Below are positions 1-64,000 of a stretch of 64,000 nt of DNA, in pieces. The position numbers and the translations under genes were made by a program. Positions within the stretch are counted from its first letter, which is position 1. Each line of letters starts with the position of its first letter. The stretch is from Fervidobacterium gondwanense DSM 13020 (GTDB lineage Bacteria > Thermotogota > Thermotogae > Thermotogales > Fervidobacteriaceae). The notes under the pieces were generated by a model. It searched no databases and was not told where the DNA came from. It was given only the letters and a program-made list of their open reading frames with translations. The stretch spans positions 1 through 64,000 of the forward strand of contig NZ_FRDJ01000010.1 in assembly GCF_900143265.1 (NCBI RefSeq), given 5' to 3'.

Positions 1-1044
1 GACGACGCAGCGGGTTTGGCAATCAGTGAAAAGATGAGGGGACAAATCAAAGGTCTTGACATGGCAATCAAGAACTCGCAAGACGCTATCAGCTTGATTC
101 AGACAGCAGAAGGAGCACTGACAGAAGTACACTCGATACTCCAAAGGATGAGGGAACTTGCAGTACAAGCATCAAGCGATACGAACACAGACGTAGATAG
201 GAACCAGATACAAGCAGAACTCAACCAGTTAAGAGAAGAAATTGACAGAATCTCCAGGACAACGGAATTCAACACGAAGAAATTGTTAGATGGAAAACTT
301 GAGAACTTCAGATTCACACCAGATGGAAAAGTAGTTACAGGTGGAAATATTAATGTACAAATTGGTACAATCACAAACTCGGTGCAAGAAGGAACTTACG
401 TTGTAGAAGTTGGGCAGTTAAATGGTGGCGTATCATCAGCAATAGATGTCAAGATTACGCTCATCACTGCGGGAGGAACAAACAGTAAAGTAACTGCTAT
501 CAACGTTGGAGCTCTTACATTTGCAGGAATCAATATCACCTGGACTGGCACAACATTTAGCATTGCAGACTTTGGAGGAGCACTACCTTCGAATGAAGTG
601 ATTGATAGTGCAGTTGTACGAGTGGAAGGTAGATACACAACGGCGAGTCAACTTATCTTCCAAATAGGTTCAAACGAAGGGCATAACATGATAGCAGGAA
701 TAGACAACATGAGTGCAAAGTCACTTGGATTGTTAACAAGCACACTCAAAGTGACAGACCAGAATAGTGCAGAAAAAACAATAATGGTGGTAGATGCAGC
801 GATCCACAGGGTAAGTACAGCAAGGTCTGCACTTGGTGCAATCCAGAATAGGCTTGAGCACACGATAGCGAACCTTGGAGTAGCAGCAGAGAACCTGACA
901 GCAGCGGAAAGCCGAATAAGAGATGCAGACATGGCGAAAGAGATGATGCAATTTACGAAGCAGCAGATACTGTTGCAATCGAGCATGTCGATGCTTGCAC
1001 AAGCTAACGCTCAACCTCAACAGGTGTTGCAACTGCTCAGATAA
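1..1044 (+). CDS. Flagellin (5' end cut by window edge)
   Basis: Filament subunit of the flagellum, exported through the flagellar type III apparatus. The reading frame is open from base 1, so the true start lies before the window; 347 residues are visible. The conserved N-terminal D0/D1 part (DDAAGLAISEKMRGQIKGL) and the C-terminal D1/D0 part (AAENLTAAESRIRDADMA, then the Gln-rich end QVLQLLR) flank a variable middle of about 150 residues. It is a paralogue of the flagellin at 3858-5027; ends are near-identical and the middles diverge. A strong terminator follows. The family assignment is clear; which flagellin paralogue it is cannot be said. Confidence 0.95.
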   Translation, partial: DDAAGLAISEKMRGQIKGLDMAIKNSQDAISLIQTAEGALTEVHSILQRMRELAVQASSDTNTDVDRNQIQAELNQLREEIDRISRTTEFNTKKLLDGKLENFRFTPDGKVVTGGNINVQIGTITNSVQEGTYVVEVGQLNGGVSSAIDVKITLITAGGTNSKVTAINVGALTFAGINITWTGTTFSIADFGGALPSNEVIDSAVVRVEGRYTTASQLIFQIGSNEGHNMIAGIDNMSAKSLGLLTSTLKVTDQNSAEKTIMVVDAAIHRVSTARSALGAIQNRLEHTIANLGVAAENLTAAESRIRDADMAKEMMQFTKQQILLQSSMSMLAQANAQPQQVLQLLR

Positions 1045-1068
1045 ACAATTTAATATCAAATGTTTAAC

Positions 1069-1100
1069 AAAAGCGGGCTTCACGCCCGCTTTTGTTTTTT
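1069..1100 (+). terminator. Rho-independent terminator after first flagellin
   Basis: Perfect 10-bp stem (AAAAGCGGGC / GCCCGCTTTT) with a 5-nt loop, followed by a T-rich tract (TTTGTTTTTT). It separates the first flagellin from the glycosyltransferase gene. Confidence 0.92.
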
Positions 1101-1186
1101 TGCTTTTAGGAAAGTGATTTACGAAAGATGAATAATATTTTAGAAGAATTACAAAATATCTTTTCTCCTTCGGAGGGGACATACAT

Positions 1187-3826
1187 ATGGAGAAATCTAA
1201 CCGTTGCCTAATTAGTGTTGCTATGATTACGAAAAACGAGGAACACAATTTAGATAGGGCTTTGGGAAGCATTAAGCCTTACGTTGACGAAATTATTGTT
1301 GTTGATACTGGTTCAACAGACAAAAGTGTTGAAATAGCGAGAAAGTATACTGATAAGATTTATTTCTACGAGTGGCACGATGACTTCTCAGCTGCCCGTA
1401 ATTATTCTTTACAATTTCCAACATGTGAATGGGTGCTCATATACGATGCTGACGAAGAAGTAAGAGAGGATTTTGCTGGCATAAGAGAATTCTTGGAGAA
1501 ATTGCCTGATGATGTTAATACTGTTTATCTTCCTACACTTAATTATCTCGACTGGGATCTCAAAAAGACTGAGATAGCGTCAACGGCGAGGGTTTTTAGG
1601 AACGGCACCGTGAAGTATGAAAATATCATTCATAATCAGGCTATTTACAAAGGTAAGATAGTGGAAGCACCTTTCACGATATATCACTACGGATATATTT
1701 GGACACGAAAATTAAGAAAGAGCAAGTATGAAAGAACAAGAAATCTTATCGTTAAACTTTTGAATGAAACGAAAGATTTACCTTCACAAGAAAGAGTTTA
1801 CTACCTTTGTCAATTATATAAGGCAGAACTCATAGGTTCAAGGAAGTACGTTTTATATGATATAGTCCAGGAAATACTGAGTATCATAACATCTGATAAG
1901 AAGATGCCATCAATAGGCCTTGAAGTGTTGTTCATGCATTCACTAGATCTTAACAACAAGGGTTTCAGGGAAGAAGCTAGAAATTTGTTACACTTCCTTT
2001 TAAAAGTCGAGCCAAGTAATCCAGACCCGTATTATGCTTTATTAGCTGTAGAAGAGGCTGAGGAAAATTATAGTAAGGTAATAGAATATGGAGAAGAATT
2101 TCTCAAGAAGATAGATTATGTTGAGAAAAATCCTGAGAAGTTTGCTTGGACAATAATTTCTATCAAGTACGTTCCTTCAGCTCATGCCTTATTATCTATT
2201 GCATATCTGAGGTATAAGAATGTAAGGAAATTCAAGGAACATTTTTCTAAGGCGTTTGATAAATCAAGACTCTTGCCACATGAAGTTCAGAAGTTTGTAA
2301 CCGCACTTCTAAAAGAAATTGCGAAAACTGACGACAGCACATTTTCTAAGGTCTTGAATGAATTAGCGGAAATACTACGAATATCAGCAGAGTATGAACT
2401 AAAGATAAGTGTCTTTGAAATACTAGAAAAGATTACAAATTTGCACGTGGAATTTGATTTTTCTTTGTTTAGTCCTTTTTTAAACACGCGATTTGGAACA
2501 CTTGTCTTGGAAAAACTGAAGAGTGGTAAAGACGGTCTAATATCTTATGTTCTTGGTGAAAATGAAGAAGAAATATTAGACAAAATAAAGGAATACGGTA
2601 TAGAAGGGCTTATATTCTTCCACGAAAATATGAGTGATGATGATCCAGTCAAACTCAAGATTCTAAACAAGTTGCGCAAGTTTGAAGATGAGACGATTTC
2701 CGGAATCTCAAATGCACTTATTGGTGATATCAATCTCCGGAAAGCTAATTATTCTCTTGCACTTGATTATTATAAACGCGCTTCTCAGGTCTTTCCAGAA
2801 TTGTCAAGGTTCATAAAATCTGTACTCGATGATCTGAAGACCAAACTTGATCCAACGATAGAAGGCGTTTTTAAGGAACTGAAAGAATTTTACATTAAAA
2901 ACAAGGAATTCATGGTAGGAAATTTAAGAAATTTTCCAAAAGCAGAACTCGAGCGTCTATACCTTATATCAGATAGTGACTTTGCAAAGTATGTTAGCGC
3001 AGTTAACATTGCGGTATCAAATAAAGAAATGGCAAAAAGGCTATTTGAAAGCATAACTAACAAGGAAGACTTCCAGTTCTTAGAGTATAAGTATGCTAAA
3101 CTGTTTGAAGAATCAGATAAGGATGAGGACTTAGGAAAAGCGCTTGATTATCATCGTAAGGCAGTGGAGAAGAATGTAAATTTAGGTGACATTTTAATAG
3201 GTACGTATAGATTTGATGGTTTCTATCCCCATGAGGAATTTGGAAATTCTCAAGATAAAATAGTATGGGTTGGGAATATCTCCGAAAAGCATTCTGGACT
3301 TGGCGTAATTTCGCCAATTAGGGTTTGGAGGAAAGGGGAAAAGTTCTATTATGCATCACCATTTCACACAGATGAAGCAATCAAGATTTATAAGGAAAGA
3401 TTAAAGACTCACAAGCTACCAAGGCTTACTGTGAATAAGAAATATATTCTTGAAGCTCTATCATATTTAAATGCATCAGATATTAAACTAATTGAAAAAG
3501 ATGATGAACATCTAAAAATTGTTAAAGCGTGTACGCTTGAATTGGGCATCGAATATTCTGAGGTTTCCAAAAATATATTAAGTTATGAACTTATAAACAC
3601 CGCTAAGGAATTTAATAGTGCGTTGAAGAATGTTCAAAGTGGAGTGCTCTTCTATTTTGTGCCTGATTTTGAGAATCGAGAAGATATGGTTTGGTATTAT
3701 CCACTATTTAGAATCATTAGAACAAGAAAGCAAGTGGAAACGGAACTTAGAAATCTTGGGTATACTCACATAGAGCATTTTGTATTTGACGAAAACACAA
3801 GAGCAGTGTTATTTAAGAGAAAATAA
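1187..3826 (+). CDS. GT2-family glycosyltransferase with long TPR-like helical C-terminus
   Basis: 879-residue cytoplasmic protein. The N-terminal ~230 residues are a GT-A domain: the opening strand ISVAMITKNEEHNLDRAL, then VVDTGSTDKS, and a DAD metal-binding motif at residues 87-89 (DXD). The rest is a long alpha-helical region of TPR-like character with a distinct C-terminal part. An SD (GGAGG at 1172-1176) precedes the ATG. It lies between two flagellin genes, 31 bp upstream of the second with no terminator between them, so it probably shares a transcript with that flagellin. I infer glycosylation of flagellin or another cell-surface substrate. The SunS-like/TPR glycosyltransferase class is recognisable; the sugar and acceptor are not. 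Confidence 0.8.
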   Translation: MEKSNRCLISVAMITKNEEHNLDRALGSIKPYVDEIIVVDTGSTDKSVEIARKYTDKIYFYEWHDDFSAARNYSLQFPTCEWVLIYDADEEVREDFAGIREFLEKLPDDVNTVYLPTLNYLDWDLKKTEIASTARVFRNGTVKYENIIHNQAIYKGKIVEAPFTIYHYGYIWTRKLRKSKYERTRNLIVKLLNETKDLPSQERVYYLCQLYKAELIGSRKYVLYDIVQEILSIITSDKKMPSIGLEVLFMHSLDLNNKGFREEARNLLHFLLKVEPSNPDPYYALLAVEEAEENYSKVIEYGEEFLKKIDYVEKNPEKFAWTIISIKYVPSAHALLSIAYLRYKNVRKFKEHFSKAFDKSRLLPHEVQKFVTALLKEIAKTDDSTFSKVLNELAEILRISAEYELKISVFEILEKITNLHVEFDFSLFSPFLNTRFGTLVLEKLKSGKDGLISYVLGENEEEILDKIKEYGIEGLIFFHENMSDDDPVKLKILNKLRKFEDETISGISNALIGDINLRKANYSLALDYYKRASQVFPELSRFIKSVLDDLKTKLDPTIEGVFKELKEFYIKNKEFMVGNLRNFPKAELERLYLISDSDFAKYVSAVNIAVSNKEMAKRLFESITNKEDFQFLEYKYAKLFEESDKDEDLGKALDYHRKAVEKNVNLGDILIGTYRFDGFYPHEEFGNSQDKIVWVGNISEKHSGLGVISPIRVWRKGEKFYYASPFHTDEAIKIYKERLKTHKLPRLTVNKKYILEALSYLNASDIKLIEKDDEHLKIVKACTLELGIEYSEVSKNILSYELINTAKEFNSALKNVQSGVLFYFVPDFENREDMVWYYPLFRIIRTRKQVETELRNLGYTHIEHFVFDENTRAVLFKRK

Positions 3827-3857
3827 TTAATATTTCATTATCCATGGAGGTGAGGTT

Positions 3858-5027
3858 ATGCGTATTAACCACAACTTATCGGCTCTTAACGCATGGAGGC
3901 AGATTACACTCACAGACTCAGACATGAAAAAGGTACTTGAACGACTTTCCTCAGGTTTGAAGATCAACAGAGCAAGCGATGACGCAGCAGGTTTGGCGAT
4001 AAGCGAAAAGATGAGAGGACAAATCAAAGGTCTCGACATGGCGATTAAGAACTCACAAGATGCAATTTCGCTCATCCAAACAGCAGAAGGTGCGCTGAAC
4101 GAAGTACACTCTATTCTTCAAAGAATGAGAGAACTGGCTGTTCAGGCTGCAAGTGATACAAACACAGACGTTGACAGGTCCAGCCTCCAAGCCGAAATTG
4201 ACCAACTAAGAGAAGAAGTGGACAGAATAGCGAGAACTACGGAATTTAACACGAAAAAGCTCTTAAATGGTAACCTTGAAGGATTTAGGGCTACACCAGA
4301 TGCAAAGATTGTTGCGCAGGGAAACATCGATTTAGACATTACTGCCGTAAGTTCAGCTGCAAGCGTAAATGAAGGGACAATTATAGTCGAAATTGGTCAG
4401 TTCACAGGTAATACAACAGGTGCTCTCGACGCAAGGGTTGTATTAGTTCAAAGCAATGGAGTAAGCACGGTTGTAACATCTTACTCACAAGCCTCTGTTG
4501 TTATTGGTGGTGTCAAAGTAAAGTGGAGAAATGATAGATTTAACATCAATGAATTCGGAGCTTTGCCGCATGAATCAGTTATTGATACCGGTGTGGCAAG
4601 GGTCGAGAAAATTAACACGAGTGGAAACCAGCTTGTTTTCCAAATAGGTGCTAACGAAGGCGCCAATATGATTGCTGGTATTGATTCAATGATGGCAAAG
4701 GACCTTGGATTGATTACAAGTGTACTTAAAGTTACAACTCAAAATGCCGCTGAACGTGCAATTAGCGTCATAGACGCGGCAATTCACAAAGTTAGTACAG
4801 TTAGGTCTCAGCTCGGTGCTGTTCAAAACAGACTTGAGCATACAATAGCAAATCTCGGTGTAGCGGCGGAGAACCTGACAGCAGCGGAAAGCCGAATAAG
4901 AGACGCAGACATGGCAAAAGAGATGATGGAATTTACAAAGAGACAGATACTGTTGCAATCTGGCATGTCGATGTTGGCTCAATCGAATGCTATACCGCAA
5001 AATGTTTTGCAATTGCTGAGAGGATAA
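3858..5027 (+). CDS. Flagellin, complete
   Basis: 389-residue flagellin beginning MRINHNLSALNAWRQ, the typical N-terminal D0 sequence. The D0/D1 segments (residues 1-140 and 300-389) are conserved and the central ~150 residues are variable. The start is set by SD GGAGGTGAGG (3847-3855) just before the ATG. No sigma-28 promoter was evident in the 31-bp gap after the glycosyltransferase gene, so co-transcription with it is likely. A 35-nt tract near the 3' end (4869-4903) is identical to bases 889-923 of the first flagellin, although flanking codons differ synonymously. Confidence 0.97.
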   Translation: MRINHNLSALNAWRQITLTDSDMKKVLERLSSGLKINRASDDAAGLAISEKMRGQIKGLDMAIKNSQDAISLIQTAEGALNEVHSILQRMRELAVQAASDTNTDVDRSSLQAEIDQLREEVDRIARTTEFNTKKLLNGNLEGFRATPDAKIVAQGNIDLDITAVSSAASVNEGTIIVEIGQFTGNTTGALDARVVLVQSNGVSTVVTSYSQASVVIGGVKVKWRNDRFNINEFGALPHESVIDTGVARVEKINTSGNQLVFQIGANEGANMIAGIDSMMAKDLGLITSVLKVTTQNAAERAISVIDAAIHKVSTVRSQLGAVQNRLEHTIANLGVAAENLTAAESRIRDADMAKEMMEFTKRQILLQSGMSMLAQSNAIPQNVLQLLRG

Positions 5028-5048
5028 CAGTTTTAAAAAGTAGAATAG

Positions 5049-5078
5049 GGCGGGGATACCCCGCCTTTATTTTTATTC
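5049..5078 (+). terminator. Terminator after second flagellin
   Basis: 7-bp GC stem (GGCGGGG / CCCCGCC) with a 3-nt loop, followed by TTTATTTTTATT. Confidence 0.9.
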
Positions 5079-5090
5079 CGTGATTTCTCA

Positions 5091-5102
5091 GTGTGGTATA
5101 AT
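5091..5102 (+). promoter_or_regulatory. Extended -10 promoter for sdaAB-sdaAA
   Basis: TGTGGTATAAT has a consensus TATAAT (5097-5102) with an upstream TG-like extension and no good -35 match. It lies 31 bp before the sdaAB start and just after the flagellin terminator. Confidence 0.6.
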
Positions 5103-5132
5103 TAATGGGAAGAATTCTTAAGAGGTGATTGT

Positions 5133-5795
5133 ATGGGATTGATAGAAGTTTCTGGACCGGTTATGACAGGTCCTTCGAGTTCACATACACTTGGTGCACT
5201 CAAGATCGCCCGATTTGTTTACAAGCTCATGGGAATTCCTGATAGCGTTGTATTTACACTCCACGGTTCGTTCGCACTAACGTACAAAGGTCACGGAACA
5301 GATAGAGCATTACTCGCAGGAATAATGGGACTAAAACCAGATGACCCGAAAGTGAAGGATGCGTATAAAATCGCCGAAGAAAATGGTCTGAAATTCGAAT
5401 TCGAATTCGCAGACTTAGGTGACGTCCATCCAAATACAGTGCTTATCAAAGCTAAAAAGGGCGAAATCTACAATGAAGTTGAGGGCTCATCAATCGGTGG
5501 AGGAGCTATAAGGATTACGAAGATCAATGATGTTGACTGCTCCTTAGAAGGCAATTTACCTGCGCTTGTTGTTGTTAACAAAGACAGGCCCGGTGCGTTG
5601 AAATCTATCCTTGATTGTCTCGATGTGAATATTGCCAACGTTTATCTGCGAAGAGTTAATGCCCTTCAAGGAATCGCACTGACTATTATAGAACTCGACG
5701 AGAATCCGAAAGAGGAAACCGTTGAATGTTTAAGAGGACTGAAATGTGCATTGGAAGTGTATCAAGTTAAACTCGAAGAAGGTGAATGGGTGTGA
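5133..5795 (+). CDS. sdaAB: L-serine dehydratase, iron-sulfur-dependent, beta subunit
   Basis: 220-residue beta subunit of the two-subunit [4Fe-4S] L-serine dehydratase, which converts L-serine to pyruvate and ammonia. The N-terminus shows the family signature GPVMTGPSSSHTLGA (residues 8-22). The C-terminal ~75 residues form an ACT-like domain (LPALVVVNKDRPGALKSIL). SD AGAGGTGAT precedes the ATG. It overlaps the alpha-subunit gene by 10 bp, implying translational coupling. In an anaerobe it would feed serine carbon to pyruvate for fermentation. Confidence 0.95.
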   Translation: MGLIEVSGPVMTGPSSSHTLGALKIARFVYKLMGIPDSVVFTLHGSFALTYKGHGTDRALLAGIMGLKPDDPKVKDAYKIAEENGLKFEFEFADLGDVHPNTVLIKAKKGEIYNEVEGSSIGGGAIRITKINDVDCSLEGNLPALVVVNKDRPGALKSILDCLDVNIANVYLRRVNALQGIALTIIELDENPKEETVECLRGLKCALEVYQVKLEEGEWV

Positions 5796-6658
5796 AATAT
5801 TCAGAACTCATAGAAATATGGAAAAATACGAATCTCGAATTCAGCGAGGTTATATTAGCTCAAGAAATGTTGGATACCGGCAGAGATCCGGTTAGGGTTA
5901 AGCATAACTTGAAGGCATTGCTTACTGTCATGTTAGAAGAATCTGAGCGAAATTATGGAAAAAGCTTTGAGACGTTAACTGGACTCACTGGAAACAATGG
6001 CCAAAAATTATCATTTCATACACCCCAAATGCTGAGCGAGTTCAGCCACGTTGCAACGGTTGTCGCAATTTCGATGGGCGAATCCAACGCATCTATGGGC
6101 AGAATAGTCGCTTGTCCAACAGCTGGTTCATGCGGTGTAGTCCCGGGTGCTTTGTACGCACTTTATAAAGTCAAAAAAGCTGATTTTGATTCATTACTAA
6201 AAGCTTTTATCGTCGGTTCTGGCGTGGGAAATGTGGTGGCAAAGCGAGCCACTCTATCCGGTGCAGCGGGTGGATGTCAGGCTGAGATAGGGACTGCAAC
6301 AGCAATGGCTTCTGCTATGCTCACGTATTATTTTTCCCAAGACCCGATAAAGGTAGGAAATGCATCTTCGCTTGCTTTAAAAGCGTTGATGGGATTAGTT
6401 TGCGACCCGGTTGGAGGATTCGTTGAAGTTCCTTGCGTCAAGAGAAACGGTAATGCGGTAAACGTTGCAATTGCTTCTTCTGAAATGGCGCTTGCAGGGA
6501 TTGAGAGCGTGATACCATTTGATGAAGTTGTGGAAGCGATGTACAACGTTGGAAAGTCGCTTCCTGAGTCATTGAGAGAAACCGGGCTTGGCGGCATTGC
6601 GGCGACAAAAACGGCGCAGGAAATAGTTGAGAATATACGAAATAAGTGGAATACTTAA
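5786..6658 (+). CDS. sdaAA: L-serine dehydratase, iron-sulfur-dependent, alpha subunit
   Basis: 290-residue catalytic subunit partnering the preceding beta subunit. The cysteines expected to hold the catalytic oxygen-labile [4Fe-4S] cluster are visible in ACPTAGSCGVVPG, GAAGGCQAEIG and CDPVGGFVEVPC. Length and order (beta then alpha) match the Firmicutes/Thermotogae form. The ATG at 5786 overlaps the sdaAB end; a GTG at 5792 is an alternative start. Confidence 0.95.
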   Translation: MGVKYSELIEIWKNTNLEFSEVILAQEMLDTGRDPVRVKHNLKALLTVMLEESERNYGKSFETLTGLTGNNGQKLSFHTPQMLSEFSHVATVVAISMGESNASMGRIVACPTAGSCGVVPGALYALYKVKKADFDSLLKAFIVGSGVGNVVAKRATLSGAAGGCQAEIGTATAMASAMLTYYFSQDPIKVGNASSLALKALMGLVCDPVGGFVEVPCVKRNGNAVNVAIASSEMALAGIESVIPFDEVVEAMYNVGKSLPESLRETGLGGIAATKTAQEIVENIRNKWNT

Positions 6659-6709
6659 GTATGCTTTTTTGATGTCGTACTTTTTCTTTTATCTTATCTT
6701 TTGAGCGGT

Positions 6710-6738
6710 TTGAGAATTTTTCAGTCTTTATATAGAAT
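6710..6738 (+). promoter_or_regulatory. Promoter for urocanate hydratase
   Basis: TTGAGA (6710-6715), 17-bp spacer, TAGAAT (6733-6738). It lies 41 bp before the start chosen for hutU, which argues that an in-frame upstream start at 6701 is not used. Confidence 0.6.
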
Positions 6739-6778
6739 AGATTATGATGAGTCATATATTCAGAGGGGGTTGAACCGT

Positions 6779-8431
6779 ATGGCAGAAGTTATTAGAGCTC
6801 CAAGGGGAACAACGCTGACGTGTAAATCATGGCTAACCGAAGCAGCAATGCGCATGCTTATGAATAACCTCGACCCGGAAGTTGCGAGAGACCCTGCCAA
6901 TCTCATAGTATACGGTGGAAAGGGTAAGGCTGCAAGGAACTGGGAAAGCTTTTACAAAATAGTTGAAGTCCTTAAAGAACTTGAAGATGACGAGACATTG
7001 ATAGTCCAGAGCGGTAAACCGGTTGCTGTTTGGAAGACGCATGAATGGGCTCCGAGAGTGCTCATTGCAAATTCAAACCTCGTACCGAAATGGGCAACTT
7101 GGGAATACTTCAACGAACTTGAAGCACGCGGACTCATAATGTACGGTCAGATGACCGCAGGTAGCTGGATATACATAGGCACGCAGGGAATTTTGCAGGG
7201 GACATATGAAACATTCTACGCAGTTGCGAAGAAATATTTTGGCGGAACGCTAAAAGGAAAACTCGTATTGACGGCAGGTCTTGGCGAAATGGGCGGAGCC
7301 CAGCCACTTGCAGTCACCATGAACGATGGCGTTGTTATCGCCGTTGAAGTCGACAAGAGGATGATTGACAGAAGGCTTAACACAGGATATCTCGATACGT
7401 GGACAGATAGTCTTGATGAAGCGATAAGAATGGCGAAAGAAGCGATGAAAGAAGGCAAGCCGCTGTCGATAGGACTTTTAGCAAACGCTGCAGATGTGCA
7501 TCCGGAACTCGTCAGAAGAGGCATAATTCCTGATGTAGTAACGGACCAAACAGCCGCTCATGACCCGTTGAACGGATACGTGCCAGCAGGCATATCGTTT
7601 GATGAAGCGCTCAAATTGAGGAAAGAGAATCCGCAAAAATATCTTGAAATGGTTTACGACAGTGTTGTAAAACATGTGAGTGCCATTTTGGAAATGAAAA
7701 AACAAGGTGCAAAAGTATTCGAATATGGAAACAACATCCGCAGACTTGCGCAAGACCACGGCGTGAAAGATGCATTCGATATCCCGGGTTACATGCCTGA
7801 ATACATAAGGGACCTTTTCTGCGAAGGTAAAGGACCGTTCAGATGGGCAGCGCTTTCGGGTAATCCAGAGGATATATACAAGACAGACCAGAAAGTGATT
7901 GAACTCTTCGGCGAAGATGAGCACCTGAGAAAATGGATAGAGATGGCGCAGAAAAAAGTGAAATGGCAAGGATTGCCAGCCAGAATCTGCTGGCTTGGTC
8001 AAGGTCAGAGAGCCGAGATGGGACTTGCGATGAATGAAATGGTGAAGAAAGGCGAACTTGAAGCGCCGATAGTAATTGGACGCGACCACCACGACACAGG
8101 TTCTGTTGCAAGCCCGTATCGAGAAACAGAAGCGATGAAGGATGGAAGCGATGCTATCGCAGACTGGCCCATCCTCAATGCGATGCTCAACGTTGCAAGT
8201 GGTGCAACATGGGTTTCGTTCCACCACGGTGGTGGTGTCGGAATTGGATACTCGCTCCATGCTGGTGTTGTTATCGTTGCCGACGGAACTGACTTGTCGA
8301 AGAAGAAACTCGAAAGAGTCTTAACAAACGACGTTGGAATGGGCGTTGTGAGGCACGCAGACGCTGGGTATGAAATAGCGATAAACACAGCCAAAAAGCA
8401 TGGCATAAGGATGCCGATGCTTGATAAGTAA
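6779..8431 (+). CDS. hutU: Urocanate hydratase (urocanase)
   Basis: Converts urocanate to 4-imidazolone-5-propionate with tightly bound NAD+, the second step of histidine breakdown. The 550-residue length from the ATG at 6779 matches the family. The start follows SD GAGGGGGT (6762-6769); the frame is open about 80 bp further upstream, across the promoter. Visible signatures are [11 protein letters not shown] near the N-terminus, [16 protein letters not shown] around the conserved cysteine, and the His-rich [12 protein letters not shown] near the C-terminus. No other hut gene lies in the window, so the rest of the pathway must be elsewhere or absent. Confidence 0.95.
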
Positions 8432-8453
8432 GATAAAATTAGGAGATGATTGA

Positions 8454-9269
8454 GTGTACGTCGGACCGAGTAAGTACGAATATATAAAGGATATAGAGTT
8501 TGATACAAGTGAGCTCATACAATTTTTGGAGAGCAAAAAAGAGCGATTGGATGTTTACCACCGCCATGTGGCGGTGGTAACTTGTCATATAAATGAACTC
8601 ACTTCCGAAGCTGAGCAAAATAGCAAATTCCCATTCTACCTTAGTTTCATAGTTACGACGTCAAACGAAAAAATCGTCGGTATATCCATTTCACCACCCA
8701 TGTCTCGTACACCAGCGATTTACAAATTAAACGAATTCAAAACGAAAGAACATTTCGAGCAGAAATTCATTGAAATATCTGGTTTAAAAGAGCAACCGAC
8801 GTGTCAGTGCGGGATATTGAAACTGCCGTTAAAAACGAGATTTGTAGCCATATCCGGAAACGAAGAATTTCTAAAAAAGGAACTATTCAGCGAAAAGGTG
8901 ATGGGAGTTGAATCGCTCTCGTTTTCGAACAAGGTCGATGACAAAATTTTAGAGCTCCTTGAAAGATACAGGAGCGGTTGGTACAAAATCTGCAGAACGG
9001 CTATAACCGACGACGGGATAAATTTCTTTGTAATAGACAAAAAACTTCCTGATGAGTTCAAACCTTTATTCTCAGAGGTTATTGCACTATTGAGGAAAAA
9101 GTACAATTTCCAACCGGCGAAATACTTTCCAATTACTGAAAAAGTATTGGGATCATTCAATGCAGAATTGAGCCTGCTTTTTTCACAAGAACCTTTTACA
9201 CAGGTCGACAAATTGCTTTCAGATTATGAAAAGATCAAGAAGGACTTGATGAAGTACTTTAGTGAATGA
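8454..9269 (+). CDS. Protein of unknown function
   Basis: 271-residue soluble protein that I do not recognise. It starts at GTG 8454 after SD AGGAGATGAT (8441-8450), 22 bp behind hutU with no terminator between, so the two are probably co-transcribed. It has one CxC motif (PTCQCG) and a charged, helical C-terminal end, with no membrane segment or signal peptide. A perfect 11-bp hairpin lies in the coding sequence near the 5' end (8555-8580). Confidence 0.7.
   Translation: MYVGPSKYEYIKDIEFDTSELIQFLESKKERLDVYHRHVAVVTCHINELTSEAEQNSKFPFYLSFIVTTSNEKIVGISISPPMSRTPAIYKLNEFKTKEHFEQKFIEISGLKEQPTCQCGILKLPLKTRFVAISGNEEFLKKELFSEKVMGVESLSFSNKVDDKILELLERYRSGWYKICRTAITDDGINFFVIDKKLPDEFKPLFSEVIALLRKKYNFQPAKYFPITEKVLGSFNAELSLLFSQEPFTQVDKLLSDYEKIKKDLMKYFSE
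8555..8580. repeat. Perfect intragenic inverted repeat
   Basis: Two 11-bp arms (TTACCACCGCC / GGCGGTGGTAA) around an ATGT loop, about 100 bases into the unknown gene at 8454. There is no T-run after it, so it is not a standard terminator. It encodes YHRHVAVV. Confidence 0.85.
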
Positions 9270-9350
9270 AAACGAATTGAAAAGCGAATGCATTTTGTTG
9301 ATTTTAATGGTAAAATACTTTATATACTGAAGAATATTGGAGATGATAAT

Positions 9351-10112
9351 TTGAAGCCAAGAGGTTTGTTTCTCTCATTTGTTTTATTATTTTCACTGTT
9401 TTCTACGCTATTCGCTGTTAATTTTCCAACACCCACGCCGTACAAATACATAAACGACTATGTTGGCGTAGTTAATGAAGAATACGCGAAGAACATAGTC
9501 TCGATAGGCAAGGAACTAGAAGAAAAAACAACAGCGCAGATTGCTGTGGTTATTATTGACACATTACAAGGGCTTACCGTCGAAGATTACGCAGTTGAAC
9601 TTTTCAGAAGATGGGGAATTGGTCAGAAAGGAAAGGATAACGGTGTACTGTTGTTAGTGGCAATAAAAGACAGAGAGATGCGCATAGAAGTAGGATACGG
9701 ACTTGAAGGAGCTATTCCCGACGGAAAAGCTGGTCGAATACGAGATGAATACATAATTCCTTACTTCAAAGAAGAAGATTATTCGAAAGGTGTATACTAT
9801 GGATACTTAGCGCTTGCAAAAGAAGTGGCGAAAGAATATAATGTTGAACTCACATTCGATGTGGACGCAGAATTACCTGAGGAAGATGAAGTTCCAGACA
9901 TTGGGGAGATAATATTTATATTCATTATGATTTTCATAGTCCTTTCGATTTTCTCTGGTAAAGGATACGTACGCTACGGAGGACCGAGGGGACCTCTTGG
10001 ACCAGGTGGGTTTGGCGGTTTTGGAGGCTTTGGCGGAGGTTCTGGAAGAAGCTCTGGTGGCGGATTTGGTGGCGGACGCAGCGGCGGTGGTGGTGCAAGT
10101 GGGAAGTGGTGA
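9351..10112 (+). CDS. TPM-domain exported membrane-anchored protein (YgcG family)
   Basis: 253 residues. An N-terminal signal peptide (MKPRGLFLSFVLLFSLFSTLFA) is followed by a TPM domain (PTPYKYINDYVGVV to about residue 170, with EVGYGLEGAIPDG and the conserved RxxYIIPYF), a transmembrane helix near residues 185-200, and a Gly-rich tail (GGFGGFGGFGGGSG ... SGGGGASGKW). This layout is standard for the family, whose molecular role is poorly known. TTG 9351 after SD GGAGATGAT (9339-9347) is preferred because it gives a clean signal peptide; the frame is open upstream to 9288. Confidence 0.85.
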   Translation: MKPRGLFLSFVLLFSLFSTLFAVNFPTPTPYKYINDYVGVVNEEYAKNIVSIGKELEEKTTAQIAVVIIDTLQGLTVEDYAVELFRRWGIGQKGKDNGVLLLVAIKDREMRIEVGYGLEGAIPDGKAGRIRDEYIIPYFKEEDYSKGVYYGYLALAKEVAKEYNVELTFDVDAELPEEDEVPDIGEIIFIFIMIFIVLSIFSGKGYVRYGGPRGPLGPGGFGGFGGFGGGSGRSSGGGFGGGRSGGGGASGKW

Positions 10113-10158
10113 TTTGAACTGATTTAATCTAAATCACTGGGAGGTTTAAGAAACAATT

Positions 10159-11142
10159 ATGCCTAAAGAACAGAAACTGAACATACTTCTCTTAGAGGGT
10201 GTTGCTATCTTTTTCGTAATGCTCGTGCACGCCGGAACACCGAATTACATATATGCGTTTTTTAGCTATGGTTTGAGTTCGTTAGCATTTGCGAGAGGAT
10301 ACCAATGGAAGGATAGAGGATTTAAAGAATTAATTAAGTCAAGAGTTCTTCTCGTGCAAGCATACTACGTAGCCGGGTTTATTAATACTTTGATATATTT
10401 AATTTTGGCACCGCAAAATGTTTTGCAATATCCTAAGTATGTGTACATTACTAACTATCTTATTGGGAGAATGGACAAACTTGATCAAGTAGCAATTAAT
10501 GCAGTTCCATTATGGTTCTTTCTGATGCTATTCTTATCAGAAGTTATGTACTATTTTGTGAATAAGAGTAGCTTTTTGTTAGCCGCTTCTGTACTCTTAG
10601 CGATAATCTTTAGAATCATTCCTCATGAGCCGTTTATTTTCAAGATCGACTCGGCCATAGTTGCATTGCTATTTTTCTGGCTCGGAAAAATTTGGAGAAA
10701 ATACGAGCTTGAAGTTAGACCTCTGGACTTCGCACTTTCAATTCTTGCATTGATTTTGATTAGCCAAACAAATGGAGACATATCGTGGAACAACCAATGG
10801 TTTGGAAAGAGCGGATTTATCGCCTTGCTGGGGGAGATAGTGGCGGTATTCGTAGTCATATATCTTTCAGAGATGGTGAAAGCTATAAGCTTAGACAAAT
10901 TTTTCTACAAGTTGGCTTTCAATGCGTTGTTTGTAATTGGATATCACATGCTCTTAGGGAGCTTGCTCTACGTAATTTTGAATTTATTTGGAATAGTTAT
11001 ATCCGATGTTATGTCACTTTTAAACAAGATCTGGTATATTTACTTTGCATTTGATTTACTAATAGTGTATTTAGCAATAAGATATATTCCAGCAAAAGTT
11101 AAATCGCTGTTGATTGGTGACTTTCGGAGGGTATTGAAATGA
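10159..11142 (+). CDS. Multi-spanning membrane protein, acyltransferase-3-like
   Basis: 327 residues with about ten hydrophobic helices, the first near residues 8-24 containing FFVMLVHAG, which resembles the start of acyltransferase family 3 (OafA-like) proteins that O-acylate surface sugars. The usual catalytic His-Arg motifs are not clearly complete, so the function is tentative. SD GGGAGGT lies upstream. The stop overlaps the ATG of the next glycosyltransferase gene (ATGA), so the two are translationally coupled. Confidence 0.6.
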   Translation: MPKEQKLNILLLEGVAIFFVMLVHAGTPNYIYAFFSYGLSSLAFARGYQWKDRGFKELIKSRVLLVQAYYVAGFINTLIYLILAPQNVLQYPKYVYITNYLIGRMDKLDQVAINAVPLWFFLMLFLSEVMYYFVNKSSFLLAASVLLAIIFRIIPHEPFIFKIDSAIVALLFFWLGKIWRKYELEVRPLDFALSILALILISQTNGDISWNNQWFGKSGFIALLGEIVAVFVVIYLSEMVKAISLDKFFYKLAFNALFVIGYHMLLGSLLYVILNLFGIVISDVMSLLNKIWYIYFAFDLLIVYLAIRYIPAKVKSLLIGDFRRVLK

Positions 11143-12164
11143 TTAATAAACAAGAACTTGTATCAGTGATAATACCTGCTTATAACTTGGAAAGCTACAT
11201 CGAAAGATCACTGAGAAGCGTTTTAGAGCAGACGTATGAGAATATAGAGATTATAGTAGTTAACGACGGTTCAAAAGATAGCACTGCAGAAGTTGCAGAG
11301 AAGATACTCAAAAATGCTGGGAAAATTTACAAGATAATCAATCAAAAAAACCAAGGGGCAAGCGTTGCAAGGAACACCGGGCTTACAGCAGCGCAAGGGA
11401 AGTACATAAAGTTCTTAGATGGAGATGATACACTCTTTCCGTGGACAGTCGAAGAGCTTGTAGGGGCGATTGAGGAGAATAAATGCGATATAGCATTTGG
11501 TGGTCAAAATGTTGTGAATCTTAAAGGAAAGATTTTGTATCGATATGATGAAATGTATGAGTATACTCAAGGAGTTTATGAGTCAAAGGAGATCCTAAAA
11601 AAATTTCTCCTACAAACAATGCATATATCATTGAATTCTTCTATATTCTTAAAAGAGATAATTGATAAAAACTTCATCAAGTTTACACCAGGAACTAGGT
11701 ATTCAGAAGATAATGAGTTTATATCTAAGTATCTCTATTATTCAGGAAGTGGTTATGTGTTCAATAAGGCTGTTGCAAATGCACTTTATCGTATAAAATC
11801 TACAACTAAGATTCCAAGTTTATCAGTATTTCATAACGTTGGTGCAATGCTGAGGCTCAAAAGGTTTTTCGAAGAACGAAGAGAAAGAGAAATTGCTAAG
11901 ATTATAGAATCAGAATGTATACCTGCGGCATACACTTGGACTATTGGAAATTTGGCGTTTAATGGATACCCACTCTTTGATTGGCTTAGAATCGCAAGAA
12001 TGGATAAAGTGAGGAGAAATGTCATATCTTACAAAATTCACAATAAAAATACAAAATTTGGAAAGCAGCAAAATTTCTTAATTAGTCTTTTCCGCTTCTC
12101 TCCATTTTTAGTCTACGTGCTTCTTAGAAGCTACTCATATATCCTAAAAATCTTGCATCGATAA
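11139..12164 (+). CDS. Glycosyltransferase family 2
   Basis: 341 residues with a GT-A domain: VSVIIPAYNLESYIERSLRS at the N-terminus, VVNDGSKDST, GASVARNTGL and the DGDD metal site (KFLDGDDTLF, about residue 93). A basic hydrophobic segment near the C-terminus (FLISLFRFSPFLVYVLLRS) may bind the membrane. It probably adds a sugar to a cell-surface polysaccharide. SD CGGAGG precedes it within the end of the upstream gene. Confidence 0.9.
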   Translation: MINKQELVSVIIPAYNLESYIERSLRSVLEQTYENIEIIVVNDGSKDSTAEVAEKILKNAGKIYKIINQKNQGASVARNTGLTAAQGKYIKFLDGDDTLFPWTVEELVGAIEENKCDIAFGGQNVVNLKGKILYRYDEMYEYTQGVYESKEILKKFLLQTMHISLNSSIFLKEIIDKNFIKFTPGTRYSEDNEFISKYLYYSGSGYVFNKAVANALYRIKSTTKIPSLSVFHNVGAMLRLKRFFEERREREIAKIIESECIPAAYTWTIGNLAFNGYPLFDWLRIARMDKVRRNVISYKIHNKNTKFGKQQNFLISLFRFSPFLVYVLLRSYSYILKILHR

Positions 12165-12192
12165 GTTTGATAACGATATGGAGGTCTCTAGG

Positions 12193-13041
12193 ATGAATAA
12201 AAAATATCTACTAGCAACGGCGTGTAATGAGAAGTACGAAGAGTTCTTAATAAATCATTGGTTGAGGTCCTTAAAATCGAATTGCACATTAGAAAGCATT
12301 GATATCGTCGTTATAGACTATGGACTATCTGAAAATGCACGCAAAATTCTTAAAAGTGAAGCTGTTTTAATCAAAATCGCTGGAAAATTTAAAGGTCATA
12401 TTAACAACACGAGATTTTTGGAATTGAATGATTTCTTACTTGAAAACGAAAACTATGAGCAAGTAGTGTTATGCGACTCAGGGGATATAATATTCCAGTC
12501 GGATATCTCTCATCTTTTCCAGTTAGAACCTGAAAAGATAAAAGCAGTTTGTGAAGAAATATCACCAAATATGGAAATCGTTGCCAACGATAAGAATGTG
12601 AAAAATGCTGACGAAATAAAGAAGTTTTTGTCTGACAAAAAATTGATAAACGCAGGCTTTGTCATCTATCCACGAAAACAATTTGTTGAACTTGTATGGT
12701 CAATGAACGAAATTATTAGAGATTTGGATGCTTGGGGAACGGATATGGTAGTCTTGAACTACTATGCATACAAAAAAGATTTTTATCAGCTTCATCCTAA
12801 GTATAACTTTATTCCCACTACGACGCAAAAAAAGTACAAAGTGAAAAACGGAAAGTTCTATCTTGTAGAAAATGGAAAAGTTGAACTAATCCCAGTTGTT
12901 CACAATGCAGGCAGACACAAGTTATTCAGGCCAATCCTAAACTTTGGCTACGGAGAAAGTTACAACATTCCGAGACCGCTCGCAATTTTTGCGTTGAGGA
13001 CATTCTATCAAGTTCTATCGTTGTTCAAATCTAAAAGATAA
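12193..13041 (+). CDS. Probable GT-A fold glycosyltransferase
   Basis: 282 residues. The start is ATG 12193 after SD GGAGGT (12180-12185); an ATG at 12178 overlaps the SD. The N-terminus resembles GT8-like or capsular glycosyltransferases: YLLATACNEKYEEF, then VVLCDSGDIIFQSD, where DSGD stands in place of a DXD, and later INAGFVIYPR and DAWGTDM. It lies downstream of the GT2 gene in the same polysaccharide cluster. Family-level identity is inferred from motifs; the donor and acceptor are unknown. Confidence 0.65.
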   Translation: MNKKYLLATACNEKYEEFLINHWLRSLKSNCTLESIDIVVIDYGLSENARKILKSEAVLIKIAGKFKGHINNTRFLELNDFLLENENYEQVVLCDSGDIIFQSDISHLFQLEPEKIKAVCEEISPNMEIVANDKNVKNADEIKKFLSDKKLINAGFVIYPRKQFVELVWSMNEIIRDLDAWGTDMVVLNYYAYKKDFYQLHPKYNFIPTTTQKKYKVKNGKFYLVENGKVELIPVVHNAGRHKLFRPILNFGYGESYNIPRPLAIFALRTFYQVLSLFKSKR

Positions 13042-13065
13042 AAGGGTGAGAACTCTCACCCTTTT
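13040..13065. terminator. Bidirectional terminator between convergent glycan genes
   Basis: 11-bp stem (AAAAGGGTGAG / CTCACCCTTTT) with an AACT loop, located exactly between two convergent genes. A- and T-rich flanks let it act on both strands. Confidence 0.9.
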
Positions 13066-14118
13066 CTATTTCGATAATATTCTGTTTATAATTTCCTTTA
13101 CATTTTCACCGCTGGCTAACTTTTTGCCCAATTTAATAGTGTTTTCTCTCCATACTTGATAATCCTTTTCAGATACTTTACTTAGTATTTCATCAATTTC
13201 TTTCAAAGAATTTACCCCAAAACCTATATTGTATTCCTTTACGGTTTCGTATATTGCCGATTCTTTCCAAACAATTAGCGGCAATCCGCTAACTATATAC
13301 AAAGATGCCTTATGAGGAGAATTGTATTTAAGATAGTGTCCGACCGTTCCGCTTATTCCGTTGACTTCTTCACCGTCCCATACTAATCCAAAGTGTCCTT
13401 CAATTTTGTATGGAAGTTCATCGGGATGAAACACACCTTTGTATTCCAAAACGCCGTCTTTTGTATCACCGTCATAACCTTTTCCGTATAGATAGACTGT
13501 GTAATTTAACGGGTTTACTTCTTTTATTATCTTTTTCAAGAATGTTGATTTTGAAAGATTACCTGCGAAAGAAATTACGTATTTTCCTAAACTTGGTAGA
13601 GTCTTGCTCATAACTCTTTCGTATACTGGGGTATCGAGGATGTAATCAAACAAGCCGAGAATGTAGATTTTTCCCTTATATCCTAATTTCTCTTTTATAT
13701 AATCTGCCATTTTCTTTGAATGACATACTGCATGTGTAAAGTTTGAGAATACAAGCTTTTCCCTTGTGAAATCTATGCTTCTTGCAAGTCTTATACTTTC
13801 TATATCGTGAATTACAATGCATCTTTTGGCATTTTTGAACGCCTTCCTTAGTGCAGGGGCTATTAACAAATCGAGCCCTGTTCCGTTTTGGAAAAACACG
13901 ATGGCATTATTTGCGAAATTTCGCTTAAGGTACAATGAAATAAGCCTACTTAGACTGAAAATCCTTGAATTACTATCACTTGCTTTTTTGAAAATGTCGA
14001 CTCTTTTGAATTTAGCACTCTCAAAAATGATTTCGACGTCATTTTTGGCCTTGTAACCCGCATTAAATTTACTGCCCCAGTGAAAATATGGGACGTAATA
14101 AATCTCTTTACCTTCCAT
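13066..14118 (-). CDS. Galactofuranosyltransferase-like glycosyltransferase
   Basis: 350 residues with a GT-B style layout resembling the Gtf3 / beta-1,6-galactofuranosyltransferase (WbbI-like) family. Seen are IVIHDIESIRLARS in the first half, a long HLKYNSPHKASLYIVSGLPLIVW segment in the second half (key residues NSPHK and SGLP), and GLVWDGEEVNG. Its start overlaps the end of the UDP-galactopyranose mutase gene by 11 bp, which makes galactofuranose a plausible donor. The overlap is observed; the specificity is inferred. Confidence 0.72.
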   Translation of the reverse strand: MEGKEIYYVPYFHWGSKFNAGYKAKNDVEIIFESAKFKRVDIFKKASDSNSRIFSLSRLISLYLKRNFANNAIVFFQNGTGLDLLIAPALRKAFKNAKRCIVIHDIESIRLARSIDFTREKLVFSNFTHAVCHSKKMADYIKEKLGYKGKIYILGLFDYILDTPVYERVMSKTLPSLGKYVISFAGNLSKSTFLKKIIKEVNPLNYTVYLYGKGYDGDTKDGVLEYKGVFHPDELPYKIEGHFGLVWDGEEVNGISGTVGHYLKYNSPHKASLYIVSGLPLIVWKESAIYETVKEYNIGFGVNSLKEIDEILSKVSEKDYQVWRENTIKLGKKLASGENVKEIINRILSK

Positions 14119-15220
14119 TTAACCACACCTCTGTCTTCCTAATTGAAGCTGTTATTACTTCATCCATGTTATAGTACTTGTATTCCGCTAATCTTCCGAC
14201 AAATATATATTCACCTGTCCTTTCTAATCTTTCGACTTCCTCAGTATATTTTTTCCTTCTTTCCATGTTTTCACTTGTCATAACTATGTAGTATGGTTTG
14301 CCATGTGCTGTTGGATATTCAAAACAAACAGTAGTTTTCGAAGATTTTTCATCAAGAAAATGTTTGTATTCAGTTATTCTGGTCCAGTCATAGTCGTTTG
14401 GGTAATTAACCACAGCAACCGGTTGGTAGAACTCTATATCAAACGTTTTCAATACAAGATTTAAAGACCTGTACTCTAACTTTCCATGCGAAAAATCAAA
14501 AAATCTGTCCAATTCACCAGTATATACTACAAGGCTTGATTTCAGGTAATCTCTGATTTCAAAATAATCTATTCCCATCATCACTGTAATGTTGTCATGG
14601 TTCAGAATATTTTCGACGAGTTTTGTGTAACCGTATTTTGGTATGCCTTGATATTTATCAGAGAAGTACCTGTCGTCTCTGTTGGCCCTTACAGGTATTC
14701 TTTTTGCTACATCGGGTAATAGTTCTTCAGGATCTCGTTCCCATTGTTTAATAGTATAATTTTTGAAGAAAAGCTCATAAAGCCTTTCGCCAACTTGTGA
14801 GACAATAACATCGCGGAAATTTTTAGGAGGATTGTTGAATTTTGATTTCTTAACTTCATTTGATAAAAACTCTTCAACTTCGTATGTGGCAATATTGATG
14901 CCGAAAACTTCGCACAAAGTATCTCTATTGATCGGAAAGGGTATTAATTTACCCTCTGCGTAGCTTAGAACTTTGTGTTGATAATAATTGAATTCAGTGA
15001 ACTTATTGACGAATTCCCAAACTGTCTTATTGTTTGTGTGAAATATGTGTGGACCATAAGTGTGAACCGTTATGCCATTATTATCTTTGTAATCATGGCA
15101 GTGACCAGCGATGTGTTTATGCTTTTCGATAACTAAAACCTTTCTACCACTTTCAGCCAAGATTCTTGCTGCTGTTGAGCCAGCTAAACCTGCACCAACT
15201 ACTACGGCATCAAAAAACAT
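14108..15220 (-). CDS. glf: UDP-galactopyranose mutase
   Basis: 370-residue flavoenzyme that interconverts UDP-galactopyranose and UDP-galactofuranose. The N-terminal FAD-binding motif VVGAGLAGSTAARIL and the family hallmarks HCHDYKDNNGITVHTYGPHIFHT, WERDPEELLP and RIPVRANRDDRYF are visible (long motif at about residues 40-62). SD AGAGGTGAT precedes the ATG. It supplies UDP-Galf for the adjacent transferase. Confidence 0.96.
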   Translation of the reverse strand: MFFDAVVVGAGLAGSTAARILAESGRKVLVIEKHKHIAGHCHDYKDNNGITVHTYGPHIFHTNNKTVWEFVNKFTEFNYYQHKVLSYAEGKLIPFPINRDTLCEVFGINIATYEVEEFLSNEVKKSKFNNPPKNFRDVIVSQVGERLYELFFKNYTIKQWERDPEELLPDVAKRIPVRANRDDRYFSDKYQGIPKYGYTKLVENILNHDNITVMMGIDYFEIRDYLKSSLVVYTGELDRFFDFSHGKLEYRSLNLVLKTFDIEFYQPVAVVNYPNDYDWTRITEYKHFLDEKSSKTTVCFEYPTAHGKPYYIVMTSENMERRKKYTEEVERLERTGEYIFVGRLAEYKYYNMDEVITASIRKTEVWLNGR

Positions 15221-15256
15221 TAAAAAATCACCTCTTCGTATTCTTATTTTACATAA

Positions 15257-15285
15257 TTGACATTCTCAACCTTGAATGATAAAAT
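15257..15285 (+). promoter_or_regulatory. Promoter for tRNA-Gln
   Basis: TTGACA (15257-15262), 17-bp spacer, TAAAAT (15280-15285), with the tRNA 5' end 20 bp downstream. Confidence 0.85.
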
Positions 15286-15305
15286 ATATCTTGCCTTACG
15301 GCTTT

Positions 15306-15379
15306 TGGGAGGTCGTCTAATGGCAGGACTGCGGACTCTGGATCCGCCAGTGGAGGTTCGAATCCTCCCCTCCCAGCCA
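15306..15379 (+). tRNA. tRNA-Gln (anticodon CUG)
   Basis: 74-nt cloverleaf with CCA encoded. Acceptor stem TGGGAGG / CCTCCCA, anticodon stem GCGGA / TCCGC with loop CTCTGGA (anticodon CTG), T-arm GGAGG-TTCGAAT-CCTCC, discriminator G. The D-arm GTCTAATGGCAGGAC is typical of tRNA-Gln. Confidence 0.96.
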
Positions 15380-15386
15380 GTTTAAG

Positions 15387-15418
15387 AAAGCCCCTTTTCG
15401 GGGCTTTTTATTTTTATC
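15387..15418 (+). terminator. Terminator after tRNA-Gln
   Basis: 8-bp stem (AAAGCCCC / GGGGCTTT) with a 5-nt loop, then TTTATTTTTAT. It also abuts the 3' end of the convergent hisS. Confidence 0.9.
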
Positions 15419-16679
15419 TCATGTCATCCAACATATCTTTTATTCCACTTGCCACAAAGTTTATTTCGAATTCAAATTGTTCGCCTGTCTCCATGTTCTT
15501 TATCATCACAACATTTTTCTCAATTTCGTTCTCACCGATTATTACGCACAATTTTGCGCCCGTTCTTGCTGCGTTCTTTAATTGTGCACCTAATCCTCTT
15601 TCCATTATTTCTAAATTCACCGCTATTCCTTCGTCTCTGAGCTGCTGAGCCAATCTAAATGCAACATTTCGCACTTCGCTTCCGCCAAAGTGTGCGATGT
15701 ATACCTCGTTTATTCTCATATCCTCAACTTCCACATTCTCAGCCTTTATCGCAAGGACTAACCTTTCCATACCCGCGGCAAAACCGAGCGCAGGAACATC
15801 TTTTCCTCCGATTTCCTTTATCAACCCATCATACCTTCCGCCACCTGCGATTGCGCTCATCGCACCGAGTTTGTGGTGGTGGACTTCAAATACTGTCCTG
15901 TTGTAGTAATCGAGCCCTCTAACAAGCCTCGGGTCCTCGATGTATTTTATCCCAGCAGTGTCAAGCAGTTCTTTCAACTCTTCGTAGTGCTTACGTGCAT
16001 TTTCGCCTATGTAATCGATAAGCTTTGGAGCATTCTTTGCATACTCTACATCTACCTTACAATCCAAAAGTCTGAGAACATTTCTTTCGTATCTAACTTT
16101 ACAGTCATCGCACAACTTGTCTAAATGTTGTGAATAATATTCCTTTAGGGCTTCTTTGTACCTTGCCCTGTCTTCAGTATCACCGAGAGTGTTTATATGT
16201 ATCTCAAAATCTACCAGCCCAATTTCCTTTAAGAACTCATTGACAAATATTATTAACTCAGCATCTGCAAGTGGGGAAGGGCTTCCGAAAATCTCTGCAC
16301 CAAACTGGTGAAATTGCCTTTGCCTACCAGATTGTGGACGTTCGTACCTAAACATCGGTCCGATGTAGAAATACTTCTGTGGGAAACCGACAGTTATTAA
16401 CCCATTTTCTACAAAAGCCCTGACAACTGGTGCAGTTCCCTCGGGTCTCAACGTTATACTTCTTCCGCCCTTGTCTTCAAAAGTGTACATTTCTTTCTGA
16501 ACGATGTCTGTATCTTGCCCAACACTTCTAACAAATAATTTAGTCTCTTCAAAAATCGGTGTTCTAATCTCCGTGAAACCGTACAGCAGCGACAATTTCC
16601 TCGCCTTTTCCTCTATCCAGTACCAAAACTTCATCTCCTGCCCGTACAAATCCTCTGTTCCCTTTATTTTTTGGTACAC
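15414..16679 (-). CDS. hisS: Histidyl-tRNA synthetase
   Basis: 421-residue class II aminoacyl-tRNA synthetase that charges tRNA-His. Motif 2 lies in FRYERPQSGRQRQFHQ (110-125), the histidine-specific RGLDYY at 254-259, and motif 3 in GFAAGMERL (299-307); LRPEGTAPVVRA is at 77-88. The C-terminal ~95 residues form the anticodon-binding domain. It starts at GTG 16679, whose SD GGAGGTGG lies within the end of the upstream TPR gene (16-bp overlap), so translation is coupled. Confidence 0.97.
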   Translation of the reverse strand: MYQKIKGTEDLYGQEMKFWYWIEEKARKLSLLYGFTEIRTPIFEETKLFVRSVGQDTDIVQKEMYTFEDKGGRSITLRPEGTAPVVRAFVENGLITVGFPQKYFYIGPMFRYERPQSGRQRQFHQFGAEIFGSPSPLADAELIIFVNEFLKEIGLVDFEIHINTLGDTEDRARYKEALKEYYSQHLDKLCDDCKVRYERNVLRLLDCKVDVEYAKNAPKLIDYIGENARKHYEELKELLDTAGIKYIEDPRLVRGLDYYNRTVFEVHHHKLGAMSAIAGGGRYDGLIKEIGGKDVPALGFAAGMERLVLAIKAENVEVEDMRINEVYIAHFGGSEVRNVAFRLAQQLRDEGIAVNLEIMERGLGAQLKNAARTGAKLCVIIGENEIEKNVVMIKNMETGEQFEFEINFVASGIKDMLDDMR

Positions 16680-17377
16680 AGTTTTTCCACCTCCGAAATT
16701 CGCTTCTTCGCATCATCCTTTGCGCCTTCGTCTACAAATTTCCATTCTGGTCTTATGGGTAACTCCAATACCTTGGTGTAATACTCCAAAGCTTTGCAGT
16801 AATCCTTCTTCTTTTCAAAAAGTCTCCCGTACATATAGTAAGTGTACAAATGATTCGGATTATTCTTCAAAGACCTTCCCAAATACTCTTCAGCAAGCGC
16901 CAAATTTGGGAATAATGGAACTTCGAGATTTCTAACTCCTGCAAGAAAGAACGGTTCCCATTCGTTAGGTCCGTATTCCATAGCTTTATTCAAATTGTAG
17001 TCAATCTTGCCAACTAACGTCAGAGCGAGCAGATTATTTTTCTGAACCCTGTGAGAAAGCACGACGGCTAAGCTATAATACCCTTTCCAGTATTTCGGAT
17101 TCTCTTTTATTACTCTATCAGCGATATTGTAGGCCTTCTCGGAATATTCATATCCCTTACCGCCCCAGCTGTACAATTCCGTGTAGCCAATAACCACATC
17201 GCATATCTCAGATACGCTCAATCTTTCTAAATCTAAGTTTTTGAGAAACTCATCGAGCTCCTTTGCTTGTCTGTTACCTATCATATATTGAATTTTGTAA
17301 GAAATTTCACTTTGGGCAAGAACTAAGACATTAAAGAGCACGAAACATACAAACAGAAAACTCAATAATCTTCGCAT
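16664..17377 (-). CDS. Exported TPR-repeat protein
   Basis: 237 residues with a clear signal peptide (MRRLLSFLFVCFVLFNVLVLA) followed by an all-helical region with TPR-like repeats (PNHLYTYYMYGRLFEKKKDYCKALEYYTKVL). It probably works in the periplasm or toga space as a protein-interaction scaffold. It sits between a HAD phosphatase gene and hisS in a leftward operon and overlaps the hisS start. No specific partner can be named. Confidence 0.75.
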   Translation of the reverse strand: MRRLLSFLFVCFVLFNVLVLAQSEISYKIQYMIGNRQAKELDEFLKNLDLERLSVSEICDVVIGYTELYSWGGKGYEYSEKAYNIADRVIKENPKYWKGYYSLAVVLSHRVQKNNLLALTLVGKIDYNLNKAMEYGPNEWEPFFLAGVRNLEVPLFPNLALAEEYLGRSLKNNPNHLYTYYMYGRLFEKKKDYCKALEYYTKVLELPIRPEWKFVDEGAKDDAKKRISEVEKLCTKK

Positions 17378-17393
17378 TTAAACTCCCTTTAAC

Positions 17394-18230
17394 TTATACT
17401 CTTCCATTCAGTGCCCATTTCCTAACAGCATATGCCACTCCAGCTTCATCGTTTGATTTTGTTAAAAACCTTGCATATTTCTTTACTTCTTCATGCCCGT
17501 TTTCCATAACCACTGGATAACCTACGATTTTCAGAAGTCCTATGTCGTTGAAGCTGTCTCCCAAATACATCGTCTGCTCGTGAGTCACGTTGAAATACCT
17601 CAGCAGATATTGAAAAGAAGATTCCTTTGAAGAATTTGGACCAAAGACTTCATAGAACGTTTCATTACCTAATGTGTTGTTTTTCACAACACTCGTTTGG
17701 TTCTGAAATCCATCCAACGCTTCCGAAATTGCCTTTACAACAGTTGGCTCGTCACCAACAACTGCAATTTCCGCAATCGAATTCTTTGTTTTTAGATATT
17801 TTAACACATCATCGACAACATTCAATCTCCAACTATTTTGCTCCAGATATTTCGAAAACGTACCGCTGTACGGCTCATCGACGTACATATCTTTCTCTTC
17901 AAGAAAGTCTCTATAGACTATGTAAAACAAATTATTTCTTCTTGCACTCTCAACAACGCGAATAGCTATCTGTACGTCTAACTCGGACTTGTAAATAACC
18001 TTGTCTTCCATCCATTGATAGATGAAAGCCCCGTTTTGAAAAATAACAGGCACATCGAGTCCAAGTTCTTCTATGTAAGGCTTGGCAGAATAAAAATTCC
18101 TGCCGGTTGCAACACTTACGTGCAAACCGTTCTCCATCGCTTCACGGAGTGCCAATACATTATCTTTTGGTATATGCTTTTCTTCGTTCAGCAACGTACC
18201 ATCCAAATCAGTTACTATTAACTTAACCAC
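17394..18230 (-). CDS. HAD-superfamily Cof-type phosphatase
   Basis: 278 residues. HAD motif I is LIVTDLDGTLLNEEK at the N-terminus, motif II is VATGRNFYSA, and the C-terminal metal motif is YLGDSFNDIGLL, with a C2B cap between, as in Cof/YidA sugar-phosphate phosphatases. GTG 18230 is chosen because SD AAGGAGG (18239-18245) lies 8 bp upstream and the HAD fold begins right after it. The substrate is not evident. It lies 37 bp downstream of the rmlA-like gene, suggesting one transcript. Confidence 0.9.
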   Translation of the reverse strand: MVKLIVTDLDGTLLNEEKHIPKDNVLALREAMENGLHVSVATGRNFYSAKPYIEELGLDVPVIFQNGAFIYQWMEDKVIYKSELDVQIAIRVVESARRNNLFYIVYRDFLEEKDMYVDEPYSGTFSKYLEQNSWRLNVVDDVLKYLKTKNSIAEIAVVGDEPTVVKAISEALDGFQNQTSVVKNNTLGNETFYEVFGPNSSKESSFQYLLRYFNVTHEQTMYLGDSFNDIGLLKIVGYPVVMENGHEEVKKYARFLTKSNDEAGVAYAVRKWALNGRV

Positions 18231-18267
18231 TAAGAATACCTCCTTATTTATCCCCTTACCCCACGGC

Positions 18268-19347
18268 TCAGCGGGACACAACAACCTTACCTAAATCTCC
18301 GACTATTATCTGTACTCCTTTTGGTTTTCCATCGTTTTCAATGATTTCGACTTTCTTACCTATCAACGAAGAATCAATCCTGTACGAGAAATTCGATATC
18401 TTCACTTCGTCCATTAGGATAGAATTCTCTATCTCACAATTCTCAATAAGTGTGTTATTACCGATTGAAGTATAAGGTCCAATGTACGCATTTGAAATCG
18501 TGCAGTTATCACCGATAATCACAGGTCCTCTAATTACACTGTTCACTACCTCAGTGTTCTTTCCAATGCTCACTCTTCCCTGCAGTACCGATGTTGCTTC
18601 CACAGTACCTTCTATCTTAAACTCTTCAATTACATCGTCGAGGATCTTGTGATTTGCTTCAATCAAATCCTCAGGTTTTCCTGTATCCTTCCACCAACCG
18701 TAGATGATATGGCCCTCTACTGTCTCCTTGTTCTGAATCAACCAGTCTATAGCGTCTGTAATTTCCAGCTCATTCCTCCACGATGGCTTTATATTCGCAA
18801 TTCCCTCGAATATATCCTTTCTGAACAGATACAAACCGATTATCGCAAGATTTGAAGGTGGCTCTTTTGGCTTCTCAACGGTTTTAACAATCTTGCTTCC
18901 TTCCATGACAGCGATACCGAACCTTGTTGGGTCCTGAACTGGCGATAACATAATCAGAGCGCTGAGTTCCTTCTTCTCTTCGAATTCTTTGACAAAAGGT
19001 CGTATATCATCCATGATGAGGTTGTCGCCAAGATACATCATGAAATCTTCATCGCCGAGGAAATCCTTTGCCATCAGAACGGCATGAGCAAGCCCTTTTG
19101 GCTCTGGCTGAAGGATATATGAAAGCTTTACGCCATACTTAGAACCATCGCCAAGCGTTTCTTGGAAATCGTTGATATTTTCTGGGCTTACTATCATGCC
19201 TATCTCATGTATACCCACGCTCTTTATCTTCTCGATTGTGTAGAGTATAACTGGTTTATTTGCAACTGGAATAAGGTGTTTAGCTGTTGTGTAAGTAAGT
19301 GGTCTCAACCTTGTTCCTTTACCTGCGCACAGAATAATTGCCTTCAC
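18268..19347 (-). CDS. Sugar-1-phosphate nucleotidyltransferase, long RmlA type
   Basis: 359 residues. The N-terminal nucleotidyltransferase domain opens MKAIILCAGKGTRLRPLT and contains YLGDN as the metal/nucleotide site; the C-terminus (from about residue 245) is a left-handed beta-helix with hexapeptide repeats (SIGKNTEVVNSVIRGPVIIGDN). This is the layout of the long glucose-1-phosphate thymidylyltransferases that make dTDP-glucose for surface polysaccharide. GTG 19347 follows an SD (GAAGGGGG); the frame is open to 19395. UDP- or other NDP-sugar specificity is possible. Confidence 0.88.
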   Translation of the reverse strand: MKAIILCAGKGTRLRPLTYTTAKHLIPVANKPVILYTIEKIKSVGIHEIGMIVSPENINDFQETLGDGSKYGVKLSYILQPEPKGLAHAVLMAKDFLGDEDFMMYLGDNLIMDDIRPFVKEFEEKKELSALIMLSPVQDPTRFGIAVMEGSKIVKTVEKPKEPPSNLAIIGLYLFRKDIFEGIANIKPSWRNELEITDAIDWLIQNKETVEGHIIYGWWKDTGKPEDLIEANHKILDDVIEEFKIEGTVEATSVLQGRVSIGKNTEVVNSVIRGPVIIGDNCTISNAYIGPYTSIGNNTLIENCEIENSILMDEVKISNFSYRIDSSLIGKKVEIIENDGKPKGVQIIVGDLGKVVVSR

Positions 19348-19394
19348 TGACAATTCCCCCTTCCGATTGAATGTTGTAGCATTGTAGCAAATCA

Positions 19395-19422
19395 ATTATA
19401 TTACAAAATTTCGCATTTTCAA
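19395..19422 (-). promoter_or_regulatory. Promoter for rmlA-like / HAD / TPR / hisS operon
   Basis: Read on the minus strand: TTGAAA (19422-19417), 16-bp spacer, TATAAT (19400-19395), about 48 bp before the GTG start of the nucleotidyltransferase gene. Confidence 0.7.
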
Positions 19423-19548
19423 AGAAATTTACAGTTAAGAATTCTGTACATACACAAGTATACTGAAGAATCATTAAGAAACTGTGTGAACAAAGGCAGA
19501 TAATTAAAGACAGGTGTTATTTCTGATGTTAGTGAAAATTTGGACGAT

Positions 19549-19577
19549 TTGGATTGCTCATGCCCTAATGTTATCAT
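19549..19577 (+). promoter_or_regulatory. Probable promoter for glutamine synthetase
   Basis: TTGGAT (19549-19554), 17-bp spacer, TATCAT (19572-19577), 45 bp before the chosen glnA start. It is diverged from consensus, so moderate confidence. Confidence 0.5.
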
Positions 19578-19621
19578 TAAAATGCATAGCTATCGAAAAT
19601 CAAACTTTGGGAGGGACGAAA

Positions 19622-20992
19622 ATGAGCGCTTCTCATGTTTTGAAGCTTATCGAACAGGAAGGAATTAATTTTATCGACCTAAAAGTAGTTGACCTCTGGG
19701 GTAGATGGAGGCACGTAACATTAGCCAAGACAAACTTTTCCGAAAAGACTTTTACTGAAGGTGTAGGATTTGACGCGTCGAATCTTGGATATGCAGAAGT
19801 TTTCAGCAGCGATATGGTGATAATCCCAGATCCAGAAACAGCAATGATAGAAGAGTACGATAGCGAGAAAGTCCTCTCGATGATATGCGATGTCTACGAA
19901 GTAGAGAACATGACACCGTGCTCGCACGACCCGAGGACAATACTTAAAAAGACTCTCGAATCGATAAAAGACATAGCTGATGAAGTTTACCTCGGACCAG
20001 AGTACGAATTTCATATATTCGAAGACGTAAGATATGATGTAAAATCAAACAGAGTCATGTTCGAAATAGACAGTGCAGAAGGGTTTTGGAAATCGAGCGA
20101 GACAGGGGAGTATTTCATAGGCAGGAAGAAAGGATACCACAGAATCCCGCCATTTGACAAATTCATGGAAGTAAGAAACGCGATAGTCAAGAAACTTCTG
20201 GAATACGGCGTTCCGGTAAAATACCACCACCACGAGGTTGGCACATGCCAAGTTGAAATAGAACTTCCACTCGTTGAAGCTCTAAAAGCAGCGGACTACA
20301 CAATGATAGTCAAGCACGTTGCAAGGCTTGTGGCAAAACAATACGGCTACATCGTAACATTCATGCCAAAACCGATGTACGATGAAGCAGGAAACGGAAT
20401 GCACGTACATCAATTCTTAAAGAAGAATGGTAAAAACATCTTCAATGGCGACAAACTTTACAACCTTTCACAAGAAGCGCTCTACTACGTTGGTGGCATT
20501 TTGAAGAATGCACCAGCTCTCATGGCATTCACCAATCCGTCTACAAACTCATACAGACGTCTTGTCCCAGGATTTGAAGCGCCGACAAACGCAGTATTCG
20601 CACTTGCCAACAGAACATCGGCGATTAGAATACCTGCATACGTGAAAGACCCAGAAAAGCGCAGAATTGAATTCAGAACAATAGACGCCACATGCAACCC
20701 ATACCTTGGATATGCAGCCATGATACTTGCTGGCGTGGATGGAATAAGAAGAAAAATAGACCCAACCGCTGAAGGCTTTGGCCCATTTGAAGGAGACATG
20801 TACGAAAAAGAACTCAAACCACTTCCAAAATCGCTCGAAGAAAGCTGTAAAGCATTAGCTGAAAACAATCAATTCCTAACAACATTCCCGAAAGAACTAA
20901 TAACCCACTGGATAAATGCAAAACTTGTGGAAGAAAGACAAGTAAACGCAATACCTCATCCAAAAGAATACGACCTATACTTCGACGTTTAA
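19622..20992 (+). CDS. glnA: Glutamine synthetase, type I
   Basis: 456 residues from ATG 19622, which follows SD GGGAGGG; the frame is open 108 bp upstream across the promoter. It joins glutamate and ammonia using ATP. Visible are GPEYEFHIF (125-133, metal-binding Glu), the NGMHVHQF loop (258-265) and NPSTNSYRRLVPGFEAP (about 310-326). Length and sequence fit GSI, close to the alpha form that is feedback-regulated rather than adenylylated; the adenylylation status is an inference. The gene stands alone with its own terminator. Confidence 0.95.
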   Translation: MSASHVLKLIEQEGINFIDLKVVDLWGRWRHVTLAKTNFSEKTFTEGVGFDASNLGYAEVFSSDMVIIPDPETAMIEEYDSEKVLSMICDVYEVENMTPCSHDPRTILKKTLESIKDIADEVYLGPEYEFHIFEDVRYDVKSNRVMFEIDSAEGFWKSSETGEYFIGRKKGYHRIPPFDKFMEVRNAIVKKLLEYGVPVKYHHHEVGTCQVEIELPLVEALKAADYTMIVKHVARLVAKQYGYIVTFMPKPMYDEAGNGMHVHQFLKKNGKNIFNGDKLYNLSQEALYYVGGILKNAPALMAFTNPSTNSYRRLVPGFEAPTNAVFALANRTSAIRIPAYVKDPEKRRIEFRTIDATCNPYLGYAAMILAGVDGIRRKIDPTAEGFGPFEGDMYEKELKPLPKSLEESCKALAENNQFLTTFPKELITHWINAKLVEERQVNAIPHPKEYDLYFDV

Positions 20993-21022
20993 AAAATAGT
21001 TCCTCCTCGTACCAGTACCCCC

Positions 21023-21058
21023 AGCCCTCGCTTCCAGCCAGCGAGGGCTTTGTTTTTT
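21023..21058 (+). terminator. Terminator after glnA
   Basis: 10-bp stem (AGCCCTCGCT / AGCGAGGGCT) with a 7-nt loop, followed by TTGTTTTTT. Confidence 0.92.
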
Positions 21059-21070
21059 CAAAAAAATATA

Positions 21071-21099
21071 TTGACAATTTCATATTACTGATATATAAT
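21071..21099 (+). promoter_or_regulatory. Consensus promoter of the padR operon
   Basis: TTGACA (21071-21076), exactly 17 bp, TATAAT (21094-21099), both hexamers perfect. A palindrome overlaps the -10. Confidence 0.92.
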
Positions 21100-21104
21100 C
21101 AGTA
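21086..21104. promoter_or_regulatory. Candidate PadR operator
   Basis: Perfect inverted repeat TACTGAT-ATATA-ATCAGTA covers the whole -10 hexamer. The first gene downstream is a PadR regulator, so autorepression by occlusion of RNA polymerase is the natural reading. The palindrome is observed; its binding protein is inferred. Confidence 0.65.
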
Positions 21105-21147
21105 CTGTGAATTGACTAATACATACGAAAAGAAAGAAGGTGAGACG

Positions 21148-21522
21148 ATGAGGCGAAGATGCGGCTGTTCAGGACACGGAATGCATGGACCGCATAGATG
21201 CGAAGAGATGGGCTTTTCCATGGGAGATTTCTTAACAGCGGTTGTCTTAAATGAGCTTTCAAAAGGAGATATGCACGGATATGAGCTGTATGAAAGAGTT
21301 TCGAATTTGGAGTACTACCCATTCAAACACGATCAGAGCGTTCTCTACAGCCTTCTAAGAAAACTAAGTAACCACGGGCTTGTTGAGTATAGAATAGAAG
21401 AAGGTAGCGGAGCACCAAGAAAGGTTTACAGCATTACCGAAACTGGAAAAGAATACCTCAAAGAACTCAGAATCTATATTCAGAAACTCAAAGAATCATT
21501 TGAAGCGTTCTTGATGAGCTAA
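21148..21522 (+). CDS. PadR-family transcriptional regulator
   Basis: 124 residues. A short Cys/His-rich leader (RRRCGCSGHGMHGPHRC) precedes a winged-helix PadR domain (MGDFLTAVVLNELSKGDMHGYELYERV, then QSVLYSLLRKLSNHGLVEY and GAPRKVYSITETGKEYL; first motif at about residues 25-51). The N-terminal Cys and His residues are unusual for PadR and could sense metal or redox. ATG 21148 follows SD AAGGTGAG. It is followed 34 bp later by a His-rich NifX-like gene, giving a probable two-gene operon with self-control through the palindrome at 21086-21104. Confidence 0.88.
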   Translation: MRRRCGCSGHGMHGPHRCEEMGFSMGDFLTAVVLNELSKGDMHGYELYERVSNLEYYPFKHDQSVLYSLLRKLSNHGLVEYRIEEGSGAPRKVYSITETGKEYLKELRIYIQKLKESFEAFLMS

Positions 21523-21556
21523 ATAGTTAACAATTTCAAAAAAGGAGGGAACAAAG

Positions 21557-21985
21557 ATGAGATTTGCGATACCCACAAACGATAGTAAGATGGTTGCAGA
21601 TCACTTTGGAAGAGCTGAGTATTTCACGATAGTGGAAATCAAAGACGGAAAAGAGTTTGAAAGGAAACTTGTTGAAAATCTCCATGCAAAAGGTCACCAC
21701 GGACATCATGGACATCACGGACACGAAGAAACCCACGAAACCAGCTGCTGCAACGGACATGGAAACGGACACGGAAATGGAAACCATCATCACGGACATG
21801 ACGACGTATTCGAATCGACAGGACAGATAGACGCAGTCGTAGCAGTCAGGATGGGACAGCACATGTATGAAGAGCTCGTTGAAAGAAAAATAGACATCTA
21901 CCTTGTAGAGCCCGGAACATCAATCGACACGATTGTCTCAAAAATGATTTCTGGAGAATTGAAAAAGATAGAGCCGAGGAAATAA
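21557..21985 (+). CDS. NifX/NifB-like (dinitrogenase iron-molybdenum cofactor domain) protein with His-rich insert
   Basis: 142 residues. The beginning MRFAIPTNDSKMVADHFGRAEYF and the end (GQIDAVVAVRMGQHMYEEL, YLVEPGTSIDTIVS) match the NifX/NafY fold that carries metal clusters. The loop at about residues 46-78 is replaced by a stretch with GHHGHHGHHGHEE and HGNGHGNGNHHHGH, a likely metal-binding insert. It probably stores or ferries a transition metal or Fe-S precursor; no nif genes are nearby. SD AAAGGAGGG precedes the ATG. Confidence 0.85.
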   Translation: MRFAIPTNDSKMVADHFGRAEYFTIVEIKDGKEFERKLVENLHAKGHHGHHGHHGHEETHETSCCNGHGNGHGNGNHHHGHDDVFESTGQIDAVVAVRMGQHMYEELVERKIDIYLVEPGTSIDTIVSKMISGELKKIEPRK

Positions 21986-21996
21986 CGAGGTGAAGG

Positions 21997-22030
21997 ACAA
22001 CCCCCAGTTTAATAAGCTGGGGGTTGTTTG
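21997..22030 (+). terminator. Terminator after NifX-like gene
   Basis: Perfect 11-bp stem (ACAACCCCCAG / CTGGGGGTTGT) followed by TTGTTTGTTT. The inner arms match the hairpin at 23258-23279. Confidence 0.85.
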
Positions 22031-22067
22031 TTTATCCAAAGTCAAGACCGTTTGTTTGAACAACAAT

Positions 22068-22130
22068 CCCATTCTCTCAGTCAGAATATTGGAAGGTGTG
22101 TTGGCTTGAGGAGATGTACACAAGAATGGG
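22068..22130 (+). promoter_or_regulatory. Long-range inverted repeat covering an SD
   Basis: CCCATTCT (22068-22075) is complementary to AGAATGGG (22123-22130), the latter running into the SD GGGGGGAG (22128-22135) of the gene at 22137. Pairing would partly mask the ribosome site. The complementarity is observed; the regulatory role is speculation. Confidence 0.35.
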
Positions 22131-22136
22131 GGGAGT

Positions 22137-22652
22137 ATGATGAAAAAAAGTGTCAACTATTCGCATGATATTTGGTTAAGGTGCGATAGCAAGACAGGGT
22201 TGTACTATCTGACGACGGAAGTAAGAGGACTGAAGTTCAAGGAATACGGTTATCCAACATTAGAACGATACTTGGTTAAGGTGGGAGGGATGGAAAACCC
22301 CAGGGAAACGGAAAGAGTGTACATCAGCGACGCTCTGCTTAAATACTTTGGTTCTGACCTCCCGAAGTGCTTAGACGCAGAACTTATCAAGACAAAGCCC
22401 TGGACATATTACCTTGTTCCAAGCAACACTTTCCAAACATTCATTATCTTGCTTGACAAAGGTGGGTTAGTCACTTTTGTCGAAAAACTGCCGAGAAACA
22501 CTCGAAATTTTGTAATCCTGCCTGCGAGTGAAGTACAGTGGGATTTGGTGGTTCTCACACTGCCAAAGAAAAGAAGAAAAGAAGCAAAAATCACGTATGC
22601 AGCCTTTTCAGGATGTTGCGGCACGAGAATGGAAATAATCATAACACCTTAG
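22137..22652 (+). CDS. Protein of unknown function
   Basis: 171 residues that I do not recognise. It starts MMKKSVNYSHDIWLRCD after SD GGGGGGAG. It is soluble and basic, with a Lys/Arg patch (LPKKRRKEAK) near the C-terminus and CC in the end segment FSGCCGTRMEIIITP. No signal peptide or known motif. It lies between two hairpins sharing ACCCCCAG/CTGGGGGT arms, beside degenerate CRISPR-like repeats, so it may belong to a transferred or eroding segment. Confidence 0.6.
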   Translation: MMKKSVNYSHDIWLRCDSKTGLYYLTTEVRGLKFKEYGYPTLERYLVKVGGMENPRETERVYISDALLKYFGSDLPKCLDAELIKTKPWTYYLVPSNTFQTFIILLDKGGLVTFVEKLPRNTRNFVILPASEVQWDLVVLTLPKKRRKEAKITYAAFSGCCGTRMEIIITP

Positions 22653-22780
22653 GGGGAGATTATAAGGCCGGAGTTGCCGCGGATTTAGAGTAGACTCCAC
22701 CTTTTTATTCCCTTCTCTCTTCACAGTTTATGTTGACTATTGTATATACTGATATTTGTATTAACCGTTAACAAGAAAAA
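22653..22780. other. Intergenic, no gene seen
   Basis: Contains an imperfect GGAGT...ACTCC stem followed by TTTTTATT (about 22672-22708) that may end the unknown gene. Nothing else recognised before the promoter at 22768. Confidence 0.4.
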
Positions 22781-22798
22781 CAATTTCCATGGTATAAT
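22768..22798 (+). promoter_or_regulatory. Promoter in front of relic CRISPR repeats
   Basis: Extended -10 TGGTATAAT (TATAAT at 22793-22798) with a possible TTAACA -35 at 22768-22773 (19-bp spacer). The first repeat-like unit starts 12 bp downstream, the position expected of a CRISPR leader promoter. Confidence 0.5.
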
Positions 22799-22809
22799 AC
22801 AATGTAGCT

Positions 22810-23258
22810 GAGCGACTCTATGAGGGGTTGAAATTCTAAGATCTAATATGCCACAAACCACAGGAACTATGGTGTTAAAAAGGCTGTTTATTGGCAAATA
22901 TCTTTGTACATTCCCATAAAATTTCGACACAGTTTGCGGATCCAGTGAAGCGTTCCTAACTATTCTCACAAACTTTCTAAAGGTGTTTAGATTATATATT
23001 GCTGCATGATTTCTTCTTTTGAAATTTTAGAACTTTGTGAACCTGTCTTATATTAACTATGAGGGATTTAAAGCCATGACAAGGCCTGATTAGTGGAAGT
23101 GGTACTGGGGAAACGGAAAAGTCAGTATAGCACAGAGTTTGAGCTTCCCTACAAGGGATTGAAACAATTGTGAGCGTCGCTATGAGGGTTTGAAACATAT
23201 GGCTCTTGTTTTTTCCTCATAGTGATATGTTTTGAGCTTCCCTATAAGGGTGTAAAGA
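22810..23258 (+). CRISPR. Degenerate CRISPR-like repeats (relic array)
   Basis: Five copies of a diverged unit, consensus core about CTATGAGGGATTGAAAC. Copies are at 22810-22834, about 23051-23073, 23141-23165 (GAGCTTCCCTACAAGGG + ATTGAAAC, preceded by GTTT), 23172-23196 and 23234-23258. The 3' ATTGAAAC end is the classic 8-nt crRNA tag of type I-B/III repeats. Spacing is irregular (core-to-core about 239, 92, 31 and 62 bp), so units have been lost and mutated. No cas gene is adjacent. Repeat homology is observed; array ancestry is a strong inference. Confidence 0.6.
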
Positions 23259-23279
23259 CCCCCAGCGAAAGCTGGGGGT
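23258..23279. terminator. Hairpin at the end of coaE
   Basis: Perfect 9-bp stem (ACCCCCAGC / GCTGGGGGT) closed by a GAAA tetraloop. Plus-strand flank is TATTTATTC, which suits termination of the relic-array transcript; the minus-strand flank is poorly T-rich for coaE. Confidence 0.65.
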
Positions 23280-23809
23280 TATTTATTCACATATTTTTCG
23301 TATATCTTCTCTAATCTTTCCTGCAGTTCTTCAATCTTACTGTTATTTTCAACCACTATTCCCTCTTCAACAATATCTTCCTGCCTTTTCAGTATCTCTT
23401 CAATTGTCTTTTCGTCGTACCGTCCGCTTAGACGTTCTCTTATCGTTTCAGGACTTGCAACAACTGTTATCGTCAAATCGCAATTCTTAATCCCAAGCCT
23501 TCTTTTTATCGCTGCTTCTATGACTATGTCTTTCCCTTTCAGCTCTTCGAGCCTTTTGTCTAATAGTTTCAACATTGTAGGGTGTACTATCTGCTCGAGC
23601 TGTCTTAATTTCTCTTCTGATGCAAAGACTATCTTTCCTACTTCTTTTCTGTCGTCAGTTCCGAACGTTTTCTTGATTACTTCTTTGTTTATCTCAAATG
23701 CCTTATGACCCAGTTCATCTACGTTTATGTACTCAAACCCTTTACCAACAAAAAACTTTGAGACAGTGCTTTTTCCAGTGGCTATCTTCCCCGTGACACA
23801 GATGGTCAT
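23279..23809 (-). CDS. coaE: Dephospho-CoA kinase
   Basis: 176 residues. Last step of coenzyme A synthesis: phosphorylates the 3'-hydroxyl of dephospho-CoA with ATP. The N-terminal P-loop reads GKIATGKSTV (7-16) and the family motif NVDELGHKA follows at about 29-37. Slightly shorter than the usual ~200 residues. Its start overlaps the end of the small upstream gene by 4 bp. CoaBC, an earlier step in the same pathway, is encoded at 31745-32917. Confidence 0.9.
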   Translation of the reverse strand: MTICVTGKIATGKSTVSKFFVGKGFEYINVDELGHKAFEINKEVIKKTFGTDDRKEVGKIVFASEEKLRQLEQIVHPTMLKLLDKRLEELKGKDIVIEAAIKRRLGIKNCDLTITVVASPETIRERLSGRYDEKTIEEILKRQEDIVEEGIVVENNSKIEELQERLEKIYEKYVNK

Positions 23810-24027
23810 AGCAACCTTTCACCGAGAACTTTGTCCTTCATCTTCTCATATTCGTCGTTGTTCAAAATCATGAGGCTTATGTCATCATCTATCGTTTCTG
23901 AAAGTTTCTTTACAGCATCCTGCACTGTTTTTTCATCTTTGACGACAACCACAAATTCTTCATCTTTTAGAAATATTGCAACTGGATCGAAAATTGTTTT
24001 GAGGATTTCGACGTATTCTTTCATCAT
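23806..24027 (-). CDS. Small protein of unknown function
   Basis: 73 residues ([20 protein letters not shown] ... VLGERLL), acidic and probably alpha/beta, not recognised. It sits tightly between pgi (4-bp overlap at its start) and coaE (4-bp overlap at its stop), which strongly supports that it is translated. No motif suggests a function. Confidence 0.7.
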
Positions 24028-25385
24028 TCTACTTCAACCTTTCTCTGTGCAGAATCTTGGTAATTGTATTCCTCAAATCCGCCTCTTCCCATGAGTGCGT
24101 ATGTTATCTTCTTTCCAAGCTCGACACCCGGCTGGTCATATGGGTTTATATTTAGCAGATGTCCAGCGATAGCAGTTGCGAGTTCGTAGTACATGATGAA
24201 CTGTCCAAGGTGGTACTCGTCAATTTTCGGGAAGTTTACGGTTATCGATGGTCTTCCGTGCTTTGCAAGTGCAAGCTGCGTTCCTGTTTGTTCACTGTTG
24301 AGGAGTGTTGAGAGTTTCTTGCCACCCAAGTATGCCAGCTCTGGTTCGTTTTCGTGGAGTTTTGGAATTGTTATTTCTCTTTCGAACTGCTCAGTTCTCA
24401 AGAATGTGATTATCTTGTCATCTGGACCTTCGTTGTAGAGCTGTACTTGTGAGTGCTGGTCTACCGCACCGAGTGCTTTAACCGGTGTCTGACCAACGTT
24501 CACTTTATTTCCATCGTTGTCGTACATCTTTCCGAGGCTCTCTGCCCAAAGCTGTCTGTACCAGTCAGCGAGGTAATACAATCTGTTCGAATATGCCATC
24601 ATAACAGAGATATTTCTGCCTTTTTTGTAATGCAAGTAATGTGTTACTGCAAGCAACGCTGCAGGATTTTCCCAAAGCGGCGATTTTATGGTTTTTTCGT
24701 AAGCGTCCTTTGCGCCGATTATGAGTTCTTCAATATCCAAACCTGCTGCTTTGGCAGAAAGCAATCCAACTGGAGTAAGGACGCTGAACCTTCCGCCAAC
24801 ATCTGGTGGTATATCAAGCATGCGTATGCCTTCGCTTCTTCCGAGTCTTCTCAGTACACCTTTTTCCGGGTCTGTTGTGAAGATTATATGTTCCTTCGGG
24901 TCTAATCCGTACGCATCGAGTATTCCGCGAACAATGAGGTAGTTTGCCATTGGCTCTGCCGTTGTACCAGACTTAGAGATTATATTGAATAGCGTTGTCT
25001 TCGGGTTTATACAATCAAGCACAGCGGCGAGATTATCTGGATCCACGTTGTCAACGACGAAAATCCTCAAAAATCCGTTTCTTTCTTCAACATTCATAGA
25101 ATTCCAGTTGAACGGTCTTAGTGCGTTTTGAAGGGCGATATTTCCAAGTGCTGAACCGCCAATACCAAGCACTACGAGACTGTCGAATGTGAAGATAAAA
25201 TCGCTCAGTTCGTTTACCGAGTCTATCCATTTTCTTGTAAGAACGGCATTAACGAAGCCTGGTTTGTTTTCGTCAAGCTTTTTCAAGAATTCTTCCACTT
25301 TTCCGGAGTAAGAATCTATTTCTGTGTAATCAAGCCCTCCTGCAACATTCTCAGAGAGGGTGTAAGTCAAATCGAACTTTAACAC
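24024..25385 (-). CDS. pgi: Glucose-6-phosphate isomerase
   Basis: 453 residues. Interconverts glucose-6-phosphate and fructose-6-phosphate in glycolysis. The sugar-phosphate site is visible as [19 protein letters not shown] and [12 protein letters not shown]; the C-terminal half has the catalytic region [16 protein letters not shown]. Length matches the shorter bacterial PGIs of Thermotogae and Bacillus. Starts at GTG 25385 after SD GGAGGTG. First gene of a leftward pgi-73 aa-coaE operon. Confidence 0.95.
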
Positions 25386-25476
25386 GTTAAGGCACCTCCG
25401 TTTTTTGCTCTCTTAATATTCTAATCTAAATATTACAACGATTGATTGCTAAGTCTGTTTTCTGATTTTTAAAGAA

Positions 25477-25989
25477 TTAATACTTGATAGGTGCAATTAT
25501 TGGAAGATCCTTAAGCAAATCCCTTGGATTAAGGTATGTGAGCTCAATTAAAAACGCACTTGCAACGACTTGACCTCCAACTTTTTCGACCAATCTCTTA
25601 AGTGCCAAAGCAGTACCGCCAGTTGCAAGAACATCGTCGACGATTAGTACTTTTTGCCCGGGTTTTATAGCATCTTCGTGTATATGGAGTTCCGCTTTCC
25701 CGTACTCGAGTTCGTATGTATCGCTTATCGTTTTGTATGGGAGTTTTCCAGGTTTTCTCACAGGAACAAATCCATTGTTTAGAATATATGCAAGTGGAGC
25801 GCCTATCATGAATCCTCTTGCTTCTGGACAGACAATAACGTCGAACTCGTATTTCTTTGCTTCTTCAACAATCGTATCGATAGCGTGTTTAAAAGCTGTT
25901 GAGTCTTTGAGAAGAGGGGTTATATCTCTGAATATAACTCCTTTTTGTGGGAAGTCTGGAATGTCTCTTATAAATGCCTTTAGGTCCAC
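25477..25989 (-). CDS. apt: Adenine phosphoribosyltransferase
   Basis: 170 residues from GTG 25989, giving the usual start MDLKAFIRDIPDFPQKGV. An in-frame GTG at 26001 lies inside the SD (GGAGG 26001-26005), so the later start is preferred. Salvages adenine to AMP using PRPP; the PRPP loop VLIVDDVLATGGT is at residues 114-126. Confidence 0.95.
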   Translation of the reverse strand: MDLKAFIRDIPDFPQKGVIFRDITPLLKDSTAFKHAIDTIVEEAKKYEFDVIVCPEARGFMIGAPLAYILNNGFVPVRKPGKLPYKTISDTYELEYGKAELHIHEDAIKPGQKVLIVDDVLATGGTALALKRLVEKVGGQVVASAFLIELTYLNPRDLLKDLPIIAPIKY

Positions 25990-26028
25990 TTTGAAATGCA
26001 CCTCCGTTTTGTTTTTTACGCATATATT

Positions 26029-26970
26029 TTACCACAAAAGTTTAAATATTGAAAATAGTAATGCGGAAAATATACCGCTGTACAGTGGGGCCTGCAACCA
26101 AGAGAATAGTACTCTGTTAAATATCCTTTCGTTGCGAATCCTCGTACCTCTGGCATACCCTACGCCGACTATGCTTCCGACTATTGAATGCGAAGCCGAT
26201 ATTGGCAAACCAATAGCGGAGAATAACCACAAAGTTACGGCGGATGCACTGATACTTACCATCGCTGAAAAGTCATCAAGCGCAACAAGCTCTCTTCCAA
26301 TTGTATTAATACTGCGTTTTCCGAAAAAATAAACTCCAACAACGAGGGATAATCCACCGACTAATAACAGCAAATACGGATTAACACCCTGGGAAAGTAG
26401 AAGTCCTGTGATTTTTCCGGCATTATTGGCTCCGAAAGAAAATGCACCGTAGAGTGTGAAAGACCATAAGAAAGTTCTCAACACCAATTCTCTGACGCCT
26501 AAGTTTTTAATGCCTCTAAAAATTAACGCAAAGATTTTAAAGAACAAATATGCGATTGCAAACGAAGCAACAGGTGTGGCGAACCAGCCCAAGGCTATGA
26601 ACAAAAGCACTTCTGTATTTACTTCTTTCAATAAGAACCCTACTCCAACACTTGCTCCTACAATTGCCTGCGTCATTGAAATAGGCAAATTAGCTCGCAA
26701 GAAAAATAAGGCAACCGCTGCTGAGGAGATGTTTATTATAAGCGCTCCGGCTGTATCTACCTTGACGAGGTTTGATGCAACTTTCAAATTTGGCATACCT
26801 TCAATCAAAGAGCCCAAAAGGATGAAAATTATAGAAAAATAAAGGGCTTTTCTCATTTTAAAGATGCCGTTTGCTATCGTTGGACCGAGGAGACTTCCGG
26901 CATCGTTGGCGCCAATAATTACAGAAACGACAACAGATGGTAAAAGCAGCAAAAATACCGTAAAGTTCAT
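26029..26970 (-). CDS. PiT-family inorganic phosphate transporter
   Basis: 313-residue inner-membrane permease with about nine or ten helices. The duplicated PiT signatures are visible: GANDAGSLLGP near the N-terminus (residues 21-31) and SFGANNAGKITG in the second half, plus a conserved PISMTQAIVGA / PISASHSIVGS pair. It probably imports phosphate by cation symport. It lies upstream of apt in the same direction with a 39-bp gap, so co-transcription is possible. Confidence 0.92.
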   Translation of the reverse strand: MNFTVFLLLLPSVVVSVIIGANDAGSLLGPTIANGIFKMRKALYFSIIFILLGSLIEGMPNLKVASNLVKVDTAGALIINISSAAVALFFLRANLPISMTQAIVGASVGVGFLLKEVNTEVLLFIALGWFATPVASFAIAYLFFKIFALIFRGIKNLGVRELVLRTFLWSFTLYGAFSFGANNAGKITGLLLSQGVNPYLLLLVGGLSLVVGVYFFGKRSINTIGRELVALDDFSAMVSISASAVTLWLFSAIGLPISASHSIVGSIVGVGYARGTRIRNERIFNRVLFSWLQAPLYSGIFSALLFSIFKLLW

Positions 26971-27040
26971 CTATCCCACCCCTGGAGAAATATTAGCAAG
27001 ACTGAGAATATAATTATACAACTATTTGCTCATCTTTGGC

Positions 27041-27078
27041 AATAAAAAAAACAAAGAGGGCACAACTGTACCCTCTTT
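27041..27078 (-). terminator. Terminator of tRNA-Thr (minus strand)
   Basis: 8-bp stem (AAAGAGGG / CCCTCTTT) with a 10-nt loop; on the minus strand it is followed by GTTTTTTTTATT. Confidence 0.88.
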
Positions 27079-27087
27079 TCTGGTTTT

Positions 27088-27164
27088 TGGAGCAGGCGGT
27101 GGGACTCGAACCCACACCCTCCTCCTTACCAAGGAGGCGCTCCACCTCTTGAAGCTACGCCTGC
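27088..27164 (-). tRNA. tRNA-Thr (anticodon GGU)
   Basis: 77 nt on the minus strand with CCA encoded. Acceptor GCAGGCG / CGCCTGC, anticodon stem CCTCC / GGAGG with loop TTGGTAA (anticodon GGT), T-arm GTGGG-TTCGAGT-CCCAC, discriminator U. Confidence 0.95.
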
Positions 27165-27192
27165 ACCAAGCGAATCATTTTTGCCGAAAGAT

Positions 27193-27221
27193 ATTTTACC
27201 AAAACAGGTAATTGAGGTCAA
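27193..27221 (-). promoter_or_regulatory. Promoter for tRNA-Thr
   Basis: On the minus strand: TTGACC (27221-27216), 17-bp spacer, TAAAAT (27198-27193), 29 bp before the tRNA. Confidence 0.82.
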
Positions 27222-27238
27222 GATGAAAAATTAGAAAC

Positions 27239-27634
27239 TTATTCTTCCTCTTCATCTTCTTCGTCTGTATCGATGAAGAAATCCTCGTCACCCATCATAT
27301 CTTCCCAAATCTTTACGACATCGTTGAACTCTTCTTCATTTTGCACGGAGTCAAGGAAAACGTTTCCCTCGTCGTCTTCTGACTTGACGAACAAGTATGT
27401 ATCTCCAAATTCAGAGATTTCTTCATTCTCTACGAAGATTTCTTCACATACCCAGTAAGTTTTTCCTTTGTTTTCGACTTCGCCAAGCAGTACGAAGTGG
27501 TGTTCGTTTCCTTCCTCGTCCATAAGCGTGAATGCGTCGATGTGGTCATGGTGTTCATGATCGTGGTCGTGTTCGTGACCGCAATCACATTCGTGATCAT
27601 CGTGATGATGGTGTTTGTGTTCGTGATCAAACAT
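27239..27634 (-). CDS. DUF1292-like acidic protein with His-rich N-terminus
   Basis: 131 residues from ATG 27634 (SD GGAAGGAGAG). The first ~32 residues hold a HEHKHHHHDDHECDCGHEH-type run of His, Asp and Cys, likely to bind metal. The middle (FTLMDEEGNEHHFVLLGEVENKGKTYW) fits the DUF1292/YrzB family, and the C-terminus is a run of Asp/Glu. The function of DUF1292 is not established. The frame is open upstream to 27682, but that start has no SD. Confidence 0.75.
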   Translation of the reverse strand: MFDHEHKHHHHDDHECDCGHEHDHDHEHHDHIDAFTLMDEEGNEHHFVLLGEVENKGKTYWVCEEIFVENEEISEFGDTYLFVKSEDDEGNVFLDSVQNEEEFNDVVKIWEDMMGDEDFFIDTDEEDEEEE

Positions 27635-27739
27635 GTTAATCTCTCCTTCCTCAAAGAAATATACGATTAAATGATACCACACATTCGCTAATTTTGTTTA
27701 ATTTTGTGTTAAATTTATGTTCTCTTTGCTTTCGGAGTG

Positions 27740-28786
27740 TTATTCCGAATAAGAGATGAGTTTTCTCATAATCGTGTCAGAAAGTTCGCCCTTTAAACCG
27801 GGTGTATTCGACAAATTGACAAGCATCCTGATGAAGGCTTCGAACGAATCTCTCGGCACAACTTTTGAAAGTTTGAACAGATTTTCAACGATCGTTTCGA
27901 CATTGTTCTTGAGACTTTCGAGTTCTTTGTCATCTACCGTTGTTATGAAATCGACGAGCCTTATCAAAATTCCATTAGCTTCGTGTATATCAAGCTCCTG
28001 AGGTATGTGACCTTTTAAGAGTATCTCAGACGGGCTGTACATGGAACCTGATATGCTCTGATCTACGAATACCTTTGCTGCCTCAGGTCCAACTATCCCG
28101 CTGGCAAGGATGTAAGAATATTCTTTCTTTTCCTGTTCGTTCATAAGTGAAAGCACCCGGCTCAGTTTATACCAGCTTCTCGGGCTCGGCTTTATGGAGG
28201 TTTTCAAAGAGACGCCTTCGCGAACGGACAAAAATTCTGGATATTTGGAGATAAAACTAATGACTTCCTCTGCAACGTTTACCTGCCTTGACCAACTTAT
28301 CCACTCTTGTGGGTCCGGGTGGACTTCCAATATAAAGAACCTGCTCAGAAAAGCCGGATCGGTTATTAGCTCCACCTGGTCGTAATTTTCATCTGGCGGG
28401 TTCATGGAAGCCATTATCCACGTACCTTCCGGAAGTACGTGGTTGTGTATCCTTTTATCGACAAGCAGCTGCATTATAGCATTTCTGATGCTTCTGTGAG
28501 CTCGGTTTATCTCGTCAAGCAGTATTATAGTATTCCCATCCTCGGGCCACCAATCTGGTGCCAAGAATTTTGTCTTGTTCTCATCTCTTGCAGGCAGACC
28601 TATCAAATCTCCGGGCTCCATCTGGGACAGAACGAGTATGATAAGCTTCCTGTTTGTCTCTTTTGCGATGTCTCTTGCAATGTCGGTCTTCCCAACACCA
28701 AAATGGCCGATGAGAAGAGGAATTTCTCCGGCTTCCATTATCTTTTTTGATAAGTACTTTGCTTCGTTGACTGTCACATCTAACAC
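27740..28786 (-). CDS. MoxR-type AAA+ ATPase
   Basis: 348 residues. Walker A GHFGVGKTDIA (about 27-37), Walker B IILLDEINRA (about 87-96), sensor region IMASMNPPDENY. MoxR ATPases act as chaperones that mature or insert cofactors into partner proteins, usually with a VWA-domain protein; none is encoded next to it here. It lies 19 bp downstream of scpB in the same direction. The start GTG 28786 is weakly supported by GGAAG. Confidence 0.88.
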   Translation of the reverse strand: MLDVTVNEAKYLSKKIMEAGEIPLLIGHFGVGKTDIARDIAKETNRKLIILVLSQMEPGDLIGLPARDENKTKFLAPDWWPEDGNTIILLDEINRAHRSIRNAIMQLLVDKRIHNHVLPEGTWIMASMNPPDENYDQVELITDPAFLSRFFILEVHPDPQEWISWSRQVNVAEEVISFISKYPEFLSVREGVSLKTSIKPSPRSWYKLSRVLSLMNEQEKKEYSYILASGIVGPEAAKVFVDQSISGSMYSPSEILLKGHIPQELDIHEANGILIRLVDFITTVDDKELESLKNNVETIVENLFKLSKVVPRDSFEAFIRMLVNLSNTPGLKGELSDTIMRKLISYSE

Positions 28787-28805
28787 CTTCCTTTATATTC
28801 CCTTT

Positions 28806-29468
28806 TCATTCTTCAGGTGGAAGTTCGATATCTTCAGGAATGACTTCGAATGGGGCGATTTCTTCCTTTGTAGCAGCATCTTGATTGCTGTCTTGCGGGA
28901 TTTTTTCTTGAGATTCTGATGGCTCGGGCGTTTCAAATAAATCCTTGCCAATGCTTTCAAACGAAGCTCCACCGGCTTGTCTTACTAATTCTTCTATCAT
29001 GCTTTCATCTTTAAACGTATCGGTGAGGCTGTACACAAATGTCCTTCCCAGTTTTCGCCTCTTAATAACCCCAGCTACTAGCAGCTGCTTGATTAAATTG
29101 GACGAATCCTTACCGCGCATGCTGTCTATCTCGAGCTTAGTTGCCTGCCTTCGAACAGCAAGAAATACCGCAATTTCCAATTGAGATGGAGACAAACTTC
29201 CGAGATTTCTTCGCTTGGCAACCTTAGAAACAAAATCGGAAAACTGCGGTTTTGTGTAGAATCTATAGTAATCCTCTATTTGTTTCAACTCAACTCCGTA
29301 CTCTTCGCCGGAATACCTTTCTTGAAGATATTTCAAAACCTCATCAAGTTTTTCTTCAGGCAGTTCGGTAAGTTCAATAAGCAATGTTTTCGATATACCT
29401 CGGGAAGCGAATATAATGGCTTCAACAAGAGAAACATATCTTTTCAAATCATCTTGCAGTTGCGACAT
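28806..29468 (-). CDS. scpB: Segregation and condensation protein B
   Basis: 220 residues with two winged-helix domains: VEAIIFASRGISKTLLIEL at the N-terminus and LGSLSPSQLEIAVFLAV...IDSMRGKDSSNLIKQLL in the middle. The C-terminal ~45 residues are an acidic, probably disordered tail. ScpB dimers bind ScpA in the SMC condensin. It overlaps the scpA 3' end by 20 bp, the usual coupled order scpA-scpB. Confidence 0.93.
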   Translation of the reverse strand: MSQLQDDLKRYVSLVEAIIFASRGISKTLLIELTELPEEKLDEVLKYLQERYSGEEYGVELKQIEDYYRFYTKPQFSDFVSKVAKRRNLGSLSPSQLEIAVFLAVRRQATKLEIDSMRGKDSSNLIKQLLVAGVIKRRKLGRTFVYSLTDTFKDESMIEELVRQAGGASFESIGKDLFETPEPSESQEKIPQDSNQDAATKEEIAPFEVIPEDIELPPEE

Positions 29469-30126
29469 CTTCTTTCACCACTCTTCTTAAGACCATGTCG
29501 TCGTCAATTGTATACCTTTCAAACCTTATCAACTCGAGCACAGCTAAGAACTTAACGATGATTTCATACCTTGAATTGCTATTTCTCAAAATCTCGTACA
29601 GGCTTACATTGTCATATATTTCTTCTATCTCAGCCATTATCCTCTCGAGAGAATAGTTCTCTTTTTTAATAACATAAACCTTCTGCTTAACTTCGACTTC
29701 TTGAATAGCCGCTTTAACGATCTTAACTAACTTCTTTTCGTCGACCTTCGGGAAAACGTATGGAATCTTTACGGGATACTGATCGGGATTGCTGCTGTTT
29801 GCAATGTGTTCCGTTAACTCTTTCAACCTCGCGTATTCCTCAATTCTGCGTATCAACAATTCCCTTTTGTATTCGTACTCTTTCTTTTCCTTTTCGCTCA
29901 TCGGAAGCAAGCTTTTCGATTTCAGTTCCAAAAGATACGCAGCGGTCGCTATGAACTCCGAAGTTATATTCAAATTAAATTCTTCCATCTGGTTAACATA
30001 GTACAAAAACTCATCCGCCAGCTGAGAAATGGACAGCTGACGGATGTCTATTTTCTTTTTTTGAACTAAATAAAGGAGCAGATCTAAGGGACCTTCAAAT
30101 TGCTCTAACTTAAAATGCAGCTCCAT
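29449..30126 (-). CDS. scpA: Segregation and condensation protein A
   Basis: 225-residue kleisin that bridges SMC heads in bacterial condensin. The N-terminus reads FKLEQFEGPLDLLLYLVQKK, with DIRQLSISQLADEFL and the hallmark AAYLLELKSKSLLP following; the winged-helix C-terminal part ends near VLELIRFERYTI. It sits 7 bp downstream of the CBS-ACT gene in the same operon. Confidence 0.95.
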   Translation of the reverse strand: MELHFKLEQFEGPLDLLLYLVQKKKIDIRQLSISQLADEFLYYVNQMEEFNLNITSEFIATAAYLLELKSKSLLPMSEKEKKEYEYKRELLIRRIEEYARLKELTEHIANSSNPDQYPVKIPYVFPKVDEKKLVKIVKAAIQEVEVKQKVYVIKKENYSLERIMAEIEEIYDNVSLYEILRNSNSRYEIIVKFLAVLELIRFERYTIDDDMVLRRVVKEDVATAR

Positions 30127-30133
30127 CGCTTAA

Positions 30134-30739
30134 TTAAAAGAAACCTTCTTCCTCCACTATGGATTCGTACGGGATTTCGTAAACTTCGAGAATACCTGCA
30201 ACACTCTCTGCGTCCTTGCTGTCAACTTTGATTGAGACCTGCCTGCTTTCACCATCTTTGAGAGTGAGTATTGATAGTATGTTGATTTTGTTGTTAGCGA
30301 GTACGTCTATGACTCTCTTGAGCTCTCCGGGCTTGTCTTGTAAAGTGAGATTGATCCTTATCCCATGCTCGTCCATTGCGGCGATTTCAGTCATCGCTTC
30401 GAGAACTTCCTGGATTGAGAGCACGCCGATGACTTCGCTGTTGGAATTCACAACTGGGAGTATCGTTTCCTTGTTTTCGATGAGCATCATTGCCGCTTCT
30501 TCGATTGTTGAATCTTCAACGATGTAGAAGTCAGGGAAAACAACATATGGAGCAACTTTTTCATCCATCTCGACTTCTTTGACGACCGATTTGTGGAGCA
30601 AACCGTCGAATTTGCCATCCTCATCGAGGACGATACAGTAATCGCAAGAAAATCTTCGCATCTCGTGTAGTGCCTCTGAAATTGTCTGCGAATTCTTCAC
30701 CTTTGGAAATAGAGTATTTACCCACCTTACTGCTTTCAT
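30134..30739 (-). CDS. CBS-pair and ACT domain protein
   Basis: 201 residues. Two CBS motifs span about 1-120 (SCDYCIVLDEDGKFDGLL; ETILPVVNSNSEVIGVLSI), followed by an ACT domain (INLTLQDKPGELKRVIDVLANNKINILSI, about residues 132-195). CBS pairs bind adenine nucleotides and ACT domains bind amino acids, so this is probably a small-molecule sensor. It is first in the CBS-ACT / scpA / scpB / MoxR run. The target is unknown. Confidence 0.85.
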   Translation of the reverse strand: MKAVRWVNTLFPKVKNSQTISEALHEMRRFSCDYCIVLDEDGKFDGLLHKSVVKEVEMDEKVAPYVVFPDFYIVEDSTIEEAAMMLIENKETILPVVNSNSEVIGVLSIQEVLEAMTEIAAMDEHGIRINLTLQDKPGELKRVIDVLANNKINILSILTLKDGESRQVSIKVDSKDAESVAGILEVYEIPYESIVEEEGFF

Positions 30740-30779
30740 GAATAAAACCTCCTTTGCCTCTCATTTTAGTTATGGATTC

Positions 30780-31763
30780 TTAAAAATAGTAGTAATATAC
30801 TTCACCGCTGTCTGAACAATACACTGCGAATGAATTGCTTGAATTATTTATCCTGAGTACCTCAAGAGGATAATCCCCCGTATCTAACGTGATTATATCT
30901 TTTCCATTTGAAGTAACCATAACCTTATTATACGGTGCACTTAGAATTACAACTTGCTGACCAACCTTAGTAACATACGTAGGCGTGTAAGGAACCTTGA
31001 ATGTCCCTATAATTTCATCGTTCTTGAGCATATAAATCGTTGAGTTTGACATAGAAGCTATGTAATAAATCTCACCGTCGAAATATGCACTTGATATATA
31101 TGAAGCAAGTTTTGTTAATTTGCTACTTGCCAAGTTGTACACTTGTCCTCCGCGTGTGTCGACAAGCAAGTCGTTTACCAAAATTGAGGGCGTTGTAAGG
31201 CCTATTTTTACCGGCTTTTCGTTAAGAAACTCGACATCCTGTGACTCGTTCCAAAGGTACGTACCTAAAACTTTATTTCTCCAAAGAAAAATATATGCTG
31301 CGGAACCTGAAAAAGCTGACTTTGACACCAATTTCAGATTCGTATCGTATATGTGCAGAGCGCCGCCTTCGAGGAGTATATATACATTTTTTCCATCGAA
31401 AAGACTACCTTGAATGCGTCTTTCGAATTTAACACTAAACAAAAGCTCTCCATCAAGAGATATCTTCGAAAGATAAGGTCCTGTCCTGTCGACAACCAAA
31501 TAGCTATTCTTAAGGTCGTATACAGCAATGACAAAATTACCAATGTAGTTGAAATAAGATAAAATTTGCTTGCTTGATATATCATAGACCGCCATGTTGC
31601 GGCTGAATGGATCAATAAAAATAACGTCCCCATTAGTGCGGAAATTTCTGAATGAATACTTTATACCAACGTAGACCTTCTCGATAGTTACAGAAAACAC
31701 GCTTGAAAACAAAAGGATAAGAAATAAAAAAGATATCATAAATCTTAGTGTGTGTCTGTGCAT
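30780..31763 (-). CDS. Exported protein of unknown function, beta-propeller-like
   Basis: 327 residues. An N-terminal hydrophobic signal segment (FMISFLFLILLFSSVFSVT, about 8-26) is followed by all-beta sequence with repeating short strands and DG/NG turns (VIFIDPFSRNMAVYDISSKQ, NVYILLEGGALHIYDTNLK), suggesting a WD40/PQQ-like propeller. It is probably periplasmic. Its start lies within the coaBC 3' end (19-bp overlap). No enzymatic motif seen. Confidence 0.7.
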   Translation of the reverse strand: MHRHTLRFMISFLFLILLFSSVFSVTIEKVYVGIKYSFRNFRTNGDVIFIDPFSRNMAVYDISSKQILSYFNYIGNFVIAVYDLKNSYLVVDRTGPYLSKISLDGELLFSVKFERRIQGSLFDGKNVYILLEGGALHIYDTNLKLVSKSAFSGSAAYIFLWRNKVLGTYLWNESQDVEFLNEKPVKIGLTTPSILVNDLLVDTRGGQVYNLASSKLTKLASYISSAYFDGEIYYIASMSNSTIYMLKNDEIIGTFKVPYTPTYVTKVGQQVVILSAPYNKVMVTSNGKDIITLDTGDYPLEVLRINNSSNSFAVYCSDSGEVYYYYF

Positions 31764-32917
31764 ACTCTCTTCAACAGCTCCTTTGCTACTTCTTCCTTAG
31801 TACCTTCCAGATTTACAACCGCTTTGCCTTTGAATATTATATATACCTCTGTCTTATCGCTTCCCATCACTTTTCGAGCATCGTTTGCAACTATAACATC
31901 GGCATTTTTCTTTACAAGTTTTTCGTAACCGTTCTCGATGATATTCTGAGTCTCTGCTGCAAATCCAACAACAATTTGCGCCGATCTTTTGTGGTGACCT
32001 ACGTATTCTAATATATCAGGCGTCTTGCTCAATTCAATAACAAGCTTATCTGAAGACTTTTTAATCTTCTCCTTTGCACTTTCAGCTGGTGCATAATCCG
32101 CAACAGCGGCACACATAATAAGTATATCATAGTCATCGTATTTTTCCAAAACATTTTCAAACATCTCGCGTGCGCTTTCAACCTTCACTATTTCATCTAC
32201 AAAATAAGGATATTCCATACACGTTGGTCCGGTTATCAAACACACATCTGCACCTAATCTTTTCGCCACGTTCGCAATTGCATATCCCATCTTACCGCTT
32301 GAGTGGTTCGAAATGTACCTTACAGGATCAATGCTTTCCCTTGTTGGACCCGCTGTAACGAGCACCTTCTTGCCTGCAAGCGGCTTCTCTTCAGCCAAGA
32401 TATGTATAAATTCTATAATTTTTTCATTTTCAGGGTACCTTCCCTTTCCAACCTCTCCACAAGCCAAATGTCCAACTTCCGGTTCTAAAACCTTCCATCC
32501 CAATTTCTTAACCTTCTCCAAATTCTCCAAAGTTGCGGGATTTTCGTACATCCGAGTATTCATCGTTGGAACGATGACCTTGTTTTCCTTGTTAAATGCG
32601 AGAGCAGTTGTTGTCAAAAGATTGTCAGCAAAACCATTTGCAATCTTTGCAATCGTATTTGCCGTTGCCGGAGCTATGATAAAAACATCAGCCCATTTTG
32701 AAACTTCGGTGTGAATTATCCAGCCAGACTCAATCTCGTACGTATCCGTATAGACTTTACAGTTACCAACTGACGAAAACACAACGGGGTTAATCAACTT
32801 AGCTGCATTCTCAGTCATTATCACCTGCAGATTCCATCCTTGCTTTCTAATCTTACTTGCCAAATCGACAGCTTTGTATATAGCAATCCCAGAAGAGACA
32901 CCTAATAGGACATTCAT
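31745..32917 (-). CDS. coaBC: Bifunctional phosphopantothenoylcysteine decarboxylase / phosphopantothenate-cysteine ligase
   Basis: 390 residues from ATG 32917 (SD GGGTGGTGG); the frame is open to 32974. The N-terminal CoaC flavoprotein half opens MNVLLGVSSGIAIYKAVDL and shows PTMNTRMYENP and the active-site loop LACGEVGKGRYPE. The C-terminal CoaB half begins KKVLVTAGPTRESIDPVRYI, with NHSSGKMG. It carries out the two middle steps of CoA synthesis from 4'-phosphopantothenate. Confidence 0.96.
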   Translation of the reverse strand: MNVLLGVSSGIAIYKAVDLASKIRKQGWNLQVIMTENAAKLINPVVFSSVGNCKVYTDTYEIESGWIIHTEVSKWADVFIIAPATANTIAKIANGFADNLLTTTALAFNKENKVIVPTMNTRMYENPATLENLEKVKKLGWKVLEPEVGHLACGEVGKGRYPENEKIIEFIHILAEEKPLAGKKVLVTAGPTRESIDPVRYISNHSSGKMGYAIANVAKRLGADVCLITGPTCMEYPYFVDEIVKVESAREMFENVLEKYDDYDILIMCAAVADYAPAESAKEKIKKSSDKLVIELSKTPDILEYVGHHKRSAQIVVGFAAETQNIIENGYEKLVKKNADVIVANDARKVMGSDKTEVYIIFKGKAVVNLEGTKEEVAKELLKRVCTDTH

Positions 32918-32977
32918 CTTACCCACCACCCTTACTGTATCGTATTTTTCGCCATACGAATATACCTTGTACATATT

Positions 32978-33007
32978 ATTATATCATGTACCAATTTCGC
33001 ATGTGAA
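32978..33007 (-). promoter_or_regulatory. Promoter for coaBC, with overlapping palindrome
   Basis: On the minus strand: TTCACA (33007-33002), 18-bp spacer, TATAAT (32983-32978). The inverted repeat GTACAT-N11-ATGTAC (32969-32991) straddles the -10 and could be an operator. Confidence 0.6.
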
Positions 33008-33339
33008 TTTGATTTCTGTATTAATTAAAGTACCTTACTCTGATGGCTATTAAAAGTGCTCAGAAACAGCTTAATGTTACGTATAGTTAACAAAACATGA
33101 AGCGTAAAAATGATATAAAAAGATACTTGTTGAAATTCAATGCTATCAATGTAAAATCATAATAATTTATATGCATTACAATTGTAACAACAAAACTTTA
33201 ATTATAATAGATGGGATTACTCGAATGAGTCCAAATGTCCAAAAATTTATGAATTTTATAATCTAAGACTGATAAAGTTGTCATATCTATCTAAATTAGC
33301 ACATTTTCTTCGTATTTTAAATGAAAATAATAGTAGGTA
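33008..33339. other. AT-rich intergenic region
   Basis: About 330 bp between divergent coaBC and livK, very AT-rich. An isolated TATAAT-like hexamer (about 33203) occurs, but I see no ORF, structured RNA or repeat that I can defend. Confidence 0.5.
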
Positions 33340-33369
33340 TTGACTTTAAAAAATCAAGTATGTTAAAAT
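33340..33369 (+). promoter_or_regulatory. Promoter of the liv transport operon
   Basis: TTGACT (33340-33345), 18-bp spacer, TAAAAT (33364-33369) preceded by TG. It gives a leader of about 95 nt before livK. Confidence 0.78.
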
Positions 33370-33471
33370 ATGAAAAAATTTTTTAAGCGTGTTAAAATTC
33401 CAAGCTGTTCCAACAGATTGAAAAGACACAATAAGTTATTTCTCATTACTTTTTCAAGGGAGGGTGAAGGT

Positions 33472-34593
33472 ATGAGTAGTTTGAAGAAAGCCGTCTTAGT
33501 TCTTCTTTTAGTTAGTTCTCTTAGTGTGTTTGCAGTTGTGAAGATTGGTGCTCTCTTGCCACTCACAGGTGGGGTCTCTGCGTTCGGAGATTTGGTAAAA
33601 AAGGGTATCGAGCTGGCACTTGAAGAAAGAGGAACTGTGCTTGGCGAAAAGATTGAGGTTGTCTACATGGACACGAGAAGTGAGAAAACAGAGGCAGCTA
33701 ACGGTATTGCAAGGCTTATTGATAAAGAAGGAGTTATCGCTGTTATAGGCGAAGTTATCAGCGGTAACTCGATTGCAGCTGGCGAAATAGCTGAAAAGAA
33801 AAAAGTACCTATGGTCAGCCCATCTTCGACAAACCCACTCGTGACACAAGGTAAGAAATTTGTTTCAAGGGTATGCTTCATCGACCCGCTCCAGGGTACA
33901 GCGCTTGCAGAATTTGCAGTTAAGACATTGAAGATTAAAAAGGCAACGGTCCTCACGGACGTTGAGCAAGACTACAGCGTTGGTCTTTCAAACTATTTCA
34001 TCGAAAGATTCAAGAAATACGGCGGACAGGTACAGCAGTTGCAATACAAATCAGGAGACAGCGAATTCAGCGCCCAGCTGTCACAAGCGTTGGCATTCGG
34101 AGCAGAAGCGATAGTAGTGACAGGATACTACAATGAAATAGCTCTTGTTGCACAACAAGCAAGGGCACTCGGATTCAAAGGATACATCCTTGCGGGAGAT
34201 GGAGCTGATGCGCCAGAGTTAATAAAGATAGGTGGACAAGCAGTTGAGGGAATATACTTTACAACCCACTACCATCCAGACGCACCTGTTACGAGCGTTT
34301 CCAAAAAATTCGCTGAAGCATTTGTAAAGAAATACGGAGTAAGGCCGTCCACACTGTCAGCACTTGGGTACGATGCATACATGTTAGTAGTAGAAGCGAT
34401 AGAGAGAGCAAAAACAACAAAGCCAGAATTGATAGCTACAGCAATTAGGTCTATTAAGAACTTCCAAGGTGCAAGTGGAACGATTACGATAGATGCAAAT
34501 ACGGGAAATGCAACAAAAGATGTTGTGATTCTAACAGTTAAAAAACAGCAGTTTGCTTTTGCTGCGACTATTTCTGCAGCATCTTTGAAATAG
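33472..34593 (+). CDS. livK: Branched-chain amino acid ABC transporter, substrate-binding protein (copy 1)
   Basis: 373 residues from ATG 33472 (SD GGGAGGGTGA); the frame is open to 33370, but that part is leader RNA. A signal peptide (KKAVLVLLLVSSLSVFA) precedes a periplasmic-binding fold of type I: VVKIGALLPLTGGVSAFGD, then VISGNSIAAGEIAEK and VSPSSTNPLVTQGK. No lipobox cysteine is evident. First gene of a liv operon. The ligand is probably a branched-chain or other hydrophobic amino acid; specificity is inferred from family and operon. Confidence 0.92.
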   Translation: MSSLKKAVLVLLLVSSLSVFAVVKIGALLPLTGGVSAFGDLVKKGIELALEERGTVLGEKIEVVYMDTRSEKTEAANGIARLIDKEGVIAVIGEVISGNSIAAGEIAEKKKVPMVSPSSTNPLVTQGKKFVSRVCFIDPLQGTALAEFAVKTLKIKKATVLTDVEQDYSVGLSNYFIERFKKYGGQVQQLQYKSGDSEFSAQLSQALAFGAEAIVVTGYYNEIALVAQQARALGFKGYILAGDGADAPELIKIGGQAVEGIYFTTHYHPDAPVTSVSKKFAEAFVKKYGVRPSTLSALGYDAYMLVVEAIERAKTTKPELIATAIRSIKNFQGASGTITIDANTGNATKDVVILTVKKQQFAFAATISAASLK

Positions 34594-34605
34594 TTTGTTC
34601 AAAAT

Positions 34606-34630
34606 TGGGGGGTTAAAACCCCCTTTTAAA
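34606..34630 (+). terminator. Weak intra-operon terminator between the two livK genes
   Basis: Stem of GGGGG / CCCCC with loop TTAAAA, followed by TTTTAAAATCTTCTT. It is short with an interrupted T-run, so partial termination (more of the first binding protein) is likely. Confidence 0.55.
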
Positions 34631-34652
34631 ATCTTCTTGGGGAGGGATTTAT

Positions 34653-35765
34653 GTGAGGAAAACGGTCGTTGTACTCTGGCTTTTACTTGTCCTCAGTGTC
34701 TTTGCTGAGATTAAGATAGGTGTACTCCTACCGCTGACAGGCGGTATTTCTGCTTTTGGTGACTGGACGAAGAAAGGCATAGAGCTTGCCTACAAGCAAA
34801 AGAACACAGTTCTCGGTCAGAAGATTGTACTCGTGTATGCAGATACAAGAAGTGAAAAAACGGAAGCTGCAAACGCTATGGCAAGGCTTGCCGACAAGGA
34901 AAAAGTCGTTGCTGTAATAGGAGAAATCGCAAGCAGCAACTCTATGGCAGCAGCGGAAATTGCTGAAGCAAGGAAAGTTCCGCAAGTAGCTGTTACGTCA
35001 ACTAACCCACTCGTGACACAAGGCAAGAAGTTTGTTTCAAGAGTCTGCTTCATCGATCCATTGCAAGGTACAGCACTTGCAGAATTTGCAGCTAAGAACC
35101 TCAAAGCCAAGAAAGTGGCAATATTTGTGGACATAGAACAGGACTACAGCGTTGGTTTGACGAACTACTTCGTCGAAAGATTTGAAAAGAAATACAAAGG
35201 CCAAGTACTCAAGGTACAGTACAAATCAGGCGACCAAGAGTTCAGTGCACAGATTGGACAAGCAACTGCTTTTGGAGCAGATGTAATAATGTTCACAGGT
35301 TACTACAACGAAATAGCACTCGCTGCTCAGCAAGCAAGATCCATGGGCTACAAAGGATACTTCATCGCAGGTGACGGTGCGGACGCTCCAGAGCTCATTA
35401 AAATAGGTGGTAAGGCTGTTGAGGGACTCTACTTCACAACACACTACGTACCGGAAGCTGCGACGACGAAACTTGCTAAGGACTTCGTAGAAGCATTCAA
35501 AAAAGAATTCGGTACGCTCCCAGCAATGAACGCAGCGCTTGGTTACGATGCTTACATGCTCGTCGTAAACGCTATTGAACGCGCAAAATCAGCAGATCCT
35601 GTAAAAATTAACGAAGCAATCAGAGCTACAAAAGGTTTCCAAGGCGTTAGCGGAAACATCACGATCGATGCTAACGGAAACGCAATCAAAGACGTCATTA
35701 TAGTAAAGGTTAAAGATGGGAAATTCGCATTTGAAACAAGGATAACGCCAGAAAACTTACAATAA
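34653..35765 (+). CDS. livK: Branched-chain amino acid ABC transporter, substrate-binding protein (copy 2)
   Basis: 370 residues starting at GTG 34653 (SD GGGAGGG). A signal peptide (RKTVVVLWLLLVLSVFA) and the same fold as copy 1, which it closely resembles (shared SRVCFIDPLQGTALAEFA). It is a tandem duplicate with diverged ligand-side residues, so the two may bind different amino acids but share the same LivHMGF channel. The only signal between it and livH is a strong hairpin. Confidence 0.92.
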   Translation: MRKTVVVLWLLLVLSVFAEIKIGVLLPLTGGISAFGDWTKKGIELAYKQKNTVLGQKIVLVYADTRSEKTEAANAMARLADKEKVVAVIGEIASSNSMAAAEIAEARKVPQVAVTSTNPLVTQGKKFVSRVCFIDPLQGTALAEFAAKNLKAKKVAIFVDIEQDYSVGLTNYFVERFEKKYKGQVLKVQYKSGDQEFSAQIGQATAFGADVIMFTGYYNEIALAAQQARSMGYKGYFIAGDGADAPELIKIGGKAVEGLYFTTHYVPEAATTKLAKDFVEAFKKEFGTLPAMNAALGYDAYMLVVNAIERAKSADPVKINEAIRATKGFQGVSGNITIDANGNAIKDVIIVKVKDGKFAFETRITPENLQ

Positions 35766-35777
35766 TTCGCAACAACG

Positions 35778-35820
35778 CCCGTGCTCTGTGCTAACCGCAC
35801 AGGCACGGGTTTAGGTTTTT
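35778..35820 (+). terminator. Intercistronic hairpin with TAACC loop (liv operon)
   Basis: CCCGTGC-(T)-CTGTGC pairs with GCACAG-GCACGGG around a TAACC loop, followed by TTTAGGTTTTT. It lies between livK copy 2 and livH. It may act as an attenuator or a 3'-end stabiliser of the abundant binding-protein mRNA. Confidence 0.75.
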
Positions 35821-35845
35821 ACACATTCTCGAGGAGGTGTCGATA

Positions 35846-36757
35846 TTGACCATAAACCTTACTATCTTTGTTCAAAATCTGTTCAATGGGTTGATGGTTG
35901 GTGGGTTGTATGCATTAATAGCTGTGGGATACACAATGGTGTATGGTATACTGAGACTCATTAACTTCGCATTTGGTGACATCATGGTCATGGGTATATA
36001 CTTCGCATTTTACGGAGCTACGCTCATTAGATTCAGCTTTCCTCTCGCTGTTATATTCTCGCTTGGTGCAACGGCTGTACTGGGTGTTCTTATCGACAGG
36101 CTTGCTTACAAGCCACTGAGAAATTCGCCAAGAATTTCAGCCTTGATAACGGCAATTGGTGTGTCGTTCTTCATTGAAAGCTTTGCGGTTGTTTTCTTCG
36201 GACCGAACTACAAAGCATTCTTAGAGGCTTTGAAAAACAAAACTATTGCCTTTGAATCGTTCGTCTTCGGCAACGTCTACCTTCCAAAGATCATATTCAT
36301 CATCCTTGGCATAACCGCTGTTGCTTTGGTTCTGCTTTATCTGATTGTCTACAGAACAAAAATGGGAATGGCAATGCGAGCAATATCTGCTGACATACCG
36401 ACAACATCATTAATGGGTGTCAATGTTGATAATGTTATTGGCTTTACATTTGCTATCTCATCCGCCTTAGCTGCTCTTGCTGGCATCATGTGGGCTTTGA
36501 GGTACCCGAGCTTCTATCCATACACCGGTTTTGTTCCGGGACTTAAAGCGTTCATAGCGGCTGTTCTTGGTGGTATAGGCTCCATTAACGGAGCAGTCCT
36601 TGGCGGTATACTGCTCGGTGTCATAGAGATGATGATAATCACATTTTTCCCAACCCTCATGCAGTACAAGGATGCGTTTGCGTTCATAATCCTTATCCTC
36701 ATACTCCTTGTAAGACCAGCAGGGCTACTCGGCAAACGCGCGGTAGAGAAAGTTTGA
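35846..36757 (+). CDS. livH: Branched-chain amino acid ABC transporter permease LivH
   Basis: 303 residues from TTG 35846, with SD GAGGAGGTG (35831-35839). A GTG at 35837 lies inside the SD. About eight membrane helices; family signatures NGLMVGGLYALIAVGYTMVYG at the N-terminus and GFVPGLKAFIAAVLGGIGS in the second half. Forms the membrane channel with LivM. Confidence 0.94.
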   Translation: MTINLTIFVQNLFNGLMVGGLYALIAVGYTMVYGILRLINFAFGDIMVMGIYFAFYGATLIRFSFPLAVIFSLGATAVLGVLIDRLAYKPLRNSPRISALITAIGVSFFIESFAVVFFGPNYKAFLEALKNKTIAFESFVFGNVYLPKIIFIILGITAVALVLLYLIVYRTKMGMAMRAISADIPTTSLMGVNVDNVIGFTFAISSALAALAGIMWALRYPSFYPYTGFVPGLKAFIAAVLGGIGSINGAVLGGILLGVIEMMIITFFPTLMQYKDAFAFIILILILLVRPAGLLGKRAVEKV

Positions 36758-36768
36758 GGTGAGAGCAG

Positions 36769-37833
36769 ATGAAGAGCAAGACGAAAAGGGATTTAACACT
36801 GACCGTACTATTCGTAATTTTCGTTGCTATTTTGCTTGCTATTGCCAATGTTAGATTCGATTCTTACCAAAGACAAATACTATCACTGATGGCGATATAC
36901 GGAATAATGGCTGTGAGCTTGAACCTTGTTAATGGTATAACTGGTGTATTTTCACTTGGTCATGCAGGTTTTATATTACTCGGTGCGTATACATCGGCAC
37001 TTCTCACAATTCCGCCTGACCAAAAACAGATGATATTTATCATTGCACCACCGAGCCCTCTAATAGCGAACTTGCACACCGACTTCTTTACGGCGACGAT
37101 AATAGGCGGTCTTGTCGCAGCTTTCGGAGCGTTCATAATCGGATTTCCGGTTTTGAGACTTTCGGGAGATTATCTTGCTATAGCGTCGCTCGGTTTTTCA
37201 GAAGTCTTAAGGATATTTGCACTAAACCTGCAATCGATAACGAACGGTTCTCTGGGCTTAAAGGGACTGCCAAACTACACGAACATCTGGTGGAGCTGGG
37301 GCTGGCTCTTAGTTACGGTATTGTTTATTGTTAGCTTGGTAAAAAGCTCATACGGTAGAGCACTCTTAGCTATACGAGACAACTCGATAGCGGCTGAAGC
37401 GATGGGAATAAACGTCTTCAAACACACCTTGCTTTCATTCGTTATCAGCGCATTCTTTGCAGGCGTGAGTGGAGCGCTGTATGCCCACTGGCTCACCACG
37501 ATAGACCCGAGGATAACGACATTCGGTCCAATCCTAACCTACTACGTGCTCATTATGGTCGTTCTCGGTGGACTTGGTAGCATAAGCGGGTCGATAGTTG
37601 GTGCAATAATCTTCGCGTTCCTCATGGAATGGCTCAGAGCGTTCGAACAGCCATTCACACTCTTTGGAAAAGAATTCCCAGCGATACAAGGCATGAGGAT
37701 GCTCGTTCTCTCAGTGCTGTTTGTCATAACGATGATCGTCTGGAAGCGCGGAATATTTGGAAGAGGAGAACTAACATGGGAAGGAATAATAAGATTTTTC
37801 AAGCGCATCAGTTCAAGAGGTGGTAAACAATGA
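36769..37833 (+). CDS. livM: Branched-chain amino acid ABC transporter permease LivM
   Basis: 354 residues, about nine helices. Signatures AVSLNLVNGITGVFSLGHAGF near residues 50-70, LRLSGDYLAIASLGFSEVLR, and the EAA-like loop AIRDNSIAAEAMGINVF. Overlaps the livG start by 4 bp. Second half of the channel with LivH. Confidence 0.94.
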   Translation: MKSKTKRDLTLTVLFVIFVAILLAIANVRFDSYQRQILSLMAIYGIMAVSLNLVNGITGVFSLGHAGFILLGAYTSALLTIPPDQKQMIFIIAPPSPLIANLHTDFFTATIIGGLVAAFGAFIIGFPVLRLSGDYLAIASLGFSEVLRIFALNLQSITNGSLGLKGLPNYTNIWWSWGWLLVTVLFIVSLVKSSYGRALLAIRDNSIAAEAMGINVFKHTLLSFVISAFFAGVSGALYAHWLTTIDPRITTFGPILTYYVLIMVVLGGLGSISGSIVGAIIFAFLMEWLRAFEQPFTLFGKEFPAIQGMRMLVLSVLFVITMIVWKRGIFGRGELTWEGIIRFFKRISSRGGKQ

Positions 37834-38702
37834 GTGAAGTCAAGACAAATAACAAAACTCAAAAGCCTGTGATACTAAAAATGGACCACGTAACGATGCA
37901 ATTCGGAGGATTAACTGCGGTCGATGACTTCGATAACGTCGCATACGAAGGCGAAATCCTCGGTATAATAGGTCCGAACGGTGCTGGAAAAACCACAGCG
38001 TTCAACGTCATTACAGGCATATACTTCCCAACAAAAGGAAGGATAATATTTGAAGACATAGACATAACACCGTACAGACCGCACCAGATAACGCATCTGG
38101 GCATTGCAAGAACGTTCCAGAACATAAGGCTCTTCGGAACGCTTACTGTTCTTGACAACGTCCTTGTTGCAATGCACCATTTGTTGTCAACAAGAGATGC
38201 TGATGCGATACTCAAAAAGCACGGTAAAGAACCAAAAATCAAAGGACACCTCTGGTTCTGGAGGGCGGTCAGCAAAATAGGTTACAAAAACCAGGAACAA
38301 GCTATGCGAGAAAAAGCTATGCAATTGCTCAAAAAAGTCGAGCTCGACCACCTTGCGGACGAAATAGCATCATCACTCCCATACGGTCAGCAGAGAAAAC
38401 TTGAAATCGCAAGAGCGCTTGCGACTGAACCGCGGCTACTCCTGCTCGACGAACCAGCGGCAGGTATGAACCCGAAAGAATCCGAAGAACTCATGGAATT
38501 CATAAAATACATCCGAGATGAATTCAAACTCACGATCATACTCATCGAACACGACATGAAAGTCGTCATGGGCATATGTGAAAGAATAATAGTTATGGAC
38601 TCAGGAAAGATAATTGCTGAAGGAACACCTGAAGAAATAAGTCGAAATCCGAGAGTTATCGAAGCTTACCTTGGTAAGGAGTGGGAACATGCCGGTGCTT
38701 GA
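37830..38702 (+). CDS. livG: Branched-chain amino acid ABC transporter ATPase LivG
   Basis: 290 residues. Walker A GPNGAGKTT, Q-loop region ARTFQNIRLF, ABC signature LPYGQQRKLEIARAL, Walker B LLLLDEPAAGMN and the switch His in ILIEHDM. The insert of about 30 residues after the Q-loop is typical of LivG. SD GAGGTGG precedes the ATG. Confidence 0.95.
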   Translation: MSEVKTNNKTQKPVILKMDHVTMQFGGLTAVDDFDNVAYEGEILGIIGPNGAGKTTAFNVITGIYFPTKGRIIFEDIDITPYRPHQITHLGIARTFQNIRLFGTLTVLDNVLVAMHHLLSTRDADAILKKHGKEPKIKGHLWFWRAVSKIGYKNQEQAMREKAMQLLKKVELDHLADEIASSLPYGQQRKLEIARALATEPRLLLLDEPAAGMNPKESEELMEFIKYIRDEFKLTIILIEHDMKVVMGICERIIVMDSGKIIAEGTPEEISRNPRVIEAYLGKEWEHAGA

Positions 38703-39399
38703 AGTTGAAGGCTTACACGTATTTTACGGCTCAATCAACGCAATTAAAGGAATATCGTTCAAAGTTGATAAAGGAAAAGTCATAACGCTTATCGGCGCCA
38801 ACGGCGCTGGTAAGACGACGACGCTATCAACAATCGCTGGCTTGGTTAAAGCAAAGAGGGGAAAAATCATCTTCGAAGGAAAGGAAATTCATAACCTGCC
38901 ACCGCACCAGATTAACAGACTTGGCGTATGCCTTGTTCCGGAAGGTAGAAGAATCTTCCCAAACTTAACGGTCATGGAAAACCTCATGATGGGCGCATTC
39001 AACAGAAAAGACAAAGAAGGCGTAAAACAAGACCTTGAATGGGTCTTTTCACTATTCCCAAGACTTGCGGAGAGAAAAAACCAACTGGGCGGAACGCTCT
39101 CTGGTGGAGAACAGCAGATGCTTGCGATTTCGAGAGCGCTCATGAGCAGGCCTAAACTACTCATGATGGACGAACCATCGCTTGGACTTGCGCCTATACT
39201 TGTTGAAGAAGTCTTCGAAATAATCAAAAAACTTAACGAAGACGGAATGACAATACTGCTTGTTGAACAGAACGCAGTCGGTGCGCTCAACATATCGCAC
39301 TATGGATACGTACTTGAGACAGGAAACATAACCCTCGAAGGAAATTCCAAAGATCTACTCAAAGACGAAAAAGTCAAAAAAGCATACCTCGGGTTGTGA
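38689..39399 (+). CDS. livF: Branched-chain amino acid ABC transporter ATPase LivF
   Basis: 236 residues from ATG 38689 (SD AAGGAG), overlapping the livG end by 14 bp. Walker A GANGAGKTT, signature LSGGEQQMLAISRAL, Walker B LLMMDEPSLGLAP, and LLVEQNA in the switch region as usual for LivF. Last gene of the operon. Confidence 0.95.
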   Translation: MPVLEVEGLHVFYGSINAIKGISFKVDKGKVITLIGANGAGKTTTLSTIAGLVKAKRGKIIFEGKEIHNLPPHQINRLGVCLVPEGRRIFPNLTVMENLMMGAFNRKDKEGVKQDLEWVFSLFPRLAERKNQLGGTLSGGEQQMLAISRALMSRPKLLMMDEPSLGLAPILVEEVFEIIKKLNEDGMTILLVEQNAVGALNISHYGYVLETGNITLEGNSKDLLKDEKVKKAYLGL

Positions 39400-39522
39400 T
39401 TTGTTAATTCATTACGAACTCCAAAATACCCGGTTATAGCTGAATACGACCGTTCATACCCGTTTTTTGGATTGTGAAATATACAATCGATAGTTGTCGA
39501 AAAGAAGTATGCACAATATTTT

Positions 39523-39555
39523 GGGTGGGGATTTTGAATTCCCCACCCTTTTAAT
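39523..39555 (+). terminator. Terminator of the liv operon
   Basis: 9-bp stem (GGGTGGGGA / TCCCCACCC) followed by TTTTAATTT. It lies about 125 bp after livF; the space between holds nothing else recognised. Confidence 0.85.
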
Positions 39556-39584
39556 TTGACAAAAGTTTTCCGTTGATGTACTAT
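39556..39584 (+). promoter_or_regulatory. Promoter of nrdG-nrdD
   Basis: TTGACA (39556-39561), 17-bp spacer, TACTAT (39579-39584). The -10 lies inside the first NrdR box. Confidence 0.8.
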
Positions 39585-39623
39585 ATATTGTGTACAATCC
39601 TAAAAATATCCAATATAATGCGT
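39578..39623 (+). promoter_or_regulatory. Tandem NrdR boxes
   Basis: Against the established NrdR-box consensus ACACWATATATWGTGT, box 1 (39578-39593, GTACTATATATTGTGT) matches at 14 of 16 and box 2 (39608-39623, ATCCAATATAATGCGT) at 12 of 16. The boxes are 30 bp apart, close to three helical turns, as is usual for NrdR pairs, and box 1 overlaps the -10. This implies ATP/dATP-responsive repression of nrdGD. nrdR itself is not in the window. Confidence 0.75.
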
Positions 39624-39669
39624 TGACTATCCTATTTAAGCGCTTTTTTGAATTTGTGGGGGAATGAAT

Positions 39670-40218
39670 ATGACATTTGAAAAGCCACTTTTGCGGGTTG
39701 TGAGGGTACTGTACGGCGACCATCCAGAATTGCCTTCCGTCAGCGTATATTTCCAAGGCTGTGATGCTTTTCCAAAATGCGCAGGCTGCCACAATCCTGA
39801 GACGTGGGAATTCAACGAAGATTTTTCCGTTGACTTTGAAAGTCTCAAAGAGCACGTCATTTCAAAACTTCAAACACTGCTTAAAACGTACGAAAAAGTC
39901 AGCTTGGCGTTACTTGGCGGTGAGCCACTGTCGTTCAGGAACAGAAGATATTGTTATTTACTCGCTAAAGAAGTTAAAGAAACATTTGGCGACAAAGTCG
40001 TCGTAATCGTGTACTCTTGGAGGACGCCGAAAGAACTGCTTAACATGAACATACCGCTGAGCTATTTCGATGAATTCGTACTCGGAAGGTACAACCACAA
40101 ATATCACAGAAACGGATTTCCAGCTTCGGCAAACCAGCTTTACTTAAATAAAGAACAACTTATCCAGATATTGCAAATTATTAGTGCAAGGGGGACAAGG
40201 TATGTCAAAGTTAGTTGA
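39670..40218 (+). CDS. nrdG: Anaerobic ribonucleotide reductase activating protein
   Basis: 182-residue radical-SAM enzyme that makes the glycyl radical on NrdD. The cluster cysteines read QGCDAFPKCAGCHNPETW, i.e. CX5CX2C rather than the usual CX3CX2C, and LLGGEPLS follows as the GGE SAM-binding motif. ATG 39670 is better placed than ATG 39664 relative to SD TGGGGGA. Overlaps the nrdD start by 17 bp, so it is coupled with its substrate protein. Confidence 0.88.
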   Translation: MTFEKPLLRVVRVLYGDHPELPSVSVYFQGCDAFPKCAGCHNPETWEFNEDFSVDFESLKEHVISKLQTLLKTYEKVSLALLGGEPLSFRNRRYCYLLAKEVKETFGDKVVVIVYSWRTPKELLNMNIPLSYFDEFVLGRYNHKYHRNGFPASANQLYLNKEQLIQILQIISARGTRYVKVS

Positions 40219-42121
40219 TATTCTCAAAGTTTTCAACTTCGAAAATGATTTCGTGGAAGAGATTTCTCAAGTTCCCGAAGTTTTTCTTGGTTTAGAAGGC
40301 ATTGACTGGCAGCTTGATATAGTAAGATTCACTGAACACTTCTTCAACAATGGAATACTCAGCTCTACGATAGATGCCAACGCAAACGTTAGGAGCACGA
40401 ATGTATATACATACTTCAACGAGGTAGTAAAACCCTGGTCGAAACTCTACTCGCTTTATTACATATACCAGCGCATGAAGTCGCTCTTTGGCAAAGAGGA
40501 CGCAAGAAAATTTCTGAGGTACGAATTGTATGGCGACGTGTATCTTCACGATGCGCACCACTCAGCATTCGAGCCGTACTGCTATGCCTACTCGCTCAGG
40601 CCCATTGTCGAGAAGGGCTTGTTCTTCATCGACAGCATAAAATCCGTCCCAGCAAAGCACCTGTCCTCATACATACAGCACGTTATCCAGTTTGTCATGT
40701 TCGCATCGAACCAACAATCAGGCGCTGTTGGACTGCCCGATTTCTTCGTCTGGCTTGCGTACTACTACAAAAAGGACATCGGATCTGGAGTAATACCAAA
40801 AGGGCAAGAGAAAGAATATCTGTATCAGATGTTCCAGATATTCACATACTCAATCAACCAACCAATTAGGGGTACGCAGTCTCCGTACACGAACTTCACA
40901 TACCTTGATAGAAATTACATAAAGTCTATATTCAATGGCGAAACATATCCCGATGGCACGCTGATTACTGACTATGTAGAGGACATAATCGCACTCCAAA
41001 AAGAATACTGGCAGTGGATAAGCGAAGAAAGAGAAAAGCAGATGTTCACATTCCCAGTCTTAACTGCATCGCTGCTCTACAAAGATGGAAAATTCATCGA
41101 CGAAGACAGCGCGAGGTTCATAAACAAAGTGAACTTGAAATGGCAGGACACAAACTGGTACATCTCAGACAGCATCGATGCCGTAGCTTCTTGCTGCAGG
41201 CTCACGAGCTCAACTCGTGAAATAAAATTCAAAATGGGACCGGACAAGCTCTCTGGAATGGTCAATTCCATAGGTGGTTCTGACTTGAACATCGGGTCAT
41301 TCAAAGTCGTAACGCTCAACCTTCCAAGAATAGCGCTCGAAGCGAAAAACAAAGAGCAATTCTTGGAAAAATTGAGGGAAAAAGTCAGAGTCGTACAAAA
41401 ATCCTTGGCAGCAATAAGGAACATAATCCAGGAAAGGATTCAGCAGGGCGTCCTGCCGCTTTACAACCTTGGCTTGATGGATCTCAACAGGCAGTACGGA
41501 ACGGTGGGAATCAACGGTGTATATGAAGCGATGGAAATTCTTGGACTAACAACAGTTGACATCGATGGCGTGAAGTACACTCAAGAAGGCGAAGAGTTTG
41601 TAGCCACTCTGCTCGATGAGATAAGAAAACTTAACGACGAGGCATTTGAAAAATACGGCTTTACATATAACATCGAGCAAGTCCCTGCAGAAAAGGCGGC
41701 TGTTACGTTTGCACAGAAGGATAAAATCTTATATGGAATAAACTACATACTCTACTCTAACCAATGGTTGCCACTAACGACAAACACCGACATGCTCAAT
41801 AGAATAAAATACTCAGGAATATTCGACAAGAAAGTTTCAGGCGGGGCGATACTGCATATAAACATAGACTCACCGTTCAGAAGCGAAGAAGAAGCTTGGA
41901 ACATGGTTAACTTAGTAGCTCAGATGGGTGTTGTGTACTTCGCATTCAACCAGAAAATCAGCGTATGCCAACACGGGCACGCATTCTATGGAGAAAAATG
42001 CCCAACGTGCGGTGGAAAGAAAACAGACGAATACCTGAGAATCGTTGGCTACTTAGTCCCTGTGAGCTCCTTCAACAAAGTCAGACAAAAAGAAGAATAC
42101 CCAAAGAGAATATTCTACTGA
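40202..42121 (+). CDS. nrdD: Anaerobic ribonucleoside-triphosphate reductase
   Basis: 639-residue class III ribonucleotide reductase that makes dNTPs without oxygen. Start ATG 40202 after SD AAGGGGGA. The C-terminus holds a zinc site (CQHGHAFYGEKCPTCGGK) and the glycyl-radical region RIVGYLVPVSSFNKV. The N-terminal ATP-cone is not obvious, so allosteric control may differ from E. coli. Shorter than the E. coli enzyme (~710 residues), consistent with the compact Thermotoga form. Confidence 0.94.
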   Translation: MSKLVDILKVFNFENDFVEEISQVPEVFLGLEGIDWQLDIVRFTEHFFNNGILSSTIDANANVRSTNVYTYFNEVVKPWSKLYSLYYIYQRMKSLFGKEDARKFLRYELYGDVYLHDAHHSAFEPYCYAYSLRPIVEKGLFFIDSIKSVPAKHLSSYIQHVIQFVMFASNQQSGAVGLPDFFVWLAYYYKKDIGSGVIPKGQEKEYLYQMFQIFTYSINQPIRGTQSPYTNFTYLDRNYIKSIFNGETYPDGTLITDYVEDIIALQKEYWQWISEEREKQMFTFPVLTASLLYKDGKFIDEDSARFINKVNLKWQDTNWYISDSIDAVASCCRLTSSTREIKFKMGPDKLSGMVNSIGGSDLNIGSFKVVTLNLPRIALEAKNKEQFLEKLREKVRVVQKSLAAIRNIIQERIQQGVLPLYNLGLMDLNRQYGTVGINGVYEAMEILGLTTVDIDGVKYTQEGEEFVATLLDEIRKLNDEAFEKYGFTYNIEQVPAEKAAVTFAQKDKILYGINYILYSNQWLPLTTNTDMLNRIKYSGIFDKKVSGGAILHINIDSPFRSEEEAWNMVNLVAQMGVVYFAFNQKISVCQHGHAFYGEKCPTCGGKKTDEYLRIVGYLVPVSSFNKVRQKEEYPKRIFY

Positions 42122-42160
42122 TAAAAAATAACTCCCATCCCCCTTTAGCTCCGCTGATAG

Positions 42161-44638
42161 TTAAAACATTCTCAACTGTCCCTCCGGGACAGTTTTTTTC
42201 GTCGACTTAATCTTCTTCATTTGTCCTTCCTTCAAAATTCCAACCTTCTTCTCTATATCACTCTTCTCAACGATTATATTCAATATCTCCCTCGCCCTAT
42301 CGACTATACTCTGCGGCAGTCCCGCGATGGCCGCTACCTCTATCCCATAGCTCCTGTCTGCTACTCCTTCGATTACCCTGTGCAGGAAGATGACACCATC
42401 TGCTGTCTCTTTTACATCAACTGTAAGGTTCTTTATCCCATCGTACGCATTAGCAAGTTCTGTCAACTCAGTAAAATGCGTTGCAAATAAGGTCTTGCAC
42501 TTCACCTCGTTATATATGTACTCACTCATAGACCATGCGATACTAATACCATCGAACGTACTTGTCCCCCTTCCAACCTCATCGAGCAAAACGAGGCTCC
42601 TCTCCGTTGCTTTCGAAAGAATCAGTGCAACCTCGCTCATCTCTGTCAGGAAAGTACTCTTTCCTGTTGAAATATCGTCCCTTGCGCCCATGCGCGTGAA
42701 AATCCTGTCGAAAACAGGTATCTTCGCAAAACTTGCCGGCACAAAACAGCCAATCTGCGCCATTAGCGCAATCAACCCAACTTGCCTGATGTACGTACTC
42801 TTTCCGCTCATATTCGGACCTGTCAATATGAACATCCTGAGCCTGTTATCCATATACGTATCATTCGGCACAAAGCTGTCCACAAACCTCTCAACAACAG
42901 GATGCCTGCCCTGCAATATCTCAAGCTCGCCATCTGAAAGCACGGGCCTTGCGTATCCGTACAGACTTGAAACGTATGCAAATGTAGTGTAAATATCTAT
43001 CCAGCTAAGCGTCTCGGCAACTTTTTGCAACTGCTCAGTGTAGACCTTTATCTCATTGCACAGATTCTCAAACAACGCCTTCTCGAGAGCCTCAACCTTC
43101 TGCTTTGCAGCCATGATTTTGTTTTCGAATTCTTTCAATTCCGGCGTTGTGTACCTTTCGGCGTTCACAAGTGTCTGGAGCCTTGTGTAGTGCTCCGGAG
43201 CATTTTTCACCTGTCCTTTCGGAATCTCTATGTAATAACCAAAAACATTGTTGAAGCCAACTTTCAGCTTCTGAATTCCCGTCTTTGCCCTCTCAATTTC
43301 TTCAAAATCCTTCAACTTCTCATTTGAATGGTACAAAAGCTCGCGGTACTCATCGAGCTCTTTTGAAACCCCTTCCTTGATTATCTTTCCTTCTCCAAGC
43401 TCACCTTCTATCTCATCGTACATCGCACTTTGAATCTTCTCTTTTACAACACTTAAATCTGGCAAATCCTCAAGCAATTTTGAAAGCTCGTCGTTACTTG
43501 CCAGCGCATCACGCAGAGGTTCTATAACCTCGAGCGTGAGCCTCAGGCTTATCAAATCCTTCGGCTTTGCGCTGTCGTATTGTATCCTGTTTATTATCCT
43601 CTCCAGATCGTAGACGCCATCGAGATACTCTCTTACCTCATTCATCAACAGCTTATCTTCCAAAAACGCACTCACCATATCGAGCCGTTTCTCTATCTCT
43701 CTTCTATCCTTCAAAGGATGTAGAATAACCCACTTCAAAAGTCTCGAACCCATAGGCGTCTTTGTCTTGTTCAGCACATCGTACAAATTCTTCCCCCGTT
43801 CTCCGGGAACAAGCGACAGATTCTCGATTGTTGTCGAATCGAGAATCATATATTTCGACTCGTCGAGCGTCCTTGGAAACCTCAACTTCGCCTGTTTATT
43901 GATTGTGTAATTCAAATACTTCACTAAAGCTCCAAACGGATAATGCGCATCGCCAAGCTCAAAATGGTCGATTGAAAAAACATTGTACGCTTCCTTTATC
44001 GCATCGATTGTATTCGTATAATACCAATCATCGAGCCGGTCAATAAAAACCTTTATCTTATCCCTCAACTGTGGATACATGCTCTCCGGGCATATAACCT
44101 GCGTGATTTCGTGGGTATTTACAAAATCGATTAAATCATCTAGGCTGTCAAAAGCCTTAACGACAACATCGCCTGTTGAAGTATCTGCCAAGACAGTATA
44201 TATCTCTCCGGATTTTGATTCATAAACCGACATCATGTAGTTGTTGCTCGTTGAAAGCAACTCATCTTCGATAATTGTTCCGGGTGTAATGACGCGCGTT
44301 ACCTCACGCTTCACAATACCCTTAGCCAACGCTGGGTCTTCCATCTGCTCGCATATAGCGACCTTGTAGCCGCTGTCCACGAGCTTTTTCAAATAATTAT
44401 CCAAAGCATGATAAGGAATGCCTGCCATAGGGGCATCCTGGCGCTTTGTAAGGACAATATTAAGCACCTTAGAAACAGTCAGGGCATCATCGAAAAACGC
44501 CTCATAAAAATCCCCGAGGCGGAAGAGCAGGATGGAATCCTTGTATTTCTCTTTTATTTCAAGATATTGCTTCATCATAGGGGTTAACTTTACGTTGCCA
44601 AACAGATTCTGGCCCGAGTGACCTGCATGACCTGTCAC
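42161..44638 (-). CDS. mutS: DNA mismatch repair protein MutS
   Basis: 825 residues. N-terminal mismatch-binding domain with LFRLGDFYEAFFDDA (the Phe-X-Glu of FYE contacts the mismatch), Walker A TGPNMSGKSTYIRQVG (about residue 603), Walker B with DEVGRGTSTFDG (about 682-693), and the helix-turn-helix end GLPQSIVDRAREIL. Starts at GTG 44638 with SD GAGGTGGT; an internal ATG at PMMKQY is an alternative. Convergent with nrdD and sharing its terminator DNA. Confidence 0.96.
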   Translation of the reverse strand: MTGHAGHSGQNLFGNVKLTPMMKQYLEIKEKYKDSILLFRLGDFYEAFFDDALTVSKVLNIVLTKRQDAPMAGIPYHALDNYLKKLVDSGYKVAICEQMEDPALAKGIVKREVTRVITPGTIIEDELLSTSNNYMMSVYESKSGEIYTVLADTSTGDVVVKAFDSLDDLIDFVNTHEITQVICPESMYPQLRDKIKVFIDRLDDWYYTNTIDAIKEAYNVFSIDHFELGDAHYPFGALVKYLNYTINKQAKLRFPRTLDESKYMILDSTTIENLSLVPGERGKNLYDVLNKTKTPMGSRLLKWVILHPLKDRREIEKRLDMVSAFLEDKLLMNEVREYLDGVYDLERIINRIQYDSAKPKDLISLRLTLEVIEPLRDALASNDELSKLLEDLPDLSVVKEKIQSAMYDEIEGELGEGKIIKEGVSKELDEYRELLYHSNEKLKDFEEIERAKTGIQKLKVGFNNVFGYYIEIPKGQVKNAPEHYTRLQTLVNAERYTTPELKEFENKIMAAKQKVEALEKALFENLCNEIKVYTEQLQKVAETLSWIDIYTTFAYVSSLYGYARPVLSDGELEILQGRHPVVERFVDSFVPNDTYMDNRLRMFILTGPNMSGKSTYIRQVGLIALMAQIGCFVPASFAKIPVFDRIFTRMGARDDISTGKSTFLTEMSEVALILSKATERSLVLLDEVGRGTSTFDGISIAWSMSEYIYNEVKCKTLFATHFTELTELANAYDGIKNLTVDVKETADGVIFLHRVIEGVADRSYGIEVAAIAGLPQSIVDRAREILNIIVEKSDIEKKVGILKEGQMKKIKSTKKTVPEGQLRMF
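42174..42199 (+). terminator. nrdD terminator embedded in the mutS coding sequence
   Basis: Perfect 9-bp stem (AACTGTCCC / GGGACAGTT) with a 3-nt loop and TTTTTTT. On the minus strand the same bases encode the TVPEGQL segment at the MutS C-terminus. Confidence 0.88.
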
Positions 44639-44665
44639 AATACCACCTCTTTGAAAAGCTATAGA

Positions 44666-44694
44666 TTGACAAAAGTCGGTGAAGAGATTAAAAT
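44666..44694 (+). promoter_or_regulatory. Promoter of the GNAT gene
   Basis: TTGACA (44666-44671), 17-bp spacer, TAAAAT (44689-44694); the CDS begins about 60 bp downstream. Divergent from mutS. Confidence 0.85.
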
Positions 44695-44754
44695 TTACAT
44701 CAATATTTTAACATTTTTTCCAAAACATAGTAAGGGGGAATAGGAGGGAATACT

Positions 44755-45288
44755 ATGCTTGAAGGAAAACTTGTGAAATTGGTAGAGTACAAGAAAGAAT
44801 ACTTAGAAAAAGCACGGGAGATGATAAACGACTGGGAAGTTAAAAAATACCTCACACCTGGTATACCATTCCCGCTAAGAATAGAAGACGAAGAAAAATG
44901 GTACAGCTCGCTCAATCCATTTGGGAATGGAACATATTCATTCGCAATACTGCTCAAAGATACGAATGAATACATAGGTGGCTGCGGGGTTAACACAGTA
45001 GACTGGAAAAACTCCGTTGCTGAAATAGGAATCTTTCTTGGTTCGCAGTACCATAACAAAGGATATGGAACGGATGCGATGGAAGTACTCATACGATTCA
45101 TATTCAAAGAAATGAACATAAACAAAATAAGACTTCACACCTATTCATTCAACAAACGTGGAATCCGCGTGTACGAAAAAGTTGGATTCAAAACCGAAGG
45201 TGTGCTGAGAAAAGAAATATTCAGAGAAGGACAATACCACGACATAGTAGTTATGGGACTTCTAAGAGAAGAATGGCAAGAAAAATAA
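44755..45288 (+). CDS. GNAT-family acetyltransferase (RimJ/RimL/SpeG-like)
   Basis: 177 residues. The GNAT fold shows GGCGVNTVDWKNSVAEIGIFLG and the acetyl-CoA loop QYHNKGYGTDAM (first motif at about residues 78-99), then VGFKTEGVLRKEIFREGQYHD, which resembles ribosomal N-acetyltransferase or spermidine acetyltransferase relatives. SD GGAGGGA precedes the ATG. The substrate cannot be told from the sequence. Confidence 0.85.
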   Translation: MLEGKLVKLVEYKKEYLEKAREMINDWEVKKYLTPGIPFPLRIEDEEKWYSSLNPFGNGTYSFAILLKDTNEYIGGCGVNTVDWKNSVAEIGIFLGSQYHNKGYGTDAMEVLIRFIFKEMNINKIRLHTYSFNKRGIRVYEKVGFKTEGVLRKEIFREGQYHDIVVMGLLREEWQEK

Positions 45289-45290
45289 AA

Positions 45291-45314
45291 GAAGGGAGCT
45301 TAAACGCTCCCTTC
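45291..45314. terminator. Bidirectional terminator between GNAT gene and tsaB
   Basis: 9-bp stem (GAAGGGAGC / GCTCCCTTC) with a 6-nt loop between convergent genes; it overlaps the tsaB stop region. Confidence 0.85.
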
Positions 45315-45971
45315 CTTCTTCCTCTTCTCAAAATTAAGTTCAGCGATGCTCTTTTGCAGATACAAAGGCTCAATATCGTTTACAAATCGCTCATTTTCAA
45401 TTTCTTCGCATGCCAAAAGATACAAATTCCTTGCTGTAGGCAAACTCAATTCACTCAACTCGAACTTATTCAACTTAACATCGCTCTCGAAAAACTCCGC
45501 CCCATCGCCAAGGAAAAGCTTTGGGCTGAATTCTCGATATCGTTCATTTATCAAATCAACCGTTTCTATGAACGGTGACACAATCTCATCAAGCTTCCCA
45601 TTCTCCGGCTTATACAGAGCACTGTACAAATACCCTTCCCTTGCCTTTCTAACAACAGCGATGTATCCATTATAGAACAGCCCATTCAGCGCTATCAGTT
45701 TCAACGAACTAATCTGAACAAACTTATTGCCAATTCCAAGCCCGTAGGCAAACGAAATCCCAACACGCAGCCCCGTAAGCCCACCAGGACCTATACCGAT
45801 TCCGACTATATTCAGATTGCCAAAATCTACCTCAGCCATCTTTTCAACAACCTGCGAAACCTGAATCCCGTGCTTTGCCTTTGTCTCGAGCTCAACAAAA
45901 ATCTTCTTTTCATCGTCCACATAACACGCAACAACTCTTGGTGTTGATGTATCCAAAGCGAAAAGTTTCAA
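45300..45971 (-). CDS. tsaB: tRNA threonylcarbamoyladenosine biosynthesis protein TsaB
   Basis: 223 residues. Partner of TsaD in making t6A37 on ANN-decoding tRNAs. ASKHA-fold features: FALDTSTPRVVACY at the N-terminus and GIGIGPGGLTGLRVGISFAYGL near residue 57 (the second is a 22-residue block; key residues GPGG and TGLR). Length typical of TsaB. Monocistronic here. Confidence 0.92.
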   Translation of the reverse strand: MKLFALDTSTPRVVACYVDDEKKIFVELETKAKHGIQVSQVVEKMAEVDFGNLNIVGIGIGPGGLTGLRVGISFAYGLGIGNKFVQISSLKLIALNGLFYNGYIAVVRKAREGYLYSALYKPENGKLDEIVSPFIETVDLINERYREFSPKLFLGDGAEFFESDVKLNKFELSELSLPTARNLYLLACEEIENERFVNDIEPLYLQKSIAELNFEKRKKEGSV

Positions 45972-46045
45972 ATTAACGCCTCCTTGTCAAAGTATCATCA
46001 AGAAGAATTTTAGCACGAATTAAAAAAATTTGAATTCGAAAACTG

Positions 46046-46076
46046 TTGAAATTTTTTAAATATCGTATGTTAAAAT
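46046..46076 (+). promoter_or_regulatory. Promoter of the glycerate transport/kinase operon
   Basis: TTGAAA (46046-46051), 19-bp spacer, TAAAAT (46071-46076) preceded by TATGT. The -10 region (TATGTTAAAATAT) matches that of the liv promoter. Confidence 0.6.
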
Positions 46077-46110
46077 ATCCATAACCACACTTCTACAAGG
46101 GGGGAAGGGT

Positions 46111-47454
46111 ATGAGTATCTGGCTACCTATTTTGCTGCTGCTCTCGATAGTCTTCATCGTCTACTCAACAGTTCGATGGAAGCTGCATCCATTTTTAGCA
46201 CTGATCTTTGCGGCATTCTTGTACGGCTTACTTGCAAAGATGAACTTGGGAGACATCGTTAAATCCATCACTGAAGGTTTTGGTGATACAGTCAGCTCGA
46301 TAGGGATAGTCATAGTTGCAGGAACGATCATAGGCATCTTCCTTGAAAAATCAGGTGGAGCATTTACCATGGCAGAATCGGTTCTCAAAGTAACAGGAAG
46401 AAAGAACGTCCCGCTTGCCATGAGCCTCATAGGTTACATAGTTTCCATACCGGTTTTCTGCGATTCGGGATTCGTCATTCTAACACCACTGAACAAAGCA
46501 TTGACGAAAAGAGCCAACCTTTCTCTTGCCACCACAGGAATCGCTTTGAGTTTAGGTCTTTACGCAACACACACCATGGTTCCACCAACTCCCGGTCCAG
46601 TTGCGGCTGCAGGTAACCTCGGCGCAGATCTTGGATTAACCATACTTATGGGAATGATAGTAGCCGTTCCCGCAATTATCGTTGGTTGGCTATTTGCAAC
46701 AAAGTATGCGTCGAAAATACAGATTGACCCAGAACCCGAACTGACTGAAAAAGAAATTGAACAGAAAATGAAAGAGGCACCGAAAAGCACAATGGCATTC
46801 CTGCCAATTGTTCTGCCAATAATTCTCATTCTCCTCAAATCAGTATCAGATTTCCCGACAAATCCATTCGGCACTGGCGGATTCAAAAACTTCATCGGCT
46901 TCATCGGTCATCCAGTTACAGCATTGATGATAGGTGTCTTAATCTCCTTCTTACTCCCGAAAAAACTCACAAAAGATATGATTTCAATGGGTGGCTGGGT
47001 TGGACAGGCAGTCACGCAGGCAGGAGTTATAATACTCATAACCGCTGCCGGTGGTGCGTTTGGTAAAGTACTACAAAACTCTGGTGTAGCAAATCTCATT
47101 GGTGAATCTTTATCAAAAGCAAACCTCGGCATGTGGCTTCCATTTATCATTTCAGCTGCAATAAAAACTGCGCAAGGTTCATCAACGGTTGCACTCATCA
47201 CAACATCAGCTCTACTTGCTCCATTGATGGAACCTCTTGGCTTAGTTTCACCAATTGCCAAAGCACTCACGGTTGTGGCAATCGGAGCTGGCTCAATGGT
47301 TGTTTCACACGCTAACGACAGCTACTTCTGGGTTGTCAGCCAACTCTCAAAGATGGACGTTAAAACAGGCTACAAACTCCAAACATTTGGAACACTCCTT
47401 GAAGGCTTAACAGCTGCGGTGACAGTCTGGATAATAAGTCTCTTCGTGATTTAA
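46111..47454 (+). CDS. GntP-family permease, probably glycerate/gluconate
   Basis: 447-residue membrane protein with about 12-14 helices. GntP signatures: FLEKSGGAFTMAESVLKV, IPVFCDSGFVILTPLNKAL (about residues 112-130), THTMVPPTPGPVAAAG. The next gene encodes glycerate 2-kinase, so glycerate is the likeliest substrate, although GntP members also carry gluconate. The family is certain; the substrate is inferred from the neighbour. Confidence 0.88.
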   Translation: MSIWLPILLLLSIVFIVYSTVRWKLHPFLALIFAAFLYGLLAKMNLGDIVKSITEGFGDTVSSIGIVIVAGTIIGIFLEKSGGAFTMAESVLKVTGRKNVPLAMSLIGYIVSIPVFCDSGFVILTPLNKALTKRANLSLATTGIALSLGLYATHTMVPPTPGPVAAAGNLGADLGLTILMGMIVAVPAIIVGWLFATKYASKIQIDPEPELTEKEIEQKMKEAPKSTMAFLPIVLPIILILLKSVSDFPTNPFGTGGFKNFIGFIGHPVTALMIGVLISFLLPKKLTKDMISMGGWVGQAVTQAGVIILITAAGGAFGKVLQNSGVANLIGESLSKANLGMWLPFIISAAIKTAQGSSTVALITTSALLAPLMEPLGLVSPIAKALTVVAIGAGSMVVSHANDSYFWVVSQLSKMDVKTGYKLQTFGTLLEGLTAAVTVWIISLFVI

Positions 47455-47468
47455 TATATAATGAGCAC

Positions 47469-47502
47469 ACATGCTCTGGCTAACCGCCAGAGCATGTTTT
47501 AT
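47469..47502 (+). terminator. Intercistronic hairpin with TAACC loop (glycerate operon)
   Basis: Perfect 12-bp stem (ACATGCTCTGGC / GCCAGAGCATGT) with loop TAACC, followed by TTTTATAA. Located between the permease and the kinase genes; same loop as the liv-operon hairpin. Confidence 0.78.
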
Positions 47503-47534
47503 AACCTCACAAACTTCCAACAGGAGGCGATACA

Positions 47535-48791
47535 ATGCCACAGTTAAAAGAGCACATCAACCAAATCATCTCATACACCCTACATCACATCCTCCCAGAC
47601 AATGCTGTAAGGCAAAAACTTGAAGAACTGAATATTCAGACAGATAAAAGAAGAATTATCGTCGTTGCAATAGGCAAGGCAGCTTGGCGCATGGCAAAAT
47701 CTACAAAAGAAGTACTTGGAGAACGAATCGATAAAGGAATAGTAATTACAAAATACCAGCACTCCGAAGGAGCGATAGAAGGCTTGGAAATATTTGAGGC
47801 GGGACACCCAATCCCTGACGAAAACACATTGATTGCAACAAAAAGAGCGCTTGAACTGACAAGCAATCTCTCAGAAAACGACATCGTACTATTCTTAGTC
47901 TCCGGTGGAGGCTCAGCGCTCTTCGAAGAACTACAAGAAGGTGTAACACTGCAAGACATACAATTCATAACACAGCAGCTTCTCAAAAGTGGAGCGAATA
48001 TCGTTGAGATAAACACAATACGAAAGCATTTGTCAATTGTAAAGGGAGGAAGATATGCCCAGCACGTATATCCTGCAAAAGTAATCACCCTTGTACTCTC
48101 AGATGTACTCGGCGACAGGCTCGACTCCATAGCCTCAGGACCCGCGTATCCCGACTCAACGACAAGCGAAATGGCGCTCCAGATAATAGAAAAATACAAC
48201 ATACCAGTCTCTAATGCGATTTTAAACGCGCTAAAAAACGAAACGCCAAAAGAACTAACGAATGTCGAGACCTACATAATCGGTAGCGTTAAAGTTGCAT
48301 GCGAAAAAGCAATGGAGAAAGCTAAAGAATTGGGCTACAACACGTTGCTTCTAACAACCACATTGGACTGCGAAGCCAAAGAAGCAGGCAGATTCCTAAG
48401 CGCAGTCGCAAAAGAAATAAAACAAAACGACGTTCCGGTGAAAAAACCAGCTGCTGTTATTCTCGGCGGGGAAACCATAGTGCATGTTAAGGGCAACGGC
48501 AAAGGCGGGCGCAACCAAGAACTCGCACTATCATTTGCCTTAGCGATAGAAAGTATCGAAGGCATAGCCTTGTGCAGCTTCGGAACAGACGGCACAGATG
48601 GTCCGACTGATGCAGCAGGAGGAATAGTGGATGGAACGACTGCTTCCAAAACCAGAAACGCCGGTTACAACCCAGAACTAATGCTTGAAAACAACGATTC
48701 ATACAACGCCCTAAGAATCGCTGGTGACCTACTCATAACCGGACCGACGGGAACGAATGTCAATGATTTGATCGTGATGGTGGTGGGATAA
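47535..48791 (+). CDS. Glycerate 2-kinase (MOFRL family)
   Basis: 418 residues. Phosphorylates D-glycerate to 2-phosphoglycerate with ATP, feeding lower glycolysis. Family motifs: VVAIGKAAWRMAKST, FLVSGGGSALFEEL, VLSDVLGDRLDSIASGP in the N-terminal domain, and GGRNQELALSFAL plus FGTDGTDGPTDAAGGIVDG in the C-terminal MOFRL domain. SD CAGGAGG precedes the ATG. Forms an uptake-and-phosphorylation module with the GntP gene. Confidence 0.94.
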   Translation: MPQLKEHINQIISYTLHHILPDNAVRQKLEELNIQTDKRRIIVVAIGKAAWRMAKSTKEVLGERIDKGIVITKYQHSEGAIEGLEIFEAGHPIPDENTLIATKRALELTSNLSENDIVLFLVSGGGSALFEELQEGVTLQDIQFITQQLLKSGANIVEINTIRKHLSIVKGGRYAQHVYPAKVITLVLSDVLGDRLDSIASGPAYPDSTTSEMALQIIEKYNIPVSNAILNALKNETPKELTNVETYIIGSVKVACEKAMEKAKELGYNTLLLTTTLDCEAKEAGRFLSAVAKEIKQNDVPVKKPAAVILGGETIVHVKGNGKGGRNQELALSFALAIESIEGIALCSFGTDGTDGPTDAAGGIVDGTTASKTRNAGYNPELMLENNDSYNALRIAGDLLITGPTGTNVNDLIVMVVG

Positions 48792-49049
48792 GAGATTGGA
48801 GCTGTTCAAGATATGAATGGTTTTCCTCAACCTCCCTCTAGAATATGCAACACCTTTCTTACGGTAAGCTTTCTTTCCTATTATATTAGTCAATTATTTA
48901 CCAAATGTTTATACTGAAGAAACCAATTCCATAACTTACTTAAAAGAACAAGAAGAGTATGCAATGTTAACAATTCTCTCTGTGTAAGCGCAAGAGGAGG
49001 TCACTGTGATTAGAAATGGTCATGATTAATTAACACTGACATATTGTAA
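48792..49049. other. Intergenic boundary of the defence island
   Basis: About 330 bp AT-rich gap up to brxP in all. It contains a strong SD (AGAGGAGG, 48993-49000) followed by GTG 49006 and only seven codons (MIRNGHD, stop at 49027-49029), either a leader peptide or the stump of a lost gene. Nothing else recognised. Confidence 0.4.
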
Positions 49050-49079
49050 TTGTTACTATTTGATGGTAAAACATAAAAT
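49050..49079 (+). promoter_or_regulatory. Promoter of the BREX-like operon
   Basis: TTGTTA (49050-49055), 18-bp spacer, TAAAAT (49074-49079), about 40 bp before the brxP start. It is the only convincing promoter before the four-gene operon. Confidence 0.6.
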
Positions 49080-49119
49080 AACGAATCCATAGAGAAATTA
49101 AAGCGAGGAGGGTTTCGGC

Positions 49120-51477
49120 TTGCACAAAGTTTTCTGGGACTCAGAATCAAGTGGTGTGATTCTAAGCTATGACAATCTTGGTATTGAGATAAATGAGCCG
49201 CCAAGACCTGTATTCTATGAGGAATTAGATCTGCTAGGATTTGATAAGCTTTGGTCATATCCGAGAACGCATGAGCCTCTTCTATGGGCGTCCGGAAGGA
49301 ACTATTACTATAAAGGTCGCCTTGTAGCTCGAGCGGTTGGAGGAAGTATGAATTCATTGCCAAAGATTGAGCTGACAGACTTAGGTAGAGATCTCAAGCT
49401 TGACCCAATCAACATTCAGCTCCTTGTTGAAAAGAACAAAGATGCCTTGTTTACAATAGAGAACGAGGCAATGGATTTTGTAACTCATGTCTACAAAGTA
49501 TACAAGAAAAAGAGTTCATTTGTTGTTTCCTACAGTGGTGGAAAGGATTCACAAGTAGTCCTAGATCTCGTGACAAGAGTGATACCACCTGACGAGTTAA
49601 CTGTGATTTTTTCTGATACGACAATGGACATATCTTACACGCACGAAGCATATGAAAAAACAAAGCAAGAATACCAAAAAAGATACGACGGGTTAAAATT
49701 TTACAAGGTTGAACCAAATAAAGCAGCTGTCGAATTTTGGAAAGATTTCGGTCCACCAAGTAGATTGCAGAGATGGTGTTGTACAGTCATAAAAAGCTCG
49801 CCAGCGATAAGTTTTATGAGAAAACAGTTCGGGAGAAAGTCTGTAGTAAATTTTGTTGGGGTTCGTTCTGATGAGAGCACGCAAAGAGAGAAACACAGAA
49901 GATTAAGCGAAGGTGAAAAACACGCTTTTCAGATTAATGCAGAGGTGATTAAGGATTGGAATACAACTGAAGTTTTTCTTTATATGCTTTATAGGAAAAT
50001 ATACATCAATAAGGGATATAGATACGGACTGACTAGGATTGGATGCTCAGTGTGTCCCTTTAATTCGGTTTGGTCTGAAAGTTTGCTGCGCAGAATAGAG
50101 TCTGATATATATGAGCCCTATATTATCGTATTGAAAGAATTCCTGTTAGACCAAGGTGTAGAGCCTGAGAAATTAGACGAATATATTTATGATGGTGCTT
50201 GGAAAAAACGCGCTGGGAGCGAAAGTTCAGAAAAGCGCGAAAATCACCTGGAAATATTGGAGGAAAACGAAAAACTGATAGCTGTTATAAGAAATCCAAA
50301 ACAAGACTTCCTTGAATGGGTAAAAGTTGTAGGTCAGGTGGCTTATTTTAAGAATGCAAATAATGTGGTTAAAGGAGACGTAAGAGTAAGGGAACGAAAC
50401 ATACCATTCGAGATGGAATTAAAGGATAACAAGACAATCATTAGAGTCACAACTTACGGGGATAAGAATATTCAAAGCACTTTCAAAAACTTATTCAATA
50501 AGACGACCTACTGTGTAGGTTGTGGAACGTGTGGAGCAGAATGTCCAGTAGGAGCTTTAACATTCTTTCCTTCACTAAAGGTAAACGCCAATCTCTGCAT
50601 TCATTGCGGCAACTGCGTTAATGTATCAGAGAAGGGCTGTTTAGTTGCAAAATCTTTACAGACAGCACAGGGGGGAAGAAACATGAATAATGACAGATTG
50701 TTGAAAGGATTTGGAAGGTATCTGACGTTTGGTATGCGTGATGAGTGGTTATCTGCTTACTTGAAGAACGTAAATAAATGGTTTGAAGAAAATACTTTAG
50801 GACCAAAACAAGTAGAAAGCATGAAGGCGTGGCTTATGGACTCTGGCTTAATAGATAGTAAAAAGAAACCCACGGAGCTAGCAGAGATTCTTAGCAGGAT
50901 ATATCCGTATGATAAGAATTTTGTTTGGCTAATTTTGTGGAACAATTTGTATTATACTTCGTCTGTTTGCAAAGTTTATGTGGATAATGTTGAATGGGGA
51001 GCATACATAAGTTCAAAGGATTTTGAAGATATGGTTTCATCAATAGATCCTGAACTAAATGACAGGACGAAGAAAAGCGGTATTGGCTCGTTATTAAACA
51101 TGTTTGAAAATTCTCCATTAAGCAAAGAAATCGGGATAGGTCAAATCAAAAAGAACGGAAACCAAAGATTCGTTTCTAAGAAACCTTTTGAAGAACCACA
51201 TCCGTTTGCTGTTGCCTACAGCCTCTATAAAGCTGCAGAGTATTTAGGATATAGGGATTTGACTGTCTCTGAGGTGTATGATTCGAGATTCGATGGAGGA
51301 CCGTATAAGCTATTTGGTATTCCAAGGTCAAAACTTGAGAGAGTGTTAAGAAGACTTCAAGAAGATCCAGAGAGGATATTGAAAATAGATTTGGTTTCGG
51401 ATTTAGACAACATATTCTTGAGGGATGATTTGGACTCACTGCAAATACTTAGAATTGCGGAGGCGAGGATTAAATGA
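49120..51477 (+). CDS. brxP: BrxP-like protein: PAPS-reductase/DndC-like domain + ferredoxin + DUF4007
   Basis: 785 residues. A PP-loop ATP-pyrophosphatase/PAPS-reductase domain has YSGGKDSQVV (138-147), WCCTVIKSS (219-227) and IGCSVCPF (308-315). A ferredoxin-like part has CVGCGTCGAEC (465-475) and CIHCGNC (493-499) plus C507. From about residue 522 comes a DUF4007-like helical domain. PP-loop plus Fe-S chemistry is shared with DndC, which puts sulfur on the DNA backbone, so a sulfur-based DNA mark is a reasonable inference. TTG 49120 follows SD GAGGAGGG. First gene of the operon; overlaps brxC by 4 bp. An internal SD and ATG precede the DUF4007 part. Confidence 0.8.
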   Translation: MHKVFWDSESSGVILSYDNLGIEINEPPRPVFYEELDLLGFDKLWSYPRTHEPLLWASGRNYYYKGRLVARAVGGSMNSLPKIELTDLGRDLKLDPINIQLLVEKNKDALFTIENEAMDFVTHVYKVYKKKSSFVVSYSGGKDSQVVLDLVTRVIPPDELTVIFSDTTMDISYTHEAYEKTKQEYQKRYDGLKFYKVEPNKAAVEFWKDFGPPSRLQRWCCTVIKSSPAISFMRKQFGRKSVVNFVGVRSDESTQREKHRRLSEGEKHAFQINAEVIKDWNTTEVFLYMLYRKIYINKGYRYGLTRIGCSVCPFNSVWSESLLRRIESDIYEPYIIVLKEFLLDQGVEPEKLDEYIYDGAWKKRAGSESSEKRENHLEILEENEKLIAVIRNPKQDFLEWVKVVGQVAYFKNANNVVKGDVRVRERNIPFEMELKDNKTIIRVTTYGDKNIQSTFKNLFNKTTYCVGCGTCGAECPVGALTFFPSLKVNANLCIHCGNCVNVSEKGCLVAKSLQTAQGGRNMNNDRLLKGFGRYLTFGMRDEWLSAYLKNVNKWFEENTLGPKQVESMKAWLMDSGLIDSKKKPTELAEILSRIYPYDKNFVWLILWNNLYYTSSVCKVYVDNVEWGAYISSKDFEDMVSSIDPELNDRTKKSGIGSLLNMFENSPLSKEIGIGQIKKNGNQRFVSKKPFEEPHPFAVAYSLYKAAEYLGYRDLTVSEVYDSRFDGGPYKLFGIPRSKLERVLRRLQEDPERILKIDLVSDLDNIFLRDDLDSLQILRIAEARIK

Positions 51478-54400
51478 AGTATTCAGAGATAATAGGTCTG
51501 TACGACTCATTTCACCCGGTATATGATTTAGAGAACGAGTATGACAAAGAGTATTGGAAAATATTTGTTCCAAACAAGAAATTTTACGAAATCTTATCTA
51601 ACGTCATAACGTCTTTTGATGGCTTAGAAAAGGAAAGAAAATCTATATGGATTCAAGGCGCTTATGGTACTGGTAAGAGCCATGCAACAGCTGTCATAAA
51701 GCACCTACTCTGGGATGATCCTAGAGACATCAGGGATTTTGTTGAGAGAATAGAAGATTCTCAGTTCCAAGAAAGAATTAAACACTTTAGAAATGATAGT
51801 AAGGTACTTCCAGTAGTAATTAAGGGTACTTCCGGAATAGATGGTCCGAGAACACTTAGGTACGTGGTTCAAAGGGCCGTAAAAAAGTCTCTGCTCCAGG
51901 TCGGGGATGATGTGGAAATTGAATCGGAATTCGAGCAGGTCATTAATCAGATAGAGAAAGGAATAGTAAGACTAGAAAAACTGATTCAGGAAGCTGATTT
52001 AGCAATATATGGCGATGGCCAGGAGATAATGAAAAAGCTCAGGAATGGCGATACAGAAATCCTGAGGAAAATAGAGAGAGTCCTAGAAAACGAGGGATTA
52101 CACGTTACATACGACAACATAACCGACTGGTTGTCTAAAGTCGTTGAAAAACTCAGAGAGAAAAGAGTGGCTGACTATCTTGCAATATACTGGGATGAAT
52201 TTACCGGTGTCCTTGAGCTTCAGAATGCGGGTTCCATATTAACGGAAATTCAAAGTATTGCCGAGCTCTCGGAGCATGAAGGAGTATATTTATTTATTAT
52301 ATCTCACAGAAAAATAGAACAATTCTCGAAGTTGAGAGATGACATTGGAAAAGTTAGAGATCGATTCAAAGTTATCGAGTACTCAATGGAACCGATAACA
52401 GCTTACCACATTGTCAAAGGGGCTCTTAAAAAGTTAAGACCCCACGATTACGAGATGGTACGAAAAGAGACTTTAAGCCGGGACGTTAAAGATGTTATGG
52501 AAAGCATAGCTGTGCAGGAACAAAAGACCACAAATGCTTCCGAATTATTAGAAACACTTCAGGACGGTTTTCCTATACATCCGTACACAATATACACTGC
52601 GGTTCTTGTAGCAAGATATTTCGGCTCGACAGAGAGGAGCATCTTCAAGTTCTTACATGACGAAGTCCATGGTTTTAAAGGGTTTATAGAGAAGAACCCA
52701 GATGAGGAGGGTGAGTACTTCCTAACTGCTGATAAATTATGGGACTTCTTCTATTCGGACTTTGAAATAAGAGAAGACGATGCCACGTTCGTTATAACAG
52801 AAAGATACAAGCGCTTTAAAAACCAAGTGGAACAGAATGGAGAAGAGTATATTAAGGTTTTCAAGGGAATCTTATTGTTGAATCTATTGTCTAGGTACAT
52901 AGATATTTCCGAGGCACACGAAAACCTATATGCGCCTCATAGGAAAAATATTAAAATGATGTTTGCAGGCTCGATCAAACCGTCGTATATAGATACGATA
53001 CTTGCTTTCTTCGAAGAAAACGAAATCTTTGTAAGAACACAAGACGAAAACTATTTTGTTACTAATTCCTCTCTCAAGCACGAGGAGATAAACAAAGAGA
53101 GGAAACAGTTAGAACCATACTATAACAATGTTAGCAAGATTGTAGAAGAAGTCATTAATAATTTAGACAGTGCCAAGGAAGAGTTGGAGAAACTAGTCCA
53201 GATTGGTACAAGAGAATACAAGTACGTGTTACTTGACGATAGTATGAACGAAAATACAATAAGGTCTAGACTCCTTAGTAAGTTAAAACCGAGCAGCGCA
53301 CTAAATTTTGCCTTAATCTTCGGAACAAACGAATATGCTCTCTCTAGTGTCAAAAATTTGGTTCGAAACCTATCTTTAGAGAAAAATTTTTCTCATATAA
53401 TCTTCTTAGTTTTAGACACGCTTTTCGAAGAGCAAGTCAAAAATGAGTTTATTAAGAATAAGGCAATGGCTAAGGTTGCCGAAAGTCACAGGTTTAATGA
53501 TGAAGCTTTGCTTTATCAGAACAATGCCATCAAGACAATCAAGGATTGGCTCAGTGAAGTAACGAGAGGTTACGTGAACTGGTATCTGAACGGAGCCAGC
53601 GATCGAGTTCCATGTGACAGTCTCGGTGATAAGGTTGGAATACAGCTAACTAACAAGGTGTTTCCGCACGGTTTTGAAACGTTAGAGGAGTTACGCAAAA
53701 ACGACAATGTTTGGACAAGAAGGAATTCTGCTAAGGCGGCAGAACCTTTTATCCTTGCTAAAAACAGAGACGAACTAGTAAGACAACTTGAAGATAAAAA
53801 AGGTATTTACCGTTTTCTTGTCGATATCATAAAAGACAACTCAGGTGAGTATATAGTAAGCAATAATTTAGAAATAAGACCAGATGTTGATAAATCCCAT
53901 CCGTTAGTAGTCTTAAGTGAAGAGGTTGAAAAAGCAATTGAGTTCGAATCCAAAAAAGGAATATTCAATTTGGGAGAAGCGCTAGAGTTTCTCTCAGAAC
54001 CACCATATGGTCTATATCCCTGCGCCGTTTATTTTGCGGCCCTCGCATTCAGCCTGAGAAAGTACGTAGGGAAGCTATATGATCTTGGAAAGAATGGTAA
54101 GGAAGGTCAAATTAATGAGATGCAGATGATTGAGAAAATAGGGCTTATCTTCGACTATTTCAGCGACAGAAAAAGGATAGATAAACTTGAGGTTCGCAAG
54201 GGTACCGAGCAAGAGAAAAAACTCTCTAAGATTTTGGCAGATATATTTGGAATAACCAGTGAAATAACCAGTTCGTTAGTAGGTGGTACCTTCAATGACA
54301 TACGATGGGGATTAAGGGAATGGAGCAAGAAATCTCGTTTTCCAATATGGAGCTTGCGGTATGCAATTGGCAGCGAAGAAGATAAGCTATTAACGGACGC

Positions 54401-54992
54401 AATTGCTTCAATTTGCGAAATCACAGAGTCACGTGAGCAGGATATTGATATCGAGACTTTGAGTAAATGGCTTAAGAATATAGATATGGCAAAATTTGAA
54501 CTGAAAGGAATTATTGACGAAGGTGCAATTAGAACTGGATTTATAAGATTTATAGAAAGACGTGTCCCAGGTATAAGTGGTCAGATAGGAGACATTGAAC
54601 AGCACATAGATGACATTTTAGACTATCTCGGTAGGAAAATGCAAGAAGAAGTAGGTACTTGGGTCGAAGATAAAGTTGAATCGGAAGTGAAGAGCTGGTT
54701 TATTGAAAAACTTAAACGTCACAATGGGCTTTCAGGAAATGTGGGTACAATAGGCGACAATCCTTCAGTGCCTTTGCTTGGCGATAAACCTGATTCCGTG
54801 GGTTACGATGCAGGAAATGGCTCATCAAATAACGAAATAGCAGAAATAAAAGAGCTTATTAACAAAAGCGAAGAGTTGAGGGTAAAGGCAGCTTTGATTA
54901 AGATAGTTGAGATTGCTTCCAATAACATTGAGATTAGGAGGATTGTAAAAGAGGTGCTGCGGGGGAATTTGAATGAGCATTTACGGAGCTAA
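51474..54992 (+). CDS. brxC: BrxC/PglY-like P-loop ATPase
   Basis: 1172 residues, typical of the very large BREX ATPases. Walker A GAYGTGKS (62-69) and a Walker-B-like IYWDEF (D241, E242), with a long helical remainder containing several coiled-coil-like stretches and a C-terminal helical domain. BrxC is an essential BREX component and is proposed to act as an ATP-driven assembly or DNA-linked motor. ATGA coupling to brxP and a 20-bp overlap into pglZ indicate one transcript. Identity rests on size, motifs and gene order. Confidence 0.78.
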   Translation: MKYSEIIGLYDSFHPVYDLENEYDKEYWKIFVPNKKFYEILSNVITSFDGLEKERKSIWIQGAYGTGKSHATAVIKHLLWDDPRDIRDFVERIEDSQFQERIKHFRNDSKVLPVVIKGTSGIDGPRTLRYVVQRAVKKSLLQVGDDVEIESEFEQVINQIEKGIVRLEKLIQEADLAIYGDGQEIMKKLRNGDTEILRKIERVLENEGLHVTYDNITDWLSKVVEKLREKRVADYLAIYWDEFTGVLELQNAGSILTEIQSIAELSEHEGVYLFIISHRKIEQFSKLRDDIGKVRDRFKVIEYSMEPITAYHIVKGALKKLRPHDYEMVRKETLSRDVKDVMESIAVQEQKTTNASELLETLQDGFPIHPYTIYTAVLVARYFGSTERSIFKFLHDEVHGFKGFIEKNPDEEGEYFLTADKLWDFFYSDFEIREDDATFVITERYKRFKNQVEQNGEEYIKVFKGILLLNLLSRYIDISEAHENLYAPHRKNIKMMFAGSIKPSYIDTILAFFEENEIFVRTQDENYFVTNSSLKHEEINKERKQLEPYYNNVSKIVEEVINNLDSAKEELEKLVQIGTREYKYVLLDDSMNENTIRSRLLSKLKPSSALNFALIFGTNEYALSSVKNLVRNLSLEKNFSHIIFLVLDTLFEEQVKNEFIKNKAMAKVAESHRFNDEALLYQNNAIKTIKDWLSEVTRGYVNWYLNGASDRVPCDSLGDKVGIQLTNKVFPHGFETLEELRKNDNVWTRRNSAKAAEPFILAKNRDELVRQLEDKKGIYRFLVDIIKDNSGEYIVSNNLEIRPDVDKSHPLVVLSEEVEKAIEFESKKGIFNLGEALEFLSEPPYGLYPCAVYFAALAFSLRKYVGKLYDLGKNGKEGQINEMQMIEKIGLIFDYFSDRKRIDKLEVRKGTEQEKKLSKILADIFGITSEITSSLVGGTFNDIRWGLREWSKKSRFPIWSLRYAIGSEEDKLLTDAIASICEITESREQDIDIETLSKWLKNIDMAKFELKGIIDEGAIRTGFIRFIERRVPGISGQIGDIEQHIDDILDYLGRKMQEEVGTWVEDKVESEVKSWFIEKLKRHNGLSGNVGTIGDNPSVPLLGDKPDSVGYDAGNGSSNNEIAEIKELINKSEELRVKAALIKIVEIASNNIEIRRIVKEVLRGNLNEHLRS

Positions 54993-57435
54993 ATGGACTG
55001 AAGGAGCTACAGTCGAGTTCGCTTCATACACCGATGTATGTAAACAAATAATCAATGAAACAGATAGGGAAACTTTGTCACACAGGCGATTCCCGTTAAG
55101 ATTTATCTTTTCAAATTCTGCAGAGGACATAAGAAACATCATAAATTCTGTACATTGCGAGCTCGGAGCCCGTGTTTTGAACATTTCCGAAGTCCTAAAT
55201 AATGACGAACAATGGCCAACAAGAGATGAAATCTGTCGTCTCATAAAGAACACAGAGACAGATACTGTTCTTATAGCATTGTCAGAATATCTAAGATTTC
55301 TTAATGATACTGACTTTTCATCCTTTTTGTACGCAATATCTAGTATAGAAAAGCCAAATGTCAGAGTTTTTATCCCAATGTTAGGTTTATGGGAAAGATT
55401 CTATGCACTGTTTTGGAAAGAATTCTACAGGGCGAAAGAATGGGCTCCCGTTTGGAGGATCAGTAGTGCGCCAAACAAGCATACAAAGATATACTGCTTA
55501 CAATTTAACACTGATAACTTAGACAGCAAATTAGAAGGAAGTCTGCCCGGTTGCAAGTTGGTAAAATCAGTATCTGAATGGTTTAGTACATATCTTCAAA
55601 CAGAAGTTGAGAAAATTATCATAGTCTCAAAGGTACTAAACATGCTTTCTAAAAACGCATCTTCGGATAATGCGGTTGACTTTAGATTGCTTCAAGACCA
55701 AAAACAGCTTTTAGAAGAGGTTTATGGATTGGAGGTTCCTATAGATTACAACGAGAACGAGAAAAGGTACTGGACACAGTTATTTCACCTAATAAGTCAA
55801 CAACGTCGTGACTTCTCTAATAGTTTTCTGAAAATTGTGGAATACCATTTTAACGTGCATGACATGAGCTCATTGAGTCTAGGAAAAATTGTAAGGTTAA
55901 TAGAACAGGCGAGTGATTTTGACATTTGGTTGTTAGCAAAGACCTTGCCTAAGGTTAATAAATCTAATGAGTATCTCAATATTTGCCTTTCTTCGCTCGA
56001 TAGCTTCAAACAAGAGAAACTAATATCGAAATTATGGTTTAAGATATTCTCATTCAAAAGCGAACACCTAAGTCAGAAGACCTGTGATGAACGAAGAGAC
56101 ATTCTAAGAGAGATTACGCGAGCTATGTCAGACCCTGAGGAACTAATTCCAGATCTGGAAAAGGAATTGAGTACTTTATTGAACAAATTAGATAAGCGGG
56201 AAGTTATAAAATATCTCACAGGACTGACGAGTTATGAACGAGAACTTATAATTAAACTACTATTAGAGGTTGATAGTAAAGACGGAATTCGAGATGAACT
56301 AATGAAGTTATACCCAGAATTAAAGTACTACATAGACTGGGAAAGCATTAAGTTGAGTATCGATGCTCCAGAATGGATAATAAGGTATTTCACTTTGTAC
56401 AACTTCTCAAAACTTCAAAACAAGAAACACGAAGAAATTGATACGATACTAAATAAGTTTAACCACAATAAGGAGAGTTTCTCGGAATGGTATATTCATT
56501 TAAACCTTGTTCTAAAGTTAATTGAGGACAAGGGAAGAGAAATGTCTTCTGGCACTCTCAGATACATTTGGATAGATGGTTTAGGTGCGGAGTGGCTGCC
56601 ACTAATAGCTAACCTTGTTGAAAAATCGGGGAAAGCAACTATTACCTTTAAGGCTCTCGCACGCGTTTCTCTTCCAAGTACAACAAAATGTAATAGGTAC
56701 GAGTACGAAAAAATAGCTGATTTAGATAATTTTGTACATTCTCAATCATCTTACAAACATCCAGAATGCCTAGTTAAAGAAATAGAGATTATAGAAAAAA
56801 TTGTTGACAAAATTCTTAGATATCCTGAAGAAAGAATCATCGTTGTTTCTGATCACGGCTTTAGCTTTCTTTGCACAAAAGAACATGGAAGCTACAAAGC
56901 ATTCAATTTCGATGCTGAACACGAAGGAAGGGTTATGTTCATGGAGGAAGGCAATGATTACATCGGTGATGAATACTACATGGTTTGGAACATAATGGAT
57001 GGAACGTGCAAGGATATCTACAAGAAGGCTCTGATCGCTTTGAAACACTTATCATTGAACAACAAAGTTCCGTATAGAGAAGTTCATGGCGGTGCAACAC
57101 CCGAAGAGGTTATTGTCCCATTCCTAATTATAGAAAAGAAAAAAGAGTCTGACCATGGTTCCATCAAGAAATTTGAAGTAAAGTTTGATAGTACAGAATT
57201 ATCTTTAAGGAATCCGATCCTGAGGTTTAAAATCATTCCAAAACCTGACAAGGTGGTTGCTAAGATTCAAGGGAAAGAACTTAATGTGGAGGCAAGTTCA
57301 TCACCGAACGAGTTTACAATTAGATTAACCAGTTATTCAACGGGAAAGTACGTACTTAACCTATACATTGACGAAGGAGTGTACGAACAAGAGATTAGCA
57401 TCTACGGAGGCTTTAAGGAAAGGGAATTGTTCTAA
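54973..57435 (+). CDS. pglZ: PglZ-domain protein
   Basis: 820 residues. The C-terminal third is a PglZ alkaline-phosphatase-like domain: YIWIDGLGAEWLP (531-543, metal Asp535), VVSDHGFSF (Asp627, His628) and VHGGATPEEVIVPF (His705), all conserved metal-site positions of the family. The N-terminal ~500 residues are helical and not recognised. PglZ is the defining gene of BREX and Pgl phage-exclusion systems; its biochemical role is not settled. ATG 54973 lies within the brxC end. Confidence 0.88.
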   Translation: MSIYGAKWTEGATVEFASYTDVCKQIINETDRETLSHRRFPLRFIFSNSAEDIRNIINSVHCELGARVLNISEVLNNDEQWPTRDEICRLIKNTETDTVLIALSEYLRFLNDTDFSSFLYAISSIEKPNVRVFIPMLGLWERFYALFWKEFYRAKEWAPVWRISSAPNKHTKIYCLQFNTDNLDSKLEGSLPGCKLVKSVSEWFSTYLQTEVEKIIIVSKVLNMLSKNASSDNAVDFRLLQDQKQLLEEVYGLEVPIDYNENEKRYWTQLFHLISQQRRDFSNSFLKIVEYHFNVHDMSSLSLGKIVRLIEQASDFDIWLLAKTLPKVNKSNEYLNICLSSLDSFKQEKLISKLWFKIFSFKSEHLSQKTCDERRDILREITRAMSDPEELIPDLEKELSTLLNKLDKREVIKYLTGLTSYERELIIKLLLEVDSKDGIRDELMKLYPELKYYIDWESIKLSIDAPEWIIRYFTLYNFSKLQNKKHEEIDTILNKFNHNKESFSEWYIHLNLVLKLIEDKGREMSSGTLRYIWIDGLGAEWLPLIANLVEKSGKATITFKALARVSLPSTTKCNRYEYEKIADLDNFVHSQSSYKHPECLVKEIEIIEKIVDKILRYPEERIIVVSDHGFSFLCTKEHGSYKAFNFDAEHEGRVMFMEEGNDYIGDEYYMVWNIMDGTCKDIYKKALIALKHLSLNNKVPYREVHGGATPEEVIVPFLIIEKKKESDHGSIKKFEVKFDSTELSLRNPILRFKIIPKPDKVVAKIQGKELNVEASSSPNEFTIRLTSYSTGKYVLNLYIDEGVYEQEISIYGGFKERELF

Positions 57436-57461
57436 CAGCTTAGCTTATGGGGGGATTATAC

Positions 57462-58904
57462 GTGGACACTAACTTAAACGAACTTGACGAAAAGATACGT
57501 AGCGTTTTTCCCTATGAGTCTGTGATGAAACAACCGGGCCTTCAACAGGTATTCTCTGGCTATAACCTCCCATCCTTTGTAAAGGACTGGCTTCTCCAAA
57601 AACATACAGAAATTGATGGAAGTATCGATACGGACAGTTTAAAAGACTTTCTGACGAAGCATATTGCTTACAAAGGAAGTAAAATTAAAGGTCAGTTGAT
57701 TAACGATGGCTCACAAGTAACATTGTTGGCAAGAATTATAGTAGAGCCTGATGTAAAGAGTGGAATATTGAGGTTTTCCATACCAGATATCGACATAAAA
57801 TCAAACGAGGCAAGAATCCCTCCACACATTGCTCGCGAACATAGCAGTGAATTATCAGGAGGAGAAACGTGGGGCGTTGTAACTCTTGTATACGTGCCTC
57901 CAGATGGAAGAACTCCTGGAGCAATTGAATTAGCTGATTATAAGCCGTTCAAACCATATGAGGTTGATTTAGATTATTTCCGTGAAAGGAGAAAGGAGTT
58001 TACCTTAGAAGAATGGATAGATCTGCTAATACGTTCCATGGAATATAATCCTAGAGGATTCAGGTCTTTAAGCCAAAAACTTCTATTTATCTCAAGATTG
58101 TTAGTCTTTGTGGAACCCAATCTGAATATGATGGAGCTTGCACCAAAAGGAACTGGTAAATCATATACATATAGCAATCTTACCAAGTACGGTTGGATAA
58201 TAAGCGGTGGAACTGTGACACGAGCCAAATTATTCTATGACATTTCTAAACAAATGCCCGGTATCTTGACGCAATACGATTTTGTTGCGATGGATGAGGT
58301 TGAGACTATCAGATTCTCTGACGAAAGTGAACTTTTGGGTGCTTTGAAGAATTATCTGGAATCTGGACGATTTACAGTGGGGAACTACAACGGAGTTTCA
58401 TCCGCTGGAATGGTACTACTGGGTAACATACCATTATCTCACGATAAAACACCTTTGAGCAGCGACTATCTTGCAACCCTACCTCCATTTTTTAAGAATT
58501 CGGCATTGTTAGACAGATTTCATGGTTTTATCGAAGGTTGGAAACTACCAAGAATGCGTGAAGATATGAAAGTTCGCGGACATGCCTTAAATGTCGAATA
58601 CTTTTCTGAAATCCTGCACGAAATGAGAACAGTTCCTGATTTTGCCGATATATGTAAACGTTTACTTAGGATTCCAGAGAACTCGGATACTCGTGATACA
58701 AAAGCAATCGTCAAGCTGAGCACGGCATATTTGAAATTGTTGTTTTCCCACGTGAGAGACATAACTGACATAAGCAAGGAGGAATTTCAGATGTACTGCC
58801 TAACCCCTGCGAAAGAGATGCGGCAAATAATCAAGCGGCAATTAGCAATGATTGATAGAGAGTTTAGTGAGGAACTACCCAATATAGAGGTCGTTCGTCA
58901 ATGA
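57462..58904 (+). CDS. brxL: BrxL-like AAA+ ATPase, short form without Lon protease domain
   Basis: 480 residues from GTG 57462 (SD GGGGGGA); the ATG at 57447 overlaps the SD. Walker A APKGTGKSYTYSN (about 222-234), Walker B YDFVAMDEVETI, then LLGNIPLSHD and DRFHGFIEGW. It matches the ~450-480 residue BrxL-like family rather than the ~690-residue type 1 BrxL that carries a C-terminal Lon domain; no Ser-Lys protease segment is present. Last gene of the operon. Confidence 0.82.
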   Translation: MDTNLNELDEKIRSVFPYESVMKQPGLQQVFSGYNLPSFVKDWLLQKHTEIDGSIDTDSLKDFLTKHIAYKGSKIKGQLINDGSQVTLLARIIVEPDVKSGILRFSIPDIDIKSNEARIPPHIAREHSSELSGGETWGVVTLVYVPPDGRTPGAIELADYKPFKPYEVDLDYFRERRKEFTLEEWIDLLIRSMEYNPRGFRSLSQKLLFISRLLVFVEPNLNMMELAPKGTGKSYTYSNLTKYGWIISGGTVTRAKLFYDISKQMPGILTQYDFVAMDEVETIRFSDESELLGALKNYLESGRFTVGNYNGVSSAGMVLLGNIPLSHDKTPLSSDYLATLPPFFKNSALLDRFHGFIEGWKLPRMREDMKVRGHALNVEYFSEILHEMRTVPDFADICKRLLRIPENSDTRDTKAIVKLSTAYLKLLFSHVRDITDISKEEFQMYCLTPAKEMRQIIKRQLAMIDREFSEELPNIEVVRQ

Positions 58905-59879
58905 ATCTCTTAGATGATTGTCTTTGAAGAATTTAAGTCGCAATTTTGGACTATCTCCTGAAAGTATGATATGTAAAAAATCGTATTACCTTTTCACATC
59001 TCGCAGCTTTTACTCCATGGAAGTCATGTTTTTAATTTAATTTGATACCTTTTTTCTAATGGAGTACGCCATAACATTAGTTTCTAACCACTAACGGTGT
59101 TTTCCAGTACTTCTTCATTTAGATCCTGATTTAGGTCCTGCGCGAATATTGGACGATTTCTATAAGGCTCTTACCAAAGACATTCAGAAAAGCGAACGTA
59201 TTTATTTTTTCCAAAACTACAATCACAAACGATGCTCGAAAAGACAGAGCAAACGAAAAGTGGTTGAATATCATACTCAGAAAGAAATGAAGAACAACCC
59301 TTGTGTCAACCTTCAACATACAGAATTGCCACCATAAATTTGCAAAAGAAAATAAGAAATGCTATAATGCACGTTAGAGAAATCGCATCCTATCTCTATA
59401 AACGACCTAAAACGTGGAGTTCGAAACACGAAAGTTGCCCGACAATATTTGCTCATATCCGCATCAATACTATACTTTCTGTCATTGACAGGTTACTAAT
59501 TTTTGCCAAGCGAATTTTCAATAAGTCATTTATTCATGCGCTTCTGCGTTGAATTTTAAGTGTTTTGTTTCACAAAGTGTTAATATCATCTTATTTTTTA
59601 TATGTATTCTTCTTGATTTTCAGCTTGTGATTAGACATAATCAAAAAAATTCTCTACCTATTGTTACGATAATATTTCAAAGTGAAAAGCTAACACAACT
59701 CGTTTATTCATCAGCATGCATCAAGAAACAAGCACAAAAACCGGTAGGGAATCAGCATCAGTTCAAGAAAATCTGCGACTGTTAGCCATGCTAAAACAAA
59801 ATTTAGATAGTCTAACTTTGGAGGTAGAGAAAATCGCATTCCAAACTACATCTATTTATGCCTATTCTGGAAGGTAAGA
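58905..59879. other. Gene-poor, decayed stretch between BREX and CRISPR-Cas
   Basis: About 1 kb without a convincing gene. Two fragments read like coding remnants: 59149 onward in the + strand (LDDFYKALTKDIQKSERIYF) with stops around it, and a 53-codon ORF at 59716-59877 (MHQETSTKTGRESASVQENL ... IYAYSGR) that lacks an SD. Neither is recognised. Most likely eroded accessory genes. Confidence 0.45.
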
Positions 59880-60065
59880 GTCAGGAAGGAACCTCTCTCT
59901 GAAAGAGCTGGAAACCAAAAGTTTCAAAACTATTAATAAAAAATTTATTTGTTTTGTCAGGAAGTAACCTCTCTCTGAAAGAGATGATGGGAACCGGACG
60001 TTAAAAATAGCGCAAACGTTGAATTTATCCTTTTGATAGGTATTATCTCTGAAAGTGCTGAATTT
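59880..60065 (+). CRISPR. Short degenerate CRISPR array, 36-nt repeats, next to type III-A genes
   Basis: Three units. Repeat A, 59880-59915, is 36 nt (GTCAGGAAGGAACCTCTC then TCTGAAAGAGCTGGAAAC). Repeat B at 59956-59991 keeps GTCAGGAAG-AACCTCTCTC and the GAAAGAG core but has a damaged 3' end. Repeat C near 60030-60065 keeps only ATCTCTGAAAGTGCTG. The core-to-core periods are 76 and 74 bp, so spacers would be about 40 and 38 nt. The GGAAAC end is typical of type III repeats. It is followed by a terminator and then cas6. Confidence 0.65.
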
Positions 60066-60072
60066 ATAAGCA

Positions 60073-60106
60073 AAAGTGGGACTTTTGTCCCACTTTATTT
60101 TTTTCA
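60073..60106 (+). terminator. Terminator after the short CRISPR array
   Basis: Perfect 10-bp stem (AAAGTGGGAC / GTCCCACTTT) with a TTTT loop, then ATTTTTTTTC. Confidence 0.9.
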
Positions 60107-60117
60107 GAAAAATGATA

Positions 60118-60147
60118 TTGTTTTTCTTTTGTTATATATGATATAAT
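60118..60147 (+). promoter_or_regulatory. Promoter of the cas6-cas10-csm operon
   Basis: TTGTTT (60118-60123), 18-bp spacer, TATAAT (60142-60147), 63 bp before the chosen cas6 start. Confidence 0.72.
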
Positions 60148-60210
60148 AGTAACGTAAATTTGTAACGTGCGGTTACATTAAGAATAATGAATAATAACAG
60201 GAGGGGTAGG

Positions 60211-61002
60211 GTGTTTTACAGTCTTCTGCTCAACGTAAAAGCTGAGAATGATGGTATTATTGAGTATTATCCTGGCCGCAAGATTCATGGTTGGTTCTTT
60301 TCTGTGTTAAGATCTGCAGATGAACGAATTTCGAATGTCATGCATTCTAATATAAGTGATAAATCTTTCACTGTTTCTTCCTTCCTGGGCAAGAACGTAA
60401 GTAGACCTTTAGAAGTTAAACAAGGTGAAGTCTACTCGATTAGGATAACCCTCCTTGAAGATAGCCTTTTCGAGCTTTTCAGCAACAAGGTGTTTGAGTC
60501 CACACTGAAAGACCAGAATGCTCGATTTGGGAATGTAACTTTTAAGGTGCTCAATTTATCCGTGGGACAGTCTAACAAGTGGTCTGGATTTACAACAGAA
60601 GAAGAACTTTTCAATAAGGATAATACGCAAGCTGTTGTCAAACTAAAGTTTTATACACCCACTCTTTTTCGCATCGGGGATTTGCATTTGAGAGAGCCCG
60701 ACCCTGAGAAGGTCTACACAAGCCTTATTAGAAAATTCAACAAATACAGCAAGGTAAAACTCGATGAGAACTTGGTGGGGAAATTTAAGGATATAAAGAT
60801 TTTGGAAAAAGACACAATTCTAAAAAGAGTAAATTTTGGTGAATTCTACTTGCAAGGTTTCGTTGGAACTGTTACGTTCGAAGTGCCGTATGAAGATAAG
60901 CTTGTAGAAGCAGTGAACGTGCTTTCCAACTTTGCGTTCTACTCAGGTGTTGGTTACAAGTCGACAATGGGATTAGGGCAGTGCAAAAGGGAGGAACTCT
61001 GA
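60211..61002 (+). CDS. cas6: CRISPR-associated endoribonuclease Cas6
   Basis: 263 residues from GTG 60211, which follows SD AGGAGGGG (60199-60206); an ATG at 60187 lies before the SD and is unlikely. Cas6 cuts pre-crRNA within repeats. The double-ferredoxin fold ends in the hallmark Gly-rich loop YSGVGYKSTMGLG (244-256), with the N-terminal MFYSLLLNVKAEN strand and a PGRKIHGWFF segment holding a candidate catalytic His. First gene of a type III-A operon. Confidence 0.92.
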   Translation: MFYSLLLNVKAENDGIIEYYPGRKIHGWFFSVLRSADERISNVMHSNISDKSFTVSSFLGKNVSRPLEVKQGEVYSIRITLLEDSLFELFSNKVFESTLKDQNARFGNVTFKVLNLSVGQSNKWSGFTTEEELFNKDNTQAVVKLKFYTPTLFRIGDLHLREPDPEKVYTSLIRKFNKYSKVKLDENLVGKFKDIKILEKDTILKRVNFGEFYLQGFVGTVTFEVPYEDKLVEAVNVLSNFAFYSGVGYKSTMGLGQCKREEL

Positions 61003-61064
61003 CCACTGTCGCAAAATAATATCAAACTTTGGAGGTTACAAATCCATTAGGGGGGCAGATATAT

Positions 61065-63575
61065 ATGGATGCTATAAGTGAAAAACAAAACCTGAAGCAT
61101 ATTTTGTATTTAGCATCTCTGTTCCATGATATAGGGAAATTTAGGCAACGTGGAAAAATGAGTGACGCGTTGAAAAATGGTATCAAAGATGAGTACAAAT
61201 TCCACATTAGTGAGAACAAATCAGGATTGGCTCATCAGTACGTTGGAGCATATGTTTACTCTAAGTCAAAGCTTCCCTACAGAGATACTGTCTCTGCAAT
61301 CATTTCAAGACACCACGAACAGTTATCGAATCTAAACTCAGAACCAGACGTCCTTGTAAAGATAGTAAGTCTTGCGGATAAACTTTCTGCATCAGAAAGA
61401 GAAGACTATACCGCACAACCTGATGCTAAAATCAAATTTATGAGATCCATAATTTCCTCCGTCTCTTTAAATAATGTCGAGAAAGTGAAATTCTACAAAA
61501 AAGTATCGAAATTTTCCGAAGCATTAGAACCTGTTGAGCAAGCCGCAGCAGAGCAAATATCCGTAGAAGATGTGTACGAAAAGCTTTGGAGCTAATTTGA
61601 GAAGTTCATATCTGATGGTGAGCTTGAAAGCAGATGGGGAAAAGAAAATGACCATGATGTACTTGGGAGAATTTATTATTTACTCAAAGAATACACCTCC
61701 AACATTCCTTCCGCATTCTACTACAGTGAACCAGACATATCTCTTTTCTCTCACTCAACCACAACCGCCGCTATAGCCGTCGCTTTATATAAACAATTTG
61801 AAAATGAGCTTTTTGAAAAACAGAACGATAGATTTGTAAAAGCCGCAGAGATTCTCAATAAAAAAGAATCTATTTCTCGAAAATACCGAGAGAATAAAAC
61901 TTCGCAAGCAGACCCGGAGGATGAAGAGATATTCGGTGTTATCAAAGGTGACATATCGGGAATACAAGATTTCATATACAAAACCTCTTGGCGAAACGGT
62001 CTCAAAAAACTTAGAGCCAGATCATTCTTTATCGCCTACCTTTCGGAAATCATAGCCAGATACATCATAGACAAAGAAGGGCTATACCAATCAAACATCC
62101 TTTACTGCGGTGGTGGGCACTTCTACTTGCTTGTTCCTGCAAAAACAATTGATAAGTTGGAAGAATACCAAAAAGATATAGAAGAAAAAATGTACAAAGC
62201 GTTTGGATTAGACTTGGCTGTTCTGCTTGGTGGAATCAAGATAAATATTTACGACCTCATAGAATTCAAAGTCCACGACAAACTGGCAAGAATTCTTGAA
62301 GTAAAGAAAAACAAAAAGTTTGAGAACGTGATAGACCTTGAAATGTTTATTCCTGAAGACTTCTCTGGTCCGAGATGTCCGTACTGCGGAAGAAAAATGC
62401 TGCAAGTTACAAGGAAAGAAGAAGAACAAGAAGAAGCATTTGAATGCGTATTTTGTGAATCTTTTGCTGAACTTGGAAGAAAACTTGCAATCTCGGAATA
62501 TCTCAAAATAGAAAAATGCCCGGAGCTAATTACACCACCAGTAAACGTGTACGAAGTTTTCAAGATGTTCGGTTACGAACTAAAATTCAGCGATAATCCA
62601 GACAAATTTGCCTTTGCAATCGACAAAGCGACATACGATCAAAACAAGGCAATGTACTTTACTAAGATGGCAAGTTACGTGTACAAAAAGGCAGGTAAGT
62701 ACTACGAAACTCCAGCCGACCTCGAGACGATAGCACAAGAAGCTGAGGGACTAAAAAGATGGGGACTGCTCAGGGGAGACGTTGACAATCTTGGAAGAAT
62801 ATTCCAAACACTGCAAGTATCCGATAAAGAAAAAAGAACACCGATATCATTTGTTGCAACACTCTCGTTCGAGCTTGAATCATTCTTCAGCATCGTTCTT
62901 GAAAGGATGGTGGTTGAGAAACACCCAAAATGCAATGTCATATACTCAGGCGGCGACGACTTCATGATACTCGGTCCATGGAGCGAATTACCACTACTTG
63001 CAAGAGATATAACAAATGAATTTAGAAAATACAGCAAAAATGATGAGTTATCGATATCCATGGCAATAGCAGTGGCACCTTCAAGAAAATTCCCGGTCTA
63101 CAAACTTGGAACGCTGGCTGGTGAGTATCTGGACGACAAAGCGAAATCATATAAACGCACGTACAATAACAAAGAATTAGAAAAATCAGCCATCTACATG
63201 TTCGGGGGGTATGTAGGTTGGGAGGAGTTTGATAAGGTCTACAAACTCAACCAGCAACTTGAAGACATTATTTCACAAGGTGTTACAAGGAATATACTGC
63301 ACGTGCTGAGCGCTTTTCTTGAAAAACAGCAAGAAGGTGAACAACCAAAGATTTGGCGGCTATATTATTACGTAGGAAGACTCATGGAAAGGCAGGAAAA
63401 CAGAGAAACAAAAGCTCTGATTCAAAGGTTTTTCAATGAAATACTGGAGGAAGGTAACAGCAGATTATATGATAAATTGGGATTGGTAATTAAGTGGGTT
63501 CACGACAAAACGCGTAAAGTTGAAAGTGATGAAAATGGAAAAGCTTCTCAAAACAGAATGACAACGGAGGTGTAA
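61065..63575 (+). pseudogene. cas10: Cas10/Csm1, interrupted by an in-frame TAA
   Basis: Large subunit of the type III-A effector. Residues 1-176 form the HD nuclease domain (LFHDIGKF, H21-D22; SRHHEQ). Codon 177 is TAA (61593-61595). Reading straight on in the same frame gives 660 more Cas10 codons with no further stop: KGDISGIQDFIY (first Palm, about 294), a Cys zinc site (CPYCGRKM...CVFC) and the cyclase motif YSGGDDF (GGDD 629-632). No ATG, GTG or TTG occurs in that frame between the stop and 62127, so the second part cannot easily start on its own. A point nonsense mutation, a sequence error or readthrough are the options. ATG 61065 follows SD AGGGGGG; an upstream TTG at 61029 is less likely. 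Confidence 0.85.
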
Positions 63576-63578
63576 AGT

Positions 63579-64000
63579 ATGCCGGAGAATAGACGCAATC
63601 AGTACCCAAATGTTCAACAAAACGTATCATCTTTGGAAGAATTATTTAAAGATGTTGAAAGTGTATTCACTAGTATCGATGTTAACAATATCGACAGTAG
63701 TGTCTACAACCAATTAAATTCTTACGCCAATAGAATAGGCAAAGACCTCTCACTGAATTCATCTAGATTACGAAAATTTTATAACCATATCAAAAAGCTG
63801 GAAATGGAGATTGGTGATCACAATAGCATAGTAAGAAAGCTTAACAAATTCATTGCGATAATGATGTATGACGTGGGAAGGGAAAATAACGAAGGACTAA
63901 GAAATTTTGCTTTGGGTATGAAGAAACTCGTAGATTTGGTAAAATCAAAGAACGCAGATGAAATAAAGAAATTTTACAACATTTTCCTTGATTTCTTTGA
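63579..64000 (+). CDS. csm2: Csm2, small subunit of type III-A effector (3' end cut by window edge)
   Basis: 140 residues visible, starting MPENRRNQYPNVQQN with SD GGAGG inside the cas10 end, 3 bp after the cas10 stop. The segment SLNSSRLRKFYNHIKKLEME is the conserved helical core of Csm2, followed by LNKFIAIMMYDVGR. Csm2 lines the crRNA backbone as the small-subunit filament. The frame runs open to base 64000. Its place right after cas10 is the standard csm1-csm2 order. Confidence 0.85.
   Translation, partial: MPENRRNQYPNVQQNVSSLEELFKDVESVFTSIDVNNIDSSVYNQLNSYANRIGKDLSLNSSRLRKFYNHIKKLEMEIGDHNSIVRKLNKFIAIMMYDVGRENNEGLRNFALGMKKLVDLVKSKNADEIKKFYNIFLDFF

What the first reader, a model, noticed from the sequence alone, without database searches (positions are those of the whole stretch)
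49120..58904. Complete type 4 BREX-like operon with a sulfur-chemistry protein in place of a methyltransferase
Four tightly coupled genes encode a PAPS-reductase/ferredoxin/DUF4007 protein, an 1172-aa P-loop ATPase, a PglZ protein and a short BrxL. This matches the published type 4 BREX gene set, which lacks PglX methylase. The DndC-like PP-loop plus Fe-S motifs suggest the self/non-self mark could be a sulfur modification of DNA. No DndD, DndE or Ssp partner is present, so any such modification would work by a different route from Dnd. The gene content is observed; the chemistry is inference.
Basis: partly seen in the sequence, partly recalled or inferred. Interest (0 to 1): 0.85.

Follow-up and report, generated by a model that had tools for sequence, protein, structure and literature searches.

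The report
Known type 4 BREX defence operon
A heat-loving bacterium of the order Thermotogales carries an intact four-gene anti-phage system (BREX type 4) of a kind already described and already reported to mark the cell's own DNA with sulfur, so the find is real but ordinary.

Summary
Window 49120-58904 (+) carries four overlapping or nearly abutting genes that match type 4 BREX profiles over almost their whole length: BrxP (887 bits), BrxC (838), PglZ (NCBIfam 'BREX-4 system phosphatase PglZ', 664 against a cut-off of 140) and short BrxL (720). Catalytic motifs are intact. The order brxP-brxC-pglZ-brxL recurs in most of 80 loci fetched from bacteria and archaea, so this is an ordinary member. 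BrxP is not a sulfate-assimilation reductase: the CysH profile scores 38 bits against 165, and the catalytic ECGxH motif is absent from 77 of 77 homologues. A confident model (pLDDT 91) joins a PAPS-reductase-like PP-loop domain to a domain that matches crystal structures of SspB, a phosphorothioation protein. BrxC also matches SspC. The sulfur chemistry is not open either: recent papers name brxPCZL (BREX type 4) as a DNA phosphorothioation system. What is new is only this thermophile copy, absent from 8 other genomes of its genus.

The parts
49120..51477 (+). brxP: PP-loop/PAPS-reductase-like domain (SGGKDS 139-144; Cys220, 221, 309, 312), eight-Cys ferredoxin domain (465-507), SspB-like DUF4007 domain (about 530-785)
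51474..54992 (+). brxC: 1172-aa P-loop ATPase (GAYGTGKS, WDEF), SspC homologue
54973..57435 (+). pglZ: BREX-4 PglZ; alkaline-phosphatase-superfamily residues D535, T571, D585, H589, D627, H628, H705 conserved in 62-63 of 63 homologues
57447..58904 (+). brxL: 485-aa AAA+ ATPase without the C-terminal Lon-like domain, as described for type 4
   Evidence: PMC12839542
49105..49112 (+). ribosome-binding site (GAGGAGGG) ahead of the brxP TTG start; an in-frame stop at 49099 rules out a longer BrxP

Best explanation
This is a standard, apparently functional BREX type 4 operon (brxPCZL) that a Thermotogales bacterium probably gained by horizontal transfer. Most likely working: the SspB-like domain of BrxP binds DNA and BrxC acts as the ATP-driven scaffold; the PP-loop domain activates a backbone phosphate with ATP; the cluster held by Cys220/309/312 (and Cys221) passes on sulfur that comes from a cysteine desulfurase, here probably chromosomal SufS; the result is a phosphorothioate self mark. 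PglZ (nuclease/phosphatase) and BrxL (DNA-bound AAA+ ATPase) then act against invading DNA. Shown here: family membership, gene order, intact catalytic motifs, domain homologies, absence of DndC and DndD. Reported by others for the family: phosphorothioate formation by BREX-4. Inferred: each mechanistic step in this organism, SufS as donor, and the ferredoxin domain as electron or cluster supplier.
For: Profiles. Same four-gene order in most of 80 named loci and in a Methanosphaera plasmid. All 77 BrxP keep the PP-loop lysine and aspartate, Cys220/309/312 and all eight ferredoxin Cys. The RWC and GCxxC motifs line up with a true DndC from the same bacterial family; in E. coli DndC the matching Cys146, 280, 283 bind the 4Fe-4S cluster next to a predicted DNA-reading loop (PMC12193691). 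Model pLDDT 90.7 with PDB matches to PAPS/APS reductases, to the [4Fe-4S] thiolases TtuA and NcsA, and to SspB. An Ssp-type operon on a Treponema plasmid pairs a BrxP-like stretch with SspB-, SspC- and SspA-like proteins. Complete SufC-B-D-S-U operon in the same genome. Literature: PMC11931770, PMC12839542, PMC12707154, PMC13326643.
Against: No modification or phage data exist for this organism. BrxP lacks the DndC-specific extra cysteines (also noted in PMC12839542). The SspB-like domain has no invariant acidic or histidine residue (best is D763, in 65 of 77), so the strand nicking reported for SspB may not apply. No desulfurase in the operon. The primary paper (Yuan et al.) is not in the library and is known here only through papers that cite it.
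Confidence: 0.88

Rival explanations
1. BrxP is a sulfate-assimilation (P)APS reductase that happens to lie beside BREX genes.
For: Pfam PAPS_reduct match (92 bits) and PDB fold matches to CysH/APS reductases; the CC...CxxC pattern resembles APS reductases.
Against: cysH 38 bits against a cut-off of 165, APS_reductase 30 against 235, PADLOC BrxP 887; no ECGxH catalytic motif in 77 of 77 homologues; fused ferredoxin and SspB-like domains; fixed linkage to brxC-pglZ-brxL.
Confidence: 0.02
2. The operon makes a sulfur mark other than phosphorothioate, for example a thiolated base, as the related PP-loop enzymes TtuA and NcsA do on tRNA.
For: Only three Cys of the PP-loop domain are invariant (C221 is replaced in 5 of 77, all methanogen sequences), as in [4Fe-4S] thiolases; TtuA and NcsA are among the PDB matches.
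Against: Published reports assign phosphorothioate to BREX-4 (PMC11931770, PMC12839542); co-homology with SspB, SspC and SspD, which make phosphorothioate.
Confidence: 0.05
3. The operon is a decayed, non-functional remnant.
For: The adjacent Cas10 has an in-frame TAA and the adjacent repeats are degenerate; a relative (G092) has brxP split in two.
Against: All four genes are full length with every conserved catalytic residue kept.
Confidence: 0.05

Closest known systems
BREX type 4 (brxPCZL)
   Same: All four genes, their order, domain make-up, short BrxL, BrxP fused to DUF4007
   Different: No desulfurase gene beside it (reported in 56% of type 4 loci, PMC12839542); the closest BrxP sequences found are only about 51% identical
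SspABCD phosphorothioation module
   Same: Counterparts of SspB, SspC and SspD are present
   Different: SspD- and SspB-like parts are one chain; effectors are PglZ and BrxL, not SspE or SspFGH; no SspA gene in the operon
DndABCDE
   Same: PP-loop enzyme with RWC...GCxxC cluster motifs as in DndC
   Different: No DndC (E 1e-30) or DndD (E 0.001) match in the genome; DndC-only cysteines absent; different ATPase
PRK13795-type PAPS-reductase/ferredoxin proteins
   Same: Best NCBIfam match to BrxP residues 100-501 (177 bits)
   Different: Far below that family's cut-off (456); the match does not include the SspB-like domain

Membership tests
BREX type 4 | BrxP in place of PglX methylase | tested here: met
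   PDLC02510 887 bits over 1-779; no methylase among the ORFs examined
BREX type 4 | Type-4-specific PglZ | tested here: met
   NF033445 664 bits against cut-off 140
BREX type 4 | BrxC ATPase with intact Walker motifs | tested here: met
   PDLC02472 838 bits; GAYGTGKS and WDEF
BREX type 4 | Short BrxL without Lon or HKD C-terminal domain | tested here: met
   485 aa, profile covers 11-483
BREX type 4 | Cysteine desulfurase in the locus (optional: 56% of loci in PMC12839542) | tested here: not met
   None in the operon; SufS elsewhere in the genome. Not a defining feature
BREX type 4 | DNA phosphorothioate and phage restriction | not testable with these tools
   Needs LC-MS and plaque assays
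Ssp | SspB, SspC, SspD counterparts | tested here: met
   SspC 1.3e-27, SspD 1e-11; SspB by profile 2e-5 and fold 4e-6
Ssp | SspE or SspFGH effector beside the module | tested here: not met
   Neighbours are pglZ and brxL, then CRISPR type III genes; SspE and SspFGH were not sought in the rest of the genome
Dnd | DndC and DndD | tested here: not met
   No DndC match in own genome at E 1e-30; no DndD match at E 0.001
CysH sulfate-assimilation reductase | Family profile score and catalytic ECG[ILVM]H motif | tested here: not met
   38 bits against 165; motif in 0 of 77 BrxP

The most novel reading that the evidence does not exclude
The BrxP cluster works like the non-redox [4Fe-4S] thiolases TtuA and NcsA: three invariant cysteines leave one iron free to bind sulfide, and the fused ferredoxin domain is structural or regulatory. 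The sulfur route would then differ from the one proposed for DndC, and this thermophile protein could be a tractable enzyme for showing it.
Probability: 0.12. Interest if true: 0.45.

Novelty: new member of a known kind. Interest (0 to 1): 0.17.

Why it matters
It adds a probably thermostable BrxP/BrxC/PglZ/BrxL set from Thermotogales, useful for structural and in vitro work on DNA phosphorothioation, and it supports by fold that BrxP joins SspD- and SspB-like parts in one chain. It does not open a new question: gene set, chemistry and Ssp kinship are already published.

Tried and rejected
Single-sequence scan of genome contigs with BrxP found nothing; the alignment query worked. Pfam found no domain in BrxC and only a sub-threshold one in PglZ; Pfam DUF4007 did not report on BrxP. 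DNA-level search of plasmids gave no match. Rfam gave no RNA family in 44000-64000; promoter-like and terminator-like counts equal chance. The primary BREX-4 phosphorothioate paper is not held. The weak plasmid hits in Stutzerimonas and Polaromonas are lone PAPS-reductase genes with no BREX or Ssp context. An empty site could not be drawn exactly: genus relatives share the left flank up to glyK, but no shared right flank was found.

Full report
Observation. Profile libraries name all four without ambiguity as BrxP, BrxC, type-4 PglZ and BrxL. This is not chance.

Surroundings. To the left lie what read as housekeeping genes: mutS-like (42161-44638), tsaB-like and gluconate-permease-like (named by my reading of the translations) and a glycerate kinase (47535-48791). 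To the right lies a type III-A CRISPR locus: Cas6 (60187-61002) and Cas10 from 61029. In the genus relatives fetched, the order up to glycerate kinase is partly or fully kept but other genes follow it. None of 8 other genomes of the genus has a BREX-4 PglZ or a BrxP match, though two of these are incomplete. In the phylum sample of 103 genomes, 6 pass the PglZ cut-off and 6 have a BrxP match, this one included. So the operon is a variable insertion after glyK. One relative in the same order (G099) shares its contig length with the MAG 'Thermotogaceae bacterium M2_metabat2_scaf2bin.213' (L051), which places the window's genome in the order Thermotogales, in a family other than that of G099 (inference).

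Homologues. An alignment query confirmed 141 relatives in genome contigs and kept 80 named loci. The order brxP-brxC-pglZ-brxL recurs in nearly all that are long enough to show it, from Bacteroidota, Bacillota, Nitrospirota, Thermodesulfobacteriota and Methanobacteriota, and on the Methanosphaera plasmid pNP174. In a tree of 44 BrxP the window's protein sits in a supported group of eight (98/99) with a Thermotogaceae MAG, Archaeoglobi, Methanothermococcus, Methanosphaera and Methanobrevibacter, which fits transfer between bacteria and archaea.

BrxP anatomy. In 77 full-length sequences the PP-loop residues S139, G141, K142, D143, S144, the cysteines 220, 309, 312 and the eight ferredoxin cysteines are invariant (G140 in 76); C221 is kept in 72 and replaced by T, S or H in five methanogen sequences. 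A bona fide DndC from another member of the bacterial family (L134, 619 bits) aligns so that its FRWC and RFGCWVC match BrxP QRWC and RIGCSVC, while the DndC-only cysteines lie in an insertion that BrxP lacks. PMC12193691 assigns E. coli DndC Cys146, 273, 280 and 283 to the 4Fe-4S cluster, with a predicted DNA-reading loop that ends at RW just before Cys146; BrxP has GPPSRLQRW-C220 at that place. BrxP is not CysH: scores are far below cut-off and the ECGxH motif is absent.

Fold. The model of BrxP (44 sequences, pLDDT 90.7, pTM 0.79) matches PAPS/APS reductases, the thiolases TtuA and NcsA, and SspB crystal structures 6lb9 and 6juf (TM by target 0.56-0.60, E 4e-6 to 1e-5). The match table does not print residue ranges, but hhalign against an SspB-type protein from Treponema covers BrxP 560-769 (E 2e-5, probability 77%). 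That Treponema gene carries the record name 'DUF4007 family protein', scores 153 bits against an SspB profile, and sits beside SspC- and SspA-like genes. BrxP is thus an SspD-like enzyme plus an SspB-like DNA-binding part in one chain. This agrees with PMC12839542, which had already stated the SspB, SspC and SspD homologies, the DUF4007 fold, the ferredoxin region and the missing DndC dyad.

Sulfur donor. No desulfurase lies in the operon. The genome has a SufC-SufB-SufD-SufS-SufU operon with SufS above its cut-off. Replacement of the dedicated desulfurase by housekeeping enzymes is documented for Dnd and Ssp (PMC8092258, PMC12839542). A more distant relative (G006) has a NifS/DndA-like desulfurase right after brxL.

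Effectors. BrxC Walker A (62-69) and B (241-242), PglZ metal-site residues and BrxL Walker A (232-239) and B are intact and conserved. PglZ of type 1 BREX is described as a metal-dependent nuclease (PMC12839542); the same role here is inferred.

Known or new. I file this as a new member of a known kind with low interest.

Noticed in passing
window 61029-63575: Type III-A Cas10 is interrupted by an in-frame TAA at 61593-61595 between its HD part and its palm part; the same frame stays open on both sides, so it may be a recent nonsense change or a split gene.
   Followed up: partly
window 59880-60060: Three degenerate 31-nt repeats spaced 74-76 nt just upstream of Cas6, possibly the remnant of a CRISPR array.
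   Followed up: partly
L053, L054, L055, L057, L059, L069, L072, L074, L077: A second, separate DUF4007 gene lies between brxP and brxC in these type 4 loci, although BrxP already carries a DUF4007 domain.
   Followed up: partly
L030:1451-5371: A 1306-aa protein of unknown kind (only DUF7662 found) directly abuts brxP upstream in genome G006.
   Followed up: partly
L029:5154-7325 and onwards: In G092 brxP is split into two reading frames inside the DUF4007 domain, while the other three genes look intact.
   Followed up: partly
L037:10001-21440: Treponema saccharophilum plasmid pTS1 holds SspB-, SspC- and SspA-like genes with a BrxP-like stretch, followed by helicase, ATPase and phospholipase-D genes: perhaps an Ssp module with different effectors.
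   Followed up: partly
L033:7678-7813 and 11489-11624: A 136-nt direct repeat (97%) lies at the end of the contig, suggesting a mobile element next to the CRISPR locus that broke the assembly.
   Followed up: no
phage records MT835963, MT835511: BrxP-like proteins (29-35% identity, almost full length) occur in records labelled 'Bacteriophage sp.' from faecal samples; they may be phage-borne or mislabelled bacterial contigs.
   Followed up: no
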